From contig CALXJY010000009.1 of assembly GCA_944388755.1 (NCBI GenBank), positions 1 to 47,684 on the forward strand: 47,684 bases of DNA, written 5' to 3'. The notes beneath the pieces are model-generated. The model ran no database searches, was not told the origin of the DNA, and was given only the letters and a program-made list of their open reading frames with translations. This DNA comes from an uncultured Clostridia bacterium. GTDB taxonomy: Bacteria > Bacillota > Clostridia > TANB77 > CAG-508. Position numbers and translations under genes: made by a program. Of this stretch, positions 1 to 47,684 are shown piece after piece. The first letter of the stretch is position 1, and each line of letters starts with the position of its first letter.

Positions 1-1226
1 GTATTTTTACTTAGTATTTCTAGAAAATAACTTGAATATATTTCTTTCATTACTCTATTAGGTATTTTTAACAATGGTTTTTCAAATACTTCTCCAGTTA
101 TTGTTAAATATCCTAAATAATATAGCATTGAAATTAAATCTTGTTCTGTAAATTCTATTGCTGGATTGAACTTTTGCGTTATTTCACTTACTATTCCCTC
201 TCCTGATACTGTTTTTTCTATTACTTTTTCTCTTTCCTCTCCTTTGCATAATGTTAGCATTTTCCCTAATTTACTATAATCACTTGCTATATTCATATCT
301 ATTAATTGCTGTGGTATTTCTTTAAATCTTATATATCTACTTAAAAAATATAAACACATATTTGAATTATATATTTTTTCTTTTCCATATATTGAAAATC
401 TATATCCATCATAATTTTCTTTCATTATTGGTAGTAGTTTTTCTTGTTTCTCTCTACTTATATTTTGCTCTTCCATTAGTCTTGTTAATTCTTTTTCTGT
501 AAATCCCATCATCTCATTAAATTCTCTATCTTGTGTTATATCTGAACTTATATTAAATCCTGATGTTAAACTATCTAATGTTATTGGGGCTACTCCTGTT
601 ATAAATATCCTATCTACTACACTTTCTGTTCCTTCTTTTAATATCTCATACCATTTCCTTACTTTTCCATTTTTGGATACTAAATTTTTAAATTGATCTG
701 TATTAAATCCTAATAATTCATTTGCAAAGTGGTCATACTCGTCTATTATTACATATATCTTTTCCCCATGTTTTTGTATTTTAAATGCTTCTATTAGACT
801 TCTTAATAAGCCTTCTGCTGTTAGGTTCATATTAACATAAAAATCTAAATTGTAGTTTTTTACAAATCCCTCTATTGAAATTGCAACTTTTTCTTTAAAT
901 CCATTTATTGTTGTTTCATTATTTGTTGTATCTATTCCTGAAAAATTAAATTTTAATATATGATAACTGTTTTTTAATTTTGTTGGATTTTTTCCTATAT
1001 ATGTATTACCGTATAGTTTTTCAAATTTGTCTACCTTCTTTATATCGTAATAATTTTCTAATGTACTTGTAAATAATGTTTTTCCAAATTTTCTTGGACG
1101 TAAAAACATTATATATGGTTCTGCTAAATTTTCTAGTTTTTCTATATACATTGTTTTATCCACATAATAATATTCATTTTCTATTAGTCTCTCATAATCA
1201 CTTATTCCATAGGGTAATTTTTTCAA
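1..1226 (-). CDS. AAA-ATPase-like / PDDEXK-type protein (3' end off window)
   Basis: The frame is open for 408 codons and leaves the window at its left edge, so the C-terminus is missing. It starts at a TTG directly after an in-frame TAA, with a GAGAGGAAG ribosome site upstream, so TTG is the only reasonable start. The N-terminus MKKLPYGISDYERL and the strand FLRPRKFGKTLF (a degenerate P-loop) are typical of the AAA-ATPase-like family (PF09820), whose members usually end in a PDDEXK_9 nuclease-like domain (PF08011). A Walker B-like VIIDEYDHF follows at roughly residues 150-160. Members occur in many copies in gut anaerobes and their function is unknown; a defence or mobile-element role has been suggested. 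The nuclease-like domain would lie mostly outside this window. Confidence 0.8.
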   Translation of the reverse strand, partial: MKKLPYGISDYERLIENEYYYVDKTMYIEKLENLAEPYIMFLRPRKFGKTLFTSTLENYYDIKKVDKFEKLYGNTYIGKNPTKLKNSYHILKFNFSGIDTTNNETTINGFKEKVAISIEGFVKNYNLDFYVNMNLTAEGLLRSLIEAFKIQKHGEKIYVIIDEYDHFANELLGFNTDQFKNLVSKNGKVRKWYEILKEGTESVVDRIFITGVAPITLDSLTSGFNISSDITQDREFNEMMGFTEKELTRLMEEQNISREKQEKLLPIMKENYDGYRFSIYGKEKIYNSNMCLYFLSRYIRFKEIPQQLIDMNIASDYSKLGKMLTLCKGEEREKVIEKTVSGEGIVSEITQKFNPAIEFTEQDLISMLYYLGYLTITGEVFEKPLLKIPNRVMKEIYSSYFLEILSKN

Positions 1227-1275
1227 TTAATACCACTTCCTCTCTCATTTCTTTTTTATTTTACTATATAAAATT

Positions 1276-1352
1276 AAAAATAGCAAGAATTTTTATACTT
1301 GTCCCTAAAAAATCCACAATTTTTTGAGCGTTACTTCTTTCTTGCTATTTTT
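1276..1352. repeat. 14-bp perfect inverted repeat, possible bidirectional terminator
   Basis: The arm AAAAATAGCAAGAA at 1276-1289 is the exact reverse complement of 1339-1352, with a 49-nt spacer. It lies between the 3' end of the exchanger gene and the start of the AAA-ATPase-like gene. On the minus strand the second arm ends in a T-rich run, so it may stop transcription from the exchanger. The long spacer makes this less certain than an ordinary terminator. Confidence 0.35.
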
Positions 1353-1383
1353 ATATACTAAACTTTTTCGTTTATTTATATTT

Positions 1384-2214
1384 TTATATAAGCATAAAAA
1401 TTAAAACCCCAATACTTTGTATTAAAAATAAATTAATTATATTAGATGAAAGTAAATTATTAGTAGCCTCTATAACTCCAAGTATCTCATCACTTTGCTT
1501 ATGGTGCTTTTGTGACTCAAAAAAAGTAATTAATTCTGGTATGCTTGTTATAAATCCTAATAAAATTCCTATAATTGTTTGTGATATATTAAAAATATTT
1601 GCTAAATTTTCTAATGTATTGCCTAGCATTTCTCCAATTACAAACAACAAAATTCCTGTTACTATTAATTCAAATATATATACTAATGTTTTATTTCCTG
1701 CTTCTTGTTTTTCTTCATTATAAATTATATTTTCTAACTCTTTATCTTCTTTATTCAAATATATTTTATGTGCCTTATTATTTATATAAATAAACAATAT
1801 ATATAACAAAATAAAAATTGGTACAATGTTAATATCTATTGATATTTTAGCAATTATTAATACAATCGGAATTATTATTGTAATAATTACCAATATAATG
1901 TCTATTCTAATTGCTTTATTTTTTAATACTCTATTATTTTTGTTAATGTAAATAGATGCTATATATTGTATAAAATTTATTACATTTGAGCTTAATATAT
2001 TATATATGCTAGCTCCAATTAATCCTTTTGTACTTGATGTTACGATTGTTAATAATTCTGGTATAGATGTTGCATATCCGGCAATATTTCCAACTGTTTT
2101 AGGTTTTAAATGTAAATTTTCTGCCAATTTACGTATAACAAAAACTAATATATATTTAGATATTAATACAATTAATGATGAATATATTAGAAATTTAATA
2201 AATTCATAAAACAT
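1384..2214 (-). CDS. CaCA-family sodium/calcium exchanger-like membrane protein
   Basis: This 276-residue protein has about eight to ten hydrophobic segments and two matching alpha-repeat regions. The first, near residues 43-80, contains GNIAGYATSIPEL and later SSNVINF. The second, near residues 220-265, contains GFITSIPELI and SSNIINL. The duplicated G-x-x-(A/T)-S-x-P-E-L and S-S-N-x-x-N signatures are those of the Ca2+:cation antiporter (CaCA/NCX, PF01699) superfamily. A charged loop at about residues 150-170 separates the halves. It would exchange cations across the cell membrane, but the ion cannot be read from sequence. It is somewhat short for the family (usually over 300). The start is well supported by GGAGGG seven bases upstream of ATG. 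Confidence 0.8.
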   Translation of the reverse strand: MFYEFIKFLIYSSLIVLISKYILVFVIRKLAENLHLKPKTVGNIAGYATSIPELLTIVTSSTKGLIGASIYNILSSNVINFIQYIASIYINKNNRVLKNKAIRIDIILVIITIIIPIVLIIAKISIDINIVPIFILLYILFIYINNKAHKIYLNKEDKELENIIYNEEKQEAGNKTLVYIFELIVTGILLFVIGEMLGNTLENLANIFNISQTIIGILLGFITSIPELITFFESQKHHKQSDEILGVIEATNNLLSSNIINLFLIQSIGVLIFMLI

Positions 2215-2262
2215 TGTTTTCCCTCCAAAATCTATTTTGATAACTTTATTTTACCCATTTTG

Positions 2263-2291
2263 TTGATATTTATAAAAAAGTGTTATATAAT
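2263..2291 (+). promoter_or_regulatory. sigma-A promoter for the DUF1653-serS-ysxC operon
   Basis: TTGATA at 2263-2268 and a perfect TATAAT at 2286-2291 are separated by 17 bases. The site lies 35 bases upstream of the DUF1653 start codon, which has an AGGAGG ribosome site. It is placed to drive the plus-strand genes up to the terminator at 4521-4560. Confidence 0.75.
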
Positions 2292-2325
2292 GTGTGTAAT
2301 TTAAAGTGTTAGGAGGTTTTTTGTT

Positions 2326-2586
2326 ATGGAAGAAGTTAAAATTGGCAGAGTATATCGTCATTTTAAAGGTAATTATTATTTTGTAGAAAATGTAGCTTAT
2401 GATTCGGAAACTAAAGAAAGAATGGTTGTTTATAAACCTTTATACCAAAGAGAAGATGGAAAAATGATTTGGGTTAGACCTGAGAAAATGTTTTTAGAGG
2501 AAATACCTGAAAGACCTGATAACATTACTGGTCAAAAAAATCGTTTTACTATTGTTGATGATATAGAGAAAAATTATATAAAATAG
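2326..2586 (+). CDS. DUF1653 domain protein
   Basis: This 86-residue protein begins with VKIGRVYRHFKGNYYFVENV and continues with MVVYKPLYQRE and IWVRPEKMFLEE. That is the pattern of DUF1653 (PF07866), a small conserved domain of unknown function. It has no membrane segment or signal peptide and is predicted to be cytoplasmic. The start has a strong AGGAGG site, and the stop is only 14 bases before serS, so the two are probably co-transcribed from the promoter at 2263-2291. The pairing with serS does not reveal its role. Confidence 0.85.
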   Translation: MEEVKIGRVYRHFKGNYYFVENVAYDSETKERMVVYKPLYQREDGKMIWVRPEKMFLEEIPERPDNITGQKNRFTIVDDIEKNYIK

Positions 2587-2600
2587 TTACAGGAGGAATT

Positions 2601-3887
2601 ATGATAGATATTAAATTTTTAAGAGAAAATCCTGATATTGTAAAAGAAAATATCAAGAAAAAATTTCAAGATGAAAAACTTGTATTAGTTGATGAAGTTA
2701 TTGATTTAGACGCTAAATATCGTAAAGCACAATTAAATGGCGATAATCTACGCGCAGAAAAGAAAAATCTAAGTGGTCAGATAGGCAATTTAATGAAGTC
2801 AGGGAAAAAAGAGGAATCTGAAGATATAAAACAACAAGTAGCTAAAATAAATGAGGAATTAGCTCAAAATGAGAGATTAGAGAATGAATATAGTGAGCAA
2901 GTTAGAATTAGAATGATGAAAATTCCAAATATTATTCACGAATCTGTTCCAATAGGAAAAGATGACAGTGAAAATGTTGAAATTCAAAAATTTGGTGAAC
3001 CAGTAGTTCCTGATTATGATATTCCTCATCATAGTGATATTATGGAAGCATTATGTGGATTAGATTTAGAAAGTAGTAGACGTGTTGCTGGACAAGGTTT
3101 TTATTATTTAATTGGCGATGTTGCAAGACTTCATTCTGCAGTTTTAACATATGCTAGAGATTTTATGATTAATAAAGGTTTTACTTATTGTATCCCACCA
3201 TATATGATACGTTCAGATGTTGTAACAGGTGTTATGAGCTTTGAGGAAATGGATGCAATGATGTATAAAATTGAAGGAGAAGATTTATATTTAATTGGTA
3301 CAAGTGAACATTCTATGATTGGTAGATTTAAAGATCAAATTTTAAAAAAGGAAAATATGCCATATACTATGACCTCATATTCTCCATGTTTTAGAAAAGA
3401 AAAAGGTTCTCATGGATTAGAAGAACGTGGAGTTTATAGAATTCACCAATTTGAGAAGCAAGAAATGATAGTTGTTTGTGAGCCTGAAGACTCTTGGAAA
3501 TGGTATGACAAAATGTGGTCATATACTGTTGAATTTTTTAGAAGTATGAATATTCCAGTACGTACTTTAGAATGTTGTTCAGGAGATTTAGCAGATTTAA
3601 AAGCAAAATCTTGTGACGTTGAAGCTTGGTCACCAAGGCAGAAAAAATACTTTGAAGTTGGTAGTTGTTCTAACTTAACAGATGCTCAAGCACGTAGGCT
3701 TGGTATTAGAATTAAAGGTGAGCATGGTAATTATTATGCACATACTTTAAATAATACTGTTGTTGCACCACCTCGTATGCTTATTGCTATTATGGAAAAT
3801 AATTATATGCCTGATGGTAGTGTTATAGTTCCTGAAGTTTTAAGACCTTATATGGGTGGGTTAGAAAAAATATTACCTAAAAAATAA
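2601..3887 (+). CDS. serS: Serine--tRNA ligase, divergent archaeal-like type
   Basis: This class II seryl-tRNA synthetase of 428 residues charges tRNA-Ser with serine in the cytoplasm. Residues 1-110 are the usual N-terminal helical tRNA-binding arm (MIDIKFLRENPDIVKENI, then a charged coiled coil). The catalytic domain has motif 2 with FRKEKGSHGLEERGVYRIHQ and motif 3 near HTLNNTVVAPPRML. Several positions differ from ordinary bacterial SerRS: GTSEHSM replaces the usual PTAEVPL-type segment, CSGDLADLKAKSCDVEAW precedes the binding region, and HTLNNT replaces HTLNGSG. These resemble archaeal and eukaryotic SerRS from memory. An AGGAGG site fixes the ATG. I see no T-box leader; it follows DUF1653 by 14 bases. 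Confidence 0.95.
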   Translation: MIDIKFLRENPDIVKENIKKKFQDEKLVLVDEVIDLDAKYRKAQLNGDNLRAEKKNLSGQIGNLMKSGKKEESEDIKQQVAKINEELAQNERLENEYSEQVRIRMMKIPNIIHESVPIGKDDSENVEIQKFGEPVVPDYDIPHHSDIMEALCGLDLESSRRVAGQGFYYLIGDVARLHSAVLTYARDFMINKGFTYCIPPYMIRSDVVTGVMSFEEMDAMMYKIEGEDLYLIGTSEHSMIGRFKDQILKKENMPYTMTSYSPCFRKEKGSHGLEERGVYRIHQFEKQEMIVVCEPEDSWKWYDKMWSYTVEFFRSMNIPVRTLECCSGDLADLKAKSCDVEAWSPRQKKYFEVGSCSNLTDAQARRLGIRIKGEHGNYYAHTLNNTVVAPPRMLIAIMENNYMPDGSVIVPEVLRPYMGGLEKILPKK

Positions 3888-3919
3888 TTTAATTGATAGC
3901 CTTATAAAGGAGAATTAAT

Positions 3920-4501
3920 ATGTTAGTAAAAAATCCGAAATTTGAAATATCTGCTGTTAAACCTAGTCAATATCCTAAAAGTGATCTACCTGAAGTTGTT
4001 TTAGTTGGCAAGTCTAATGTTGGGAAGTCTAGTTTTATTAATACTATGATTAACCGAAAAAAACTTGCTAGAACTAGCAGTGAACCTGGTAAAACTCGAC
4101 AAATTAATTTTTATAATATTGACAATTTATTCTATTTTGTTGATTTACCTGGTTATGGTTATAGTAAAATGTCAAAAAAGGAGCAAGAGCAAGTTGGTAA
4201 ATTTATTGAATATTATTTGCAAAATCGTAAACAAATTAGTTTAGTTATCTTTTTAGTTGATATTAGACATATTCCAACTGAAAATGATAAACTGATGTAT
4301 AATTATATTGTTCGTGCTGGTTTGCCTTGTATAATCTTGGCAAATAAGGCTGATAAGATTGCTATTACAAAAGTTGAAAATGAGGTTAGAAATATTCAAA
4401 ACATTTTAAATCCAATGAAAGATTTTTGCACTTTGCCTTTTTCATCTGAAAGAAAAATTTATGTTGATGATGTGTGGAAAAATCTTCAAAATTATCTATA
4501 A
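3920..4501 (+). CDS. ysxC: Ribosome-biogenesis GTPase YsxC/EngB
   Basis: This 193-residue TRAFAC-class GTPase acts in assembly of the large ribosomal subunit. G1 is GKSNVGKSS (about residues 30-38), G3 is DLPGYGYSKM (about 75-84) and G4 is NKADK (about 142-146). SEPGKTRQINF in the switch I region is diagnostic of the EngB branch. The length matches the family (about 195). AAGGAG sits upstream of the ATG, and serS ends 33 bases before it, so it is likely the last gene of the DUF1653-serS operon. A strong hairpin terminator follows. Confidence 0.95.
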   Translation: MLVKNPKFEISAVKPSQYPKSDLPEVVLVGKSNVGKSSFINTMINRKKLARTSSEPGKTRQINFYNIDNLFYFVDLPGYGYSKMSKKEQEQVGKFIEYYLQNRKQISLVIFLVDIRHIPTENDKLMYNYIVRAGLPCIILANKADKIAITKVENEVRNIQNILNPMKDFCTLPFSSERKIYVDDVWKNLQNYL

Positions 4502-4520
4502 AATTATATGTTATATTATA

Positions 4521-4560
4521 TCTGCCAAAGGGTCAAATGACTATTTGGCAGATTTTCTTT
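4521..4560 (+). terminator. Rho-independent terminator after ysxC
   Basis: The stem TCTGCCAAA (4521-4529) pairs with TTTGGCAGA (4544-4552), and the inner GTCA/TGAC also pairs. It is followed by TTTTCTTT. It closes the DUF1653-serS-ysxC transcript and separates it from ytxC. Confidence 0.85.
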
Positions 4561-4658
4561 CTATTAATTTTTTTATGGAGCATTTTTTTTATTTTTTCAT
4601 ATTATATTGTATAACTTTCAAAGTTTAGTAGATAATAGTTAAGAAGGGAGTTTTTTTG

Positions 4659-5561
4659 ATGAAATCAATATGTATAAAAACAAATAATGAAAAACTGCTA
4701 AATTATTTACTAAACGAACTTCGTTTATCTAAAATGCAAAATGTTTGTTTTTCTTGCAATAAATTTAAATATTTTAAAAATATTATAGTACATTATAATG
4801 GGAATAAAGTAGATGAGTTTATACAAGAAATTTCTAATATTTTATCTTATTTGGTGATCGATGAATTAGAAGAATCTTTTTTAAATGAACTTATTCTAAA
4901 AAATTATTTTTATTTTGATATTATCGAAAGAAAAAAGATTCTAAATTTATGTTTTGATGTTTGTGCAGATAATTTTACAGATTTATTTGATAAAAAGTTT
5001 TCTTATATATCTGAACAATTTTATTTATATTTAAAATCTAATAAATCTATTGTTTTAAATGGTTTTATATATTTTAGATTAAAAAAATATTTTTCTATGC
5101 TTGAAGAAATTGTTGATGAAGCTGTAAATAGTTATATAATAGAAAAAGAATATTTAGAATTTATTTCTCTTTTAAAACTATATATTGGTTCACAACAATG
5201 TAAAACTGATTTTCTGCATTTGGTATATTTTAAAGAAAATCCAATTTTATTAGATTCAGATTTAAATCAAATTTCATTAAAAGATAGTTTATTAGATGCA
5301 AAATATTTATCTGATATTTCTTTTTCTAATAATGATTATTTACTTAATTCTTTGCTTACTTTATTACCTAAAAAAATATATGTACATTTAGTAGAAAATA
5401 CTATTGATGAGTTTTTAAATACTTTGATTTTGATTTTCGATAAAAAAATAGATATTTGTACAGATTGTAATATATGCAATTTATATAAAAATATTTCTTT
5501 AGATAGTGTTAAACATTCTAAGCTTAATGATCATAACCAAAACAATAGCGGGCTTCTTTAA
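4659..5561 (+). CDS. ytxC: Sporulation protein YtxC family
   Basis: This 300-residue protein matches the YtxC family (PF08812) in layout and in the sequence I recall. It has a hydrophobic/charged N-terminal half, NGFIYFRLKKYFSMLEEIVD (about residues 132-151), EYLEFISLLKLYI, LPKKIYVHLVEN, and a C-terminal cysteine cluster DICTDCNICNLY. The family is found in endospore formers; its biochemical role is unknown. I chose the ATG at 4659 over a TTG one codon earlier because AAGAAGGGAG lies eight bases before it. The last ~20 residues look unconserved. The gene stands alone between a terminator and the structured repeat at 5576. Confidence 0.75.
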   Translation: MKSICIKTNNEKLLNYLLNELRLSKMQNVCFSCNKFKYFKNIIVHYNGNKVDEFIQEISNILSYLVIDELEESFLNELILKNYFYFDIIERKKILNLCFDVCADNFTDLFDKKFSYISEQFYLYLKSNKSIVLNGFIYFRLKKYFSMLEEIVDEAVNSYIIEKEYLEFISLLKLYIGSQQCKTDFLHLVYFKENPILLDSDLNQISLKDSLLDAKYLSDISFSNNDYLLNSLLTLLPKKIYVHLVENTIDEFLNTLILIFDKKIDICTDCNICNLYKNISLDSVKHSKLNDHNQNNSGLL

Positions 5562-5575
5562 TTTTTCTATTTCTT

Positions 5576-5687
5576 TATGTATTAGAACAAATCGGAAAGC
5601 CTTAAAATTTGTAATAATTTTAGCTTTTCTCTTTGGCTTTCCGTTAATTTGTTCTGCGCCAAATTTATGTAATAAATTTGTGTGCAA
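5576..5687. repeat. Structured dispersed repeat, copy 1 (two hairpins)
   Basis: This 112-bp element matches 47573-47684 with only five differences. Hairpin one: 5584-5601 pairs with 5635-5655 over 18 base pairs with a 3-base bulge. Hairpin two: CAAATTTA (5660-5667) pairs with TAAATTTG (5673-5680), extended by GC/GU pairs to 5656 and 5685. Four of the five differences lie in the loop of hairpin one (5605, 5612, 5623, 5629), and the fifth (5581) is outside the stems. It starts 14 bases after the ytxC stop and encodes no credible protein. It could be a MITE-like or REP-like element or a structured RNA. Confidence 0.8.
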
Positions 5688-5691
5688 CGTA

Positions 5692-5737
5692 TTTTATCTA
5701 TTAGGAAAGTCTGCAATGACTTTCCTAATAGATAAAA
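5692..5737. repeat. 20-bp perfect hairpin directly after the repeat
   Basis: TTTTATCTATTAGGAAAGTC at 5692-5711 is the exact reverse complement of 5718-5737, with a 6-base loop. There is no T-tract outside the stem on the plus strand, so it is not a textbook terminator. It begins four bases past the part of the repeat that can be compared, and could belong to the element because the second copy is cut off by the window edge. Confidence 0.6.
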
Positions 5738-5781
5738 AGAAAAGCAATATGTATAAAATACAATTACATATTGCTTTTCTT
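5737..5781. terminator. Bidirectional terminator between convergent genes
   Basis: A 17-bp perfect stem runs from 5737-5753 to 5765-5781 around an 11-base loop, with A-rich 5' and T-rich 3' flanks on both strands. It lies between plus-strand ytxC and the minus-strand gene that ends at 5806, so it can stop both transcripts. Confidence 0.7.
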
Positions 5782-5805
5782 GATTAAAATTATCTAGTTT
5801 TTAAA

Positions 5806-6567
5806 TTAACTTGCAATACTATCTATTGCTTCTGTTAGTCCTGGGAATATTGCATTTCTTAGGTTTTGATCTACAACTATTTTCCATTTTCCATCTTGTT
5901 TTTGTACAGTAACTGTTTCTTTTGTTGTTACTTTATCTATATTTTCATTTTTTAGTTGTTCGATTAATATATTTTTTTGATCAGCATCTTCATTATTGAA
6001 GAACTTTTGTGTTAATTCTTTAGTTGTGTTTTGCATAATTGTTTTAAAGTTTTTATTTATAATTTCAACTTCTATAGTTGCTATATCTTCTCCTTTTTCA
6101 ACTTTTTTTATACTAAATTCTAGTTGATCAAAAAATAGTTTTTGTATTTCTTGTTTGTTTTCATTATTTTCAAATGATAATACAGGAATATTTACTAGTT
6201 CGTCAAAATCTAGATATTCTTTTGCTCTCTCAAAATTTCCTGTTTGTAAATCTTTTAATCCTTGTTGTAATACTTTAGCAGGTGATGGTAAAGCAACATA
6301 AATTAAAGATATTATTGCTAATAATATAATAATAACAGCTAAAATTCTAAGTGCCATTGTCCTTTTGCTTTCTTTTTCTTTTGTTTTAACTTTTGTTGTT
6401 GTAGCTTTTTGTTTTGGTGTATTAGTTGTCTTTGCTGTTTCTTTTGATGGTGTTACTTTTTTAAATTCTGCTGTTTTAGTTTCATTTTCTTTTTTTTGTT
6501 CTTCCTTTTTAGGTTCTTCTTGTTTTACCTCTTTTATTTTTTCTTGATTTTTTTCATTTTCTGCCAT
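5806..6567 (-). CDS. Membrane-anchored DUF4878-like protein with Lys/Glu-rich cytoplasmic tail
   Basis: This 253-residue protein has three parts. Residues 1-70 are rich in Lys, Glu and Thr and look disordered. One transmembrane segment lies at about 73-95 (ILAVIIILLAIISLIYVAL). An outer domain follows, beginning PAKVLQQGLKDLQTGNFERA. That opening, a helix with 'G-[ND]-[FY]-x-x-A', is typical of NTF2-like DUF4878/DUF5105 domains on Firmicute surface proteins, but I am unsure of the exact family. The ATG at 6567 is chosen for GGGAGG seven bases upstream; an ATG ten codons earlier has no ribosome site. It follows gpr with a 90-base gap. Function unknown. Confidence 0.7.
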   Translation of the reverse strand: MAENEKNQEKIKEVKQEEPKKEEQKKENETKTAEFKKVTPSKETAKTTNTPKQKATTTKVKTKEKESKRTMALRILAVIIILLAIISLIYVALPSPAKVLQQGLKDLQTGNFERAKEYLDFDELVNIPVLSFENNENKQEIQKLFFDQLEFSIKKVEKGEDIATIEVEIINKNFKTIMQNTTKELTQKFFNNEDADQKNILIEQLKNENIDKVTTKETVTVQKQDGKWKIVVDQNLRNAIFPGLTEAIDSIAS

Positions 6568-6656
6568 AATAATACCTCCCTTTACCAATTCTGCCATTAT
6601 TATATATCAATTACTTTATGTTTGCAACATATTTTACTAAATTTTTAAACATTACT

Positions 6657-7592
6657 CTATAAACTACTATTTATTCCACCTGCTACAATGTCTTTCATAT
6701 TTTCTATTAAATCATCTATTTCTTTAGGTGTGACAATTAGATTATAATCATTTGGAACTAACGCTTCCTTTATTTCTTCATAATTGTCTTCTTCTTTTAT
6801 TTTATTTAAGCTGTCATTTGATTTGGCTTCATTTTGAAGTTTTTCTATAAATAAATCTAGACAATCATTAACAAGAACAGCAGTTTCCACAACAGTTGGA
6901 ATACCTATTGCTATTACTGGAATATTTAATGTTCTTTGACTTATTTCGGCTCTTGTATTTCCAATACCTGCTCCTGGTACTATTCCAGTGTCTGAAATTT
7001 GTATTGTACTACTTATCCTTTCTATACTTCTTGATGCTAATGCATCTATTACAATAACTAGTTTTGGATGTATATTATCTACTATTCCTTTTAAAATTTC
7101 CACTGTTTCTATTCCTGTTGTTCCTAATACCCCTGGTGATATTGCACTAATTTCTCTTGTTCCCTCTTCTACATATTGTGGTAAATATTTTATTACATGT
7201 CTAGTAACTTCTATTTCATTTATTACTTTTGGACCTAAACTATCTGGTGTTACATATATATTTCCTAAACCTACAACTAAAGTAGATCCTTGTTTATCTG
7301 TGTGTAAATCTACTATTTTTTTTAATTCATTTGCAAGTACCTCTGATGCCTTTGATATTTCATCTTCTTGAGCTATTTTTAAATTATTTACATCTATTGT
7401 AATATAATTTCCCTTTGGCTTTCCTATAGCCTTTTCTCCTTCTTCAGTTGTGATTTTTACTCTTTCTATTTTTAGATTTTCATTTATTTCTTCTTTTTCA
7501 CTTTCTATTCCTTGTATTTCGTTTTCTATATTATTCGCTTTTTTAAAAATGTCTCTTCTTTCTGATGCTAAATCTGTTCTAAAATTAATCAT
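6657..7592 (-). CDS. gpr: Germination protease GPR
   Basis: GPR degrades the small acid-soluble DNA-binding proteins when a spore germinates; it is made as an inactive zymogen in the forespore. The N-terminus MINFRTDLASERRDI matches the propeptide region. VVGLGNIYVTPDSLGPKV and VIVIDALASRSIERI carry Asp117 and Asp183. Their spacing of 66 equals that of the essential Asp127/Asp193 pair of the Bacillus megaterium enzyme. TGIVPGAGIGNTRAEIS and NIPVIAIGIPTVV are further family hallmarks. At 311 residues it is slightly short. AGGAG precedes the ATG, and a sigma-G-like promoter lies at 7654-7683. Confidence 0.95.
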   Translation of the reverse strand: MINFRTDLASERRDIFKKANNIENEIQGIESEKEEINENLKIERVKITTEEGEKAIGKPKGNYITIDVNNLKIAQEDEISKASEVLANELKKIVDLHTDKQGSTLVVGLGNIYVTPDSLGPKVINEIEVTRHVIKYLPQYVEEGTREISAISPGVLGTTGIETVEILKGIVDNIHPKLVIVIDALASRSIERISSTIQISDTGIVPGAGIGNTRAEISQRTLNIPVIAIGIPTVVETAVLVNDCLDLFIEKLQNEAKSNDSLNKIKEEDNYEEIKEALVPNDYNLIVTPKEIDDLIENMKDIVAGGINSSL

Positions 7593-7653
7593 AAACTCAA
7601 CTCCTATCTCTTTTTTGTTATAGTAAAATTTTAATTTTCTATAATATTAACAA

Positions 7654-7683
7654 TATTATGCCAAAAAAAAGTCGAGTTTATAC
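7654..7683 (-). promoter_or_regulatory. Sigma-G (forespore) promoter of gpr
   Basis: On the minus strand GTATA (7679-7683) and CATAATA (7654-7660) are separated by 18 bases. They match the sigma-G consensus as I know it (GYATR, 17-18 bases, CATNHTA) at every defined position. The -10 ends 62 bases before the gpr start codon. It fits the known forespore expression of gpr. Confidence 0.65.
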
Positions 7684-7709
7684 TTTTATTTTTGAACAGA
7701 GAATTAGTG

Positions 7710-9401
7710 TTAAAATATTCCTGTGCAATTTCCGTTATCATCAATATCTATATTTTCTGCTGTTGGAACTTTTGGTAAACCTGGCATTGTCATTATTTTT
7801 CCTGCTAAAGCTACTATAAATCCTGCTCCTGCCTTTAGTTCTACATTACGAATATTAATTTTATAATCTCCTTCGTCTTGAAGGTTTTTTGGGTCATCTG
7901 AAAGTGAATATTGTGTTTTTGCAATACATATTGGCAAATTTTTATATCCTAATTTTTCTATTTTCTCAATGTTTTCTATGGCTTCTTTTGTATATATTAC
8001 TCCTTTAGAATGATATATTTTTGTTGCCACTTTTTGTATTTTTGTTTTTATATCATCTTCTATTTGATATATGTAATTTACTTCTTTATTTAATATTGCA
8101 AAATCACTAACAAATTCTTTGTTTGTTGTTTCTTCAACTATTTTGTTAGCTATATCTATTGCACCTTTTCCTCCTTTTGCCCAACCCTCTACTATACTTA
8201 TTGGTATATTTCCTTCTTTGAGTTTATTTTGCAAAAATTCTATTTCTTCTATTGTGTCTGTATCATATTTATTAAGTGCTACTATAACTTTTAAACCAAA
8301 TCTTTCTTTTAAATTTTCTATGTGATTAAATAAATTTTTCAATCCCCTTTCAATTCCTTTTATATTTTCTTTTTGGATTTCTTCCTTTTTTACTCCTCCA
8401 TGATATTTTAAAGCTTTTATTGTTGCTACTAAAACTACAAGGTCAGGTTTTATTTTCGCTTTTCTACATTTTATATCTAAAAATTTTTCTGCTCCTAAAT
8501 CTGCTCCAAATCCCGCTTCTGTAATTGTATAATCTGCTAACTTTAATGCTAATTTTGTTGCTATTATACTATTACATCCATGTGCTATATTTGCAAATGG
8601 TCCTCCATGTATTATTGCAGGAGTATGTTCTAATGTTTGTACTAAATTTGGTTTTATAGCATCTTTTAATAACACAGCCATTGCTCCTTCGGCTTTTAAA
8701 TCTCTTGCATATATTGGGTTATCTTTATAATTATATCCTATAACAATATTTCCTAATTTTTGTTTTAAATCTTTCATATTTTCTGCTAAACAAAGTATTG
8801 CCATAATCTCTGATGCAACAGATATATTAAAGCCATCTTTTCTTGGCACAATATTTTTTTCCTCAGATAAACCCGTTTCTATAACTCTTAATTGCCTATC
8901 ATTTAAATCCATACATCTTTTCCATGTAACTTCTTTTATTTTTAATTCATTTCCAAAATATATATGATTATCTATTAAACTTGCTAATAAATTGTTTGCA
9001 GATGTTATTGCATGTATATCTCCAGTAAAATGTAAATTTATGTCTTCCATAGGTGCTACTTGCACTCTTCCTCCTCCTGTTGCTCCTCCTTTTATACCAA
9101 ATACTGGACCAAGTGATGGTTCTCTTAATGCTAATATTGATTTTTTATTTATTTTTCTTAATCCATCTGCAATAGCTATTGATACTGTTGTTTTTCCCTC
9201 TCCTAATGGTGTAGGATTTATAGCTGTTACTAATATTAACTTTCCATCTTTTTTATTTTCTAGCCTTTTATATACTTCATTTGATATTTTTCCTTTGTAT
9301 TTTCCATATTGTTCTATTTCATCTTTTTTTATACCTATATCCTCTGCTATTTCAGTAATTTCTTTTAATTCTGTGTTTCTAGCAATTTCAATATCTGTCA
9401 T
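7710..9401 (-). CDS. fhs: Formate--tetrahydrofolate ligase
   Basis: This enzyme joins formate to tetrahydrofolate using ATP, giving 10-formyl-THF for one-carbon metabolism; in acetogens it belongs to the methyl branch of the Wood-Ljungdahl pathway. Its 563 residues match the family length (about 556). The ATP-binding loop is TPLGEGKTTVSIAI (about residues 64-77). LREPSLGPVFGIKGGATGGG (about 93-112), TGDIHAITSANNLLA and ITEAGFGADLGAEKF are hallmark segments, and the C-terminus carries GKIMTMPGLPKVP. AAAAGGAGG precedes the ATG. It lies 41 bases after the YuiD-like gene. No other Wood-Ljungdahl gene is present, so acetogenesis cannot be concluded. Confidence 0.97.
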   Translation of the reverse strand: MTDIEIARNTELKEITEIAEDIGIKKDEIEQYGKYKGKISNEVYKRLENKKDGKLILVTAINPTPLGEGKTTVSIAIADGLRKINKKSILALREPSLGPVFGIKGGATGGGRVQVAPMEDINLHFTGDIHAITSANNLLASLIDNHIYFGNELKIKEVTWKRCMDLNDRQLRVIETGLSEEKNIVPRKDGFNISVASEIMAILCLAENMKDLKQKLGNIVIGYNYKDNPIYARDLKAEGAMAVLLKDAIKPNLVQTLEHTPAIIHGGPFANIAHGCNSIIATKLALKLADYTITEAGFGADLGAEKFLDIKCRKAKIKPDLVVLVATIKALKYHGGVKKEEIQKENIKGIERGLKNLFNHIENLKERFGLKVIVALNKYDTDTIEEIEFLQNKLKEGNIPISIVEGWAKGGKGAIDIANKIVEETTNKEFVSDFAILNKEVNYIYQIEDDIKTKIQKVATKIYHSKGVIYTKEAIENIEKIEKLGYKNLPICIAKTQYSLSDDPKNLQDEGDYKINIRNVELKAGAGFIVALAGKIMTMPGLPKVPTAENIDIDDNGNCTGIF

Positions 9402-9442
9402 TTTTTTTCCTCCTTTTAAATATATATTTTAAAAGGGTATTA

Positions 9443-9883
9443 TTACACAATAATACCCACAATGAAGCCAATTAATGCCCCAACTAATACTTGGAATGGT
9501 GTATGTCCTAATACTTCTACTAATTTTTCAGATACTTGCATTCCAGAAAGTCCTGGTGTTTCAATCAATTTGTTTAATAACTCTGCTTGTTTGCCAGCTG
9601 CTCTCCTAACACCTGCTGCGTCATACATTACAACAAATGCCAATACCATAGATAAAGCAAATATAGGAGAATCTACTCCTTCTCCTTTTCCTATTAATGT
9701 AGCTAGTCCCACAACAACTGCAGAATGAGAACTTGGCATTCCACCTGCTCCTAAAATTCTTTTAAAATTAAATTTCTTTGTTGTAATTAAATCATAAATT
9801 ACTTTAAATAGTTGTATAAAAAACCATAATAAAAATGGCACAATTATATATTTATTTTGTATAAAACCTGTAAAATTGTTCAT
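9443..9883 (-). CDS. YuiD-like divergent PAP2-family membrane protein (DUF212)
   Basis: A 146-residue integral membrane protein with about four hydrophobic segments. LGAGGMPSSHSAVVVGLAT (about residues 45-63), YDAAGVRRAAGKQAELLN (about 88-105) and LGHTPFQVLVGALIG near the C-terminus define the DUF212 (PF02681) family, distant relatives of PAP2 phosphatases. A lipid-phosphate substrate is plausible but unproven. AAGGGG lies before the ATG. It sits between xseB (23 bases upstream) and fhs, probably on the same transcript. Confidence 0.9.
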   Translation of the reverse strand: MNNFTGFIQNKYIIVPFLLWFFIQLFKVIYDLITTKKFNFKRILGAGGMPSSHSAVVVGLATLIGKGEGVDSPIFALSMVLAFVVMYDAAGVRRAAGKQAELLNKLIETPGLSGMQVSEKLVEVLGHTPFQVLVGALIGFIVGIIV

Positions 9884-9906
9884 TTGTCTTTACCCCTTAT
9901 ATTTTA

Positions 9907-10143
9907 TTATTCTTCTATTTTTGTTTGTATAAAGTCTTGCTCCTTTAATTCTTCTCCATCTTTTAATAGAATTGTTATTTTCTTTTCAGCATTTTCTAAT
10001 ATTTTATTACAATTTTTTGATAATTCCATTCCTTTTTCAAATTTTTTCATAGAATCTTCTAAAGTTAATTCCCCTTTTTCCAATTCCAAAATTATATTTT
10101 CTAATTCTTGTATATTTTCTTCAAAGCTTTGTTCTTTTTTCAT
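9907..10143 (-). CDS. xseB: Exodeoxyribonuclease VII small subunit
   Basis: This 78-residue all-helical protein pairs with XseA to form exonuclease VII, which degrades single-stranded DNA to short oligonucleotides. The core FEENIQELENIILELEKGEL, followed by LEDSMKKFEKGMELSKNCNK (about residues 7-46), is the standard XseB helical hairpin. Length matches the family. The ATG has AAAGGAAG upstream. Unusually, a gene for an unrelated anchored protein (10200-10697) separates it from xseA. Confidence 0.92.
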   Translation of the reverse strand: MKKEQSFEENIQELENIILELEKGELTLEDSMKKFEKGMELSKNCNKILENAEKKITILLKDGEELKEQDFIQTKIEE

Positions 10144-10199
10144 TGTTTAATTAACTTCCTTTCAAATTTAAGTTAAAACATAATTATTTATTAATTTAT

Positions 10200-10697
10200 T
10201 TATACTTCTTTAGCTTCGCCTGTATCAATGTTAACCTCTATATATCCAATTGTTGTAGCATTTGATATTACAGCAATACGATATATATTTCCTTGTATAT
10301 CTTCAACTGCAAATAAATAGTTTTCTGCTGTTTCTCCCCATTCTTGTTTTGCTAAATCAATTGCTTTTTCGTCAGGGTTTATACCTCCACTTTGTTCATA
10401 GCTTTCTTGTTCTTCTTTTCCTGTTATATTATTATTCGATATGTTTGGATTTGCTGTTTCATTTGAAGCATTTTGAGTTGTTTGATTTTGTATATTGTTT
10501 TCTTCTAGAGTATTTGTTGTATTAGTTGTATTTTCAATTTCATTTACTATATTTTCATTTTCTACTTCATTTTGCGTTTCATTTTCTATATTTATTGTAC
10601 TTGTAATTTCGTTTTGCGATATATATATTATATAAGAAACTAAACATATTATTAAAATAATCAATATCCCTATTAGAACTTTTGTGCTTTTTCTCAT
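10200..10697 (-). CDS. Small membrane-anchored protein with Asn/Thr-rich linker and PepSY-like tail
   Basis: This 165-residue protein has an N-terminal signal anchor (VLIGILIILIICLVSYIIYI, about residues 7-26). A low-complexity linker of Asn, Glu and Thr follows (about 30-105). The compact C-terminal domain reads NPDEKAIDLAKQEWGETAEN, then IYRIAVISNATTIGYIEVNI and DTGEAKEV. The ending resembles PepSY-type domains (…YxVxVdxxTGxV), but I cannot confirm this. The ATG at 10697 is preceded by AAAGGAGG, while an upstream in-frame ATG lies inside xseA without a site. It starts 22 bases after the xseA stop. It is probably exported; function unknown. Confidence 0.7.
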   Translation of the reverse strand: MRKSTKVLIGILIILIICLVSYIIYISQNEITSTINIENETQNEVENENIVNEIENTTNTTNTLEENNIQNQTTQNASNETANPNISNNNITGKEEQESYEQSGGINPDEKAIDLAKQEWGETAENYLFAVEDIQGNIYRIAVISNATTIGYIEVNIDTGEAKEV

Positions 10698-10719
10698 AAG
10701 ACTTTCCTCCTTTGAATCT

Positions 10720-11913
10720 TTATAAAATTTTAGCTTCTTTTGTACCATCAATCAATTGTAAATTAATGTTTTCTCCTGTTTTTAGGTCTTTAACAGTATT
10801 TACAATTTTTCCATCTTTTTGGATAATTGAATATCCTCTTGTTAGTGTTTTTAGCGGACTTAATGTGTCTAATTTTGCTACTAATTTTACGAATTTTTCT
10901 TTTTCCTTTTGTTTTTTATTTTGTATGTTAATTTCTAGAGATTTTATGTATTTTTCAATTACTAAGTATTTATCTGATAACATTTTATATGGATCTTTAA
11001 ATACTTGGCTTGCCATACATTTTTCGTAGCGTAGTTTTTGCATCTCATATTTTTTACTAAGTGATATATGTAATCTATTTTGATAACTTTGTATTTTTTG
11101 CTTTAATTCAAATATATTTGGTACTGCTAATTCTGCTGCAGCAGATGGTGTTGGTGCTCTTAAATCTGCTGTAAAATCTGATATTGTAAAATCTGTCTCA
11201 TGACCTACTGCAGAGATTATTGGTATTTCAGAATTATATATTTCATTTGCTACTATTTCCTCATTAAATGGCCATAAGTCTTCTAATGAACCTCCTCCTC
11301 TTGCAAGTATTAAGACATCAGCTAATTTATGCTTATTCATAAATTGTATTCCTTCTGCGATTTTTATTGAGGCATCTTGTCCTTGAACTGGAACAGGAAG
11401 TAGTCTAATTCTAACATTTGGATTTCTTCTTGTACTTACATTTATTATATCTTTTATTACAGAACCTGTCTGTGATGTAAGTACACCTATTGTTTGTGGA
11501 AAAATAGGTATTTTCTTTTTGTGGTTTGTATCAAAATATCCTTTAGCTTCTAGTTTTTGTTTTAATTCTTCAAATTTTTTGTATAATATACCTACTCCAT
11601 CTTCTTGCATTGCTTTTACATATATTTGATATATTCCATCTCTTTCAAATACAGAAACTCCACCTAAAACAAAAACTTTCATTCCATCTTTTGGCATAAA
11701 TTCTAATTTTTGTGCATATGTCTTAAACATTATGCATTTTATAAGTGATTTTTCATCTTTTAGTGTAAAATACATATGTCCAGTATAATGATTTTTAAAA
11801 TTTGATATTTCTCCTTTTACTAAAATGTTATTTAGAAACTCATCATCTGCTATCTTATCTTTTATGTAACTGTTTAACTCACTTACAGTTATAGCCATAT
11901 TTTCGTATTTCAT
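10720..11913 (-). CDS. xseA: Exodeoxyribonuclease VII large subunit
   Basis: This is the catalytic subunit of exonuclease VII, about 397 residues with the chosen start. An N-terminal OB-fold (AITVSELNSYIKDKI, then LVKGEISNFKNHYTGHMYF) binds DNA. The nuclease core has GVLTSQTGSVIKDI, VPVQGQDA, ILARGGGSLEDLWPFNEE and PIISAVGHETDFTISDFTAD, with APTPSAAAELAVP after it. A coiled-coil region and a C-terminal LTRGYSIIQKDGK follow. The ATG at 11913 has GGAAGGAAAG about 11 bases upstream. An in-frame ATG 15 codons earlier lacks a site, and the extra residues look unconserved. It follows nusB. Confidence 0.95.
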   Translation of the reverse strand: MKYENMAITVSELNSYIKDKIADDEFLNNILVKGEISNFKNHYTGHMYFTLKDEKSLIKCIMFKTYAQKLEFMPKDGMKVFVLGGVSVFERDGIYQIYVKAMQEDGVGILYKKFEELKQKLEAKGYFDTNHKKKIPIFPQTIGVLTSQTGSVIKDIINVSTRRNPNVRIRLLPVPVQGQDASIKIAEGIQFMNKHKLADVLILARGGGSLEDLWPFNEEIVANEIYNSEIPIISAVGHETDFTISDFTADLRAPTPSAAAELAVPNIFELKQKIQSYQNRLHISLSKKYEMQKLRYEKCMASQVFKDPYKMLSDKYLVIEKYIKSLEINIQNKKQKEKEKFVKLVAKLDTLSPLKTLTRGYSIIQKDGKIVNTVKDLKTGENINLQLIDGTKEAKIL

Positions 11914-11969
11914 AACTTTATCATCTTTCCTTCCAAATACACAAGTTTGTTTTAACATTTTTCTTCATT

Positions 11970-12386
11970 TTAGTTATCTAAGTTTAACTCTTTTACAACA
12001 CTTGCTAAAACACCGTTTACAAATAATTTTGATGTATCTTCTCCATATTTTTTGGCTAGTTCTACTGCTTCATTTATTACTACCTTATATGGGATTTCTG
12101 TGTATTTTATTTCATATATTGCAAGTTTTAAAATACTTAAATCAATTTTTGATATTCTTTCTATTTTCCAATTTGATTTTAAATTTCTCTCAATTATTTC
12201 AAGAATTTCTGTCTTGTTTTTCTCTATTTCAGGAATATATTGTTTTATATATTTTATTGCTTCTTCATCACTTATATTATTTGTTTCTAAAAACATATCT
12301 ATTTGTTCTTCTTTGTTTTCTGTTTTTTGTATTTCTAAACTGTATATTAGTTTAAATGTATTTTCTCTAATTGTTGTTCTATTCAT
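11970..12386 (-). CDS. nusB: Transcription antitermination factor NusB
   Basis: NusB is a 138-residue helical RNA-binding protein that works with S10 (NusE) at boxA in rRNA antitermination. [20 protein letters not shown] opens the protein. [20 protein letters not shown] (about residues 74-93) and the ending [20 protein letters not shown] with [13 protein letters not shown] are typical. I chose the ATG at 12386 because family members begin near R-x-x-(A/T)-R-E; GGAAAGGAA lies 12 bases before it. An in-frame ATG ten codons earlier would add [10 protein letters not shown] with no ribosome site. Its place between DUF2273 and xseA is the common clostridial order. Confidence 0.93.
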
Positions 12387-12457
12387 TTTTTTAACACATT
12401 CCTTTCCAAAAGGCACAAATCCTCCATTTTATTGTAATCTTAACTTATTACAGGAAT

Positions 12458-12661
12458 CTACATTTTATCTATCCAACCTTTTAATTTTGTTTTTACATCA
12501 TCTTTGTTTTGTTGTACATAATTTCCTATAAATGCTCCTAATAATATTACTATAACTCCGATTATAAGGTCATATAATCTTGTTGCTAGAATTACTATCG
12601 CTATTATAATTCCTATAATTGCTCCACAATATTTTCCTAAAAATTTCTTAAAATCCTCCAT
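12458..12661 (-). CDS. DUF2273 small membrane protein
   Basis: This 67-residue protein has two close transmembrane stretches (AIIGIIIAIVILATRL and LIIGVIVILLGAFIGNYV) and a charged tail with KTKLKGWIDKM. It fits DUF2273 (PF10031), which accompanies Asp23 and AmaP in Firmicutes. It probably sits in the cell membrane with AmaP. Odd point: the nearest good ribosome site (AAAGGAG) is about 34 bases upstream, with a small GCTAAA/TTTAGC hairpin between it and the ATG. Confidence 0.8.
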   Translation of the reverse strand: MEDFKKFLGKYCGAIIGIIIAIVILATRLYDLIIGVIVILLGAFIGNYVQQNKDDVKTKLKGWIDKM

Positions 12662-12726
12662 TTTACTAGTTAATGCTAAAATTTATTTAGCATTTCTCCT
12701 TTCTTTATTTTTATGTTTACTATATA

Positions 12727-13281
12727 TTATGCATTTTTTTCTTGAGCTTGTGCAACTTTTTTTACAGAAATATTTACTTCTTTTACATCTAAGTCAGCTG
12801 CTAATTTTATTTTCTCTTTAATTTTATTTTGTAGATTTACAGATAAATCTTTTATAACAGCATCTGAACTTATGTATAAGTTTGCATATATTTTTACATT
12901 ATTTTCTTTATCTAATTCAACTCTTGTTGAAATACTTTCTGCTTCTTTAAAGTCTCTTGCAACTGTTTCCACTAGATTTTCAATTGTTTCTTTTGATATC
13001 ATTAATTTTCCATTTTCATTTTCAAGTAAAACCCCTTGTTTTTCTTTTATTTCTTCTTTAGAAGTTGGGTCAAAGAATATACATCTTATTGATAATAATA
13101 TAAATACAACACTTACTCCTAGTGTTATTTTTGATGCTGGATCTGTTGTTATACATGTTTTTATTACATTGTTTACTATATCTATATCTATCCAATTAAA
13201 TACTAATAGACATGCTATTATTGATAATATTAACATTATATTTGAATATATGATTAATGTAATTTTTTCTACTAATTTCAT
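12727..13281 (-). CDS. amaP: Alkaline shock response membrane anchor protein AmaP
   Basis: This 184-residue protein has two N-terminal transmembrane helices (about residues 9-30 and 48-68), then a soluble domain with GKLMISKETIENLVETVARD and VKIYANLYISSDAVIKDLSV. It follows the AmaP pattern: a membrane hairpin plus a domain related to Asp23. In Staphylococcus aureus AmaP anchors Asp23 at the membrane and links to cell-envelope stress. Here it directly follows the Asp23 gene (20 bases) with AAGGAAGG before its ATG, so the two are probably co-translated partners. Confidence 0.85.
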   Translation of the reverse strand: MKLVEKITLIIYSNIMLILSIIACLLVFNWIDIDIVNNVIKTCITTDPASKITLGVSVVFILLSIRCIFFDPTSKEEIKEKQGVLLENENGKLMISKETIENLVETVARDFKEAESISTRVELDKENNVKIYANLYISSDAVIKDLSVNLQNKIKEKIKLAADLDVKEVNISVKKVAQAQEKNA

Positions 13282-13301
13282 TTTAATTACTTCCTTCCTT
13301 T

Positions 13302-13778
13302 TTATTCTTTTTCTTTTTCCTCTTCTTCGTTTACATTTTCCTGTGGTTCTTCATCTTGATTTACAATATTTGTGTTTACTCCTTGTACATGTACATTTAC
13401 TTCTTCAACTTTTAGTCCTGTCATTGTTTCTACAGATGTTTTTACTCTGTTTTGTATTTCAAATGCTATATCTGGTATTCTTGTTCCATATTCTACTATT
13501 ATGTTTACATCAATTTTTACATTTTCATTTTCTTTATCTACTTTTATTCCTTTTGCTAAATTTTTCTTTCCACTTAATACTTCTGTAATTCCTCCTGCAA
13601 AACTTCCTGCCATTGATGCTACACCTTGTACTTCAGATACTGCAACACCAGCTATTACTGCTATTACATCATTTGAGATTTGTATACCCTCATTTGTATT
13701 TTGTAGTTCTTCTTCATTATTTTGCTCTAGTTCAATGTCTTCTTTTTCTTTGTTTGGATTTGTTATATTTTCTTCCAT
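13302..13778 (-). CDS. asp23: Asp23/Gls24 family envelope stress protein
   Basis: This protein of about 158 residues has an acidic N-terminal tail. The Asp23 domain (PF03780) begins with IQISNDVIAVIAGVAVSEVQ and continues with GVASMAGSFAGGITEVLSGK, IKVDKENENVKIDVNIIVEY, RVKTSVETMTGLKVEEVNVH and VQGVN. A Glu-rich C-terminal tail follows. It is a soluble protein held at the membrane by AmaP. Two starts are possible: a GTG at 13787 only two bases after AAAGGA, and the ATG at 13778 with 11-base spacing, which I prefer. It is the first gene of the run towards nusB-xseA-xseB, with a promoter at 13855-13883. Confidence 0.9.
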   Translation of the reverse strand: MEENITNPNKEKEDIELEQNNEEELQNTNEGIQISNDVIAVIAGVAVSEVQGVASMAGSFAGGITEVLSGKKNLAKGIKVDKENENVKIDVNIIVEYGTRIPDIAFEIQNRVKTSVETMTGLKVEEVNVHVQGVNTNIVNQDEEPQENVNEEEEKEKE

Positions 13779-13803
13779 ATTATTCACAATCCTTTCTTAT
13801 GGT

Positions 13804-13826
13804 TTAAATCTAATTTTTAGATTTAA
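13804..13826 (-). promoter_or_regulatory. Hairpin in the asp23 leader
   Basis: TTAAATCTAA (13804-13813) and TTAGATTTAA (13817-13826) are perfect inverted repeats around a 3-base loop. They lie in the transcribed leader between the promoter at 13855-13883 and the asp23 ribosome site. The structure could affect mRNA stability or translation; no function is shown. Confidence 0.5.
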
Positions 13827-13854
13827 TTTTTACCTTTATATTTTTTATGGTATT

Positions 13855-13883
13855 AGTATATCAATTTTTTTTTGTTTTTACAA
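13855..13883 (-). promoter_or_regulatory. Sigma-A promoter for the asp23-amaP-nusB-xseA run
   Basis: On the minus strand TTGTAA (13878-13883) and TATACT (13855-13860) are spaced by 17 bases. The start codon lies about 75 bases downstream. Both hexamers are one or two bases from consensus. Confidence 0.55.
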
Positions 13884-14002
13884 CTATTTTGAGTAAATTT
13901 TCTTTTATTTCATATACTAAAATAAGAAAACATATCTTATTTAAAATTAATGTTAGTTTTATTAAAAAATATTTTGTGATTATGAATAGGAGAAAATAAA
14001 AG

Positions 14003-14647
14003 ATGAATCAAATTCTTGATAATGTAAGAGATAATATTTTAAATAAAAAAAGAAAACAAATTTTTAAATATATTTTTATTTTTTCGATATTCATTATTGT
14101 TATCCTTTGTTCTTTTTTTATGTATGATTTTTATTATAAAAGTGAAAATGAAAAAATTAGTAATTATTTACAATATAATTATTCGACTATAAAATTATAT
14201 AAAAATCAATCTAGTACTTATTCAAATTTGGAAAATAATAGTTCTTATACAGAAAATATAATTATAGGAGAAATAGAAATTCCTATTTTAAATATCTCAT
14301 ATCCTATTTTTTCTGTATTAACAGATGAAGCTTTAAAAGTTGCTCCTTGCATTTTCTATGGAAAAATGCCACCTGAAAGTGGTAATTTATGTATTGCTGG
14401 TCATAATTATAATAATTCTCAGTTTTTTAGTTTGATATATAAACTAAAAGGCGGAGACATAATAAATATTTATGATAGTAATAATCATAAATATTCATAT
14501 ACAGTTTTTACTAATTATGAGGTAAAAACTGATGATCTTTCTCCACTTTTGCCAAAATCTAAAACTTCAGATAAATTTAATGAATTAACACTTATTACAT
14601 GTAATAATTATAATGATAATCGTATAATTATTAAAGCAAAACTTTAA
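14003..14647 (+). CDS. Sortase family transpeptidase (solitary)
   Basis: This 214-residue protein has a signal anchor at about residues 22-44 (IFKYIFIFSIFIIVILCSFF) and an extracellular sortase domain. The catalytic histidine is in NLCIAGHNYNN, the cysteine in ELTLITCNNYNDNRIIIKAK (TLITC matches TLxTC), and the arginine is in the same segment (NDNRI). It starts with GEIEIPILNISYPIF, the usual first strand. It would cleave a sorting motif and attach a surface protein. No sorting-signal gene is adjacent, and its subclass (B- or D-like) is uncertain. AGGAG precedes the ATG. Its stop is three bases from the convergent gene at 14651, leaving no room for a terminator. Confidence 0.88.
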   Translation: MNQILDNVRDNILNKKRKQIFKYIFIFSIFIIVILCSFFMYDFYYKSENEKISNYLQYNYSTIKLYKNQSSTYSNLENNSSYTENIIIGEIEIPILNISYPIFSVLTDEALKVAPCIFYGKMPPESGNLCIAGHNYNNSQFFSLIYKLKGGDIINIYDSNNHKYSYTVFTNYEVKTDDLSPLLPKSKTSDKFNELTLITCNNYNDNRIIIKAKL

Positions 14648-14650
14648 TTT

Positions 14651-14989
14651 TTAAATGTTTTTCCAAAGCCATGATATGCTTGGATCTATATCTTTTTTTC
14701 CTTTAGTCTTTGCTTCTATATCATCAACCCATAAGTATGTAAAAAATGATATAGCAACAAATGCAAAATCTACAACAACACAATTTGATAGTGTTGGAGC
14801 TAAACTCATGTATGCTTCTTCTAATGTAAATAGTTGTGCTGCATGTACAACTAGTAATATTAGGCTTGCAAATAAAGGAATTGCTACTATATAACTCTTT
14901 TTTAATTCATGTGATAAAAATACTAATAATATTAATATGGCTAATAATAAAAGTAATGTTAATGGGTTTGCTACATTGAATATTATCAT
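14651..14989 (-). CDS. Small integral membrane protein, unknown
   Basis: A 112-residue protein with about four hydrophobic segments, starting MIIFNVANPLTLLLLLAILI. The hydrophilic C-terminus has DDIEAKTKGKKDIDPSISWL and WKNI. I recognise no family. AAAGGAGG lies just before the ATG, so translation is well supported. It ends three bases from the convergent sortase stop and follows glmM's end by about 110 bases without a clear terminator. Confidence 0.65.
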   Translation of the reverse strand: MIIFNVANPLTLLLLLAILILLVFLSHELKKSYIVAIPLFASLILLVVHAAQLFTLEEAYMSLAPTLSNCVVVDFAFVAISFFTYLWVDDIEAKTKGKKDIDPSISWLWKNI

Positions 14990-15101
14990 GGTTTTCCTCC
15001 TTTGTTATTTACCTATATATTATCATTAATTTACTTTTACTTCAAGCATATTAGTTTTAAGTTTTGTTTACATTTTTATTTCATTTATGTTACATGGCTA
15101 T

Positions 15102-16466
15102 TTATTTAAGTTTTCTTTCTATTAAATTTACCATTTCTTTTGCTTTTTTAGTAATATATTCTATATCTTCTCCTTCTATCATTACTCTAACTAATGGTTC
15201 TGTTCCAGATGGTCTAATTAAGACTCTACCATTTCCTGCAAATTCTTTTTCTAGTTTTATAATTGCATCATTTATTTCTTTATCTTGTCTGTAATCATAT
15301 TTTTTGTCTATATTCACTTTTGCATTTATTAACACTTGTGGATATACTTTCATTATCTTGTTCATTTCAGAAGCTTTTTTATTTTCTTCTAATATTGCTT
15401 GTATTAGCATTATTGAAGTAAGAATTCCATCACCTGTTGGGTTATAGTCTAACATAATAATATGCCCTGATTGTTCTCCTCCAAAGTTATATCCATTTTT
15501 AATCATCTCTTCTAGAACATATCTATCTCCCACTTGTGTTTGCACTAATTCCAACTTATTTTTCTCTGCATATTTGTGTAGTCCTAAATTGCTCATTACT
15601 GTCGCAACAATTGTGTCTTTGTTTAGTTTTCCTTTTTTCTTAAGATATCTAGAGATAATCGCCATAATTTTGTCCCCATCAATCTCTTCACCATTTTCAT
15701 CAACAGCTAAGCATCTATCTCCGTCTCCATCATATGCAAATCCAATACTTATGTTGTTTTCTTTAACATATTTTTTTAGCATTTCAATATGTGTTGATCC
15801 ACATCCATCATTTATATTTATACCATTTGGATTATTGTTTAAAATATGATATTTTATGCCTAAAGCTTTAAAAATCTTTTCTGCTACTTTATATGTAGCT
15901 CCATTTGCTGTGTCTAGTGCTACAACAAAATCTTCTTTATTTAAGTTCTCTATATTGCTGTCAAAGTTTTTTCTAAAAAAATAAACGTATTCATCTATTA
16001 AATCTTGTCTATATTCGGATATTCCTATTTTGTCATTTACAGCTTTTATTTCATCTATTTTTCCTGTTTCCATAGCTTCTTCTATTTCTTCTTCTAATTT
16101 ATCAGGGATTTTAGTTCCTTTATTACTAAAAAATTTTATTCCATTAAATTCATATGTGTTATGTGATGCTGATATTACTACACTTGCATCAGCTTTTAAT
16201 TTTCTAGTTAGATATGCTACAGCTGGTGTTGGTATAATTCCTAATAATTTTACATTTGCTCCATAGCTTAAAAAGCCTGCTACCATTGCACTTTCTATTA
16301 AAGTTCCTGAAATACGTGTGTCTCTTCCTATTAATATTGTAGGTGAGTGATTTGAGTGTTTTGATAATACATAAGCTCCTGCTTTTGCTACTCTATATAC
16401 TAGCTCTGGAGTTAATTCAGTGTTTGCAATTCTTCTAATACCATCTGTTCCAAAATATTTTCTCAT
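15102..16466 (-). CDS. glmM: Phosphoglucosamine mutase
   Basis: GlmM converts glucosamine-6-phosphate to glucosamine-1-phosphate, feeding UDP-GlcNAc for peptidoglycan and surface polysaccharide. With the chosen start it has 454 residues. It begins MRKYFGTDGIRRIANTEL, a family signature. The phosphoserine loop is VVISASHNTYEFNG (about residues 95-108), the metal loop FAYDGDGDRCLAVDE (about 233-247), the sugar loop GGEQSGHII (about 320-328), and the phosphate-binding loop LIRPSGTEPLVRVMIEGE near the end. AAAGGATG lies six bases before the ATG at 16466. It lies just downstream of the CpsB phosphatase gene and supplies the pathway's precursor. Confidence 0.97.
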   Translation of the reverse strand: MRKYFGTDGIRRIANTELTPELVYRVAKAGAYVLSKHSNHSPTILIGRDTRISGTLIESAMVAGFLSYGANVKLLGIIPTPAVAYLTRKLKADASVVISASHNTYEFNGIKFFSNKGTKIPDKLEEEIEEAMETGKIDEIKAVNDKIGISEYRQDLIDEYVYFFRKNFDSNIENLNKEDFVVALDTANGATYKVAEKIFKALGIKYHILNNNPNGININDGCGSTHIEMLKKYVKENNISIGFAYDGDGDRCLAVDENGEEIDGDKIMAIISRYLKKKGKLNKDTIVATVMSNLGLHKYAEKNKLELVQTQVGDRYVLEEMIKNGYNFGGEQSGHIIMLDYNPTGDGILTSIMLIQAILEENKKASEMNKIMKVYPQVLINAKVNIDKKYDYRQDKEINDAIIKLEKEFAGNGRVLIRPSGTEPLVRVMIEGEDIEYITKKAKEMVNLIERKLK

Positions 16467-16491
16467 TTTTATCATCCTTTCACAAGACATT

Positions 16492-16524
16492 AACAAGGTT
16501 GGAAATTTTCTTTCAACCTTGTTT
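16492..16524. terminator. Hairpin between cpsB-like gene and glmM
   Basis: AACAAGGTTG (16492-16501) pairs with CAACCTTGTT (16514-16523). On the plus strand it ends in a T-run; on the minus strand, in which the flanking genes read, only TTAATGT follows. It may weaken read-through from the polysaccharide genes into glmM or shape the glmM leader. Confidence 0.45.
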
Positions 16525-16547
16525 TTATGTTACAATTCATACAATTA

Positions 16548-17330
16548 TTATTTTTGTAATAACATTTTGGCTTTTTCTATAAATTTTAGTTTTACCTCAT
16601 ATGGATATTCAATATCAATTTTTTTGTTTGCTAAAACAAGTTTAGGATTGTTTGTTGTTAAATTTTCTAATTTTTCATATCCTATTATATCTTCTATCAT
16701 TTGTAATGCTTCTGGTATTCTTGGATATATGGTATTTTGCCTATGTACATCACTACCTAAAAAATGTATTAAATTATTTTCAAAAAATTTTTCAACTATA
16801 AATTTAGCCTTTCTTCCATATTGTCCTAAAATACTTCCATAATTTGCTTGCATTAAACATCCTTTTTGTATTAGGTCATATACAAGTTCAGGCTCTTGTT
16901 GTATAAAACTATATCTTTCTGGATGTGCTAATATCGGTATAAGTTTATTTTCTTGAAGTGAGTATACAACATCATACAAATTTAATGGTTCATTATTAAG
17001 TGGCATTTCAAATAATACATAACATGTGTTATTAATTGTTGATGCTTTTCCTTGTTCTAATAGGCTCATTATATTTTCTGTTAAATATATTTCATTTGCC
17101 AAATATAAATTTGTGTTAATTCCTTTTGGTCTTAAATTTTCAGATATTGCTTTTAGCCATACTTCTCTTTCAGGTGTATCTGTCTCATAGTATCCCTCTA
17201 TATAGTGTGATGTTAATATTATTCCATCAAATCCCGCTTTTTCTGCTTCACTTATTAAATTAAATGTTTCTTCTATACTTTTAGAACCATCGTCAATATT
17301 TGGTAATATATGTGTGTGAAAGTCTATCAT
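16548..17330 (-). CDS. CpsB/CapC-type tyrosine-protein phosphatase (PHP fold)
   Basis: This 260-residue metal-dependent phosphatase of the PHP family (CpsB/Wzb4/YwqE type) removes phosphate from the BY-kinase encoded just upstream. MIDFHTHILPNIDDGSKSIE carries the first metal ligands (HTH and D). ILTSHYIEGYYET, IPILAHPERYSF and FLGSDVHRQNTIYP supply the further His and Asp ligands in the expected order. Length matches CpsB (about 243-260). It lies 25 bases after the kinase gene, so both belong to one unit that sets the phosphorylation cycle for chain length and export. Confidence 0.93.
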   Translation of the reverse strand: MIDFHTHILPNIDDGSKSIEETFNLISEAEKAGFDGIILTSHYIEGYYETDTPEREVWLKAISENLRPKGINTNLYLANEIYLTENIMSLLEQGKASTINNTCYVLFEMPLNNEPLNLYDVVYSLQENKLIPILAHPERYSFIQQEPELVYDLIQKGCLMQANYGSILGQYGRKAKFIVEKFFENNLIHFLGSDVHRQNTIYPRIPEALQMIEDIIGYEKLENLTTNNPKLVLANKKIDIEYPYEVKLKFIEKAKMLLQK

Positions 17331-17355
17331 TTTTTCTCCCTCTTTTGTTAAGTTA

Positions 17356-18348
17356 TTAGTTTAAATTTTTCTTTTCATTTTCTAAATATGAATTTATTTG
17401 TTTTAGTATATCATCTGCATTTTTGGCTGGTCCTGTTGCCTTAGAATTATTTATATTTTTTGGTCTTTCTAAAGTTTCATTTGAGTTTACTTTTTTTATA
17501 TTTTCATTGTTACTTTTTGGGTTCTTTTCATGTTCTCTTCTAACTGTTTCTGTATTATTTCTTCTAAGATTTTGGCTAATAGTGTCACTTGTTCTAGATT
17601 TTAGTTGTCTACGACTGTCCATAGCCATAATTGCTTTTTTGTTTACTTTTTTTGTTGATGTTGATCCATAATAATATTTTTCTCCATATTTTTTAGCTGA
17701 AATCGGTACTTTATTTACAACTACTCCAGCTAGTTTTCCTCCAACATTTTGTATGTTTGCAATAACTCTTGCTAAATTATCTTTTTTTGTTTCTTTTACT
17801 GCAGATACTATAACTGTAGAATCTACTATTCTTGATAATATAACTGAATCTGTTACTAATTCACATGGTGTTCCATCAATTATAATAATATCACATACTT
17901 CTTTTAGTTCTTCTAATAAATGGTTCATTTGTGGTGATATTAATAATTCTGATGGGTTTGGAGGAATATTTCCAGCTGGTATAACTAATAAATTACTTAT
18001 TGGTGTGGTTTGTATATATTCTGTGATATCTTTTTCTTCTCCTTCTTCTAAGTCTATACCTGATAGATAATTAGAAAGACCTGGTCTTGGAGAGATATCA
18101 AATATTGAATATAATCTTCCTTTTCTCATATCTGCATCAATTAGAATGACTTTTTTTCCAGCTTGTGCAAATGTTACTGCTAAGTTAGATGACACATAAC
18201 TTTTTCCTTCACCTGGAAGTGTAGATGTTATTAATAATGTTTTTAGCTTATTTGTAGTATTCATAAATTGTATATTTGTTCTTAATGTTCTAAAAATCTC
18301 AGAAATTGGAGATTTAGGATCTCTTTGTACTATCAATTCTTTTTTCAT
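17356..18348 (-). CDS. CpsD/CapB-type tyrosine kinase (BY-kinase) with long C-terminal extension
   Basis: This 330-residue cytoplasmic autokinase works with the membrane activator encoded just upstream. Walker A is STLPGEGKS (42-50), Walker A' is VILIDADMRKGR (67-78) and Walker B is IIIIDGTP (154-161). BY-kinases normally end in a tyrosine cluster. Here the cluster (YGEKYYYGS, 221-229) is followed by about 100 more residues rich in Lys, Asn, Arg and Ser and nearly free of Tyr, ending DDILKQINSYLENE. Its start overlaps the CpsC stop by one base (TAATG) behind AAAAGGAGG, implying coupled translation. Confidence 0.93.
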   Translation of the reverse strand: MKKELIVQRDPKSPISEIFRTLRTNIQFMNTTNKLKTLLITSTLPGEGKSYVSSNLAVTFAQAGKKVILIDADMRKGRLYSIFDISPRPGLSNYLSGIDLEEGEEKDITEYIQTTPISNLLVIPAGNIPPNPSELLISPQMNHLLEELKEVCDIIIIDGTPCELVTDSVILSRIVDSTVIVSAVKETKKDNLARVIANIQNVGGKLAGVVVNKVPISAKKYGEKYYYGSTSTKKVNKKAIMAMDSRRQLKSRTSDTISQNLRRNNTETVRREHEKNPKSNNENIKKVNSNETLERPKNINNSKATGPAKNADDILKQINSYLENEKKNLN

Positions 18349-19055
18349 TATTTTCTACCTCCTTTTTCTGGTAAATTTATTGGTATTGCAGCAAGTACTG
18401 GTACTTTGAATACTCTTTCTACATCTTCTTGTGATTTAATTGTTGTATCTAGCATATTTGCTATTAAAACATATAAAACTGCTACTACTAATCCAACAAA
18501 TATAAATATTACAATATCTCTTGTATGGTTTACATTTGAAGGTGTATTTGTAACTTCTGCTTCATCTACTACATAAACATTGCTAATGTTGTAGTATTCT
18601 TTTATTTTATCTGTAAATACTTTTGCTATTTCATTTGCTATTTTAGCAGCATATATTGCATCTTTATTTGTTACTGTAATTTCTATTAATTCTGTGTCTT
18701 TTACTGAACTTACATTAACTCCTTGTCTTATTTCTTCTTCATCTGCATTTATTCCTAAGTTTGCTCTCACTGTTCTTATTACATTTTTGCTTTTTACAAG
18801 TTCACTATATGTTGAAACAAGTTTTGAGTTCAGTGTAATTTCTGTAGTTGTAATTGTATCTATATCTTGTGTTTGTGTTCCTGTAGTATTTGATACTTTT
18901 GCTAATAATAAAGTTGTTGAAGACTGATATTTAGGTGTTACAAAAGCCATAGTATATATAATACCTATTACCATAAATATTGCAACAATTAAAACTATAT
19001 GCACTTTTTTATTCCAAAATATTGAAATTAATTCTTTTAAATCTAATTCCTCCAT
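18348..19055 (-). CDS. CpsC/Wzz-family chain-length modulator
   Basis: This 235-residue membrane protein has one helix near residues 18-37 (VHIVLIVAIFMVIGIIYTMA) and one near 178-200 (IVIFIFVGLVVAVLYVLIAN), with an outer domain between. It starts EELDLKELISIFWNKK, typical of the Wzz domain (PF02706). The short C-terminal cytoplasmic tail (VERVFKVPVLAAIPINLPEK) is the usual kinase-activating end in Gram-positive CpsC/CapA proteins. It would set polysaccharide chain length and activate the BY-kinase, which overlaps its stop. Confidence 0.92.
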   Translation of the reverse strand: MEELDLKELISIFWNKKVHIVLIVAIFMVIGIIYTMAFVTPKYQSSTTLLLAKVSNTTGTQTQDIDTITTTEITLNSKLVSTYSELVKSKNVIRTVRANLGINADEEEIRQGVNVSSVKDTELIEITVTNKDAIYAAKIANEIAKVFTDKIKEYYNISNVYVVDEAEVTNTPSNVNHTRDIVIFIFVGLVVAVLYVLIANMLDTTIKSQEDVERVFKVPVLAAIPINLPEKGGRK

Positions 19056-19904
19056 CTATTCTTGTTCCTTTCTGTTTTCTGCTCTAATATTTGTAATTAT
19101 ATTTCCTATAATAATCATTAAAATTCCAATTACAAATAGAATTATTCCTGTATTTAATATATTTTCTAATATATTATTTAAAATATTTTTTATAGTATCT
19201 GAAACTGCGTTATTTAATACTAAAATATTAGATACTTTTATTTTAGAATCTATAAAAGATCTTACTATTATGTAGAAAAGTCCTGAAGAAGTTAGTGATA
19301 TTCCTACATGTGCTAAAGTATTTAAAAGATTCTTATAATTACATGCTAAAATTATAAATACACTGACTGCTATACCTATAACAGAAAATTTATTTATTTG
19401 TTCTTTATATGTATTTACTTTTCTTACTACATTGTTTATTTGTCCTTCATATTCTGTATGTGACATAGTTTCTTTGTATTGTGCTTCTATTTTGGCTATA
19501 TATTCTTCTATAGCTTTTTGTTGTGTAGTTGTTAGTTTTATACCACCTAGAGATGTTTCTATATTATTTTTTAGATTTGTTGCAATTTCTTCAGTATTTA
19601 TTGTGACATTTGTACCATCATATAGGTTGTTAATTATTGTGTTTGTATCTTTTTTTATTTGCTCTGTTGTAACAATATTTTCTATTACACTTTCATCTAA
19701 ACCTGATTGTCCAATATAATTTTCAAAGCTATTTTGTATTTCTTCTTTTATTTTTTCATAGTAATTTGCTTCGTCTAGTTTCTCTAGCATATATTCTTTA
19801 TTTAAAATAGTAGAAGAAGCAATATTAAGAATTACAACAGCTATTATACAACATGTGCAAATTACAATTGCTATATATTTTATAATATTTAATATAATTT
19901 TCAT
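19056..19904 (-). CDS. Membrane protein of unknown function in the sortase-CpsC interval
   Basis: A 282-residue protein with one helix at about residues 7-30, a predicted outer helical domain (about 35-165) rich in Glu, Asn and Thr, and three further helices at about 172-190, 197-215 and 250-272. The tail RAENRKEQE is cytoplasmic. I recognise no family; the layout resembles small Firmicute sensors or scaffolds, which is only a guess. It starts 13 bases after the sortase stop behind AAAGGAG and its stop touches the CpsC gene, so it belongs to the same transcript. Confidence 0.7.
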   Translation of the reverse strand: MKIILNIIKYIAIVICTCCIIAVVILNIASSTILNKEYMLEKLDEANYYEKIKEEIQNSFENYIGQSGLDESVIENIVTTEQIKKDTNTIINNLYDGTNVTINTEEIATNLKNNIETSLGGIKLTTTQQKAIEEYIAKIEAQYKETMSHTEYEGQINNVVRKVNTYKEQINKFSVIGIAVSVFIILACNYKNLLNTLAHVGISLTSSGLFYIIVRSFIDSKIKVSNILVLNNAVSDTIKNILNNILENILNTGIILFVIGILMIIIGNIITNIRAENRKEQE

Positions 19905-19917
19905 AGTTAGCTCCTTT

Positions 19918-20529
19918 CTACTCTTCTAATTCTGCATATACTACATATCTTTGTGTAGCATATCCTATATTATTAAATGGATAGCATGTGTACACCATTA
20001 ATATTTCCTTCTCATCTTGGATAGGAAGTTTGTCTGTTTCTGTTTCATTAATTAGTTTCATATCATATATCTTGTAATTATATTCTCCATATGTTGTAGT
20101 TACTTTTATTTCATTTCCTATTTGTAATTCAGAAAACCTACGAAATACATTTTTAGAATTGTGTCCCATATAAATTATAGAACCACCTTCTCCTGGAAAA
20201 TAACTACCACTTGAATGTCCTACACCTTTTTTTAATATTTCTAGTGTATCTCCATAATATACTGGCAATTCTATACCTATTTTAGGTATTTCTATTGTTG
20301 CATATTGTGTTCCATATTCAGGATAGTTTTGTAATCTTTTAGATGATGTATCTATTGTTGTTGGTTTTTCTTCAAATGTTCTATCTACTTTTATTGCGAC
20401 TTGATTTACTAATAATATGGCTTCATCTATCTTTTGCCCTAAAGATATTTTTATTCCACCTAAAATAATTATAACAATAAATAAAGCAACTATTAAGTTG
20501 ATAATAGTTGCCTTTATAAATTTTTTCAT
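19918..20529 (-). CDS. Sortase (class D-like) paired with the LAYTG protein
   Basis: This 203-residue transpeptidase has an N-terminal signal anchor (about residues 9-29). Its sortase domain starts TIEIPKIGIELPVYYGD; the catalytic His is in SIIYMGHNSKN, the Cys in ILMVYTCYPFNN, and the Arg in YATQRYVVYAE. The spacing and the TC-YPF segment resemble class D enzymes, but its likely substrate ends in LAYTG, a motif preferred by class E in Actinobacteria, so the subclass is open. It starts three bases after the stop of the LAYTG gene, which implies a dedicated substrate/enzyme pair. Confidence 0.9.
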   Translation of the reverse strand: MKKFIKATIINLIVALFIVIIILGGIKISLGQKIDEAILLVNQVAIKVDRTFEEKPTTIDTSSKRLQNYPEYGTQYATIEIPKIGIELPVYYGDTLEILKKGVGHSSGSYFPGEGGSIIYMGHNSKNVFRRFSELQIGNEIKVTTTYGEYNYKIYDMKLINETETDKLPIQDEKEILMVYTCYPFNNIGYATQRYVVYAELEE

Positions 20530-20531
20530 TC

Positions 20532-21068
20532 TTATGCTCCAACTTTAGCAAATCTTTTTTTAGCAACAACTGTTATACCTGCAGCTAGGGCAATTACTGC
20601 TATTGAAGAAGCAACTAAAACTGTATTTGTATTTCCTGTGTAAGCTAATTTTCCAGTATTTGATAGAGATGCTGTTTCAATTAGTTTACCTTCTGCATTA
20701 TATACTTCAACAGTTCCTTTGTTGAATACTAATGTTAATCCAATTGTATTTGCAGCTTCTTGTGCTAATGTTTTAATTTGAGCTTTAGCTTCTGCTGATA
20801 ATTCTTTGTAGTCTTTAACTCCTTCTGCATCCATAATAGCAATTGCTTCATTTACTTTTGCTATTATTGCTGTAGCTTCTTCATCAGAAACTGGGTTATC
20901 AGCTAAATATCTTTCTACTTTTACTTTATCTGCAGATGTCATTCCATATACTGATAATTTTGCATATACGTCATCTGCTAATGTTGCACCTGTAGCAGCT
21001 TGAACTCCTGTAAATACTAAAGCTACTAACATTACAAATAAAATTGCGATTGTTAATGTTTTTTTCAT
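20532..21068 (-). CDS. Secreted helical protein with LAYTG wall-sorting signal
   Basis: A 178-residue protein with a clear signal peptide (MKKTLTIAILFVMLVALVFT, cleaved near GVQA-AT). A small acidic, Ala-rich helical domain spans about 25-125 and contains VYGMTSADKVKVERYLADNP. The sorting signal is LAYTG (141-145), a hydrophobic stretch (TVLVASSIAVIALAAGITVV), then KKRF. It is expected to be attached to the wall by the sortase three bases downstream. The repeat-like 'YGMT…V..YLA' segment loosely recalls processed acidic surface proteins, but I cannot assign a family. Strong promoter and ribosome site suggest high expression. Confidence 0.85.
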   Translation of the reverse strand: MKKTLTIAILFVMLVALVFTGVQAATGATLADDVYAKLSVYGMTSADKVKVERYLADNPVSDEEATAIIAKVNEAIAIMDAEGVKDYKELSAEAKAQIKTLAQEAANTIGLTLVFNKGTVEVYNAEGKLIETASLSNTGKLAYTGNTNTVLVASSIAVIALAAGITVVAKKRFAKVGA

Positions 21069-21091
21069 ATTCCCTCTTCCTTTCCTTTTTG

Positions 21092-21135
21092 AACTATTGC
21101 TATTATACCATTTTTATTTAGCTTTGGCAATAGTT
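21092..21135 (-). promoter_or_regulatory. Promoter with overlapping inverted repeat, LAYTG gene
   Basis: On the minus strand TTGCCA (21125-21130) and a perfect TATAAT (21102-21107) are 17 bases apart. Inverted arms AACTATTGC (minus strand, 21127-21135) and GCAATAGTT (minus strand, 21092-21100) lie at the -35 and at the expected transcription start, like an operator. The first arm, ACTATTGC preceded by an A-run, is repeated at the -35 of the cohesin-like gene. Confidence 0.7.
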
Positions 21136-21178
21136 TTTTTATATTTTTTTAACTTTAATAACTATATTAATAATTTGA

Positions 21179-21976
21179 TTATTTTGTTTTTATTGATTTT
21201 GATCTTATTGCACTAAATATTCCAATTATTGCCAATATAATAACTGCAATTATTATTGTATTTTCTAAACCAGCCTTTGGCAAAGATGTTACTTTTCTAG
21301 CACTTGCTGTAGTGTTTGTGCTTATTGCATTTAGGCTATTTGTTGTTCTCGTTTCATTTTTTGTATTATTATTTTTTGAGTTTTTGTTTGTTGTTTCATT
21401 GTTTGCTACTTCATTTTTTGTTGTTTCATTAACTTTATCATTTGATGTTTCATTTTTATTTTCGTCATTTGGTGTTTCTGCTTGTGTTTCTATTGATATT
21501 GTTTTTGTGATATTTGATAAATCTTGTGTTAAGGTTCCACTATTTGAAATCCTTGCATTTGTTAATGAGATGTTTATTTGATTAGCACTAATATTATCTT
21601 TTAATGTAAATGTTAATTGCATCATTTCTTGATTTGAACCAATATTGTCTGTATTAGCTACAATTGCTCCATTTGTATATGATGCTGACCATCCATTTTT
21701 TCCTTCTACCTTTACACTTTCTATAATATTTGCATCAAAACCAAGTGTCGCACTATATGCTACTACTTTATCATAGTCATTATCTCCTAAATTTTGTATA
21801 TTTCCAACATATATTACAGATGTAAATGTTTTTGTACCTTCGGCTAAATTAGTAGGTGTTGTTAGTGTAACTTCTGCACTTGCTGTACCACTTGTGTCTT
21901 CAGTAACTGCATTTACAACTTCTATTTGCATTAATATTAATAGAAAAACTATAATTAATGACATTACCTTTTTCAT
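21179..21976 (-). CDS. Cohesin-like surface protein with LPKAG sorting signal
   Basis: A 265-residue secreted protein. The signal peptide is at 1-23 (MKKVMSLIIVFLLILMQIEV, then VNA). Residues about 30-150 are a beta-rich domain whose order resembles a cohesin: TFTSVIYVGNIQN, AYSATLGFDANIIESVKVEG, GAIVANTDNIGSNQEMMQLTF and TLKDNISANQINISLTNARI. A linker of Asn, Thr, Glu and Lys (about 160-225) follows, then LPKAG (232-236), a hydrophobic helix and KSIKTK. It would be wall-linked by a sortase and could bind the dockerin of the glycoside hydrolase encoded next door. The cohesin assignment is from pattern, not a search. Confidence 0.75.
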   Translation of the reverse strand: MKKVMSLIIVFLLILMQIEVVNAVTEDTSGTASAEVTLTTPTNLAEGTKTFTSVIYVGNIQNLGDNDYDKVVAYSATLGFDANIIESVKVEGKNGWSASYTNGAIVANTDNIGSNQEMMQLTFTLKDNISANQINISLTNARISNSGTLTQDLSNITKTISIETQAETPNDENKNETSNDKVNETTKNEVANNETTNKNSKNNNTKNETRTTNSLNAISTNTTASARKVTSLPKAGLENTIIIAVIILAIIGIFSAIRSKSIKTK

Positions 21977-22010
21977 CTTTTGCTACCTTCTTTCTACATT
22001 TTTCTTTTAT

Positions 22011-22039
22011 ATTTTAGCATATGTTTTTTTTCTGTGCAA
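22011..22039 (-). promoter_or_regulatory. Promoter of the cohesin-like gene
   Basis: On the minus strand TTGCAC (22034-22039) and TAAAAT (22011-22016) are separated by 17 bases, 35 bases upstream of the ATG. The -35 lies within AAAACTATTGC, also present at the -35 of the LAYTG gene (21127-21135). This gives the cohesin-like gene a start independent of the large upstream operon. Confidence 0.6.
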
Positions 22040-22078
22040 TAGTTTTTATATTACATTTTTGTTACATTTTGTATATTT

Positions 22079-25000
22079 TTACTTCCATGAAAGTTGTTCT
22101 AAAATTAATATTCTAATTCTTATATAGTCATCTATTGAAAGCTCTTTTTCATCACAGTTTGCATCTGCAGATAGTTTTTCTATATCATCTAATTTTCTTA
22201 GTCCTAAGAGATATTGTCTCATCCTTGTGAAATCATCTACTGTTACTTGTCCATCTCTTGTTATATCTCCTGCTACAATTAGTGTATATTTTATTCCTGA
22301 TGATGTGGTTAATATGTCACCTGAAGCTATTATGTCTGTTTGTTTTAGCTCAGTTTTTCCATTATTTCTTGTAATTTTGTAATCTTTTATTATACCTATA
22401 TTTTTATCAAATTCTTCTTTACTTGTGTTGTATTTTATTTGTTTAATTATTTTTCCATCTACTTTGTATTTACTTTCAGGTCTTTCCCTCACTTGGAATT
22501 GCATAGTTGTAGCGTTTCCTGCTTTATCTGTAGCAGTCAGCTTATATATTCCTTCCACATTTATTGTTTGACCATTTTTGTAGTTTACTTTTACATTATT
22601 TAGGTATAATGTCACTTCTTTTAAATTTGTATCTGTAGCTTTTGGTGCTATCTTTTGGTCTGTGTAATATGTTTGTCCATTTTCCACTCCTGAAATTACA
22701 GGCATTGTTTTGTCTATGTTATTTACTGTTGCTGTAATTTCATATTCTGTACTATTTATTATATATTTAAATGTAAATGTTCCATTTTGTGTAAATGTGT
22801 AAGTTTTATTTCCATTATTGTTTGTAACTTGTATGTCTATATCTGTATTTATTGTTGCTATTACGTCTTTATTTGTAAATTCTGTTGTTGAATATGTAAT
22901 AGTTGGTTTGTGTTCTTCTAAATATTTATCTATATATATTTTTGCGAAATCTTTTGCCCATGATTCAAGTAACTCACTATGTATATTTTTGCTTACTATT
23001 AATCCAGTTTTTATTGGGTTTTCTTCTTCTAAACTGTTTATATATTCTGCTTTTTCGTTATAATCTTTGCTTAATTGTATTATTTTTTCTGGATATATTA
23101 TTTCTAGCTTTTCATTGTTTTTTATTAATTTTTCTGTTTCTTCTATTTGTTTTTTGGCTTTTTGTATGTCAACATTGCGTTCTATAGCTGTTACTGTTAC
23201 TAAATCTTCATATGATTTTCCTATGTCTTCTAGTGTATCTAACATTGAACTTAGTTTTACATATTCTATATTTAGCTTATTTTCTTTTACTGCCTTTATT
23301 AATTCTGTTCCTATATTATAGTGTTTTTGCATTTCTTGTATTGCTGTTTCTTGAGATATTTGTGTTTGGTTTACTAAGTTTTGCATATAATTTTTTTGAA
23401 CATTTATATTTGCTTGTATTGTAGGCACATTTGTTAATTCTGTTTTGTATTTTTCTTCAAATTCTTCATATTTTTCAAGTGCTGTGTTTGATATTGCTTG
23501 GTTATAATATGATGTTTGAATATTGTCTAAATATACAGGTGATGATGTTATTGTTAGTGTTCCATTTTGGTTTTGTATTTCTTTTCCATATAAATCTGTT
23601 GCTGTGAAGTCTTTATATTCTATGGTTATATTTTTTGTATTGTCTTTTGCCCATGTTATAATTTTTGGTTTTCCGTCTTTATTATATACATGTGTTTCTA
23701 ATCCTTCTGCTAAATTTATTGTTCCTATATATTCTGATCCATTTGTGTTTTGATAGTAGTTTTTCATTGCATAATATGCTAGTTTTGGAGTGTAGTTGTT
23801 ATATATCGCTCCAAAGTTTGCTTCTCTTGAACTTGAATTTGATGCCTTGTTCCAAAAATTATATAGTAATTGTAATGTAGCATTATATTTATCCATCATA
23901 ACTGAATTTTGTACATTTTTTTGTGATTGTACATCTTCTGTTACTCCATTTCCGTCATAAGAAGATATTCCATATTCTGTAATATCATTTTCGATAAATC
24001 CTCCAAAGCTGTTCAAAGTATCTTTATATTGGTTTAATATATTATGATATCTTTCACCTTGTTTTTCTGTTATAATCCAATCATATGGGTGATACGAATA
24101 TCCATACGAGTTTTTATATGCTCCTTTTTCTGTTATCTTAGTAAAGAATGTATCTCCTTTTAATATTCCATCTGAATTATTTGCTGCATTTGACAGTGCT
24201 CCTGTAATAAGTTTTACCTTTATATTATTTTCCTTAAATAATTTATTTATTTCTTCTACAGTTCTTGTGTACCAATTTAGATATTCTTCACTGGTATATC
24301 CTTCTCCATTGTAATTACTGTTTTTTATATTTGGCTCATTAAACATTTCTATTCCATATATATTTGGAAATCCCTGTGCTACTTTAAGTGCAAAATTTGC
24401 TACTTTTTCTACTTCTTCTTCACTATTAATTTTTTGATCTTCTCCTAGTGTATTACCTATACCTGCTAAGTTAAGCAAAATTTTTATTTCATTATCTTCT
24501 ACTTCTTTAATCCAACTATATCTTGAAAAATCATATACATCATTTCCTTTAATAACAGATGACATTTTCATAGAATCTCTAATAACTTTTACCCCACTGC
24601 TAAAAAGAAGTTCCTTATCTTTCTCATATTTTTCCCAATTCAAATCAACATAATGTGTATTAGTTCCTTTTTGTGATAATTCATCTAAGAATTGTTCTTG
24701 ATATGGCATTACATAATATACTGTTTGTGTTCTTTGATATTTAAAAGTATTATTATTTTCCAATATCATAATATATAAATCATTTTTTCCTTCTAGTGTA
24801 AAGTATTCTGAAATATTTATGGTATCTTCTATTTTATCAGTGTTTTTATATTCTATTTTGTTTATTTCTTTATTATTGATATAAAATACAATATTATATG
24901 TGGAATTTATATCTAAATTGTTTATATTAAATTTAACATTGTACTCATTGCCTTTTATAAAAACATTTGTATCATTTTCAAAACTAATTTCATTTATTGC

Positions 25001-25180
25001 TTCATCTATTCCTTCTTCTGCATATAGGCTTGCAAGCTCTATGTTTGTCAATACGATTTGGGTTGATTGATATGCTGTAATAACTGCAAAGATGGTTGCA
25101 AATATTATTAAAAATATTGTAAGACGTATTTTTAATTTTTCTTGTTTCTCATAATTTATCTTTTTACGTTTTTTTCCCAT
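22079..25180 (-). CDS. Membrane-anchored clan GH-A glycoside hydrolase with dockerin
   Basis: A 1033-residue extracellular enzyme. A basic start (MGKKRKKINYEK) and helix at about 19-42 form an uncleaved signal anchor. A beta domain (about 65-160) precedes a TIM barrel (about 170-480) with IYGIEMFNEPN (acid/base Glu282), YSYHPYDW (362-369) and ENDITEYGISSYDG (nucleophile Glu402), the clan GH-A layout, closest to GH39/GH5-like enzymes such as PslG. Helical spacers, two Ig-like domains (VNNIDKTMPVISGVENG) and a type I dockerin follow: GDITRDGQVTVDDFTRMRQY (971-990) and SADANCDEKELSIDDYIRIR. It ends the polysaccharide operon and may trim or release the polymer. Confidence 0.88.
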   Translation of the reverse strand: MGKKRKKINYEKQEKLKIRLTIFLIIFATIFAVITAYQSTQIVLTNIELASLYAEEGIDEAINEISFENDTNVFIKGNEYNVKFNINNLDINSTYNIVFYINNKEINKIEYKNTDKIEDTINISEYFTLEGKNDLYIMILENNNTFKYQRTQTVYYVMPYQEQFLDELSQKGTNTHYVDLNWEKYEKDKELLFSSGVKVIRDSMKMSSVIKGNDVYDFSRYSWIKEVEDNEIKILLNLAGIGNTLGEDQKINSEEEVEKVANFALKVAQGFPNIYGIEMFNEPNIKNSNYNGEGYTSEEYLNWYTRTVEEINKLFKENNIKVKLITGALSNAANNSDGILKGDTFFTKITEKGAYKNSYGYSYHPYDWIITEKQGERYHNILNQYKDTLNSFGGFIENDITEYGISSYDGNGVTEDVQSQKNVQNSVMMDKYNATLQLLYNFWNKASNSSSREANFGAIYNNYTPKLAYYAMKNYYQNTNGSEYIGTINLAEGLETHVYNKDGKPKIITWAKDNTKNITIEYKDFTATDLYGKEIQNQNGTLTITSSPVYLDNIQTSYYNQAISNTALEKYEEFEEKYKTELTNVPTIQANINVQKNYMQNLVNQTQISQETAIQEMQKHYNIGTELIKAVKENKLNIEYVKLSSMLDTLEDIGKSYEDLVTVTAIERNVDIQKAKKQIEETEKLIKNNEKLEIIYPEKIIQLSKDYNEKAEYINSLEEENPIKTGLIVSKNIHSELLESWAKDFAKIYIDKYLEEHKPTITYSTTEFTNKDVIATINTDIDIQVTNNNGNKTYTFTQNGTFTFKYIINSTEYEITATVNNIDKTMPVISGVENGQTYYTDQKIAPKATDTNLKEVTLYLNNVKVNYKNGQTINVEGIYKLTATDKAGNATTMQFQVRERPESKYKVDGKIIKQIKYNTSKEEFDKNIGIIKDYKITRNNGKTELKQTDIIASGDILTTSSGIKYTLIVAGDITRDGQVTVDDFTRMRQYLLGLRKLDDIEKLSADANCDEKELSIDDYIRIRILILEQLSWK

Positions 25181-25182
25181 AT

Positions 25183-26325
25183 TTACTTTTCCTTTACTTT
25201 TTTATATATATAATATACTAATTTATTATTTTTTAATTTTTGTTTTATTTTTCTTTTTTTAAAAACATTTTGTTTAATTCTATGTAGTCCCCCTTTTAAA
25301 TATAGCTTTTTTAGTTTACAATAATTTCGTGGTTTTTTTGATGGATGTTGTAGTTGTGAATTTCCATTTACTGCCTCTTGTACTGGTCTTTCTTCAAAGT
25401 TAAATTCAGCTATTAATTCATCTAATAAATTACTTCCTTTTTCACTAATTGGTAGTACTACAGAAATACCTTCTTTTTTGCTTTTATATATTTCAGCCTC
25501 TTTATCTAATCCCCAAAAGTCTCCTATCGTTATATCAGAACATCTCTCTGGTTTTGCATATAAACATTGGTAGCAATTTTCTCTATAGAATAAAGATTCT
25601 AAAAAGCCATAATAGTATATAGACTCTTCTTTGCTTATTTGTTTTACAATTTTACTATCTTTATATAATTTTAAGATGAAACCTTCTTTTGATCTAAATG
25701 ATATTCCATCTATGTTTTCATCTGTTAAATCTTTTATTTCATCTTTTAAATATCGTTGAGGGGGGACTCCATGACATATCAAGTCTACAGTGTATAAATT
25801 ATCATATTCTTTTCTTAAGAAACTTTTTAATCCAGCAATTTGGCATGGTGTTCCAATAAATAGTACTAGTTTTTTATTTTCTAAATCTTCTTTAGCCATG
25901 CTATATGTTTTGTTAATATAGCTGTGTACATATTTAGAACCTTGTAATTTTTCAATCTCTTTTTCATTGTCAATTCTTATAGTTTGAACTAATCCTTTTT
26001 CATTATTTTCAAAAGAGGCACCATATACTACTCCATCTTTTTTTATAATATTTTTTGCTAAAATAGTTGCTATGCCTCCAGAAGTAGATTTTTTTATTAA
26101 TTCACTATTTTTTCCGTACATAGCGAAACATTCTTTTGGATAATAAGTCTTAACTTTATTGATACTTGGGCAAATTTTTTTACATAAATTACATTCTACA
26201 CATTTTGTTTTGTCTATAACTGGATAAATTGCCCCATTTTCATCTTCTTCCATATGTATACAATTTTTTGGACATATATTTACACAGGCATAACATCCTG
26301 TACATTTTTCCTTTTCTACAACCAT
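25183..26325 (-). CDS. FrhB/FdhB-like iron-sulfur protein 1 of surface polysaccharide locus
   Basis: A 380-residue protein with an N-terminal 2[4Fe-4S] ferredoxin domain (CTGCYACVNICPKNC and CVECNLCKKICP, residues about 8-52). It is followed by the coenzyme F420 hydrogenase/dehydrogenase beta-subunit N- and C-terminal domains (PF04422/PF04432): KSTSGGIATILAKNII, LVLFIGTPCQIAGLKSFL, VDLICHGVPPQRYL and SDITIGDFWG. Family members also occur in polysaccharide loci beside pyruvyl transferases; their electron partner and reaction there are unknown. Its stop is two bases before the dockerin enzyme. A basic C-terminal tail may meet the membrane. Confidence 0.88.
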   Translation of the reverse strand: MVVEKEKCTGCYACVNICPKNCIHMEEDENGAIYPVIDKTKCVECNLCKKICPSINKVKTYYPKECFAMYGKNSELIKKSTSGGIATILAKNIIKKDGVVYGASFENNEKGLVQTIRIDNEKEIEKLQGSKYVHSYINKTYSMAKEDLENKKLVLFIGTPCQIAGLKSFLRKEYDNLYTVDLICHGVPPQRYLKDEIKDLTDENIDGISFRSKEGFILKLYKDSKIVKQISKEESIYYYGFLESLFYRENCYQCLYAKPERCSDITIGDFWGLDKEAEIYKSKKEGISVVLPISEKGSNLLDELIAEFNFEERPVQEAVNGNSQLQHPSKKPRNYCKLKKLYLKGGLHRIKQNVFKKRKIKQKLKNNKLVYYIYKKVKEK

Positions 26326-26347
26326 TACTTTTTCTCCTATAGATATT

Positions 26348-27481
26348 TTATTTTTTTAAATATGCTCTTACTAATTGTTTTAACATTTTTATTCTTAATA
26401 CTTTTTTTGCTGTACTTGTAAAGTCACCTTTATACTGTTTTCTAAACTTTTTTCTGAACTCATTTCTTTTTGATGGTCGTCTTAAATGAACACTTCCATT
26501 AATTGCTTCTTCTAATTTTCTTTCCTCATAAAATACATTATTTGATGTGCATTTATTAAAAAAGTCATTTCCTTTTTGAGTGTTAACTAATACTAATGAT
26601 ATTCCTTTATGTTTTTCTTCATCATTTATTTTATCATCATTTTGTATTCCCCAAAAATCTCCTATTGTTATATCAGATACTCTATTAGATGTAGCATATT
26701 TGCAATCTAAACAACTTTCGCGTTGTAACATTGCTAGTAAAAATGCTGTAGCATATAAGTCTCTGTCTTTTGTTATGCTACATATTAATTCATTTTCATT
26801 AAATAATTTAAGTACATAGTTTTCTGAGTCTCTAAAAGAGACATTAGTTGCTTTTCTCTTATATTTTTTCTCTAAATAATTAATATAGTTTGTTAAGTAT
26901 TGTTGTGATGGGACTCCGTGACACACCAAATCTACTGTTATTAGATTTTCTTTATCTATATTTTTTACTTCTAGATATTTGTTTAGTCCTTGTATTTGGC
27001 ATGGTGTTCCAATAAATATTATTTTTTTATCTTCTTTTAAAAATCTTCCAACATTTTCATAATTTTTTCCTATATCACTTTGGCAGTATTTTGAACCTTT
27101 ATATTTTAAAGCTTCTTCTTTATTGTCAGTATATGAGTGTTTTAATATAAGATTTTCATCAAATGATGTTCCGAATACAATATATCCGTTATCAATTGCC
27201 TCTTTATAAAGAATTGATGCTACTGCTCCTGATGTGCTTGTTTTTCTATCGTTTTCATCTTTACTCCATGTTGCAAATGCTGTAACTGGTGTATTTTTAT
27301 TAATAGGGCTATTATTTGGGCATACTTTTCTACATAAATTACAGTGTATGCATTTGCTTTCATCTATTTTTGGCTGTAATTCTCCGTATTTATTGTATTC
27401 CATTGTTATGCAATTTTTAGGACATATATTATAACATGCCATACATCCTGTACATTCTTCTTCTTTACATATTTTATTCAT
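26348..27481 (-). CDS. FrhB/FdhB-like iron-sulfur protein 2
   Basis: A 377-residue paralogue of the neighbouring protein at 25183-26325 with the same architecture: CTGCMACYNICPKNC and CIHCNLCRKVCP at the N-terminus, TSTSGAVASILYKEA, IIFIGTPCQIQGLNKYL, VDLVCHGVPSQQYL and SDITIGDFWGI. All eight ferredoxin cysteines are present, so two [4Fe-4S] clusters are likely. It sits between the broken DUF1919 gene and the first paralogue, in a tight operon. The tandem arrangement suggests duplication followed by divergence. Confidence 0.88.
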   Translation of the reverse strand: MNKICKEEECTGCMACYNICPKNCITMEYNKYGELQPKIDESKCIHCNLCRKVCPNNSPINKNTPVTAFATWSKDENDRKTSTSGAVASILYKEAIDNGYIVFGTSFDENLILKHSYTDNKEEALKYKGSKYCQSDIGKNYENVGRFLKEDKKIIFIGTPCQIQGLNKYLEVKNIDKENLITVDLVCHGVPSQQYLTNYINYLEKKYKRKATNVSFRDSENYVLKLFNENELICSITKDRDLYATAFLLAMLQRESCLDCKYATSNRVSDITIGDFWGIQNDDKINDEEKHKGISLVLVNTQKGNDFFNKCTSNNVFYEERKLEEAINGSVHLRRPSKRNEFRKKFRKQYKGDFTSTAKKVLRIKMLKQLVRAYLKK

Positions 27482-27487
27482 ATTAAA

Positions 27488-28176
27488 TCACTCGCTTTCT
27501 CCGTTCAACCATTTAATATAATTAAAATTTTTTGCATATTGATATAATCTTTTTCCAAATATATTTGCTACATCTGTTATTGTTCCAACACAATGTGGAT
27601 CACTCCATTTTTTTACAACTCTACAACTTTTGAATTCATCATATTTTTTATGTGTAAAACATACTTTATTCTTATATTTTAGATTATCAAATCTTTTTAA
27701 ATATTGATATGGTAAGCACCACCTATCAGTCATCATAATAAACAAATTGTCTTTGTTTATTCTTGTCTTTCTTTCATTCCATTTTTGAATAGCCTCTTCA
27801 ATAGTTTTGTAATGTTTAAAATATAGTGTTATGTTACCCCCCTCGTGCGTATTTTACCTATTGGGTAATTTAGAGGAGATTTTACTGGTTCAATTTCTGA
27901 ACTTAAATAATCATCTAAGTTTTCTAAAAATTCCACAAAATCTTTTGGTGTAATATATAAATTTATGGTAGGACTTAAAAATCTTTGCCCTAAGTCATTA
28001 TATATTATTCCACCGATACATGTATTTGATAATATTGTAAATTCTTTATTTTTTATTTTTTTTCTTTCTATTTTATTTCTTATCAATTTTCTATATTTTT
28101 TTCCTATTTTTTGCATGCCTAATTTTATAAAGATTTTTTTATATGTTAATGAAATTTTTTTACGCATTTTTCTCAT
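27488..28176 (-). pseudogene. DUF1919 exopolysaccharide protein, frameshifted at a G-run
   Basis: Two frames together make one DUF1919 (PF08942) protein. The first, from ATG 28176, reads FTILSNTCIGGIIYNDLGQR, FLSPTINLYITPKDFVEFLE and NYPIGKI, then stops at 27829. The second continues with GGNITLYFKHYKTIEEAIQK, WNERKTRINKDNLFIMMTDR and PYQYLKRFDNLKYKNKVCFT to 27488. The switch coincides with six G (plus-strand C 27837-27842); one more G would restore a single frame. Members are found in capsule loci with unknown activity. It overlaps the upstream pyruvyl transferase stop by ATGA. Slippage, a sequencing error or a true pseudogene are all possible. Confidence 0.85.
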
Positions 28177-29213
28177 TCCTTTAATAATTTTTCTAATATA
28201 CTTAATGATTTATTTCTCCATTCTAATATATTTTTTTGAGAAATGTCAAAATTAATTTCTTCCAATAATTTATTTTTGAATTCTTCATATTCTTCTTCAT
28301 TTTCCTTAAATTCGCATTTTATTAGTCCTGTTTTATTTAGTACATCTACTACTTTTTGTCCTGATGGTATCGAAATAAATTGTTTTTTATTTAGTATTGA
28401 GAATATTGTTCCATGAAATGTAGTTGTTATAACATATTTAGCATTTTGTATTAATTTGCAAAATTCTAGTGGTGAACAGTTTATGCATTTATCACAAAAT
28501 GAATGTTTAAAACATGCTGAAACTATTAACAAATTTTGTTCTTTTGAAAATCTTTTTATATATTCTTTTTGTTTTTCTGTAAAGTTGTATGAATATACTA
28601 AAATATAATCTTTATTTATATTAATATCATATTTTTTATCAAATTCTTTTACATCTAGTAAAAATGTTGGGTCACATACCATTTCAGGTTCTATTCCTAT
28701 TGTCTCTTTTACATTTTTTTGTGTTCTTTCATCTCTTACAAATATTCCATCTAAATTTTTCATTCCCTCTATTAAGTCAGGAAAATCTTTAAAATCTTCT
28801 GTTACAGCTTTTCCACAACTTATTGCAAAAGCTACTTTTTTTTCTGTTGGTATATCTATACCATAAAAGCATTTATTCCTAAAAGTCTGGGTTTTTACGT
28901 TCCAACATTCGTCACTACCTATTATAACTATATCAAATGTATCTTTTTTTACATCTTTAATTGAAATTTCTTCAAAGTTTTTTCTATCTTCTAAAAATAG
29001 ATTGTATTTTTTTGTATTAAAACTATATGATTTTAAATAATGTAATAGGTTTTTTCTGCTTGGATAATATATTTTTTTTACTTCTTTTTCTGTTCTAAAT
29101 TTTATAAATTTAACACTATGTCCCATTTCTTCAATTACTTTTTTGAGTGCATATGCTTGTAGATATGAACCAAAATTATTAGAATCATATACTGTTAATA
29201 TTCCAACTTTCAT
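28173..29213 (-). CDS. Polysaccharide pyruvyl transferase family protein 1
   Basis: A 346-residue protein of the CsaB/PssM family (PF04230), which transfers pyruvate from phosphoenolpyruvate to make ketals on sugars. It begins KVGILTVYDSNNFGSYLQAY, has VIIGSDECWN near residue 105, CDPTFLLD, and the hallmark TTTFHGTIFSILNKKQFI near residue 265. The ATG at 29213 follows GAAAGAGG; a TTG six codons earlier would overlap the flippase stop. A CxxCxxC-like cluster (SFCDKCINCSPLEFC) is unusual for the family. It is upstream of the DUF1919 and FrhB-like genes. Confidence 0.87.
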   Translation of the reverse strand: MKVGILTVYDSNNFGSYLQAYALKKVIEEMGHSVKFIKFRTEKEVKKIYYPSRKNLLHYLKSYSFNTKKYNLFLEDRKNFEEISIKDVKKDTFDIVIIGSDECWNVKTQTFRNKCFYGIDIPTEKKVAFAISCGKAVTEDFKDFPDLIEGMKNLDGIFVRDERTQKNVKETIGIEPEMVCDPTFLLDVKEFDKKYDININKDYILVYSYNFTEKQKEYIKRFSKEQNLLIVSACFKHSFCDKCINCSPLEFCKLIQNAKYVITTTFHGTIFSILNKKQFISIPSGQKVVDVLNKTGLIKCEFKENEEEYEEFKNKLLEEINFDISQKNILEWRNKSLSILEKLLKE

Positions 29214-29217
29214 TTTT

Positions 29218-30762
29218 TTACCTCTTTCCAAAGCTTAATACTTTTTGTTTTACTTTTGCTTTTTCTTTTTTATTTAATAAACAAATAAAGCTTACTATAT
29301 AACCTATAATACCTGCTATTACTGCCCATATTGCTAATTCAAGCCATGAACTAATTGTAATGTTCATGTTTATTATTGCAAATAATACCATTATTAAAGC
29401 TGATGTTGCTAAAGCTCTAAATAGTGTTCCATAGAATATTCCTTTCTTAACCTTCAAATTATGTGCTGCATACATTGGTACAAATGTTAATATTCTTATT
29501 ACTAATATTATTGAACTAACCCCTGCTATTGCATATACACCTAAATTTGTTGTTTGCACTAATATATAAGTTACAATTACACTTATTATTCCTAATGCAA
29601 ATGTAACAATTACTGGTACTTTTAATTTATTTGTTACTGTATTTATGGCATATAATGTATATATATTACTACTTACTAAATTAGGTAATAATGTTAATAT
29701 AGATAGTATTTGTATTTCTATTATTTCGTTTGGTGTTTTACTTGGTAGCCATAATGTAAAGAATTCTATTCCAAAAACTATAAAACCTGCTAATGGTACA
29801 ATCATTATTAATGACATTACTTTTATTGAAAATTTTGTTTCGTTTACTAATTCATCTATTTTATTTTTTGAATACAATATTGTAAATTGTGGTAAAAATA
29901 CATTACTTATTGTTCCTAGCAGAGTTAAAACTGCTGTTGGGATTGTTTTTGCAATTGATAAAGTTCCCATTGCTGTTGAATCTATAAAAAGATTTGCTAT
30001 TAATAAATCTAACCCACTTAATAACATTGTACTCAAATTATTTAATGAATTCCATAAACCTGACTTTATTAATTCTATGACTGCTGATATTTTAAAATTT
30101 TTTATAGTTACTTTTAATTCAGGTGCTAATTTTCTGGTTAAGTACACATTTGCAATCATTACATATGCCGTATATATTATTGCAGATATGCTTATAAAAT
30201 ATATTTTTGGTTGAAATATACCAAATAATATTAATATAGCTATTATTTTTAATACATTTCCTATTATTTGTTGTATAGATGATAGATATATTTTATTTTT
30301 TACAAATGTTGCTATATTAAATACTGTGCTTAATAATGTTATTATGAAATTAATAAATACTAAAGTAAATGTTATTTTAACATCTGTATTTAAGTATTCT
30401 GGTATATTTAGTAATTTGTTTAAGTTAAATATCATTAGTACAAGTAATATTAATATTACTATTGACATTATTATATTAGAAATAAAAACAGATGAAAAAT
30501 ATTCATTTGCTTTTTTTTCTTCTCCTCTATGTATTGCAATAGTTATAAATCTACTTGCCATTGAATTTAGTGCTACTGTAACTATTGTAGCATAACTCAC
30601 GAAGTTATTTGCTAATCCAATAAAACCATATGCTTCATTTCCTAATTTTTCAACTAGAATTGGTGTTAATATAAGGCTTATTCCCATTTGTACAGCTAGT
30701 GCTACAATACTTGCTATTAAATTAATTAGTAATCTTTTATTTTTTGATATAGCTTGTTCCAT
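29218..30762 (-). CDS. Wzx-type polysaccharide flippase (MOP superfamily)
   Basis: A 514-residue integral membrane protein with about 12-14 hydrophobic helices, beginning with NKRLLINLIASIVALAVQMG and LTPILVEKLGNEAYGFIGLA. The second sequence is characteristic of oligosaccharide flippases (PF01943/PF14667). It would move the lipid-linked repeat unit across the membrane. Length is normal. It starts 15 bases after the next pyruvyl transferase stop and is the only flippase in the locus. Confidence 0.92.
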   Translation of the reverse strand: MEQAISKNKRLLINLIASIVALAVQMGISLILTPILVEKLGNEAYGFIGLANNFVSYATIVTVALNSMASRFITIAIHRGEEKKANEYFSSVFISNIIMSIVILILLVLMIFNLNKLLNIPEYLNTDVKITFTLVFINFIITLLSTVFNIATFVKNKIYLSSIQQIIGNVLKIIAILILFGIFQPKIYFISISAIIYTAYVMIANVYLTRKLAPELKVTIKNFKISAVIELIKSGLWNSLNNLSTMLLSGLDLLIANLFIDSTAMGTLSIAKTIPTAVLTLLGTISNVFLPQFTILYSKNKIDELVNETKFSIKVMSLIMIVPLAGFIVFGIEFFTLWLPSKTPNEIIEIQILSILTLLPNLVSSNIYTLYAINTVTNKLKVPVIVTFALGIISVIVTYILVQTTNLGVYAIAGVSSIILVIRILTFVPMYAAHNLKVKKGIFYGTLFRALATSALIMVLFAIINMNITISSWLELAIWAVIAGIIGYIVSFICLLNKKEKAKVKQKVLSFGKR

Positions 30763-30777
30763 AATTCTCCCATCTTT

Positions 30778-31893
30778 TTAGTTTATATCTAATGCATTTT
30801 TTAAATATTTTATACTTCTTTCTTTTTCTCTTTGTATTTTCTCATTTGATTTTTTAAAATCTATTTCATATGCCTTTTTTAATTTTTCGTCTATATTATT
30901 TGTGCTGATATTTCTTTCTTCTAATCCTATTGTTTTTAGTAGTGTAGATCTTCTATAGTCTTTGTCTGCATTTATTGAATAAAATGGTTTGTTTAATATT
31001 GCAGAAAATATTGTGCCATGAAATGATGTTGTTAAAACTAGTTTTGCATTATTTAATAAATTAAGAAATTCAATTGGTCCTACTGCATATATTCTTTTAA
31101 ATCTAGATAGAAGTTCATTTTTACCTGCATATCTTGTAGTAACAACTGGCATATTAGTTTTTCTTGATATTTCTTTAACTAAATTAATATCATCTTTGGC
31201 TTGTCCTAAAGAATAATATAATATATATTCTCCATTAACCATTCTTTCTTTTGGAATTATATTTTCCCAGTCCTTTTTATCTAATAGAATTGTTGGATCC
31301 ATATGTATTTCAGGTTTTCTTCCTGTTAGATTATATATATTGTCATAACTTCCTTGTTCTCTTACAGAAAGACATTTATAGTCATTAATATATTTTTTTA
31401 TTTTTTCCTTTTCTTCTTCTGAAAAATCAATTGGTTTTGGTCCAAAACTGGCTGCATATGAGATTTTTTTACCTTTTTTTATAAAACCTAAGTAATATGC
31501 CCAATCAAAGTCATATGCTCTTAAATTCCATAATTGGTCACTTCCACTAATATAATAATCAAAATCAAAATTTTCTTTTTCTAGTTCCTCAATGGAATTA
31601 TATTCCTTAGTTACATTTAGTTTGTTATTTATAAAATCTTCAAATTTTTGATTTTTTATTTCATATGCCTTTTTATAGTCTCTCATAATAATGTTTCGTG
31701 TTATTTTTGATAATAGATTATTATCTCTATCTATAGAATACATATATTTTTGTCTTTCTGTTCTTAAATTTATTATTTTATATTCACAGTTTTGGTCACA
31801 AATTTTTTTTACAGTTTCTTGCAAGGCATATGCCTGAAAGCTTGACCCATAATTATATGGTGAATGAAATGTTACAACTCCTATTTTTTTCAT
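30778..31893 (-). CDS. Polysaccharide pyruvyl transferase family protein 2
   Basis: A 371-residue protein starting KIGVVTFHSPYNYGSSFQAY, with DYYISGSDQLWNLRAYDFDW, SVREQGSYDNIYNL, HMDPTILLDKKDW and TTSFHGTIFSAILNKPFYSI (about 287-306). These are the conserved points of PF04230 pyruvyl transferases. Expected role: adding pyruvate ketal, and thus negative charge, to a sugar of the repeat unit. It lies between the flippase and a GT2 gene. Confidence 0.87.
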   Translation of the reverse strand: MKKIGVVTFHSPYNYGSSFQAYALQETVKKICDQNCEYKIINLRTERQKYMYSIDRDNNLLSKITRNIIMRDYKKAYEIKNQKFEDFINNKLNVTKEYNSIEELEKENFDFDYYISGSDQLWNLRAYDFDWAYYLGFIKKGKKISYAASFGPKPIDFSEEEKEKIKKYINDYKCLSVREQGSYDNIYNLTGRKPEIHMDPTILLDKKDWENIIPKERMVNGEYILYYSLGQAKDDINLVKEISRKTNMPVVTTRYAGKNELLSRFKRIYAVGPIEFLNLLNNAKLVLTTSFHGTIFSAILNKPFYSINADKDYRRSTLLKTIGLEERNISTNNIDEKLKKAYEIDFKKSNEKIQREKERSIKYLKNALDIN

Positions 31894-31941
31894 AGCTTAA
31901 CTTTTTTAATATATTTTTATAAATATATTTTCTCCTTTCAC

Positions 31942-32943
31942 TTATTTATTTTTTGCTAGTTTTTTTATTGTTCTTTTTAATTTGTAATAATTAAAAAGTA
32001 AGTTCCTATTTATATATAATAAGTTATATTCAAATTTTGACATTGTACTAAGATTTTGAAATATTTTTTTCTTGTAGTTCTTAAAATTATTTTTTAAAAA
32101 CAAATATTCATTAAGAAATTCTGTTTTATTATATGTATTTATATCATTAATTAAGCATATATTTTTGTGATAAATAAATATATATTTTATCCTGTCTATA
32201 TTTAATGTATCTTGTAATTGTGGATATTTTTTTATCATGTATTTATATCTTTCTGTAACAAAATAAAATAAGTCTTTTGTAAGTTTTAAATCAATATTTC
32301 CTAGTATGCTGTCTCCTCTTTGTAAGTAATAATATTCTATTTTATCAGTATATACAATTTTATTTGCTTTTTCAAATATTTTATGCATTACTGCTAAATC
32401 TTCCATCTTTCTACCTACTGGGAATTCTATATTATTTAGAATTTCTTTTTTATACAGTTTATTCCATGCATAACTTTTTATTTTATTTTCTATTAGTTTT
32501 TTTAATCCTTCTAGTTTAGTGTATTCAATAGTGTTTTGTTCATCTTTTACATTATTTTCTATGATTTCATTTTCTTTTACCTCTTTTAGGTTAACTATTG
32601 ATATGTCTGAATTTGTTTTTATTATATTATTATATAGAACTTGATACATATCTTTTTCTATATAATCATCACTATCTACAAATCCTATATATTTTCCTGT
32701 TGCGACTTTAAGTCCTGCATTTCTTGCATCTGAAAGTCCGCCATTTTTTTTGTGAATTATTTTTATTCTGTTATCTTTTTTTGCATATTCTTCACATATT
32801 TCAGGACATTTGTCAGGTGAACCATCATCAACTAATATTATTTCTAAATTTTTATATGTTTGGTTTAATACACTATCTATACATTTATATATGTATTTTT
32901 CAACTTTGTAAACTGGTATTATAATGCTTATTAAATCTTCCAT
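31942..32943 (-). CDS. GT2 family glycosyltransferase A
   Basis: A 333-residue GT-A fold transferase. It starts LISIIIPVYKVEKYIYKCID, has VDDGSPDKCPEICEEYAKKD for the nucleotide-binding strand, GGLSDARNAGLKVATGKYIG, and the metal-binding DSDDYIEKDM (about residues 89-98). The C-terminal half is basic and helical, fitting membrane association. It would add one sugar to the growing lipid-linked unit; donor and acceptor cannot be read from sequence. It starts three bases after the EpsG-like gene's stop. Confidence 0.93.
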   Translation of the reverse strand: MEDLISIIIPVYKVEKYIYKCIDSVLNQTYKNLEIILVDDGSPDKCPEICEEYAKKDNRIKIIHKKNGGLSDARNAGLKVATGKYIGFVDSDDYIEKDMYQVLYNNIIKTNSDISIVNLKEVKENEIIENNVKDEQNTIEYTKLEGLKKLIENKIKSYAWNKLYKKEILNNIEFPVGRKMEDLAVMHKIFEKANKIVYTDKIEYYYLQRGDSILGNIDLKLTKDLFYFVTERYKYMIKKYPQLQDTLNIDRIKYIFIYHKNICLINDINTYNKTEFLNEYLFLKNNFKNYKKKIFQNLSTMSKFEYNLLYINRNLLFNYYKLKRTIKKLAKNK

Positions 32944-32946
32944 ATT

Positions 32947-34068
32947 TTAAACTCCTATTTCTAGTATATATGATATATATGGTACAGTTTCTCCATTTCC
33001 TAGATAAGCAAATTTTATACACCAATATGCTAATAATACACTAATAGATATTAGTTGTACTGTCCATTTATTAAATCTATCTTGTTTAAATCCTTTTGGA
33101 AACATTGGTATATAATTTGCATATGCTGGTATTCCATAGTATAGTGCCATTCTATCAATATGTAATGCAAACATTGCTGATTGTGCTAAAATAAAATCCA
33201 TTATCATTAATAGTAAAAAACTCTCAATTTTCTTATTTTTGTTATATGCTTTTCTATATACCAAAAATCCACATATTACAAAAAAAGCTCTCATTATTAA
33301 ATCTAATACACTTATGTCTGAAGCTGTATTTGCAAAGGCACCTAAATAATATGAATATCTTGAAGATAGTATTCCACTACTAATTCCTATTTCTATTATT
33401 TTATTTAGATTAGCAATTATCATCGCTGTTCCAAGTATCAATACAAACTCAAACAATCTCTTATGTTTAAATTCTTTTGTTCCAAAAATAACATACATTG
33501 GAATCGCCATTAATGCTGAAATATGAAATAATATTGCAATTGCAACTATTATGCTATATTTTATTAGTTTTCTATCTTCAGCATATTTTATACTAAGTAC
33601 TATAAAAGCAATAGCTACTGCTTGTCTTAATTCATTTATACTTCTATTAAAAAACAATAGATAGATTATAGCCATAAACATGACCATACTTTTTTCTTTT
33701 CTATGTTGATATGCACTTATATATATTGGTGTTAATATTAATAATTCTAGTATAAAAAAGAATATATTAATATTAGTTGTAAATCTTGATATAATATAAT
33801 TAAGTACTAGATAGAAAAAATCTGTTGTACATAATTCTTGATATTGTGCAAAACTATTAGAAGCACAAGCCAAGTTAAAATAATTTTCTCCATATACTTG
33901 CACATCTGTACCAACTATAGGTGCTCTAAAACCTGCTAAGCCTGCAGGAAATAGAATAGCTAAGATAGAAAAAATTACACCACTTATTTTTTTCTGCTTT
34001 TTAAACATTTCTTGTGCAAGATATGTAAAAAGACATGAAATTGCAAAAACTACTAAATAAATAACCAT
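32947..34068 (-). CDS. EpsG family polysaccharide polymerase-like protein
   Basis: A 373-residue multi-pass membrane protein with about 10 helices. It matches the EpsG family (PF14897): FPAGLAGFRAPIVGTDVQVY (about residues 40-59), then YLLFFNRSINELRQAVAIAF (about 137-156) and LFHISALMAIP (about 181-191). These are the R-x-x-x-x-G-T-D and R-Q-x-x-A hallmarks of EpsG-like Wzy polymerases. It would polymerise the repeat units outside the membrane. It is the only intact polymerase here. A degraded polymerase and glycosyltransferase lie immediately upstream. Confidence 0.88.
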   Translation of the reverse strand: MVIYLVVFAISCLFTYLAQEMFKKQKKISGVIFSILAILFPAGLAGFRAPIVGTDVQVYGENYFNLACASNSFAQYQELCTTDFFYLVLNYIISRFTTNINIFFFILELLILTPIYISAYQHRKEKSMVMFMAIIYLLFFNRSINELRQAVAIAFIVLSIKYAEDRKLIKYSIIVAIAILFHISALMAIPMYVIFGTKEFKHKRLFEFVLILGTAMIIANLNKIIEIGISSGILSSRYSYYLGAFANTASDISVLDLIMRAFFVICGFLVYRKAYNKNKKIESFLLLMIMDFILAQSAMFALHIDRMALYYGIPAYANYIPMFPKGFKQDRFNKWTVQLISISVLLAYWCIKFAYLGNGETVPYISYILEIGV

Positions 34069-34101
34069 TTTTCAATTATTATATCTATCGATATTTCTCC
34101 T

Positions 34102-34258
34102 CTCATTTGTATTTTGTTAATATCTTTTTATATAAATTGACATTAATTGCTAATGTTAAAAATTGTATTTTCTTTTTTATTTTGATATCTGATGCTATTA
34201 TGGTAAATATATTTTTTCTGAAGTATGTTTGTACTTCTTTTATAAAATTTTTTTCATC
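34102..34258 (-). pseudogene. C-terminal remnant of a GT2-like glycosyltransferase
   Basis: The frame from 34258 down to a TGA at 34102-34104 has no start codon and is blocked upstream by stops. It encodes about 51 residues including FIKEVQTYFRKNIFTIIASD, LTLAINVNLYKKILTKYK, which look like the basic C-terminal tail of GT2 enzymes in capsule loci. It begins where the truncated polymerase ends, in another frame, as expected for a deletion scar. The family call rests on resemblance only. Confidence 0.55.
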
Positions 34259-34724
34259 TTAAAATTATTGGAATTAAATTTTTGAATACTCCATTTACGT
34301 GAGAAAATCCTAAACTATTTCTAACAATAATTTCATCTTCCGTAATCCTTCTAATTGCATGATTATCTAATACCCCAATAAAATAAAGAAATATTGTTAA
34401 TAAATAACAACTCAATGTAGCTATAAAAAACACTTTAAAGAAGTCTCTTATATTGTCTTTAGAAAAAAGCATTGCAATTAATAAAGTAACAACAAAGTCT
34501 AAACTTCTTGATATTAATGTAATTACTAAAAATGGCATTAATATCATAAACAATTGTTTATATGTAAACTTTCTTTTTATTATTATAACAATATTCAATA
34601 GTATTGCAACAAATAATATTGCTTTTGTTATTGTTTCGCTTTGTAATTCATAAAAAGACAAATATTTGTATAAAATTGCTATGAAAACTACTATAAATCC
34701 AATCACATTTCTGTTTTTTTTCAT
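34254..34724 (-). pseudogene. N-terminal fragment of a polysaccharide polymerase-like membrane protein
   Basis: A 156-residue product with five or so hydrophobic helices that stops abruptly after RNSLGFSHVNGVFKNLIPII. The N-half pattern, with RRITEDEIIVRNSLGFSHVN, resembles the start of Wzy/O-antigen-polymerase-like proteins, which normally run to 350-450 residues. AAGGTGAG lies before the ATG at 34724; a GTG three codons earlier overlaps the upstream GT2 stop. The last residues could come from the fused downstream sequence. It may be nonfunctional. Confidence 0.6.
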
Positions 34725-34729
34725 ACATC

Positions 34730-35779
34730 TCACCTTATAATTTTTCTTATATTAATCTTTTGTTTTAAATTGTACAAATAATATGCAATACTATAAGCTT
34801 TTTTTCTTAAAAGTCTGTATAATAATTTTTGATTTTGGTTTAAGTCATCATACACTACACTGTCAATAGCTTTTTGACAATAGTCATTTTTTAAAAATTG
34901 TTCTAGTTTTGCAATTTTTTCTTTCTTTTTTGATTTATTATATATGTTAAATAGATTTTTTTCAATAGTTGATGATATCATTTCAAAAACAACAATTTGA
35001 AGATACCTTTCAAATCTTTTATCCTTTTTATATTTTATAATAAATTCATTAATTGCTTCAAAAATAATTAAAACCTTTTTATTAAAATCAGACTTATATT
35101 TTATATTTGATGAATCATTTGTTATTCTATAATAATATAAATATTCATCTATTAAGACGGCCTTGTTTACATTTTGTAGTACATTTAATATAAAAATTCC
35201 ATCTTCAAATATATCTATTTTTTCATTAAATCTTACATTTTCTAATATAGATGATTTGAATAATTTTCCCCATACTGCTCTTATTGCTCCAGCACTCTTA
35301 TTGTTTATTTTTTCATCGTATTCTTTATACAAAATATCTAATTGTAATTCTTCCATGTTATCTCTAATATCATATTTTGGTATAATGTGTTTTCTTTTTT
35401 CTAATTTTTCCTCTCTAGCATAATAAAAATTGCATTGTACTAAATCTGCATTCTCTTTTTCTATAATGTTTACCATTTTATTTATGTAATCTTTTTCAAT
35501 CCAATCGTCAGCATCTAAAAACATAATATATTTACCATTAGCAATTTCTAAACCTTTATTTCGAGCCACTGAAACACCTGAATTTTCTTGGTAAAATAGT
35601 CTTATGTTTTTGTTTTTCTTAGCATATTCTTTGTATATTTGTGATGAATTATCTTTTGATCCATCATCTACTATTATAACTTCATAATTGTCATATGTTT
35701 GATTTAATACAGATTTAATGCACTCGTCTAAATAATTCGCAGAATTATATACTGGTATAATAATACTTACCTTTTCCAC
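34730..35779 (-). CDS. GT2 family glycosyltransferase B
   Basis: A 349-residue GT-A enzyme: KVSIIIPVYNSANYLDECIK, VIIVDDGSKDNSSQIYKEYA, GVSVARNKGLEIANGKYIMF and LDADDWIEKDYINKM (metal site about residues 89-92). IRAVWGKLFKSS and NEKIDIFEDGIFIL are typical of EpsJ-like members. It adds a sugar at the cytoplasmic face; the sugar is unknown. Its stop overlaps a possible GTG start of the polymerase fragment. The next upstream gene is FrhB-like protein 3. Confidence 0.93.
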   Translation of the reverse strand: MEKVSIIIPVYNSANYLDECIKSVLNQTYDNYEVIIVDDGSKDNSSQIYKEYAKKNKNIRLFYQENSGVSVARNKGLEIANGKYIMFLDADDWIEKDYINKMVNIIEKENADLVQCNFYYAREEKLEKRKHIIPKYDIRDNMEELQLDILYKEYDEKINNKSAGAIRAVWGKLFKSSILENVRFNEKIDIFEDGIFILNVLQNVNKAVLIDEYLYYYRITNDSSNIKYKSDFNKKVLIIFEAINEFIIKYKKDKRFERYLQIVVFEMISSTIEKNLFNIYNKSKKKEKIAKLEQFLKNDYCQKAIDSVVYDDLNQNQKLLYRLLRKKAYSIAYYLYNLKQKINIRKIIR

Positions 35780-35785
35780 TTTAAT

Positions 35786-36976
35786 CTACCTACTTTTTGA
35801 TTTTATTTTATCTAATAATTTCATTTTATATAATATTGGTTTTAATTTCATTTTAGCATATTCTTTATATGTCATTTTTAGGTATTTATTTCTTAAGTTT
35901 TTAAAATCCATTGTACTTGTATCTTTTAAAAATGTATCTCTTTCATTTGGTCTATTAGCAGAATGTAAAATCATTGATGTTCCGCCATTTCCATTGTAGT
36001 ATTCTGCTTTTTCTTTGTTAATTTCTTTAATTCCTATCTTGTCTTTTAATTCTTCTAATATTTTTTCTGCTTTTGAAGAACATGTTATTACCAATGTTGC
36101 ACCATCTTTAAATTCTTCTCCTAAATATCCTTCTACATTCCATAAATCTCCTATTTTAAAGTCTCCTACTGTTCCAAAAGATTTAAATCTACAGTCATAA
36201 CATGATTCCCTTGAACAATATCCTCTCATAAATGCTTTTATCATTTCATCTGATTCATGTCCTCTACTATATTTTTTTCCATTTTCAAATTTAATTGTCA
36301 TTGTTGAGCTACTATATCCATATGTCTTTTCTCTAAAAGATAACTTTGTTATATTTGATTTATATTTTTTTATTTTACTTTCTCTATATTTTTTATAATA
36401 TAGTGGAGATGGTACACCATGGCAGATAACTTCTGCACAAATAAGGTTTTCATAGTCTTTCTGTAAAAAAGCTTTTAGTCCATATACCTCACATGGAGTG
36501 CCTGAAAATAATACTAATCTGTTTTGTTCTAATATCTCTTTTATTTCTGTAAAAATTTTATCTAACTCGCTTTTTACATATTTTGATCCTCTAAATGCTT
36601 GCAGTTTCTCTATTTTATCTGTTCCATAATGAATAACATTAAAATCTTTATCAAATTTTGCCCCATATACCACTCCATTTTTATCAATTATTTTTTCTGC
36701 TAGTGCTGAAAAAAATCCTCCTGATGTACTATTTTTCTTTATATCATTATTTTTATTATATGCTCCATAACATTTTATATTTGATGTATCATCTTCTTTA
36801 TTTTTTAGCATAGGACAAATTTTTGAACATAGATTACATTTTATACATTTATCTTTATTGATTTTTGGATATTTAAATCCTTCTTCATCTATGACCATTT
36901 CTATAGCATTTGTTGGACAAACATTATAACATGCTGTACAACCTGAGCAGTCTTTTTTGTTTTTTATATCTATCAT
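35786..36976 (-). CDS. FrhB/FdhB-like iron-sulfur protein 3
   Basis: A 396-residue third member: CSGCTACYNVCPTNA and CIKCNLCSKICP form the two-cluster ferredoxin domain. NSTSGGFFSALAEKII, LVLFSGTPCEVYGLKAFLQK, AEVICHGVPSPLYYKKY and GDFKIGDLWNVEGYLGEEF follow. GDLW replaces the GDFW of the other two. It lies 11 bases after pyruvyl transferase 3, a direct pairing of the two families. The other two copies lie downstream of the DUF1919 gene. Confidence 0.88.
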   Translation of the reverse strand: MIDIKNKKDCSGCTACYNVCPTNAIEMVIDEEGFKYPKINKDKCIKCNLCSKICPMLKNKEDDTSNIKCYGAYNKNNDIKKNSTSGGFFSALAEKIIDKNGVVYGAKFDKDFNVIHYGTDKIEKLQAFRGSKYVKSELDKIFTEIKEILEQNRLVLFSGTPCEVYGLKAFLQKDYENLICAEVICHGVPSPLYYKKYRESKIKKYKSNITKLSFREKTYGYSSSTMTIKFENGKKYSRGHESDEMIKAFMRGYCSRESCYDCRFKSFGTVGDFKIGDLWNVEGYLGEEFKDGATLVITCSSKAEKILEELKDKIGIKEINKEKAEYYNGNGGTSMILHSANRPNERDTFLKDTSTMDFKNLRNKYLKMTYKEYAKMKLKPILYKMKLLDKIKSKSR

Positions 36977-36987
36977 ATTTCATTCTC

Positions 36988-38139
36988 CTACTTTATTTTT
37001 GAAAGTGCATTATCTAAATATTTTTTTGACTCTTCTCTTATTTTTTGTAAATTTTCCTCTACTTCTTTATAATTAATCTCTTTTTCATATTCATTTTTAG
37101 GATCTTCTTTTGAGGTATATAATCTATCTTCTATTCCTAAAATGCCTAATAAAGATGTTAGTCTAGAATTTGTAGAATCTTTTTTATTTTCTGCATATCT
37201 ACTAAATGTAAAGAATTTTTTATGGTGTAAAACAGAAAATACTGTTCCATGGAATGAATCTGTGCATACATATTCTGCATTTGCTATTAAATTCAAAAAT
37301 TCTTTTGGTCCTATATCAAATAAGCTTTCTCCAAATGTAAAATCTCCTGGTACAATTTCATCCATATGTGGTAAAGTTATAATTTTATATCCTGTAATTT
37401 CTTGTAATTTTTTAGCAAATTCTCTATGTGAGCTATTTGTTCCTAAAAAGTAACAGAAGATATATTTATCTTTAACTATTCTTTCTTTTGGATAAATAGT
37501 TTGCCATTGCTCAAGTGTTAATAATAAAGTTGGGTCTACTACAACTGGTACATCTCTTCCTGTTAATTCTTTTATTAATTCTTGTCCTTTTTTCTCACGT
37601 ACAGATATATATTCAATTCTATTTAAAAACTTTTTCGTTCTTTCTACTTGATTTTTAGGTATTTTAGATACTCCAAAACTTGGTGCATATGCAATTTTTA
37701 GTATATTATCAGGTACAAATTCTAATGTGTAATAATGGCTTCCAAAATTCATTGGGTTCCATACCTGATCACTTCCTAGTAAAAATGCATTATAATTTTT
37801 AGTTGCTTTTTTTAATTTTTCATATCCTGTGTAAGTATCAGATAATCTAAAGTTTTCCTGTACAAACTCTTTAAATTTCTTATTTCTCATTTCTAGATAT
37901 TTTCCAAAAGTATCATAATGTTTTTTTGCATATTGTCCTTTTTTTATTGTTGCCATTTTAGCTTTTAATAGTGGTTTATTAAATACCCTTAATATCTGAG
38001 ATATACTGTTTTTCTTTTCATAATGTATACATTCATTTGGTATATTTTTATCATCTAAATATTTTTGTGTAGCAAATGCTTGTAAAGCACTTCCATAATT
38101 TATTATATGATATCCTGTTACAATTCCTATTTTATCCAT
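36988..38139 (-). CDS. Polysaccharide pyruvyl transferase family protein 3
   Basis: A 383-residue PF04230 protein: KIGIVTGYHIINYGSALQAF, NAFLLGSDQVWNPMNFGSHY, SVREKKGQELIKELTGRDVP, DPTLLLTLEQW and CTDSFHGTVFSVLHHKKFFT. Its start overlaps the end of the upstream GT4 gene by eight bases, implying coupled translation. It is followed by FrhB-like protein 3. Three such transferases in one locus is high and suggests either several modified sugars or divergence to other roles. Confidence 0.88.
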   Translation of the reverse strand: MDKIGIVTGYHIINYGSALQAFATQKYLDDKNIPNECIHYEKKNSISQILRVFNKPLLKAKMATIKKGQYAKKHYDTFGKYLEMRNKKFKEFVQENFRLSDTYTGYEKLKKATKNYNAFLLGSDQVWNPMNFGSHYYTLEFVPDNILKIAYAPSFGVSKIPKNQVERTKKFLNRIEYISVREKKGQELIKELTGRDVPVVVDPTLLLTLEQWQTIYPKERIVKDKYIFCYFLGTNSSHREFAKKLQEITGYKIITLPHMDEIVPGDFTFGESLFDIGPKEFLNLIANAEYVCTDSFHGTVFSVLHHKKFFTFSRYAENKKDSTNSRLTSLLGILGIEDRLYTSKEDPKNEYEKEINYKEVEENLQKIREESKKYLDNALSKIK

Positions 38140-39283
38140 CTATAGTCTCTCCTTTATTTATTGATAAATATAAATTTTTTAATTCTATGGCAATTTGTTT
38201 TACATCAAAACCTTTTTTTCTTATTTCTTCATCTTGGCTTTTTCTATTTTCATCTATATTTAATTTTAAAATTTCTTCTACCCAAGGTTCTATGTCTTTT
38301 ATTGACAAAAATTTGACTAAATCTGTTATTTTAGCTTCTCTTGTAATAGTATCTGAAAATAGACATTTCAATCCATTTGTTTGAGCCTCTATACCTACTA
38401 CAGGATTTCCTTCAAATAGTGATGGCAAAACAAAAACATCCATCGCACTTAAACATTTTTCAGGAAAGTCTGTAACTCCAAAAAAACATACATTTTCTTT
38501 AATATGTAAATCTTCAGATAATTGTTCAAGTTCTGATTTTTTTTCTCCTTCTCCAATTAGAACTAACTTTGTTTCTTTATTTTTATTATTAATTTCTTTA
38601 AATATCCTTAATAAAAATTCTTGGTTTTTTTGTTCAGACATCCTTCCAATAGTACCTATCACTAGTTTATTTTCTGCATTAAATTTTTTTCTGTATTCAT
38701 TTCTGTCTTCTAAGTTAAATTTAAATTTATCTGTTTTTATTCCATTTTTAATTATTTTTATTTTTCCACTTTCGATGTTTTTCTTAGAATACATAAATTT
38801 TGCTGCAACATCTGAACATGCTAGGTAGTAATCTCCATATTTTTCAAACATTTTTTTGCATATTTTATGTCCTAATAATTTTATTGCTTTATTACCATTT
38901 GCTATATCAGAATTATGACTATGAAATATTATATGTTTTACTCCTGCTTTTTTAGCTAAAAATCCATAAATCATTCCTACTGCATTTGATAAATTAATAT
39001 GAATTATGTCTATATCTAGTTTTTTTACTTTTTTATAAAATGCTGAAAAATTGAAAATTGTTCTTTTTATTGGAGAATTATATTTTTTCTCTAATGTGAT
39101 ATATTTATTTCCACCTAGTTTTTTTATTTCTTCATCATAAGAATTGTTGCCATCTTGAGATACTAAAACATCGATATTTATATTTTTCATATCAATGTTT
39201 CTATATATATTCATAATAAATGATTCAATTCCACCACTTAACCATTTATCACAATAAAATACGATTTTCGTTTTCTTTTCCAT
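38132..39283 (-). CDS. GT4 family glycosyltransferase A (EpsF-like)
   Basis: A 383-residue GT-B fold transferase: KIVFYCDKWLSGGIESFIMN (the GG-x-E-x-F loop), HIIFHSHNSDIANGN, then IKIIKNGIKTDKFKF and KLVIGTIGRMSEQKNQEFLL, and the donor-site LPSLFEGNPVVGIEAQTNGL with the EX7E motif. It transfers a nucleotide-activated sugar to the polysaccharide repeat. It resembles EpsF of Bacillus in the N-terminus. It overlaps pyruvyl transferase 3 and lies 13 bases after the next GT4. Confidence 0.93.
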   Translation of the reverse strand: MEKKTKIVFYCDKWLSGGIESFIMNIYRNIDMKNINIDVLVSQDGNNSYDEEIKKLGGNKYITLEKKYNSPIKRTIFNFSAFYKKVKKLDIDIIHINLSNAVGMIYGFLAKKAGVKHIIFHSHNSDIANGNKAIKLLGHKICKKMFEKYGDYYLACSDVAAKFMYSKKNIESGKIKIIKNGIKTDKFKFNLEDRNEYRKKFNAENKLVIGTIGRMSEQKNQEFLLRIFKEINNKNKETKLVLIGEGEKKSELEQLSEDLHIKENVCFFGVTDFPEKCLSAMDVFVLPSLFEGNPVVGIEAQTNGLKCLFSDTITREAKITDLVKFLSIKDIEPWVEEILKLNIDENRKSQDEEIRKKGFDVKQIAIELKNLYLSINKGETIDG

Positions 39284-39296
39284 CTTCTGCTCCTAA

Positions 39297-40373
39297 TTAT
39301 TTTGAATATAAATTTATATATTGTTTAATACTATTGTCACTGTTAAATATTTTTATAATATCTTTTTGTGCTAAATCAGTTATATTATCATCTAATTTTT
39401 TATTTATGTTTTCTATCTTTTCTACAAATTCATCTAAATTATTTGCAATATATCCATTTTTACTATCTTTAATAACATCTCTGTTTCCAATAACATTGCT
39501 AACTACACATATTTTTTTCATGTACATAGCTTCTAGTAGTGAGATAGGTAGTCCTTCCCATAAAGATGTTAAAATAAATATATCATTATCATTTAAAATT
39601 TGCAACACTTCTTTTCTTTCTTTCCATCCAGTCACAGTAATATTTTTTGCAGTTAATTTATTTTTTAAGTCTCCTTCTCCAATCCATGTAAATTTAATGT
39701 TAGGCAATTTTTCTGCTATTCCATTAAATAATTCAGGATTTTTTTGGTATCCTATTCTACCACTTGTGCAAACTTTCAAATTTTTATAATCTATTTCTTT
39801 TGGCTCTAGTCCTTGTGTTTCTTCTTTCAATTTTTCTATGTTTATTCCATTATTAATACATATAGAATTTTTTGATAGTTTTTTTGCTTCTTCATACTCA
39901 CCTTGTGAGCATCCTACAATAGTACATTTTCTAAATGTTAATACTTTTTCTATTGCTTTATATACAAATCTTTTTAGCTTTGAATCATCTTGCTTCAAAA
40001 AAGAAAAGCCATGTGGATTGTATATTAGCTTTCTATTCTTAGCATTTACAGCAAGTCTTCCCACTGCTCCTGCTTTTGATGAGTGCATATGTACAATATC
40101 TGGCTTTAATTCTTTAACTATTTTTTTTATTTCTTTTGTAGCCTTTATATCTTTTTTAGGATTTATACTTCTAGTAAAATTTTCAACTCTAATGAATTTT
40201 ACTCTTTCACTAAAATAATCTCTAAAATTACTAATTGTTTCATCCCTTAATCCATATGCTATTGTTATGTCAAATTCTTTATCTGTCGCATTTACTAAGT
40301 CTACTAGAAATGTAAAAACACCACTACCAAAAGATTCTACTATATGTAATATCTTCTTTTTTTGATTTTCCAC
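39297..40373 (-). CDS. GT4 family glycosyltransferase B (EpsD-like)
   Basis: A 358-residue GT-B enzyme: KKILHIVESFGSGVFTFLVD, DIVHMHSSKAGAVGRLAVN, KLIYNPHGFSFL, INNGINIEKLKEE, VCTSGRIGYQKNPELFNGIA and LTSLWEGLPISLLEAMYMKK. HMHSSKAG and NPHG are the first-sugar-adding signatures of EpsD-like and WbnH-like enzymes, so it may add the second sugar after the initiating phosphosugar. It lies four bases after the initiating transferase gene. Confidence 0.93.
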   Translation of the reverse strand: MENQKKKILHIVESFGSGVFTFLVDLVNATDKEFDITIAYGLRDETISNFRDYFSERVKFIRVENFTRSINPKKDIKATKEIKKIVKELKPDIVHMHSSKAGAVGRLAVNAKNRKLIYNPHGFSFLKQDDSKLKRFVYKAIEKVLTFRKCTIVGCSQGEYEEAKKLSKNSICINNGINIEKLKEETQGLEPKEIDYKNLKVCTSGRIGYQKNPELFNGIAEKLPNIKFTWIGEGDLKNKLTAKNITVTGWKERKEVLQILNDNDIFILTSLWEGLPISLLEAMYMKKICVVSNVIGNRDVIKDSKNGYIANNLDEFVEKIENINKKLDDNITDLAQKDIIKIFNSDNSIKQYINLYSK

Positions 40374-40376
40374 TTT

Positions 40377-41069
40377 TTATATTGCTCCTTCTTTTTTTAT
40401 AACAGATATAAAAGTTTTAAATATAATTTTTATATCTAATTTCCATGAAATATTATCTATATAATATAATTCCATAGTCATTCTTTGTGGATATGTAGTT
40501 GTGCTTCTTCCATTTGCAGCCCAATATCCTGTAAGTCCTGGTGTGACACTTAAAAATTTTTCCTTATTATTTCCGTATTTTTCAACTTCGTCTTTTATTA
40601 CTGGACGTGGTCCTACAATAGCTAAATCTCCTTTTAAGATATTTATTAGTTGTGGTAATTCGTCTAAACTAGTTTTTCTAAGAAATTTACCTATTTTTGT
40701 AATTCTAGGATCATTTTCTAATTTAAAATTTTCTTGAAATTCTTTCATTTGTTCTGGTGTAAAACTTTTTATTAGTTCTTCTGCATTTGAAACCATTGTT
40801 CTGAATTTGTAAATTCCAATTGTCTTTCCGTTTTTTCCGATTCTTTTATGTACAAAAAAAACTGGTCCTTTTGAATCTAATTTAATTAAGATTGATATAA
40901 TTAAAAAAAATGGTGATAGTAATATTAAAGCTAAACCTGAGCAAATTATATCAAAAAACCTTTTTATATACTTATAGGCATTATACTCTCCTAAAAGTTC
41001 TTTTATTCCTTTGTTAGGTAAAACTGCAACTTGATTAACTTGCACATTCTCTATGCTTCTGACCTCCAC
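40377..41069 (-). CDS. Initiating polyprenyl sugar-phosphate transferase
   Basis: A 230-residue WcaJ/EpsL-type enzyme (PF02397) that puts the first sugar phosphate on undecaprenyl phosphate. One membrane segment (FFDIICSGLALILLSPFFLI, about residues 38-57) is followed by KGPVFFVHKRIGKNGKTIGI, YKFRTM, FLRKTSLDELPQLINILKGD and LAIVGPRP, then LTGYWAANGRSTTTYPQRM. The short form lacks the big N-terminal membrane domain and probably acts alone. The start is a GTG six bases after AGGGGGG. It is the first gene of the long polysaccharide operon. Confidence 0.94.
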   Translation of the reverse strand: MEVRSIENVQVNQVAVLPNKGIKELLGEYNAYKYIKRFFDIICSGLALILLSPFFLIISILIKLDSKGPVFFVHKRIGKNGKTIGIYKFRTMVSNAEELIKSFTPEQMKEFQENFKLENDPRITKIGKFLRKTSLDELPQLINILKGDLAIVGPRPVIKDEVEKYGNNKEKFLSVTPGLTGYWAANGRSTTTYPQRMTMELYYIDNISWKLDIKIIFKTFISVIKKEGAI

Positions 41070-41139
41070 AGAAATCCCCCCTATAATTTATATATCAAAT
41101 AAAAAGTACAATTTTTCCCTCATTTTTTAGTCTTTACAA

Positions 41140-41148
41140 ATTATATCA
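41140..41148 (-). promoter_or_regulatory. Extended -10 promoter of the polysaccharide operon
   Basis: On the minus strand TGATATAAT is a consensus extended -10 (TGnTATAAT). The matching -35 region is weak. It lies about 70 bases upstream of the initiating transferase GTG, in the 161-base gap between that gene and VanZ. The weak -35 fits an activated promoter. Confidence 0.6.
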
Positions 41149-41230
41149 TATTTCAACATAAAAAGCTATACTTTTTTTAAAATTTGTTATAATTTTATGT
41201 AAATTCTTTTCGTTATCGGTTAGTTTGCTT

Positions 41231-41713
41231 CTATTTTTTAGTTTTTCCAAACTTATGGTAAATTATTCCAACAATTCCACTTCCTGCCAAACTTCCTAAT
41301 CCATCTATAAATACATCTCTAATCATCGGGCTTCTTCCATCTGAAAACATTTGGTGAAACTCATCTGATATGGCATATATTATGCATGTTAATAAGGCAA
41401 TTAGGAGTTGTTTTCTTATATTATTATTAAAAGTTAATAAAAAGGCCATAACATTTATTCCTAATAATGCATAAATAGAAAAATGAGCTATTTTTCTAAT
41501 AAAAAATGTCATATTGTCAATTATTTCATCTTTTTTATCTTCACTTAGATTTTTAGTATTTGGAAGTATTTCAATTATAGCTTTTATAACTCCATCACTT
41601 GTTTTACTTGATTCTGTACTGTTTTGGCTAGAAAACATAAATATTATAACTGCAATAATAATTGATAATATTCCAAAAATAGTTCTAAAAATATATTTTT
41701 TTCTTTTTTCCAT
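41231..41713 (-). CDS. VanZ family membrane protein
   Basis: A 160-residue protein with four hydrophobic segments. The VanZ pattern includes IIIAVIIFMFSSQNSTESSK near the N-terminus, then FIRKIAHFSIYALLGINVMA (about 71-90) and CIIYAISDEFHQMFSDGRSP (about 110-129), then IRDVFIDGLGSLAGSGIVGI. These are the conserved F-S-x-Q, K-x-x-H-F, D-E-x-H-Q and R-x-x-D signatures (PF04892). In the vanA cluster VanZ gives low-level teicoplanin resistance, but most homologues have unknown envelope roles. GAGAGGAA precedes the ATG. It is upstream of the polysaccharide operon promoter and likely separate. Confidence 0.9.
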   Translation of the reverse strand: MEKRKKYIFRTIFGILSIIIAVIIFMFSSQNSTESSKTSDGVIKAIIEILPNTKNLSEDKKDEIIDNMTFFIRKIAHFSIYALLGINVMAFLLTFNNNIRKQLLIALLTCIIYAISDEFHQMFSDGRSPMIRDVFIDGLGSLAGSGIVGIIYHKFGKTKK

Positions 41714-41743
41714 TTTTAGTATTCCTCTCTACATTACTAGCTT

Positions 41744-41868
41744 AGGTTAAAAAAATTTAATTTTTTGTAAGGAAAACAAGTTTGAAATTAGGGAATTTTA
41801 TTTTTTGTATGTCCCATAAATCTTAAATATAGTTTGATGACGTCAAAATTGTAATTATTTTTTAACCT
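41744..41868. repeat. Inverted repeat in the gap upstream of VanZ
   Basis: AGGTTAAAAAA (41744-41754) and TTTTTTAACCT (41858-41868) are exact reverse complements 103 bases apart. Between them lies an 8-base palindrome, TGACGTCA (41838-41845). The 206-base gap holds no recognisable gene. A possible binding region, but weakly supported. Confidence 0.3.
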
Positions 41869-41919
41869 TTACTATTTCAAAAAAAATTGAGATGTTAATT
41901 AATACACCTCTATTTATAA

Positions 41920-42255
41920 TCAATTTGAAGCCCATCTAATCATTCTGATGTCATTATATTTTTTCAATACTTCTTTATATTTTTGATATTCTTCTTCCCA
42001 TAGTTCGTTTGGTACATTATCAAATGCTTTAAAAATTTTTTCTGCTTCTGCTAAATATATAACTTGTTCTTGTGGTGACATATTTTCGTATTGACGTGCA
42101 AATCTATATAATTTATCTAACATTTGGTTTGCTTCTATAAAGCTCCAAAAATCTTTTACTTTCATTCCGGCAAGCTTTATTTGCATGACAGCAAAAGCAA
42201 CTAATGCAAAAATTATAAAAATTAATATGTATATCATAAGCAATAAGCCTGTCAT
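41920..42255 (-). CDS. Small single-pass membrane protein, unknown
   Basis: A 111-residue protein with one N-terminal helix (LLMIYILIFIIFALVAFAVM) and a charged helical remainder with DKLYRFARQYENMSPQEQVI and VPNELWEEEYQKY. No family recognised. A ribosome site is not obvious (AAGAGGTGTAAAAA before ATG is acceptable). It follows the kinase-like gene by 36 bases, likely the same transcript. Confidence 0.65.
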   Translation of the reverse strand: MTGLLLMIYILIFIIFALVAFAVMQIKLAGMKVKDFWSFIEANQMLDKLYRFARQYENMSPQEQVIYLAEAEKIFKAFDNVPNELWEEEYQKYKEVLKKYNDIRMIRWASN

Positions 42256-42290
42256 TTTTTACACCTCTTAATATTTTTTCTTTTAGTATC

Positions 42291-42854
42291 TTATTTTTTT
42301 TGCCATTTAAAGTATTCTTCTTTTATTTTATCTGCAACTTGGTTTGGTGTTAAATTTGTTGTATCTATCACCAAATCATAATTTGACATGTCATCTTTTC
42401 TTACTCCATATACTTCCCAATATCTTTCATTTTCCATGTTATATCTATTTATCATGTCTTGTTTTTGTTCTTCTATTGTTTTAAAATTTTCTGTTGATTT
42501 ACGTTCATTATCATAAAATGCTCTTTTAGCTGCAACATCTATATCTACTTTTAAATAAACTTTAAAAGATTCAGGTACTGCATACCATCCTAGTCTTGCA
42601 TCAATTATAAAGTTATCATGTGTTTTTGCATATTCTGTTGCACTATTTTCTATTTGCTTGTCTATTTCAGGATAATCTTTTACATATATATTAAATTCTG
42701 TAATTGACATTCCCTTTTCTTTTGCTAATTTTCTTGCATATTCTCCATTTCTATATACTCCATATTTTAATTCTTCCATTAAAATTTTAGATACAGTTCC
42801 TTTTCCTGATGCTAAATCTCCTGTTAGAGAAATTATATTTTTTTTCTCGGTCAC
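42291..42854 (-). CDS. Cytidylate-kinase-like P-loop kinase
   Basis: A 187-residue P-loop kinase: ISLTGDLASGKGTVSKIL (residues 8-25) is the Walker A. GVYRNGEYARKLAKEKGMSI and DNFIIDARLGWYAVPESFKV (LID/substrate segment) follow. The pattern fits the (d)CMP-kinase-like branch of nucleoside monophosphate kinases, though the substrate is unproven. It occupies the place, next to remA and rpoZ, where guanylate kinase (gmk) is normally encoded in Firmicutes. It starts 16 bases after the rpoZ stop, so it is on the same transcript. Confidence 0.75.
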   Translation of the reverse strand: MTEKKNIISLTGDLASGKGTVSKILMEELKYGVYRNGEYARKLAKEKGMSITEFNIYVKDYPEIDKQIENSATEYAKTHDNFIIDARLGWYAVPESFKVYLKVDIDVAAKRAFYDNERKSTENFKTIEEQKQDMINRYNMENERYWEVYGVRKDDMSNYDLVIDTTNLTPNQVADKIKEEYFKWQKK

Positions 42855-42869
42855 TTAATACATCTCCTT

Positions 42870-43100
42870 TTACATTTCTTGGTTCTTATTTTCTGTGTTT
42901 TCTTCTTTATTTTCTATTATTTCTACTTTTCCTTCTGCAATTTCGTCTGCTGCAAGTGTTACGACAGAGGCTTCTTTTTTATCTGTTAGTGGTTCTTGCC
43001 CACTTGCTAGTTGTCTAGCTCTTTTAGAAGTTGCTATTACCAATGCATAACGATTTTCTGCTTTTTCTAATAATTCATTTACTGTTGGTTTTACCATCAT
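42870..43100 (-). CDS. rpoZ: DNA-directed RNA polymerase omega subunit
   Basis: A 76-residue omega subunit. MVKPTVNELLEKAENRYALV and the helix IATSKRARQLASGQEPLTDK match RpoZ (PF01192) and stabilise beta-prime. The C-terminus is an acidic tail (EIIENKEENTENKNQEM). AGGTAGG precedes the first of two ATGs. It follows remA by 22 bases. Confidence 0.92.
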   Translation of the reverse strand: MMVKPTVNELLEKAENRYALVIATSKRARQLASGQEPLTDKKEASVVTLAADEIAEGKVEIIENKEENTENKNQEM

Positions 43101-43122
43101 TTTTAATTACCTACCTTTATAT

Positions 43123-43410
43123 TTATTTTTTATTTTCTTCTATAGCAGTCGTATCTTGTATAGAAGTTATTTGTGTTATATCTTTGTCTAGCCTTCCTGC
43201 AACAGTTTCAGGCTGTACTGCAGAAAGTATAATATGACCTGAGTCCATTATTAGTACTGCTCTAGTCCTTCTTCCATATGTTGCATCTACTGCTGTTTTA
43301 TTATCTTTTGCTTCTTGTATCATTCTCTTTATTGGGGCTGATTCAGGACTTACAATTGCAACAATTCTTTCTGCTGAAACTATATTTCCAAAACCTATAT
43401 TTACTAATTG
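43123..43410 (-). CDS. remA: RemA-family extracellular matrix regulator (DUF370)
   Basis: This 95-residue protein matches RemA (PF04025): [60 protein letters not shown] and [14 protein letters not shown]. In Bacillus subtilis RemA is a DNA-binding ring that activates the matrix (eps) operon. I chose the ATG at 43410 because family members start two or three residues before 'NIGFGN'; ATGs 5 and 11 codons upstream add unconserved residues. It is only about 2 kb from the promoter of the polysaccharide operon, so it may regulate it. Confidence 0.93.
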
Positions 43411-43471
43411 CATTTTTCTAATCATCCCTTTCCTAAAGTTCAAATTGGTTGCTACATTTAAACTTTGTTTT

Positions 43472-44347
43472 CTATTCTACATTTTGTATTTGCTCCCTTA
43501 TATCTTCCAATTCAGTCTTTATATCTACAACTGCATTTGTTATATCTAAGCTATTTGATTTAGCACCTATTGTATTTGTTTCTCTATTCATTTCTTGTAC
43601 TATAAAGTCTAATTTTTTTCCTATTGTTTCTTCTCCTTTTATCATTTCTTTAAATTGTTCAATGTGGCTTTTTAGTCTTGTTATTTCCTCTTCTATTGAA
43701 GATTTATCTGCATATATTACAACTTCTTGTGCTAATCTATTTTTATCAATTTCTTCTGTTTTTAAAATTTCTTCTATCCTCTTTTCTAATTTTACTACAT
43801 ATTCTTCAATAAGTCTAGTGGATATTATAGATATTTGTATAATTTTTTCGTTTATATTTCGTATTCTATTTTCTATATCTTTTGCTATTTCGCTTCCTTC
43901 AAATGTCCTCATTTGAATTAGTTGCTCTATTGCTTTGTTTGTAACCTCTATTATATCTTGTTTTATAGTTTCGTCATCTTCTTCTATTGTTATGTTTAAA
44001 ACATCTGGAAGTTTTGCTATATCTATTACTTGTATATCTGATTTAATGTTATTTTCTTCTGCTAATTCTTTTAACTGTGATATATATATTTGTGCTACTT
44101 CTTTATTTAGTATTATTTTTTTTGTTTCTTGATTATTATCTTGTAATGATACAAAAACTTCTATTTTTCCTCTATGTATTTTAGAAGATATTTGTTTTTT
44201 TATAATGTCTTCTAAATATGTTAGCTGTTTTGGCATTTTAATTGTTATGTCTAAATATCTGTGGTTTACACTTTTTAACTCTATTTGGTATTCTCTATTA
44301 TTTTTTATTAATTTACTTTTTCCAAATCCTGTCATGCTTTTAATCAT
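43472..44347 (-). CDS. yicC: YicC/YloC family endoribonuclease-like protein
   Basis: A 291-residue protein starting [20 protein letters not shown], with [16 protein letters not shown]-type text (here [20 protein letters not shown]) and a C-terminal [20 protein letters not shown] followed by [19 protein letters not shown]. These are the two domains (PF03755, PF08340) of YicC; YicC of E. coli and its relatives are reported as endoribonucleases. It precedes remA, the common Firmicute order. Its start overlaps the upstream gene by eight bases. Confidence 0.93.
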
Positions 44348-45410
44348 TTTTTATTTCCTCTTTTTCTTCTTTTTTATTTTTATTGGCTGTTGTTCTTTTT
44401 TTAGTTGATTTAGATGTTTCTTTTTTTACTGTTATGTTGTTTTCATTTTCTTCTGCTTTTTTTGTTTTTGTTGATTTCTTTTTTGTTGTAGTTGGTTCTT
44501 TGGTTGTTGTTTTTTTACTTGTCTTAGTCTTATTTTTTTCTTTCTCTTTTTCAGTGTTTGTATCTTCTTTTGGCTTATTTGTTTTTCTTTTTGGTGTTGT
44601 TTTCTTTTCTGATATTTTCTCTATATCTTGATTTTTTGTGCTTTCTTGAGTAATTTTATTTTCTTCTTTTTGTGTATCCTCATCTATTTTCTTTTTTCGT
44701 GTTTTTGTAACCTTAGGCTTTATTTCTTTTTCTATATTTTTTGTTTTGTTATTTTTTCCTTTTGGTTGTTTATTATATTTTGTATTTGTTTGTTTTTTAT
44801 CTGTTTTTGTTTCTTGTTTACTTTTTTCCTCTATTTTTTTACTATCATTAATTTCAGTTTTTTCTCTTTTTACCGCTTCTTTTTTTATTGGTTCTACTTT
44901 TTTTACAATTTCTTTTATGTCGCTTAATCCATCCCATAATTTCTTTTGATCTCTTACATATATTATAATTGATTTCAGTGTATAATATATTGCAAAAATG
45001 TAAGAAGATGCTGATAAATATATTTGAAAGTCTAAATCATATTTTTTAACAATGTACTGTATTGATAGAGAATGTGCTGATAATACCAAAAGTTCTATTG
45101 CTGTTAAGATTTTACTTGTATTCTCTTTTTTATATACTCTTTCCAAAATAAAAATCGCAAGCATCATAAATATTCCTGCAAAAACCTGAATATCTTTTTT
45201 TAGTCTATCTATTGGCATTTTTGTATATGCATAGTTAATTACAAAAAAATATACTATTACAAAAATTGCAAATAATATATTGTAAAATATATTTTTTATT
45301 GTATTTTCTGATATTGTATTTTTATGTTTATTTTTTATAAATATATTTTTAGTTTCTGTTTGTTTTATTATTTCATTATTTTTTTGTATTTTATCTTCAA
45401 CTTTTTCCAT
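44340..45410 (-). CDS. Membrane protein with long Lys/Thr/Glu-rich tail
   Basis: A 356-residue protein of two halves. The first 155 residues contain a polar N-terminus and about four helices (for example NILFAIFVIVYFFVINYAYT and LSASSYIFAIYYTLKSIIIY). From about 170 to the end it is a low-complexity tail of Lys, Thr, Glu and Asn with repeated K-K-T-T and T-K-K-K words. The tail has a biased composition like DNA- or wall-binding tails, but I recognise no family. ATG 45410 follows GAGG by six bases. Its 3' end overlaps yicC, indicating one transcript. Confidence 0.65.
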   Translation of the reverse strand: MEKVEDKIQKNNEIIKQTETKNIFIKNKHKNTISENTIKNIFYNILFAIFVIVYFFVINYAYTKMPIDRLKKDIQVFAGIFMMLAIFILERVYKKENTSKILTAIELLVLSAHSLSIQYIVKKYDLDFQIYLSASSYIFAIYYTLKSIIIYVRDQKKLWDGLSDIKEIVKKVEPIKKEAVKREKTEINDSKKIEEKSKQETKTDKKQTNTKYNKQPKGKNNKTKNIEKEIKPKVTKTRKKKIDEDTQKEENKITQESTKNQDIEKISEKKTTPKRKTNKPKEDTNTEKEKEKNKTKTSKKTTTKEPTTTKKKSTKTKKAEENENNITVKKETSKSTKKRTTANKNKKEEKEEIKND

Positions 45411-45525
45411 ATTATACCTCATTTCTTAATGAAAAATTTAATGTTTAAATTCCTTTATGTAATAAGTATTCATATTAGCATATTTTGTATAACTCATAAT
45501 ATAATTTTTCGAGGTTTACTTTTTA

Positions 45526-46263
45526 TTATTGTTCAAATTCATACATGATTGAACTTAATACATTTAGTGCAACTGTTTCTGTTCTAAGTATTCTTTTTCC
45601 TAATGTAATTACTTTAGCTCCATTTTCTTGTAGCACATCTACTTCCTTTTTATCTAATCCTCCTTCTGGTCCTATAACAACTGCTAACTTTATATTACTT
45701 TTAAGCTGTAGTTTCTTTAATTCTGCTTTTAGTGTATTTTTTTCCTCTAGTTCATATGCTACCATTACTATATCATATTTTGGTATCATTTCGCAAATCT
45801 TTTTTATATTTATACAATTATTTATTTGTGGAATTATATTTCTTCCACTTTGTTTTGATGCTACCTCTGATATTTTATTCCATCTTTCTATTTTTTTATT
45901 TTCATCTTTTAATTTTGTTACACATCTTATCATATTTACTGGGTATATTTCATATACTCCTAATTCTACAGTTTTTTGTATAATCAGTTCCATTTTGTCA
46001 CTTTTAGGCAGTCCTTGAAATATTGTTACTTTTATACTTGGTTCTGTATTCTTTTTTTCATATTTTTCTATTTCACATATAATTTCTGTATCTGATATTT
46101 TTTCTATTTTTGCTATGCAGTCTGTTTGAATTTCTTTTATACATATGTTTATTTTGTCTCCTGCTTTTTTTCTTAGTACGTTTTTTATATGATTTACATC
46201 TGTTCCTTGTATCTTAATTTTTGAGTCATGTTGTTGGTTTTGTGATATAAAAAATTTAGGCAT
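45526..46263 (-). CDS. rsmE: 16S rRNA (uracil-1498 N3) methyltransferase RsmE
   Basis: A 245-residue SPOUT-class methyltransferase that methylates U1498 of 16S rRNA. The N-terminal PUA-like part has MPKFFISQNQQHDSKIKIQG and HIKNVLRKKAGDKINIC. The knotted C-terminal part has VTIFQGLPKSDKMELIIQKT, ELGVYEIYPV, AVVIGPEGGLDKKEV and ITLGKRILRTETVALNVLSS, the SAM-binding knot. Length matches the family (about 245). It lies between an acyltransferase and the Lys/Thr-rich membrane protein. Confidence 0.95.
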   Translation of the reverse strand: MPKFFISQNQQHDSKIKIQGTDVNHIKNVLRKKAGDKINICIKEIQTDCIAKIEKISDTEIICEIEKYEKKNTEPSIKVTIFQGLPKSDKMELIIQKTVELGVYEIYPVNMIRCVTKLKDENKKIERWNKISEVASKQSGRNIIPQINNCINIKKICEMIPKYDIVMVAYELEEKNTLKAELKKLQLKSNIKLAVVIGPEGGLDKKEVDVLQENGAKVITLGKRILRTETVALNVLSSIMYEFEQ

Positions 46264-46349
46264 ATTAGACTATTTCCTTTCTTGTTCTCTTATTTTTAAG
46301 TTGTATATCTCATTTTATCATGTTATTATATAATAATCTCACATAAAAA

Positions 46350-47408
46350 TTATTTGATTTTTGGTTCTCTATTGCTTATTTTACTAAAAATAGCAATATT
46401 ATTTTTTTCTAAACATTTTTTTAATTTTCCATTTAATTTATATATTATTAAAATAGCTATACATGAAAATAATAAAACTAATATAGAAATTATTAATATA
46501 TGTATAAATTCATAGCGTATTTGCTCTGCATTTTTAGATATAATTTTGGCATATATTGTTATAACTATTCTTTTTAATGGATCATGTATTGCCATTATAT
46601 ATAATGAATTTTTTCCTATCCATTTTAGTGTCCCTATATTTAATTTGTTTGAAATCATATATACCATAAAAAATCCAAGTAATGCAGTTAGATAAAACAA
46701 TATATAATTATTATATTTTAAATTCATCATGTTTGCACCTTGCTCTATTGCTGAAAGTATAGCGACGGTTATTATAATTAATATTACTATCATAATATAA
46801 TAAAATCTGTTTTGTGGTAATTTTTTATTTATATTATTTAATTTGTTTTTCAATAGAAATCCTATGTAATAAAATACTATAGAAGTGAATACTATATCTA
46901 TGCAAAATGGTAATCTAATTGATGTTATTCTTGGTATAATAAATCCTATTATAGAGCTTGTAAACATAATATATTTCATGTATTTATAATTTACTTTAGT
47001 AATAAGTAAATTGAATATTATTTCTGTAAAGAATAGACATGGTAGGAACCATAATACAACATTAAAGATATATCCATTGTTTTCTGCAAAAGCTAAAAAT
47101 ATATTTATAAATGCCTTAAATGCTGAAATATTTTGTTCCCTAAAATTTCTTTCTATAATAAACCAGTACATAAAGCTTAAAATCGAAAATATAAAATATG
47201 GTATTAATATTGATTTAAATTTTCTTTTTGTGTAGTTTTCTTTTTTCTTATATAAAAAACCTGATATTATAAAAAATAGTGGCATATGAAATGAATATAT
47301 AAAATAATTAATAGTAGTGTTATTAGATACATGTCCTATTATTACTAAAAAAATTGTAATTCCCTTTGCTATATCTATCCATTCTATTCTTTTAATTGCT
47401 TGCTCCAT
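46350..47408 (-). CDS. Acyltransferase family 3 membrane protein
   Basis: A 352-residue protein with about ten helices. It starts RIEWIDIAKGITIFLVIIGH and has YFIYSFHMPLFFIISGFLYK with KRKFKSILIPYFIFSILSFM (residues about 40-80), the H/R and F-x-M-P-x-F signature of acyltransferase family 3 (PF01757). These enzymes O-acylate surface sugars or lipids. ATG 47408 follows AAGGGGAAAT; another ATG seven codons earlier has no site. It could modify the polysaccharide, but it is 6 kb from the locus and its substrate is unknown. Confidence 0.88.
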   Translation of the reverse strand: MEQAIKRIEWIDIAKGITIFLVIIGHVSNNTTINYFIYSFHMPLFFIISGFLYKKKENYTKRKFKSILIPYFIFSILSFMYWFIIERNFREQNISAFKAFINIFLAFAENNGYIFNVVLWFLPCLFFTEIIFNLLITKVNYKYMKYIMFTSSIIGFIIPRITSIRLPFCIDIVFTSIVFYYIGFLLKNKLNNINKKLPQNRFYYIMIVILIIITVAILSAIEQGANMMNLKYNNYILFYLTALLGFFMVYMISNKLNIGTLKWIGKNSLYIMAIHDPLKRIVITIYAKIISKNAEQIRYEFIHILIISILVLLFSCIAILIIYKLNGKLKKCLEKNNIAIFSKISNREPKIK

Positions 47409-47572
47409 TTTTGTTATTTCCCCTTCCATAAGTCTATCTATATCTTTTTTGTTATTCTATTTACTTTTTAAGATTACCATATTTTTATTATTTTTTCAAT
47501 ATGTATTATGTTTTTAATTTCTGCTTTTTGTTATATTTGTTGCAATTAACAGCTATTTTATATAAAATGTGC

Positions 47573-47684
47573 TATGTGTTAGAACAAATCGGAAAGCCTT
47601 ATAATTTGCAATAATTTTAACTTTTTTCTTTGGCTTTCCGTTAATTTGTTCTGCGCCAAATTTATGTAATAAATTTGTGTGCAA
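47573..47684. repeat. Structured dispersed repeat, copy 2 (cut by window end)
   Basis: This 112-base copy matches 5576-5687 with five substitutions, and the window ends where the match still holds, so the true right end is unknown. Both hairpins are preserved. It sits in the gene-free stretch (47409-47684) upstream of the acyltransferase start. I see no other copy in the window. Confidence 0.85.

Follow-up and report, generated by a model that had tools for sequence, protein, structure and literature searches.

Among the single-cohesin 'nonSLH-anchoring' scaffoldins, ScaE of Ruminococcus flavefaciens carries one cohesin and a C-terminal sorting signal and holds large scaffoldins at the wall for plant-fibre breakdown (PMC4081043, PMC11557425). 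The gut bacterium Limousia has an LPxTG-anchored cohesin, cSca5, in a mucinolysome of multi-cohesin scaffoldins and mucin-degrading CAZymes (PMC12997984). In Clostridium perfringens, the cohesins of NagJ and NanJ are fused to glycosidases and take part in pairwise, non-cellulosomal docking. PslG of Pseudomonas aeruginosa, a GH-A endoglycosidase encoded in an exopolysaccharide (EPS) operon, depends for membrane retention on PslA, PslD and PslE and not on a cohesin (PMC9075953, PMC6813494), and this association is important for synthesis (PMC6813494). For PslG, the literature names it an open question why an EPS cluster should contain a hydrolase that attacks the cluster's own product (PMC9075953). 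No literature linking cohesin-dockerin pairs to an EPS biosynthesis locus was found among open-licence papers; the ANME-partner paper names cohesins and capsules as separate features.

We analysed 47,684 nt of DNA from an uncultured Clostridia bacterium (the window), in which a 1033-aa enzyme and a 265-aa surface protein are encoded by neighbouring open reading frames, both on the minus strand (Table 1). In our reading, to which we assign a probability of roughly two in three, the pair forms a one-enzyme, one-socket, cellulosome-like device for EPS production, in which the anchor stays constant and the enzyme is specific to the capsule type. The initial annotation had placed the enzyme gene last in the polysaccharide operon, which proved incorrect: eight more same-strand genes come after it, in the order cohesin, LAYTG protein, sortase, membrane protein, CpsC/Wzz, CpsD, CpsB and phosphomutase. 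The sortase matches NCBIfam class D models below cutoff, and its His123, Cys182 and Arg194 are invariant among aligned homologues. The polysaccharide biosynthesis region encodes an initiating sugar transferase, four glycosyltransferases, three pyruvyl transferases, three FrhB-type Fe-S proteins (the third, at 26348-27481, recognised from sequence and the others by Pfam), a flippase and an EpsG polymerase.

Table 1. Features of the cohesin-dockerin EPS locus, with positions in the window.
Feature	Position	Strand	Basis
CpsB/CapC phosphatase	16548..17330	-	Pfam 7.5e-57
CpsD-like tyrosine autokinase	17356..18348	-	Pfam AAA_31
CpsC/Wzz chain-length protein	18348..19055	-	Pfam Wzz 6.3e-16
282-aa membrane protein, constant block	19056..19904	-	Pfam search, locus comparison
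Sortase, closest to class D	19918..20529	-	Pfam E 9.8e-28
178-aa secreted protein with LAYTG sorting signal, constant block	20532..21068	-	ORF, locus comparison
265-aa cohesin surface protein gene	21179..21976	-	ORF, profile, AF2, fold matches
LPKAG sorting signal, residues 232-236, then membrane helix and basic tail	21269..21283	-	Sequence
Cohesin domain, residues 31-165	21482..21886	-	AF2 pLDDT mostly >90; VIA-align Z 13.3 to 2vo8
1033-aa membrane-anchored dockerin-bearing GH-A enzyme gene	22079..25180	-	ORF, Pfam dockerin, PslG-like matches
Type I dockerin, residues 970-1029	22094..22273	-	PF00404, alignments
Linker module, X-module-like, directly before dockerin, residues 903-968	22277..22474	-	Conservation
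Ig-like region, residues 760-898	22487..22903	-	Weak BiPBP_C similarity, AF2
Helical spacer, residues 556-756	22913..23515	-	AF2 helices, pLDDT mostly high
PslG/GH39-like catalytic domain, ~residues 160-465	23786..24703	-	Profile, Foldseek; replaced in sister genome
Glu402, putative nucleophile (TEYG)	23975..23977	-	Invariance, alignment with PslG TEWG
Glu282, putative acid/base (NEPN)	24335..24337	-	Invariance, alignment with PslG NEPN
N-terminal hydrophobic helix, ~residues 19-37, probably uncleaved anchor	25070..25126	-	Sequence, AF2 helix 10-54
Polysaccharide biosynthesis region	25183..41069	-	Pfam
EpsG-family polymerase	32947..34068	-	Pfam EpsG 5.6e-42
Remnant of older membrane protein, taken as earlier polymerase	34254..34733	-	Nucleotide identity to sister gene

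The cohesin-like beta domain, Asn/Thr linker and LPKAG signal that had been read from the 265-aa protein are all present in its sequence and AF2 model, the linker as low-confidence coil. With a signal-peptide-like N-terminus, LPxTG-like motif, helix and basic tail, the protein has the sequence features of a sortase-anchored wall protein. LPKAG is non-canonical compared with LPxTG; most homologues have LP.[AT]G, and P233 and G236 are unchanged in 22 homologues. Unrelated surface proteins of these genomes also carry the linker and sorting signal, so the homology test was confined to the domain: residues 25-162 alone match the homologues from EPS loci, with E 4e-18 to 2e-9. Searched alone, the protein gave no match to PF00963 at E up to 1, chance matches only in Pfam and NCBIfam, and unrelated matches only (E 0.025-0.18) in the PDB. 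We considered the missing Pfam/NCBIfam match as a case against a cohesin, and it was overruled by family profiles and structure: 13 of 18 aligned relatives match PF00963 (best 7.5e-14), the family profile picks up cohesins of known structure (best E 2.6e-9), and for the AF2 model the leading matches in both Foldseek and VIA are cohesins, the closest folds being those of NagJ/NanJ (2vo8, 2jh2, 2w1n; Z 12.3-13.3). The initial annotation had named the lack of a cohesin fold as fatal to its idea, and both the profile search and the predicted structure return cohesins; of the check that it proposed, the fold held, while the single-sequence PF00963 match did not appear. Family profiles and the model support the predicted domain as a cohesin.

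The N-terminal hydrophobic helix of the 1033-aa enzyme is shared by its homologues, which also lack an obvious cleavage site. Besides the dockerin, no Pfam family scored above cutoff in this protein. The best solved relative of the catalytic domain in profile matching was PslG (8.2e-18), and the top Foldseek folds were GH39 5jvk (2.6e-13) and PslG (1.1e-9), obtained with a moderate-confidence model. Glu282 and Glu402, previously taken as the marks of a clan GH-A enzyme, are unchanged in 9/9 aligned homologues and align with glutamates in the NEP and TEWG motifs of PslG. Profile and fold agree, supporting a PslG/GH39-like GH-A barrel with two putative catalytic glutamates. The Ig-like region is conserved with other dockerin enzymes, and the linker module is kept across dockerin partners whose catalytic parts are unrelated. 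The type I dockerin proposed at the C-terminus was recovered by PF00404 (residues 970-1012, E=2.7e-6, exceeding the Pfam cutoff), and two loop-helix repeats are visible in the alignment. Loop 1, with D972, D976 and D983, has canonical length; loop 2 has 13 residues, one more than the canonical 12. This longer loop is common to 17 of 38 non-redundant adjacent pairs, and the dockerin class that carries it tracks a cohesin clade. AF2 confidence for the dockerin is low (pLDDT <50).

We compared 31 EPS loci and 25 other loci of related uncultured gut Clostridia. Immediately 5´ of the cohesin lies a dockerin-bearing gene in 22/31 EPS loci and 11/25 other loci. Dockerin frequencies at other gene positions are 0-7% in the EPS loci and 0-13% over both sets, and the immediate adjacency is kept across genera. 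Cohesin/dockerin co-occurrence in sortase-anchored loci was 13/4/3/42 (Fisher 1.3e-7). Dockerin and cohesin sequences co-vary (Mantel r 0.63), and do so beyond what the flanking Cps proteins account for (partial r 0.56 given CpsC/CpsD). Three loci have a dockerin and no adjacent cohesin. No match to plasmid records was obtained with tblastn.

The catalytic part varies among the dockerin partners, which include GH-A, two beta-helix types, DUF4832, GH10-like and LRR proteins; LRR proteins, which are not enzymes, make up six of the EPS dockerin partners, indicating that the platform is not for hydrolases only. In a sister genome (G400) with 95-98% identity around the locus, the catalytic domain is swapped at 33% identity. 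This genome differs also in the polymerase region and one FrhB gene: the EpsG-family polymerase is missing from the corresponding place, and the remnant in the window matches the sister's intact 367-aa gene at 84% nucleotide identity over that gene's first 485 nt. The co-switch of catalytic domain and polymerase is based on one sister pair of fragmented MAGs. Elsewhere, two genomes (G049 and G245) have EPS genes and enzyme in common, whereas a third (G333) lacks both and retains cohesin and sortase, such that the catalytic domain changes with the EPS genes in both available comparisons. The recurrence of the pair in EPS loci and the segregation of the enzyme with polysaccharide-specific genes make the EPS link firmer than the initial annotation could see, and support its idea of a small 'one-enzyme cellulosome' that holds an EPS hydrolase at the surface. 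We consider the chances about even that the catalytic part is an exchangeable, polysaccharide-type-specific cartridge, a hydrolase or lyase, on a membrane-wall clamp for coat synthesis and not for digestion, switching with the polymerase by coat type in this order of uncultured gut Clostridia.

We infer physical docking and sortase anchoring from these features. The PslG-like glycosidase would have its N-terminus in the membrane, close to the Wzx/EpsG/CpsC machinery, and the dockerin at its other end would plug into the wall-side cohesin from the adjacent gene, so that the enzyme would be stapled between membrane and wall at the site of chain exit. There it may cut the polymer of its own gene cluster and in this way control chain length or free the chains; the double attachment may serve to confine the enzyme and so protect the finished coat from degradation. 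The constant platform would comprise the helix-Ig-X-dockerin chassis, cohesin, LAYTG protein, sortase and CpsC/D/B, with the catalytic cartridge replaced along with the polysaccharide type.

In a less probable variant of this reading, the docked enzyme would serve only for release or dispersal and would act on mature polymer, from the wall side, and not during synthesis. With the dockerin and wall anchor, the enzyme would have one of its ends at the wall, and EPS-operon hydrolases can, when free, act on mature polymer (PMC6813494). However, an N-terminal membrane helix appears to stay uncleaved in the enzymatic partners and would place the catalytic domain near the membrane, and PslG supports synthesis when membrane-associated and degrades when free in the periplasm (PMC6813494). 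The docked proteins could instead be foraging enzymes for dietary or host glycans, as in the ScaE and cSca5 systems, with the EPS neighbourhood incidental or regulatory. Cohesin-dockerin systems of known function do degrade foreign glycans (PMC4081043; PMC12997984), and other cohesin-LPxTG genes in these genomes adjoin dockerin genes outside EPS loci. This reading seems improbable given that the EPS pairs sit within Wzx-dependent EPS operons, adjoining CpsC, that catalytic domain and EPS genes co-change, and that the closest solved relative, PslG, works on the EPS of its own operon (PMC9075953).

It is more doubtful still that the dockerin binds another cohesin or itself, with the adjacent cohesin serving other dockerins and the co-localisation reflecting shared surface-gene regulation. 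Two cohesins and three dockerins occur in the genome, the second cohesin (contig C3) could also take the dockerin of the enzyme, and several EPS cohesins are without a nearby dockerin (L165, L171, L173 and L177; at L184 the locus is cut off). Set against this, the 5´ adjacency across genera, the partial Mantel correlation and the match of loop class to clade tie each dockerin to its own cohesin, and the contig C3 cohesin comes with a separate sortase and lies near a dockerin on that contig. A polyvalent scaffoldin was not found in a genome search with PF00963, which gave one further cohesin yet misses that of the window and is therefore of limited sensitivity.

If the enzyme does act on self-made EPS, cohesin-dockerin docking would widen from digestion of foreign glycans to construction of the cell's own coat. 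The locus pairs are natural matched pairs, with the same platform and different coat genes and catalytic domains, making the question of own-product hydrolases testable and suggesting a rule by which the enzyme that cuts a given capsule could be predicted. Where small gut genomes have dockerins and no recognisable cellulosome, they also offer candidate docking partners.

Compared with the described systems, the window protein resembles ScaE in its single cohesin and C-terminal sorting signal and in its predicted anchoring of a dockerin-bearing partner to the wall; its partner, however, is a single protein encoded by the adjacent gene in an EPS operon rather than a large scaffoldin. An LPxTG-type anchor on a cohesin of a gut bacterium is likewise found in cSca5, although an EPS locus is not described in the accessible parts of that report (PMC12997984). 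The pairwise docking proposed here resembles that of NagJ/NanJ, but the window cohesin is not fused to the enzyme and belongs to a protein of its own with a predicted wall anchor, and the probable target is self-made EPS. Finally, the window enzyme shares with PslG its aligned catalytic glutamates, its EPS operon and, by prediction, a membrane attachment, here a helix; unlike the window enzyme, PslG is without dockerin, Ig and spacer modules and works in a Gram-negative periplasm.

The 265-aa LPKAG protein is a cohesin by family profile and predicted structure, in agreement with the fold proposed in the initial annotation. With its sequence alone, Pfam gave no reliable match. When homologues were gathered from related genomes, PF00963 was matched by 13 of the 18 alignment members (best 7.5e-14; one member had been picked since Pfam already named that protein cohesin), and the family profile matched the solved structures of C. 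perfringens NagJ (2.6e-9), C. thermocellum 3ul4 (7e-9) and C. cellulolyticum 1g1k (3.5e-7). A domain-only query (residues 25-162) retrieved homologues from exopolysaccharide (EPS) loci with E values of 4e-18 to 2e-9, which shows that the similarity extends beyond the low-complexity linker and the sorting signal. In the AlphaFold2 model (22 sequences), residues 31-165 were mostly >90 pLDDT; cohesins ranked top in Foldseek, and VIA-align gave Z 13.3 to 2vo8 and ~8-13 to the remaining cohesins.

The neighboring 1033-residue protein indeed has a type I dockerin at its C-terminal end (Pfam 2.7e-6, above cutoff). A check for a GH39/PslG-like active site found N281-E282-P283-N284 and E402 invariant across nine homologues. 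The best solved relative of the enzyme profile was PslG of Pseudomonas (8.2e-18, barrel covered), and a model of moderate confidence (mean pLDDT 66) matched GH39 5jvk (2.6e-13) and PslG (~1e-9). A hydrophobic helix with no obvious cleavage site precedes the barrel, which is followed by a helical spacer, an Ig-like region, a linker module and the dockerin. Compared by eye, the N-termini of enzymatic partners at other loci resemble that of the enzyme, while the signal peptide of LRR-type partners looks cleavable. Dockerins whose second loop has 13 residues form a class that is associated with one cohesin clade.

The two genes adjoin as annotated, though the enzyme gene does not end its operon: it is followed on the same strand by genes for the cohesin, a secreted LAYTG protein, a sortase, a membrane protein, CpsC, CpsD, CpsB and a phosphomutase. 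The upstream genes (initiating sugar transferase, four glycosyltransferases, three pyruvyl transferases, three FrhB-type Fe-S proteins, flippase and EpsG polymerase) are a Wzx-dependent EPS cluster. The LAYTG protein, the class D-like sortase and the 282-aa membrane protein form a recurring block, present in nearly all of 80 sortase-retrieved loci (L204-L283), usually just 5´ of CpsC and both with and without cohesin, which may serve generally in EPS anchoring or export. Across the 1.5 Mb draft genome (64 contigs), Pfam found three dockerin matches and, outside the window protein, one cohesin. This cohesin, the second of the genome (L114, contig C3), carries LPKTG, is accompanied by a sortase of its own and has a dockerin-bearing SH3 protein nearby, an arrangement that resembles an independent docking pair. 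A glucosaminidase-like protein (L115/L002, contig C24) also carries a dockerin, as do similar glucosaminidases in relatives.

Features of the window, with comparison to the sister genome G400
Feature	Position	Strand	Remark
LAYTG protein, sortase, 282-aa membrane protein	19056-21068		recurring block
265-residue cohesin gene	21179-21976	minus	ORF; directly after enzyme gene
1033-residue dockerin enzyme gene	22079-25180	minus	ORF
FrhB gene	25183-26325		absent from G400
EpsG polymerase	32947-34068		at a place that differs from G400
159-codon remnant	34254-34733		DNA 84% identical to start of G400 367-aa membrane protein gene

Regions around cohesin matches were collected irrespective of dockerins. 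At 22 of 31 EPS loci, a dockerin was encoded by the immediate 5´ neighbor of the cohesin gene, with frequencies of 0-7% at all other positions within eight genes; at non-EPS loci the count was 11 of 25, versus 0-13% elsewhere (cohesin neighbors supplied part of the seed for the local dockerin profile, which was applied unchanged at all positions). Representative dockerins were confirmed by Pfam. For a second collection, retrieved via the neighboring sortase and not via the cohesin, the cohesin-by-dockerin table was 13/4/3/42 (Fisher p 1.3e-7, an optimistic value as the loci are related). Cohesin and dockerin distances were correlated (Mantel 0.63, 26 EPS pairs), also with CpsC/CpsD distance removed (partial 0.56, permutation p 2e-4). 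L231 and L228 have no adjacent cohesin, and in L180 the dockerin gene is three genes away.

Other arrangements were seen. Tandem cohesin genes or fragments at single loci (L258, L169, L167) suggest socket duplication and decay. In L223 and L242, the gene located between those for flippase and cohesin looks CapA-like, and the dockerin enzyme is encoded several genes upstream within the locus. L106 has a larger set per socket, with at least five consecutive dockerin genes ahead of one cohesin-LPxTG gene.

The cohesin, dockerin, sortase and flanks of the window are 90-100% identical to those of L204, the corresponding locus of G400, versus only 33% for enzyme residues ~165-465; the window catalytic domain is nearer that of L215 (60%). 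The EPS regions are 95-97% identical outside three places: the catalytic domain, one FrhB gene and the polymerase position. At the last, G400 has an intact 367-aa membrane protein, with an adjoining acyltransferase; it had no Pfam match and, from its position and membrane character, is a putative polymerase. The L204 enzyme is split in that draft at L204:2480-2700 by an in-frame stop and a short deletion (825- and 159-aa ORFs), with intact copies elsewhere. Among three further genomes, G049 and G245 have nearly all EPS genes in common and the same dockerin enzyme (88%). G333 resembles G245 closely (86-99%) in its CpsB-D, sortase and chromosomal flank, and lacks glycosyltransferase, flippase and polymerase genes as well as the enzyme, but still has the cohesin (65%). 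Together, these comparisons indicate that the enzyme moves together with the polysaccharide-specific genes, the cohesin being a member of the constant set.

At EPS loci, the dockerin partners have a constant chassis (helix, Ig-like region, linker module, dockerin) and a variable head, examples being GH-A type (window, L099, L166, L180, L185, L186, L215, L231, L259), two beta-helix types (L094/L183/L228 and L095/L098/L164/L168/L170/L172), DUF4832 (L097/L174/L179), GH10-like (L192) or LRR (L169, L181, L187, L190, L211, L258). The DUF4832 and LRR labels come from Pfam matches of one representative each, and the beta-helix and GH10 labels were read from the sequences. The EPS loci L095/L298 and L164/L299, which come from genomes placed in different families, are 88-98% identical, reflecting either recent whole-locus transfer or a mis-binned contig.

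PslG acts in Psl synthesis when membrane-associated and in Psl degradation when free in the periplasm (PMC6813494), and the need of EPS clusters for such enzymes has been called an open question (PMC9075953). Double attachment, by the membrane helix and by dockerin, cohesin and wall, may be a Gram-positive answer to a PslG-type need; we infer that it may confine the cutting enzyme to the point where new chains leave the assembly line and keep it off finished polymer. Glycosidases of EPS operons are already known. Single-cohesin, sortase-anchored scaffoldins are known as well: ScaE (PMC4081043), the ´nonSLH-anchoring´ class (PMC11557425) and cSca5 (PMC12997984). The open-licence literature searched gave no example of single-cohesin anchoring combined with an EPS-operon glycosidase whose head switches alongside the coat genes.
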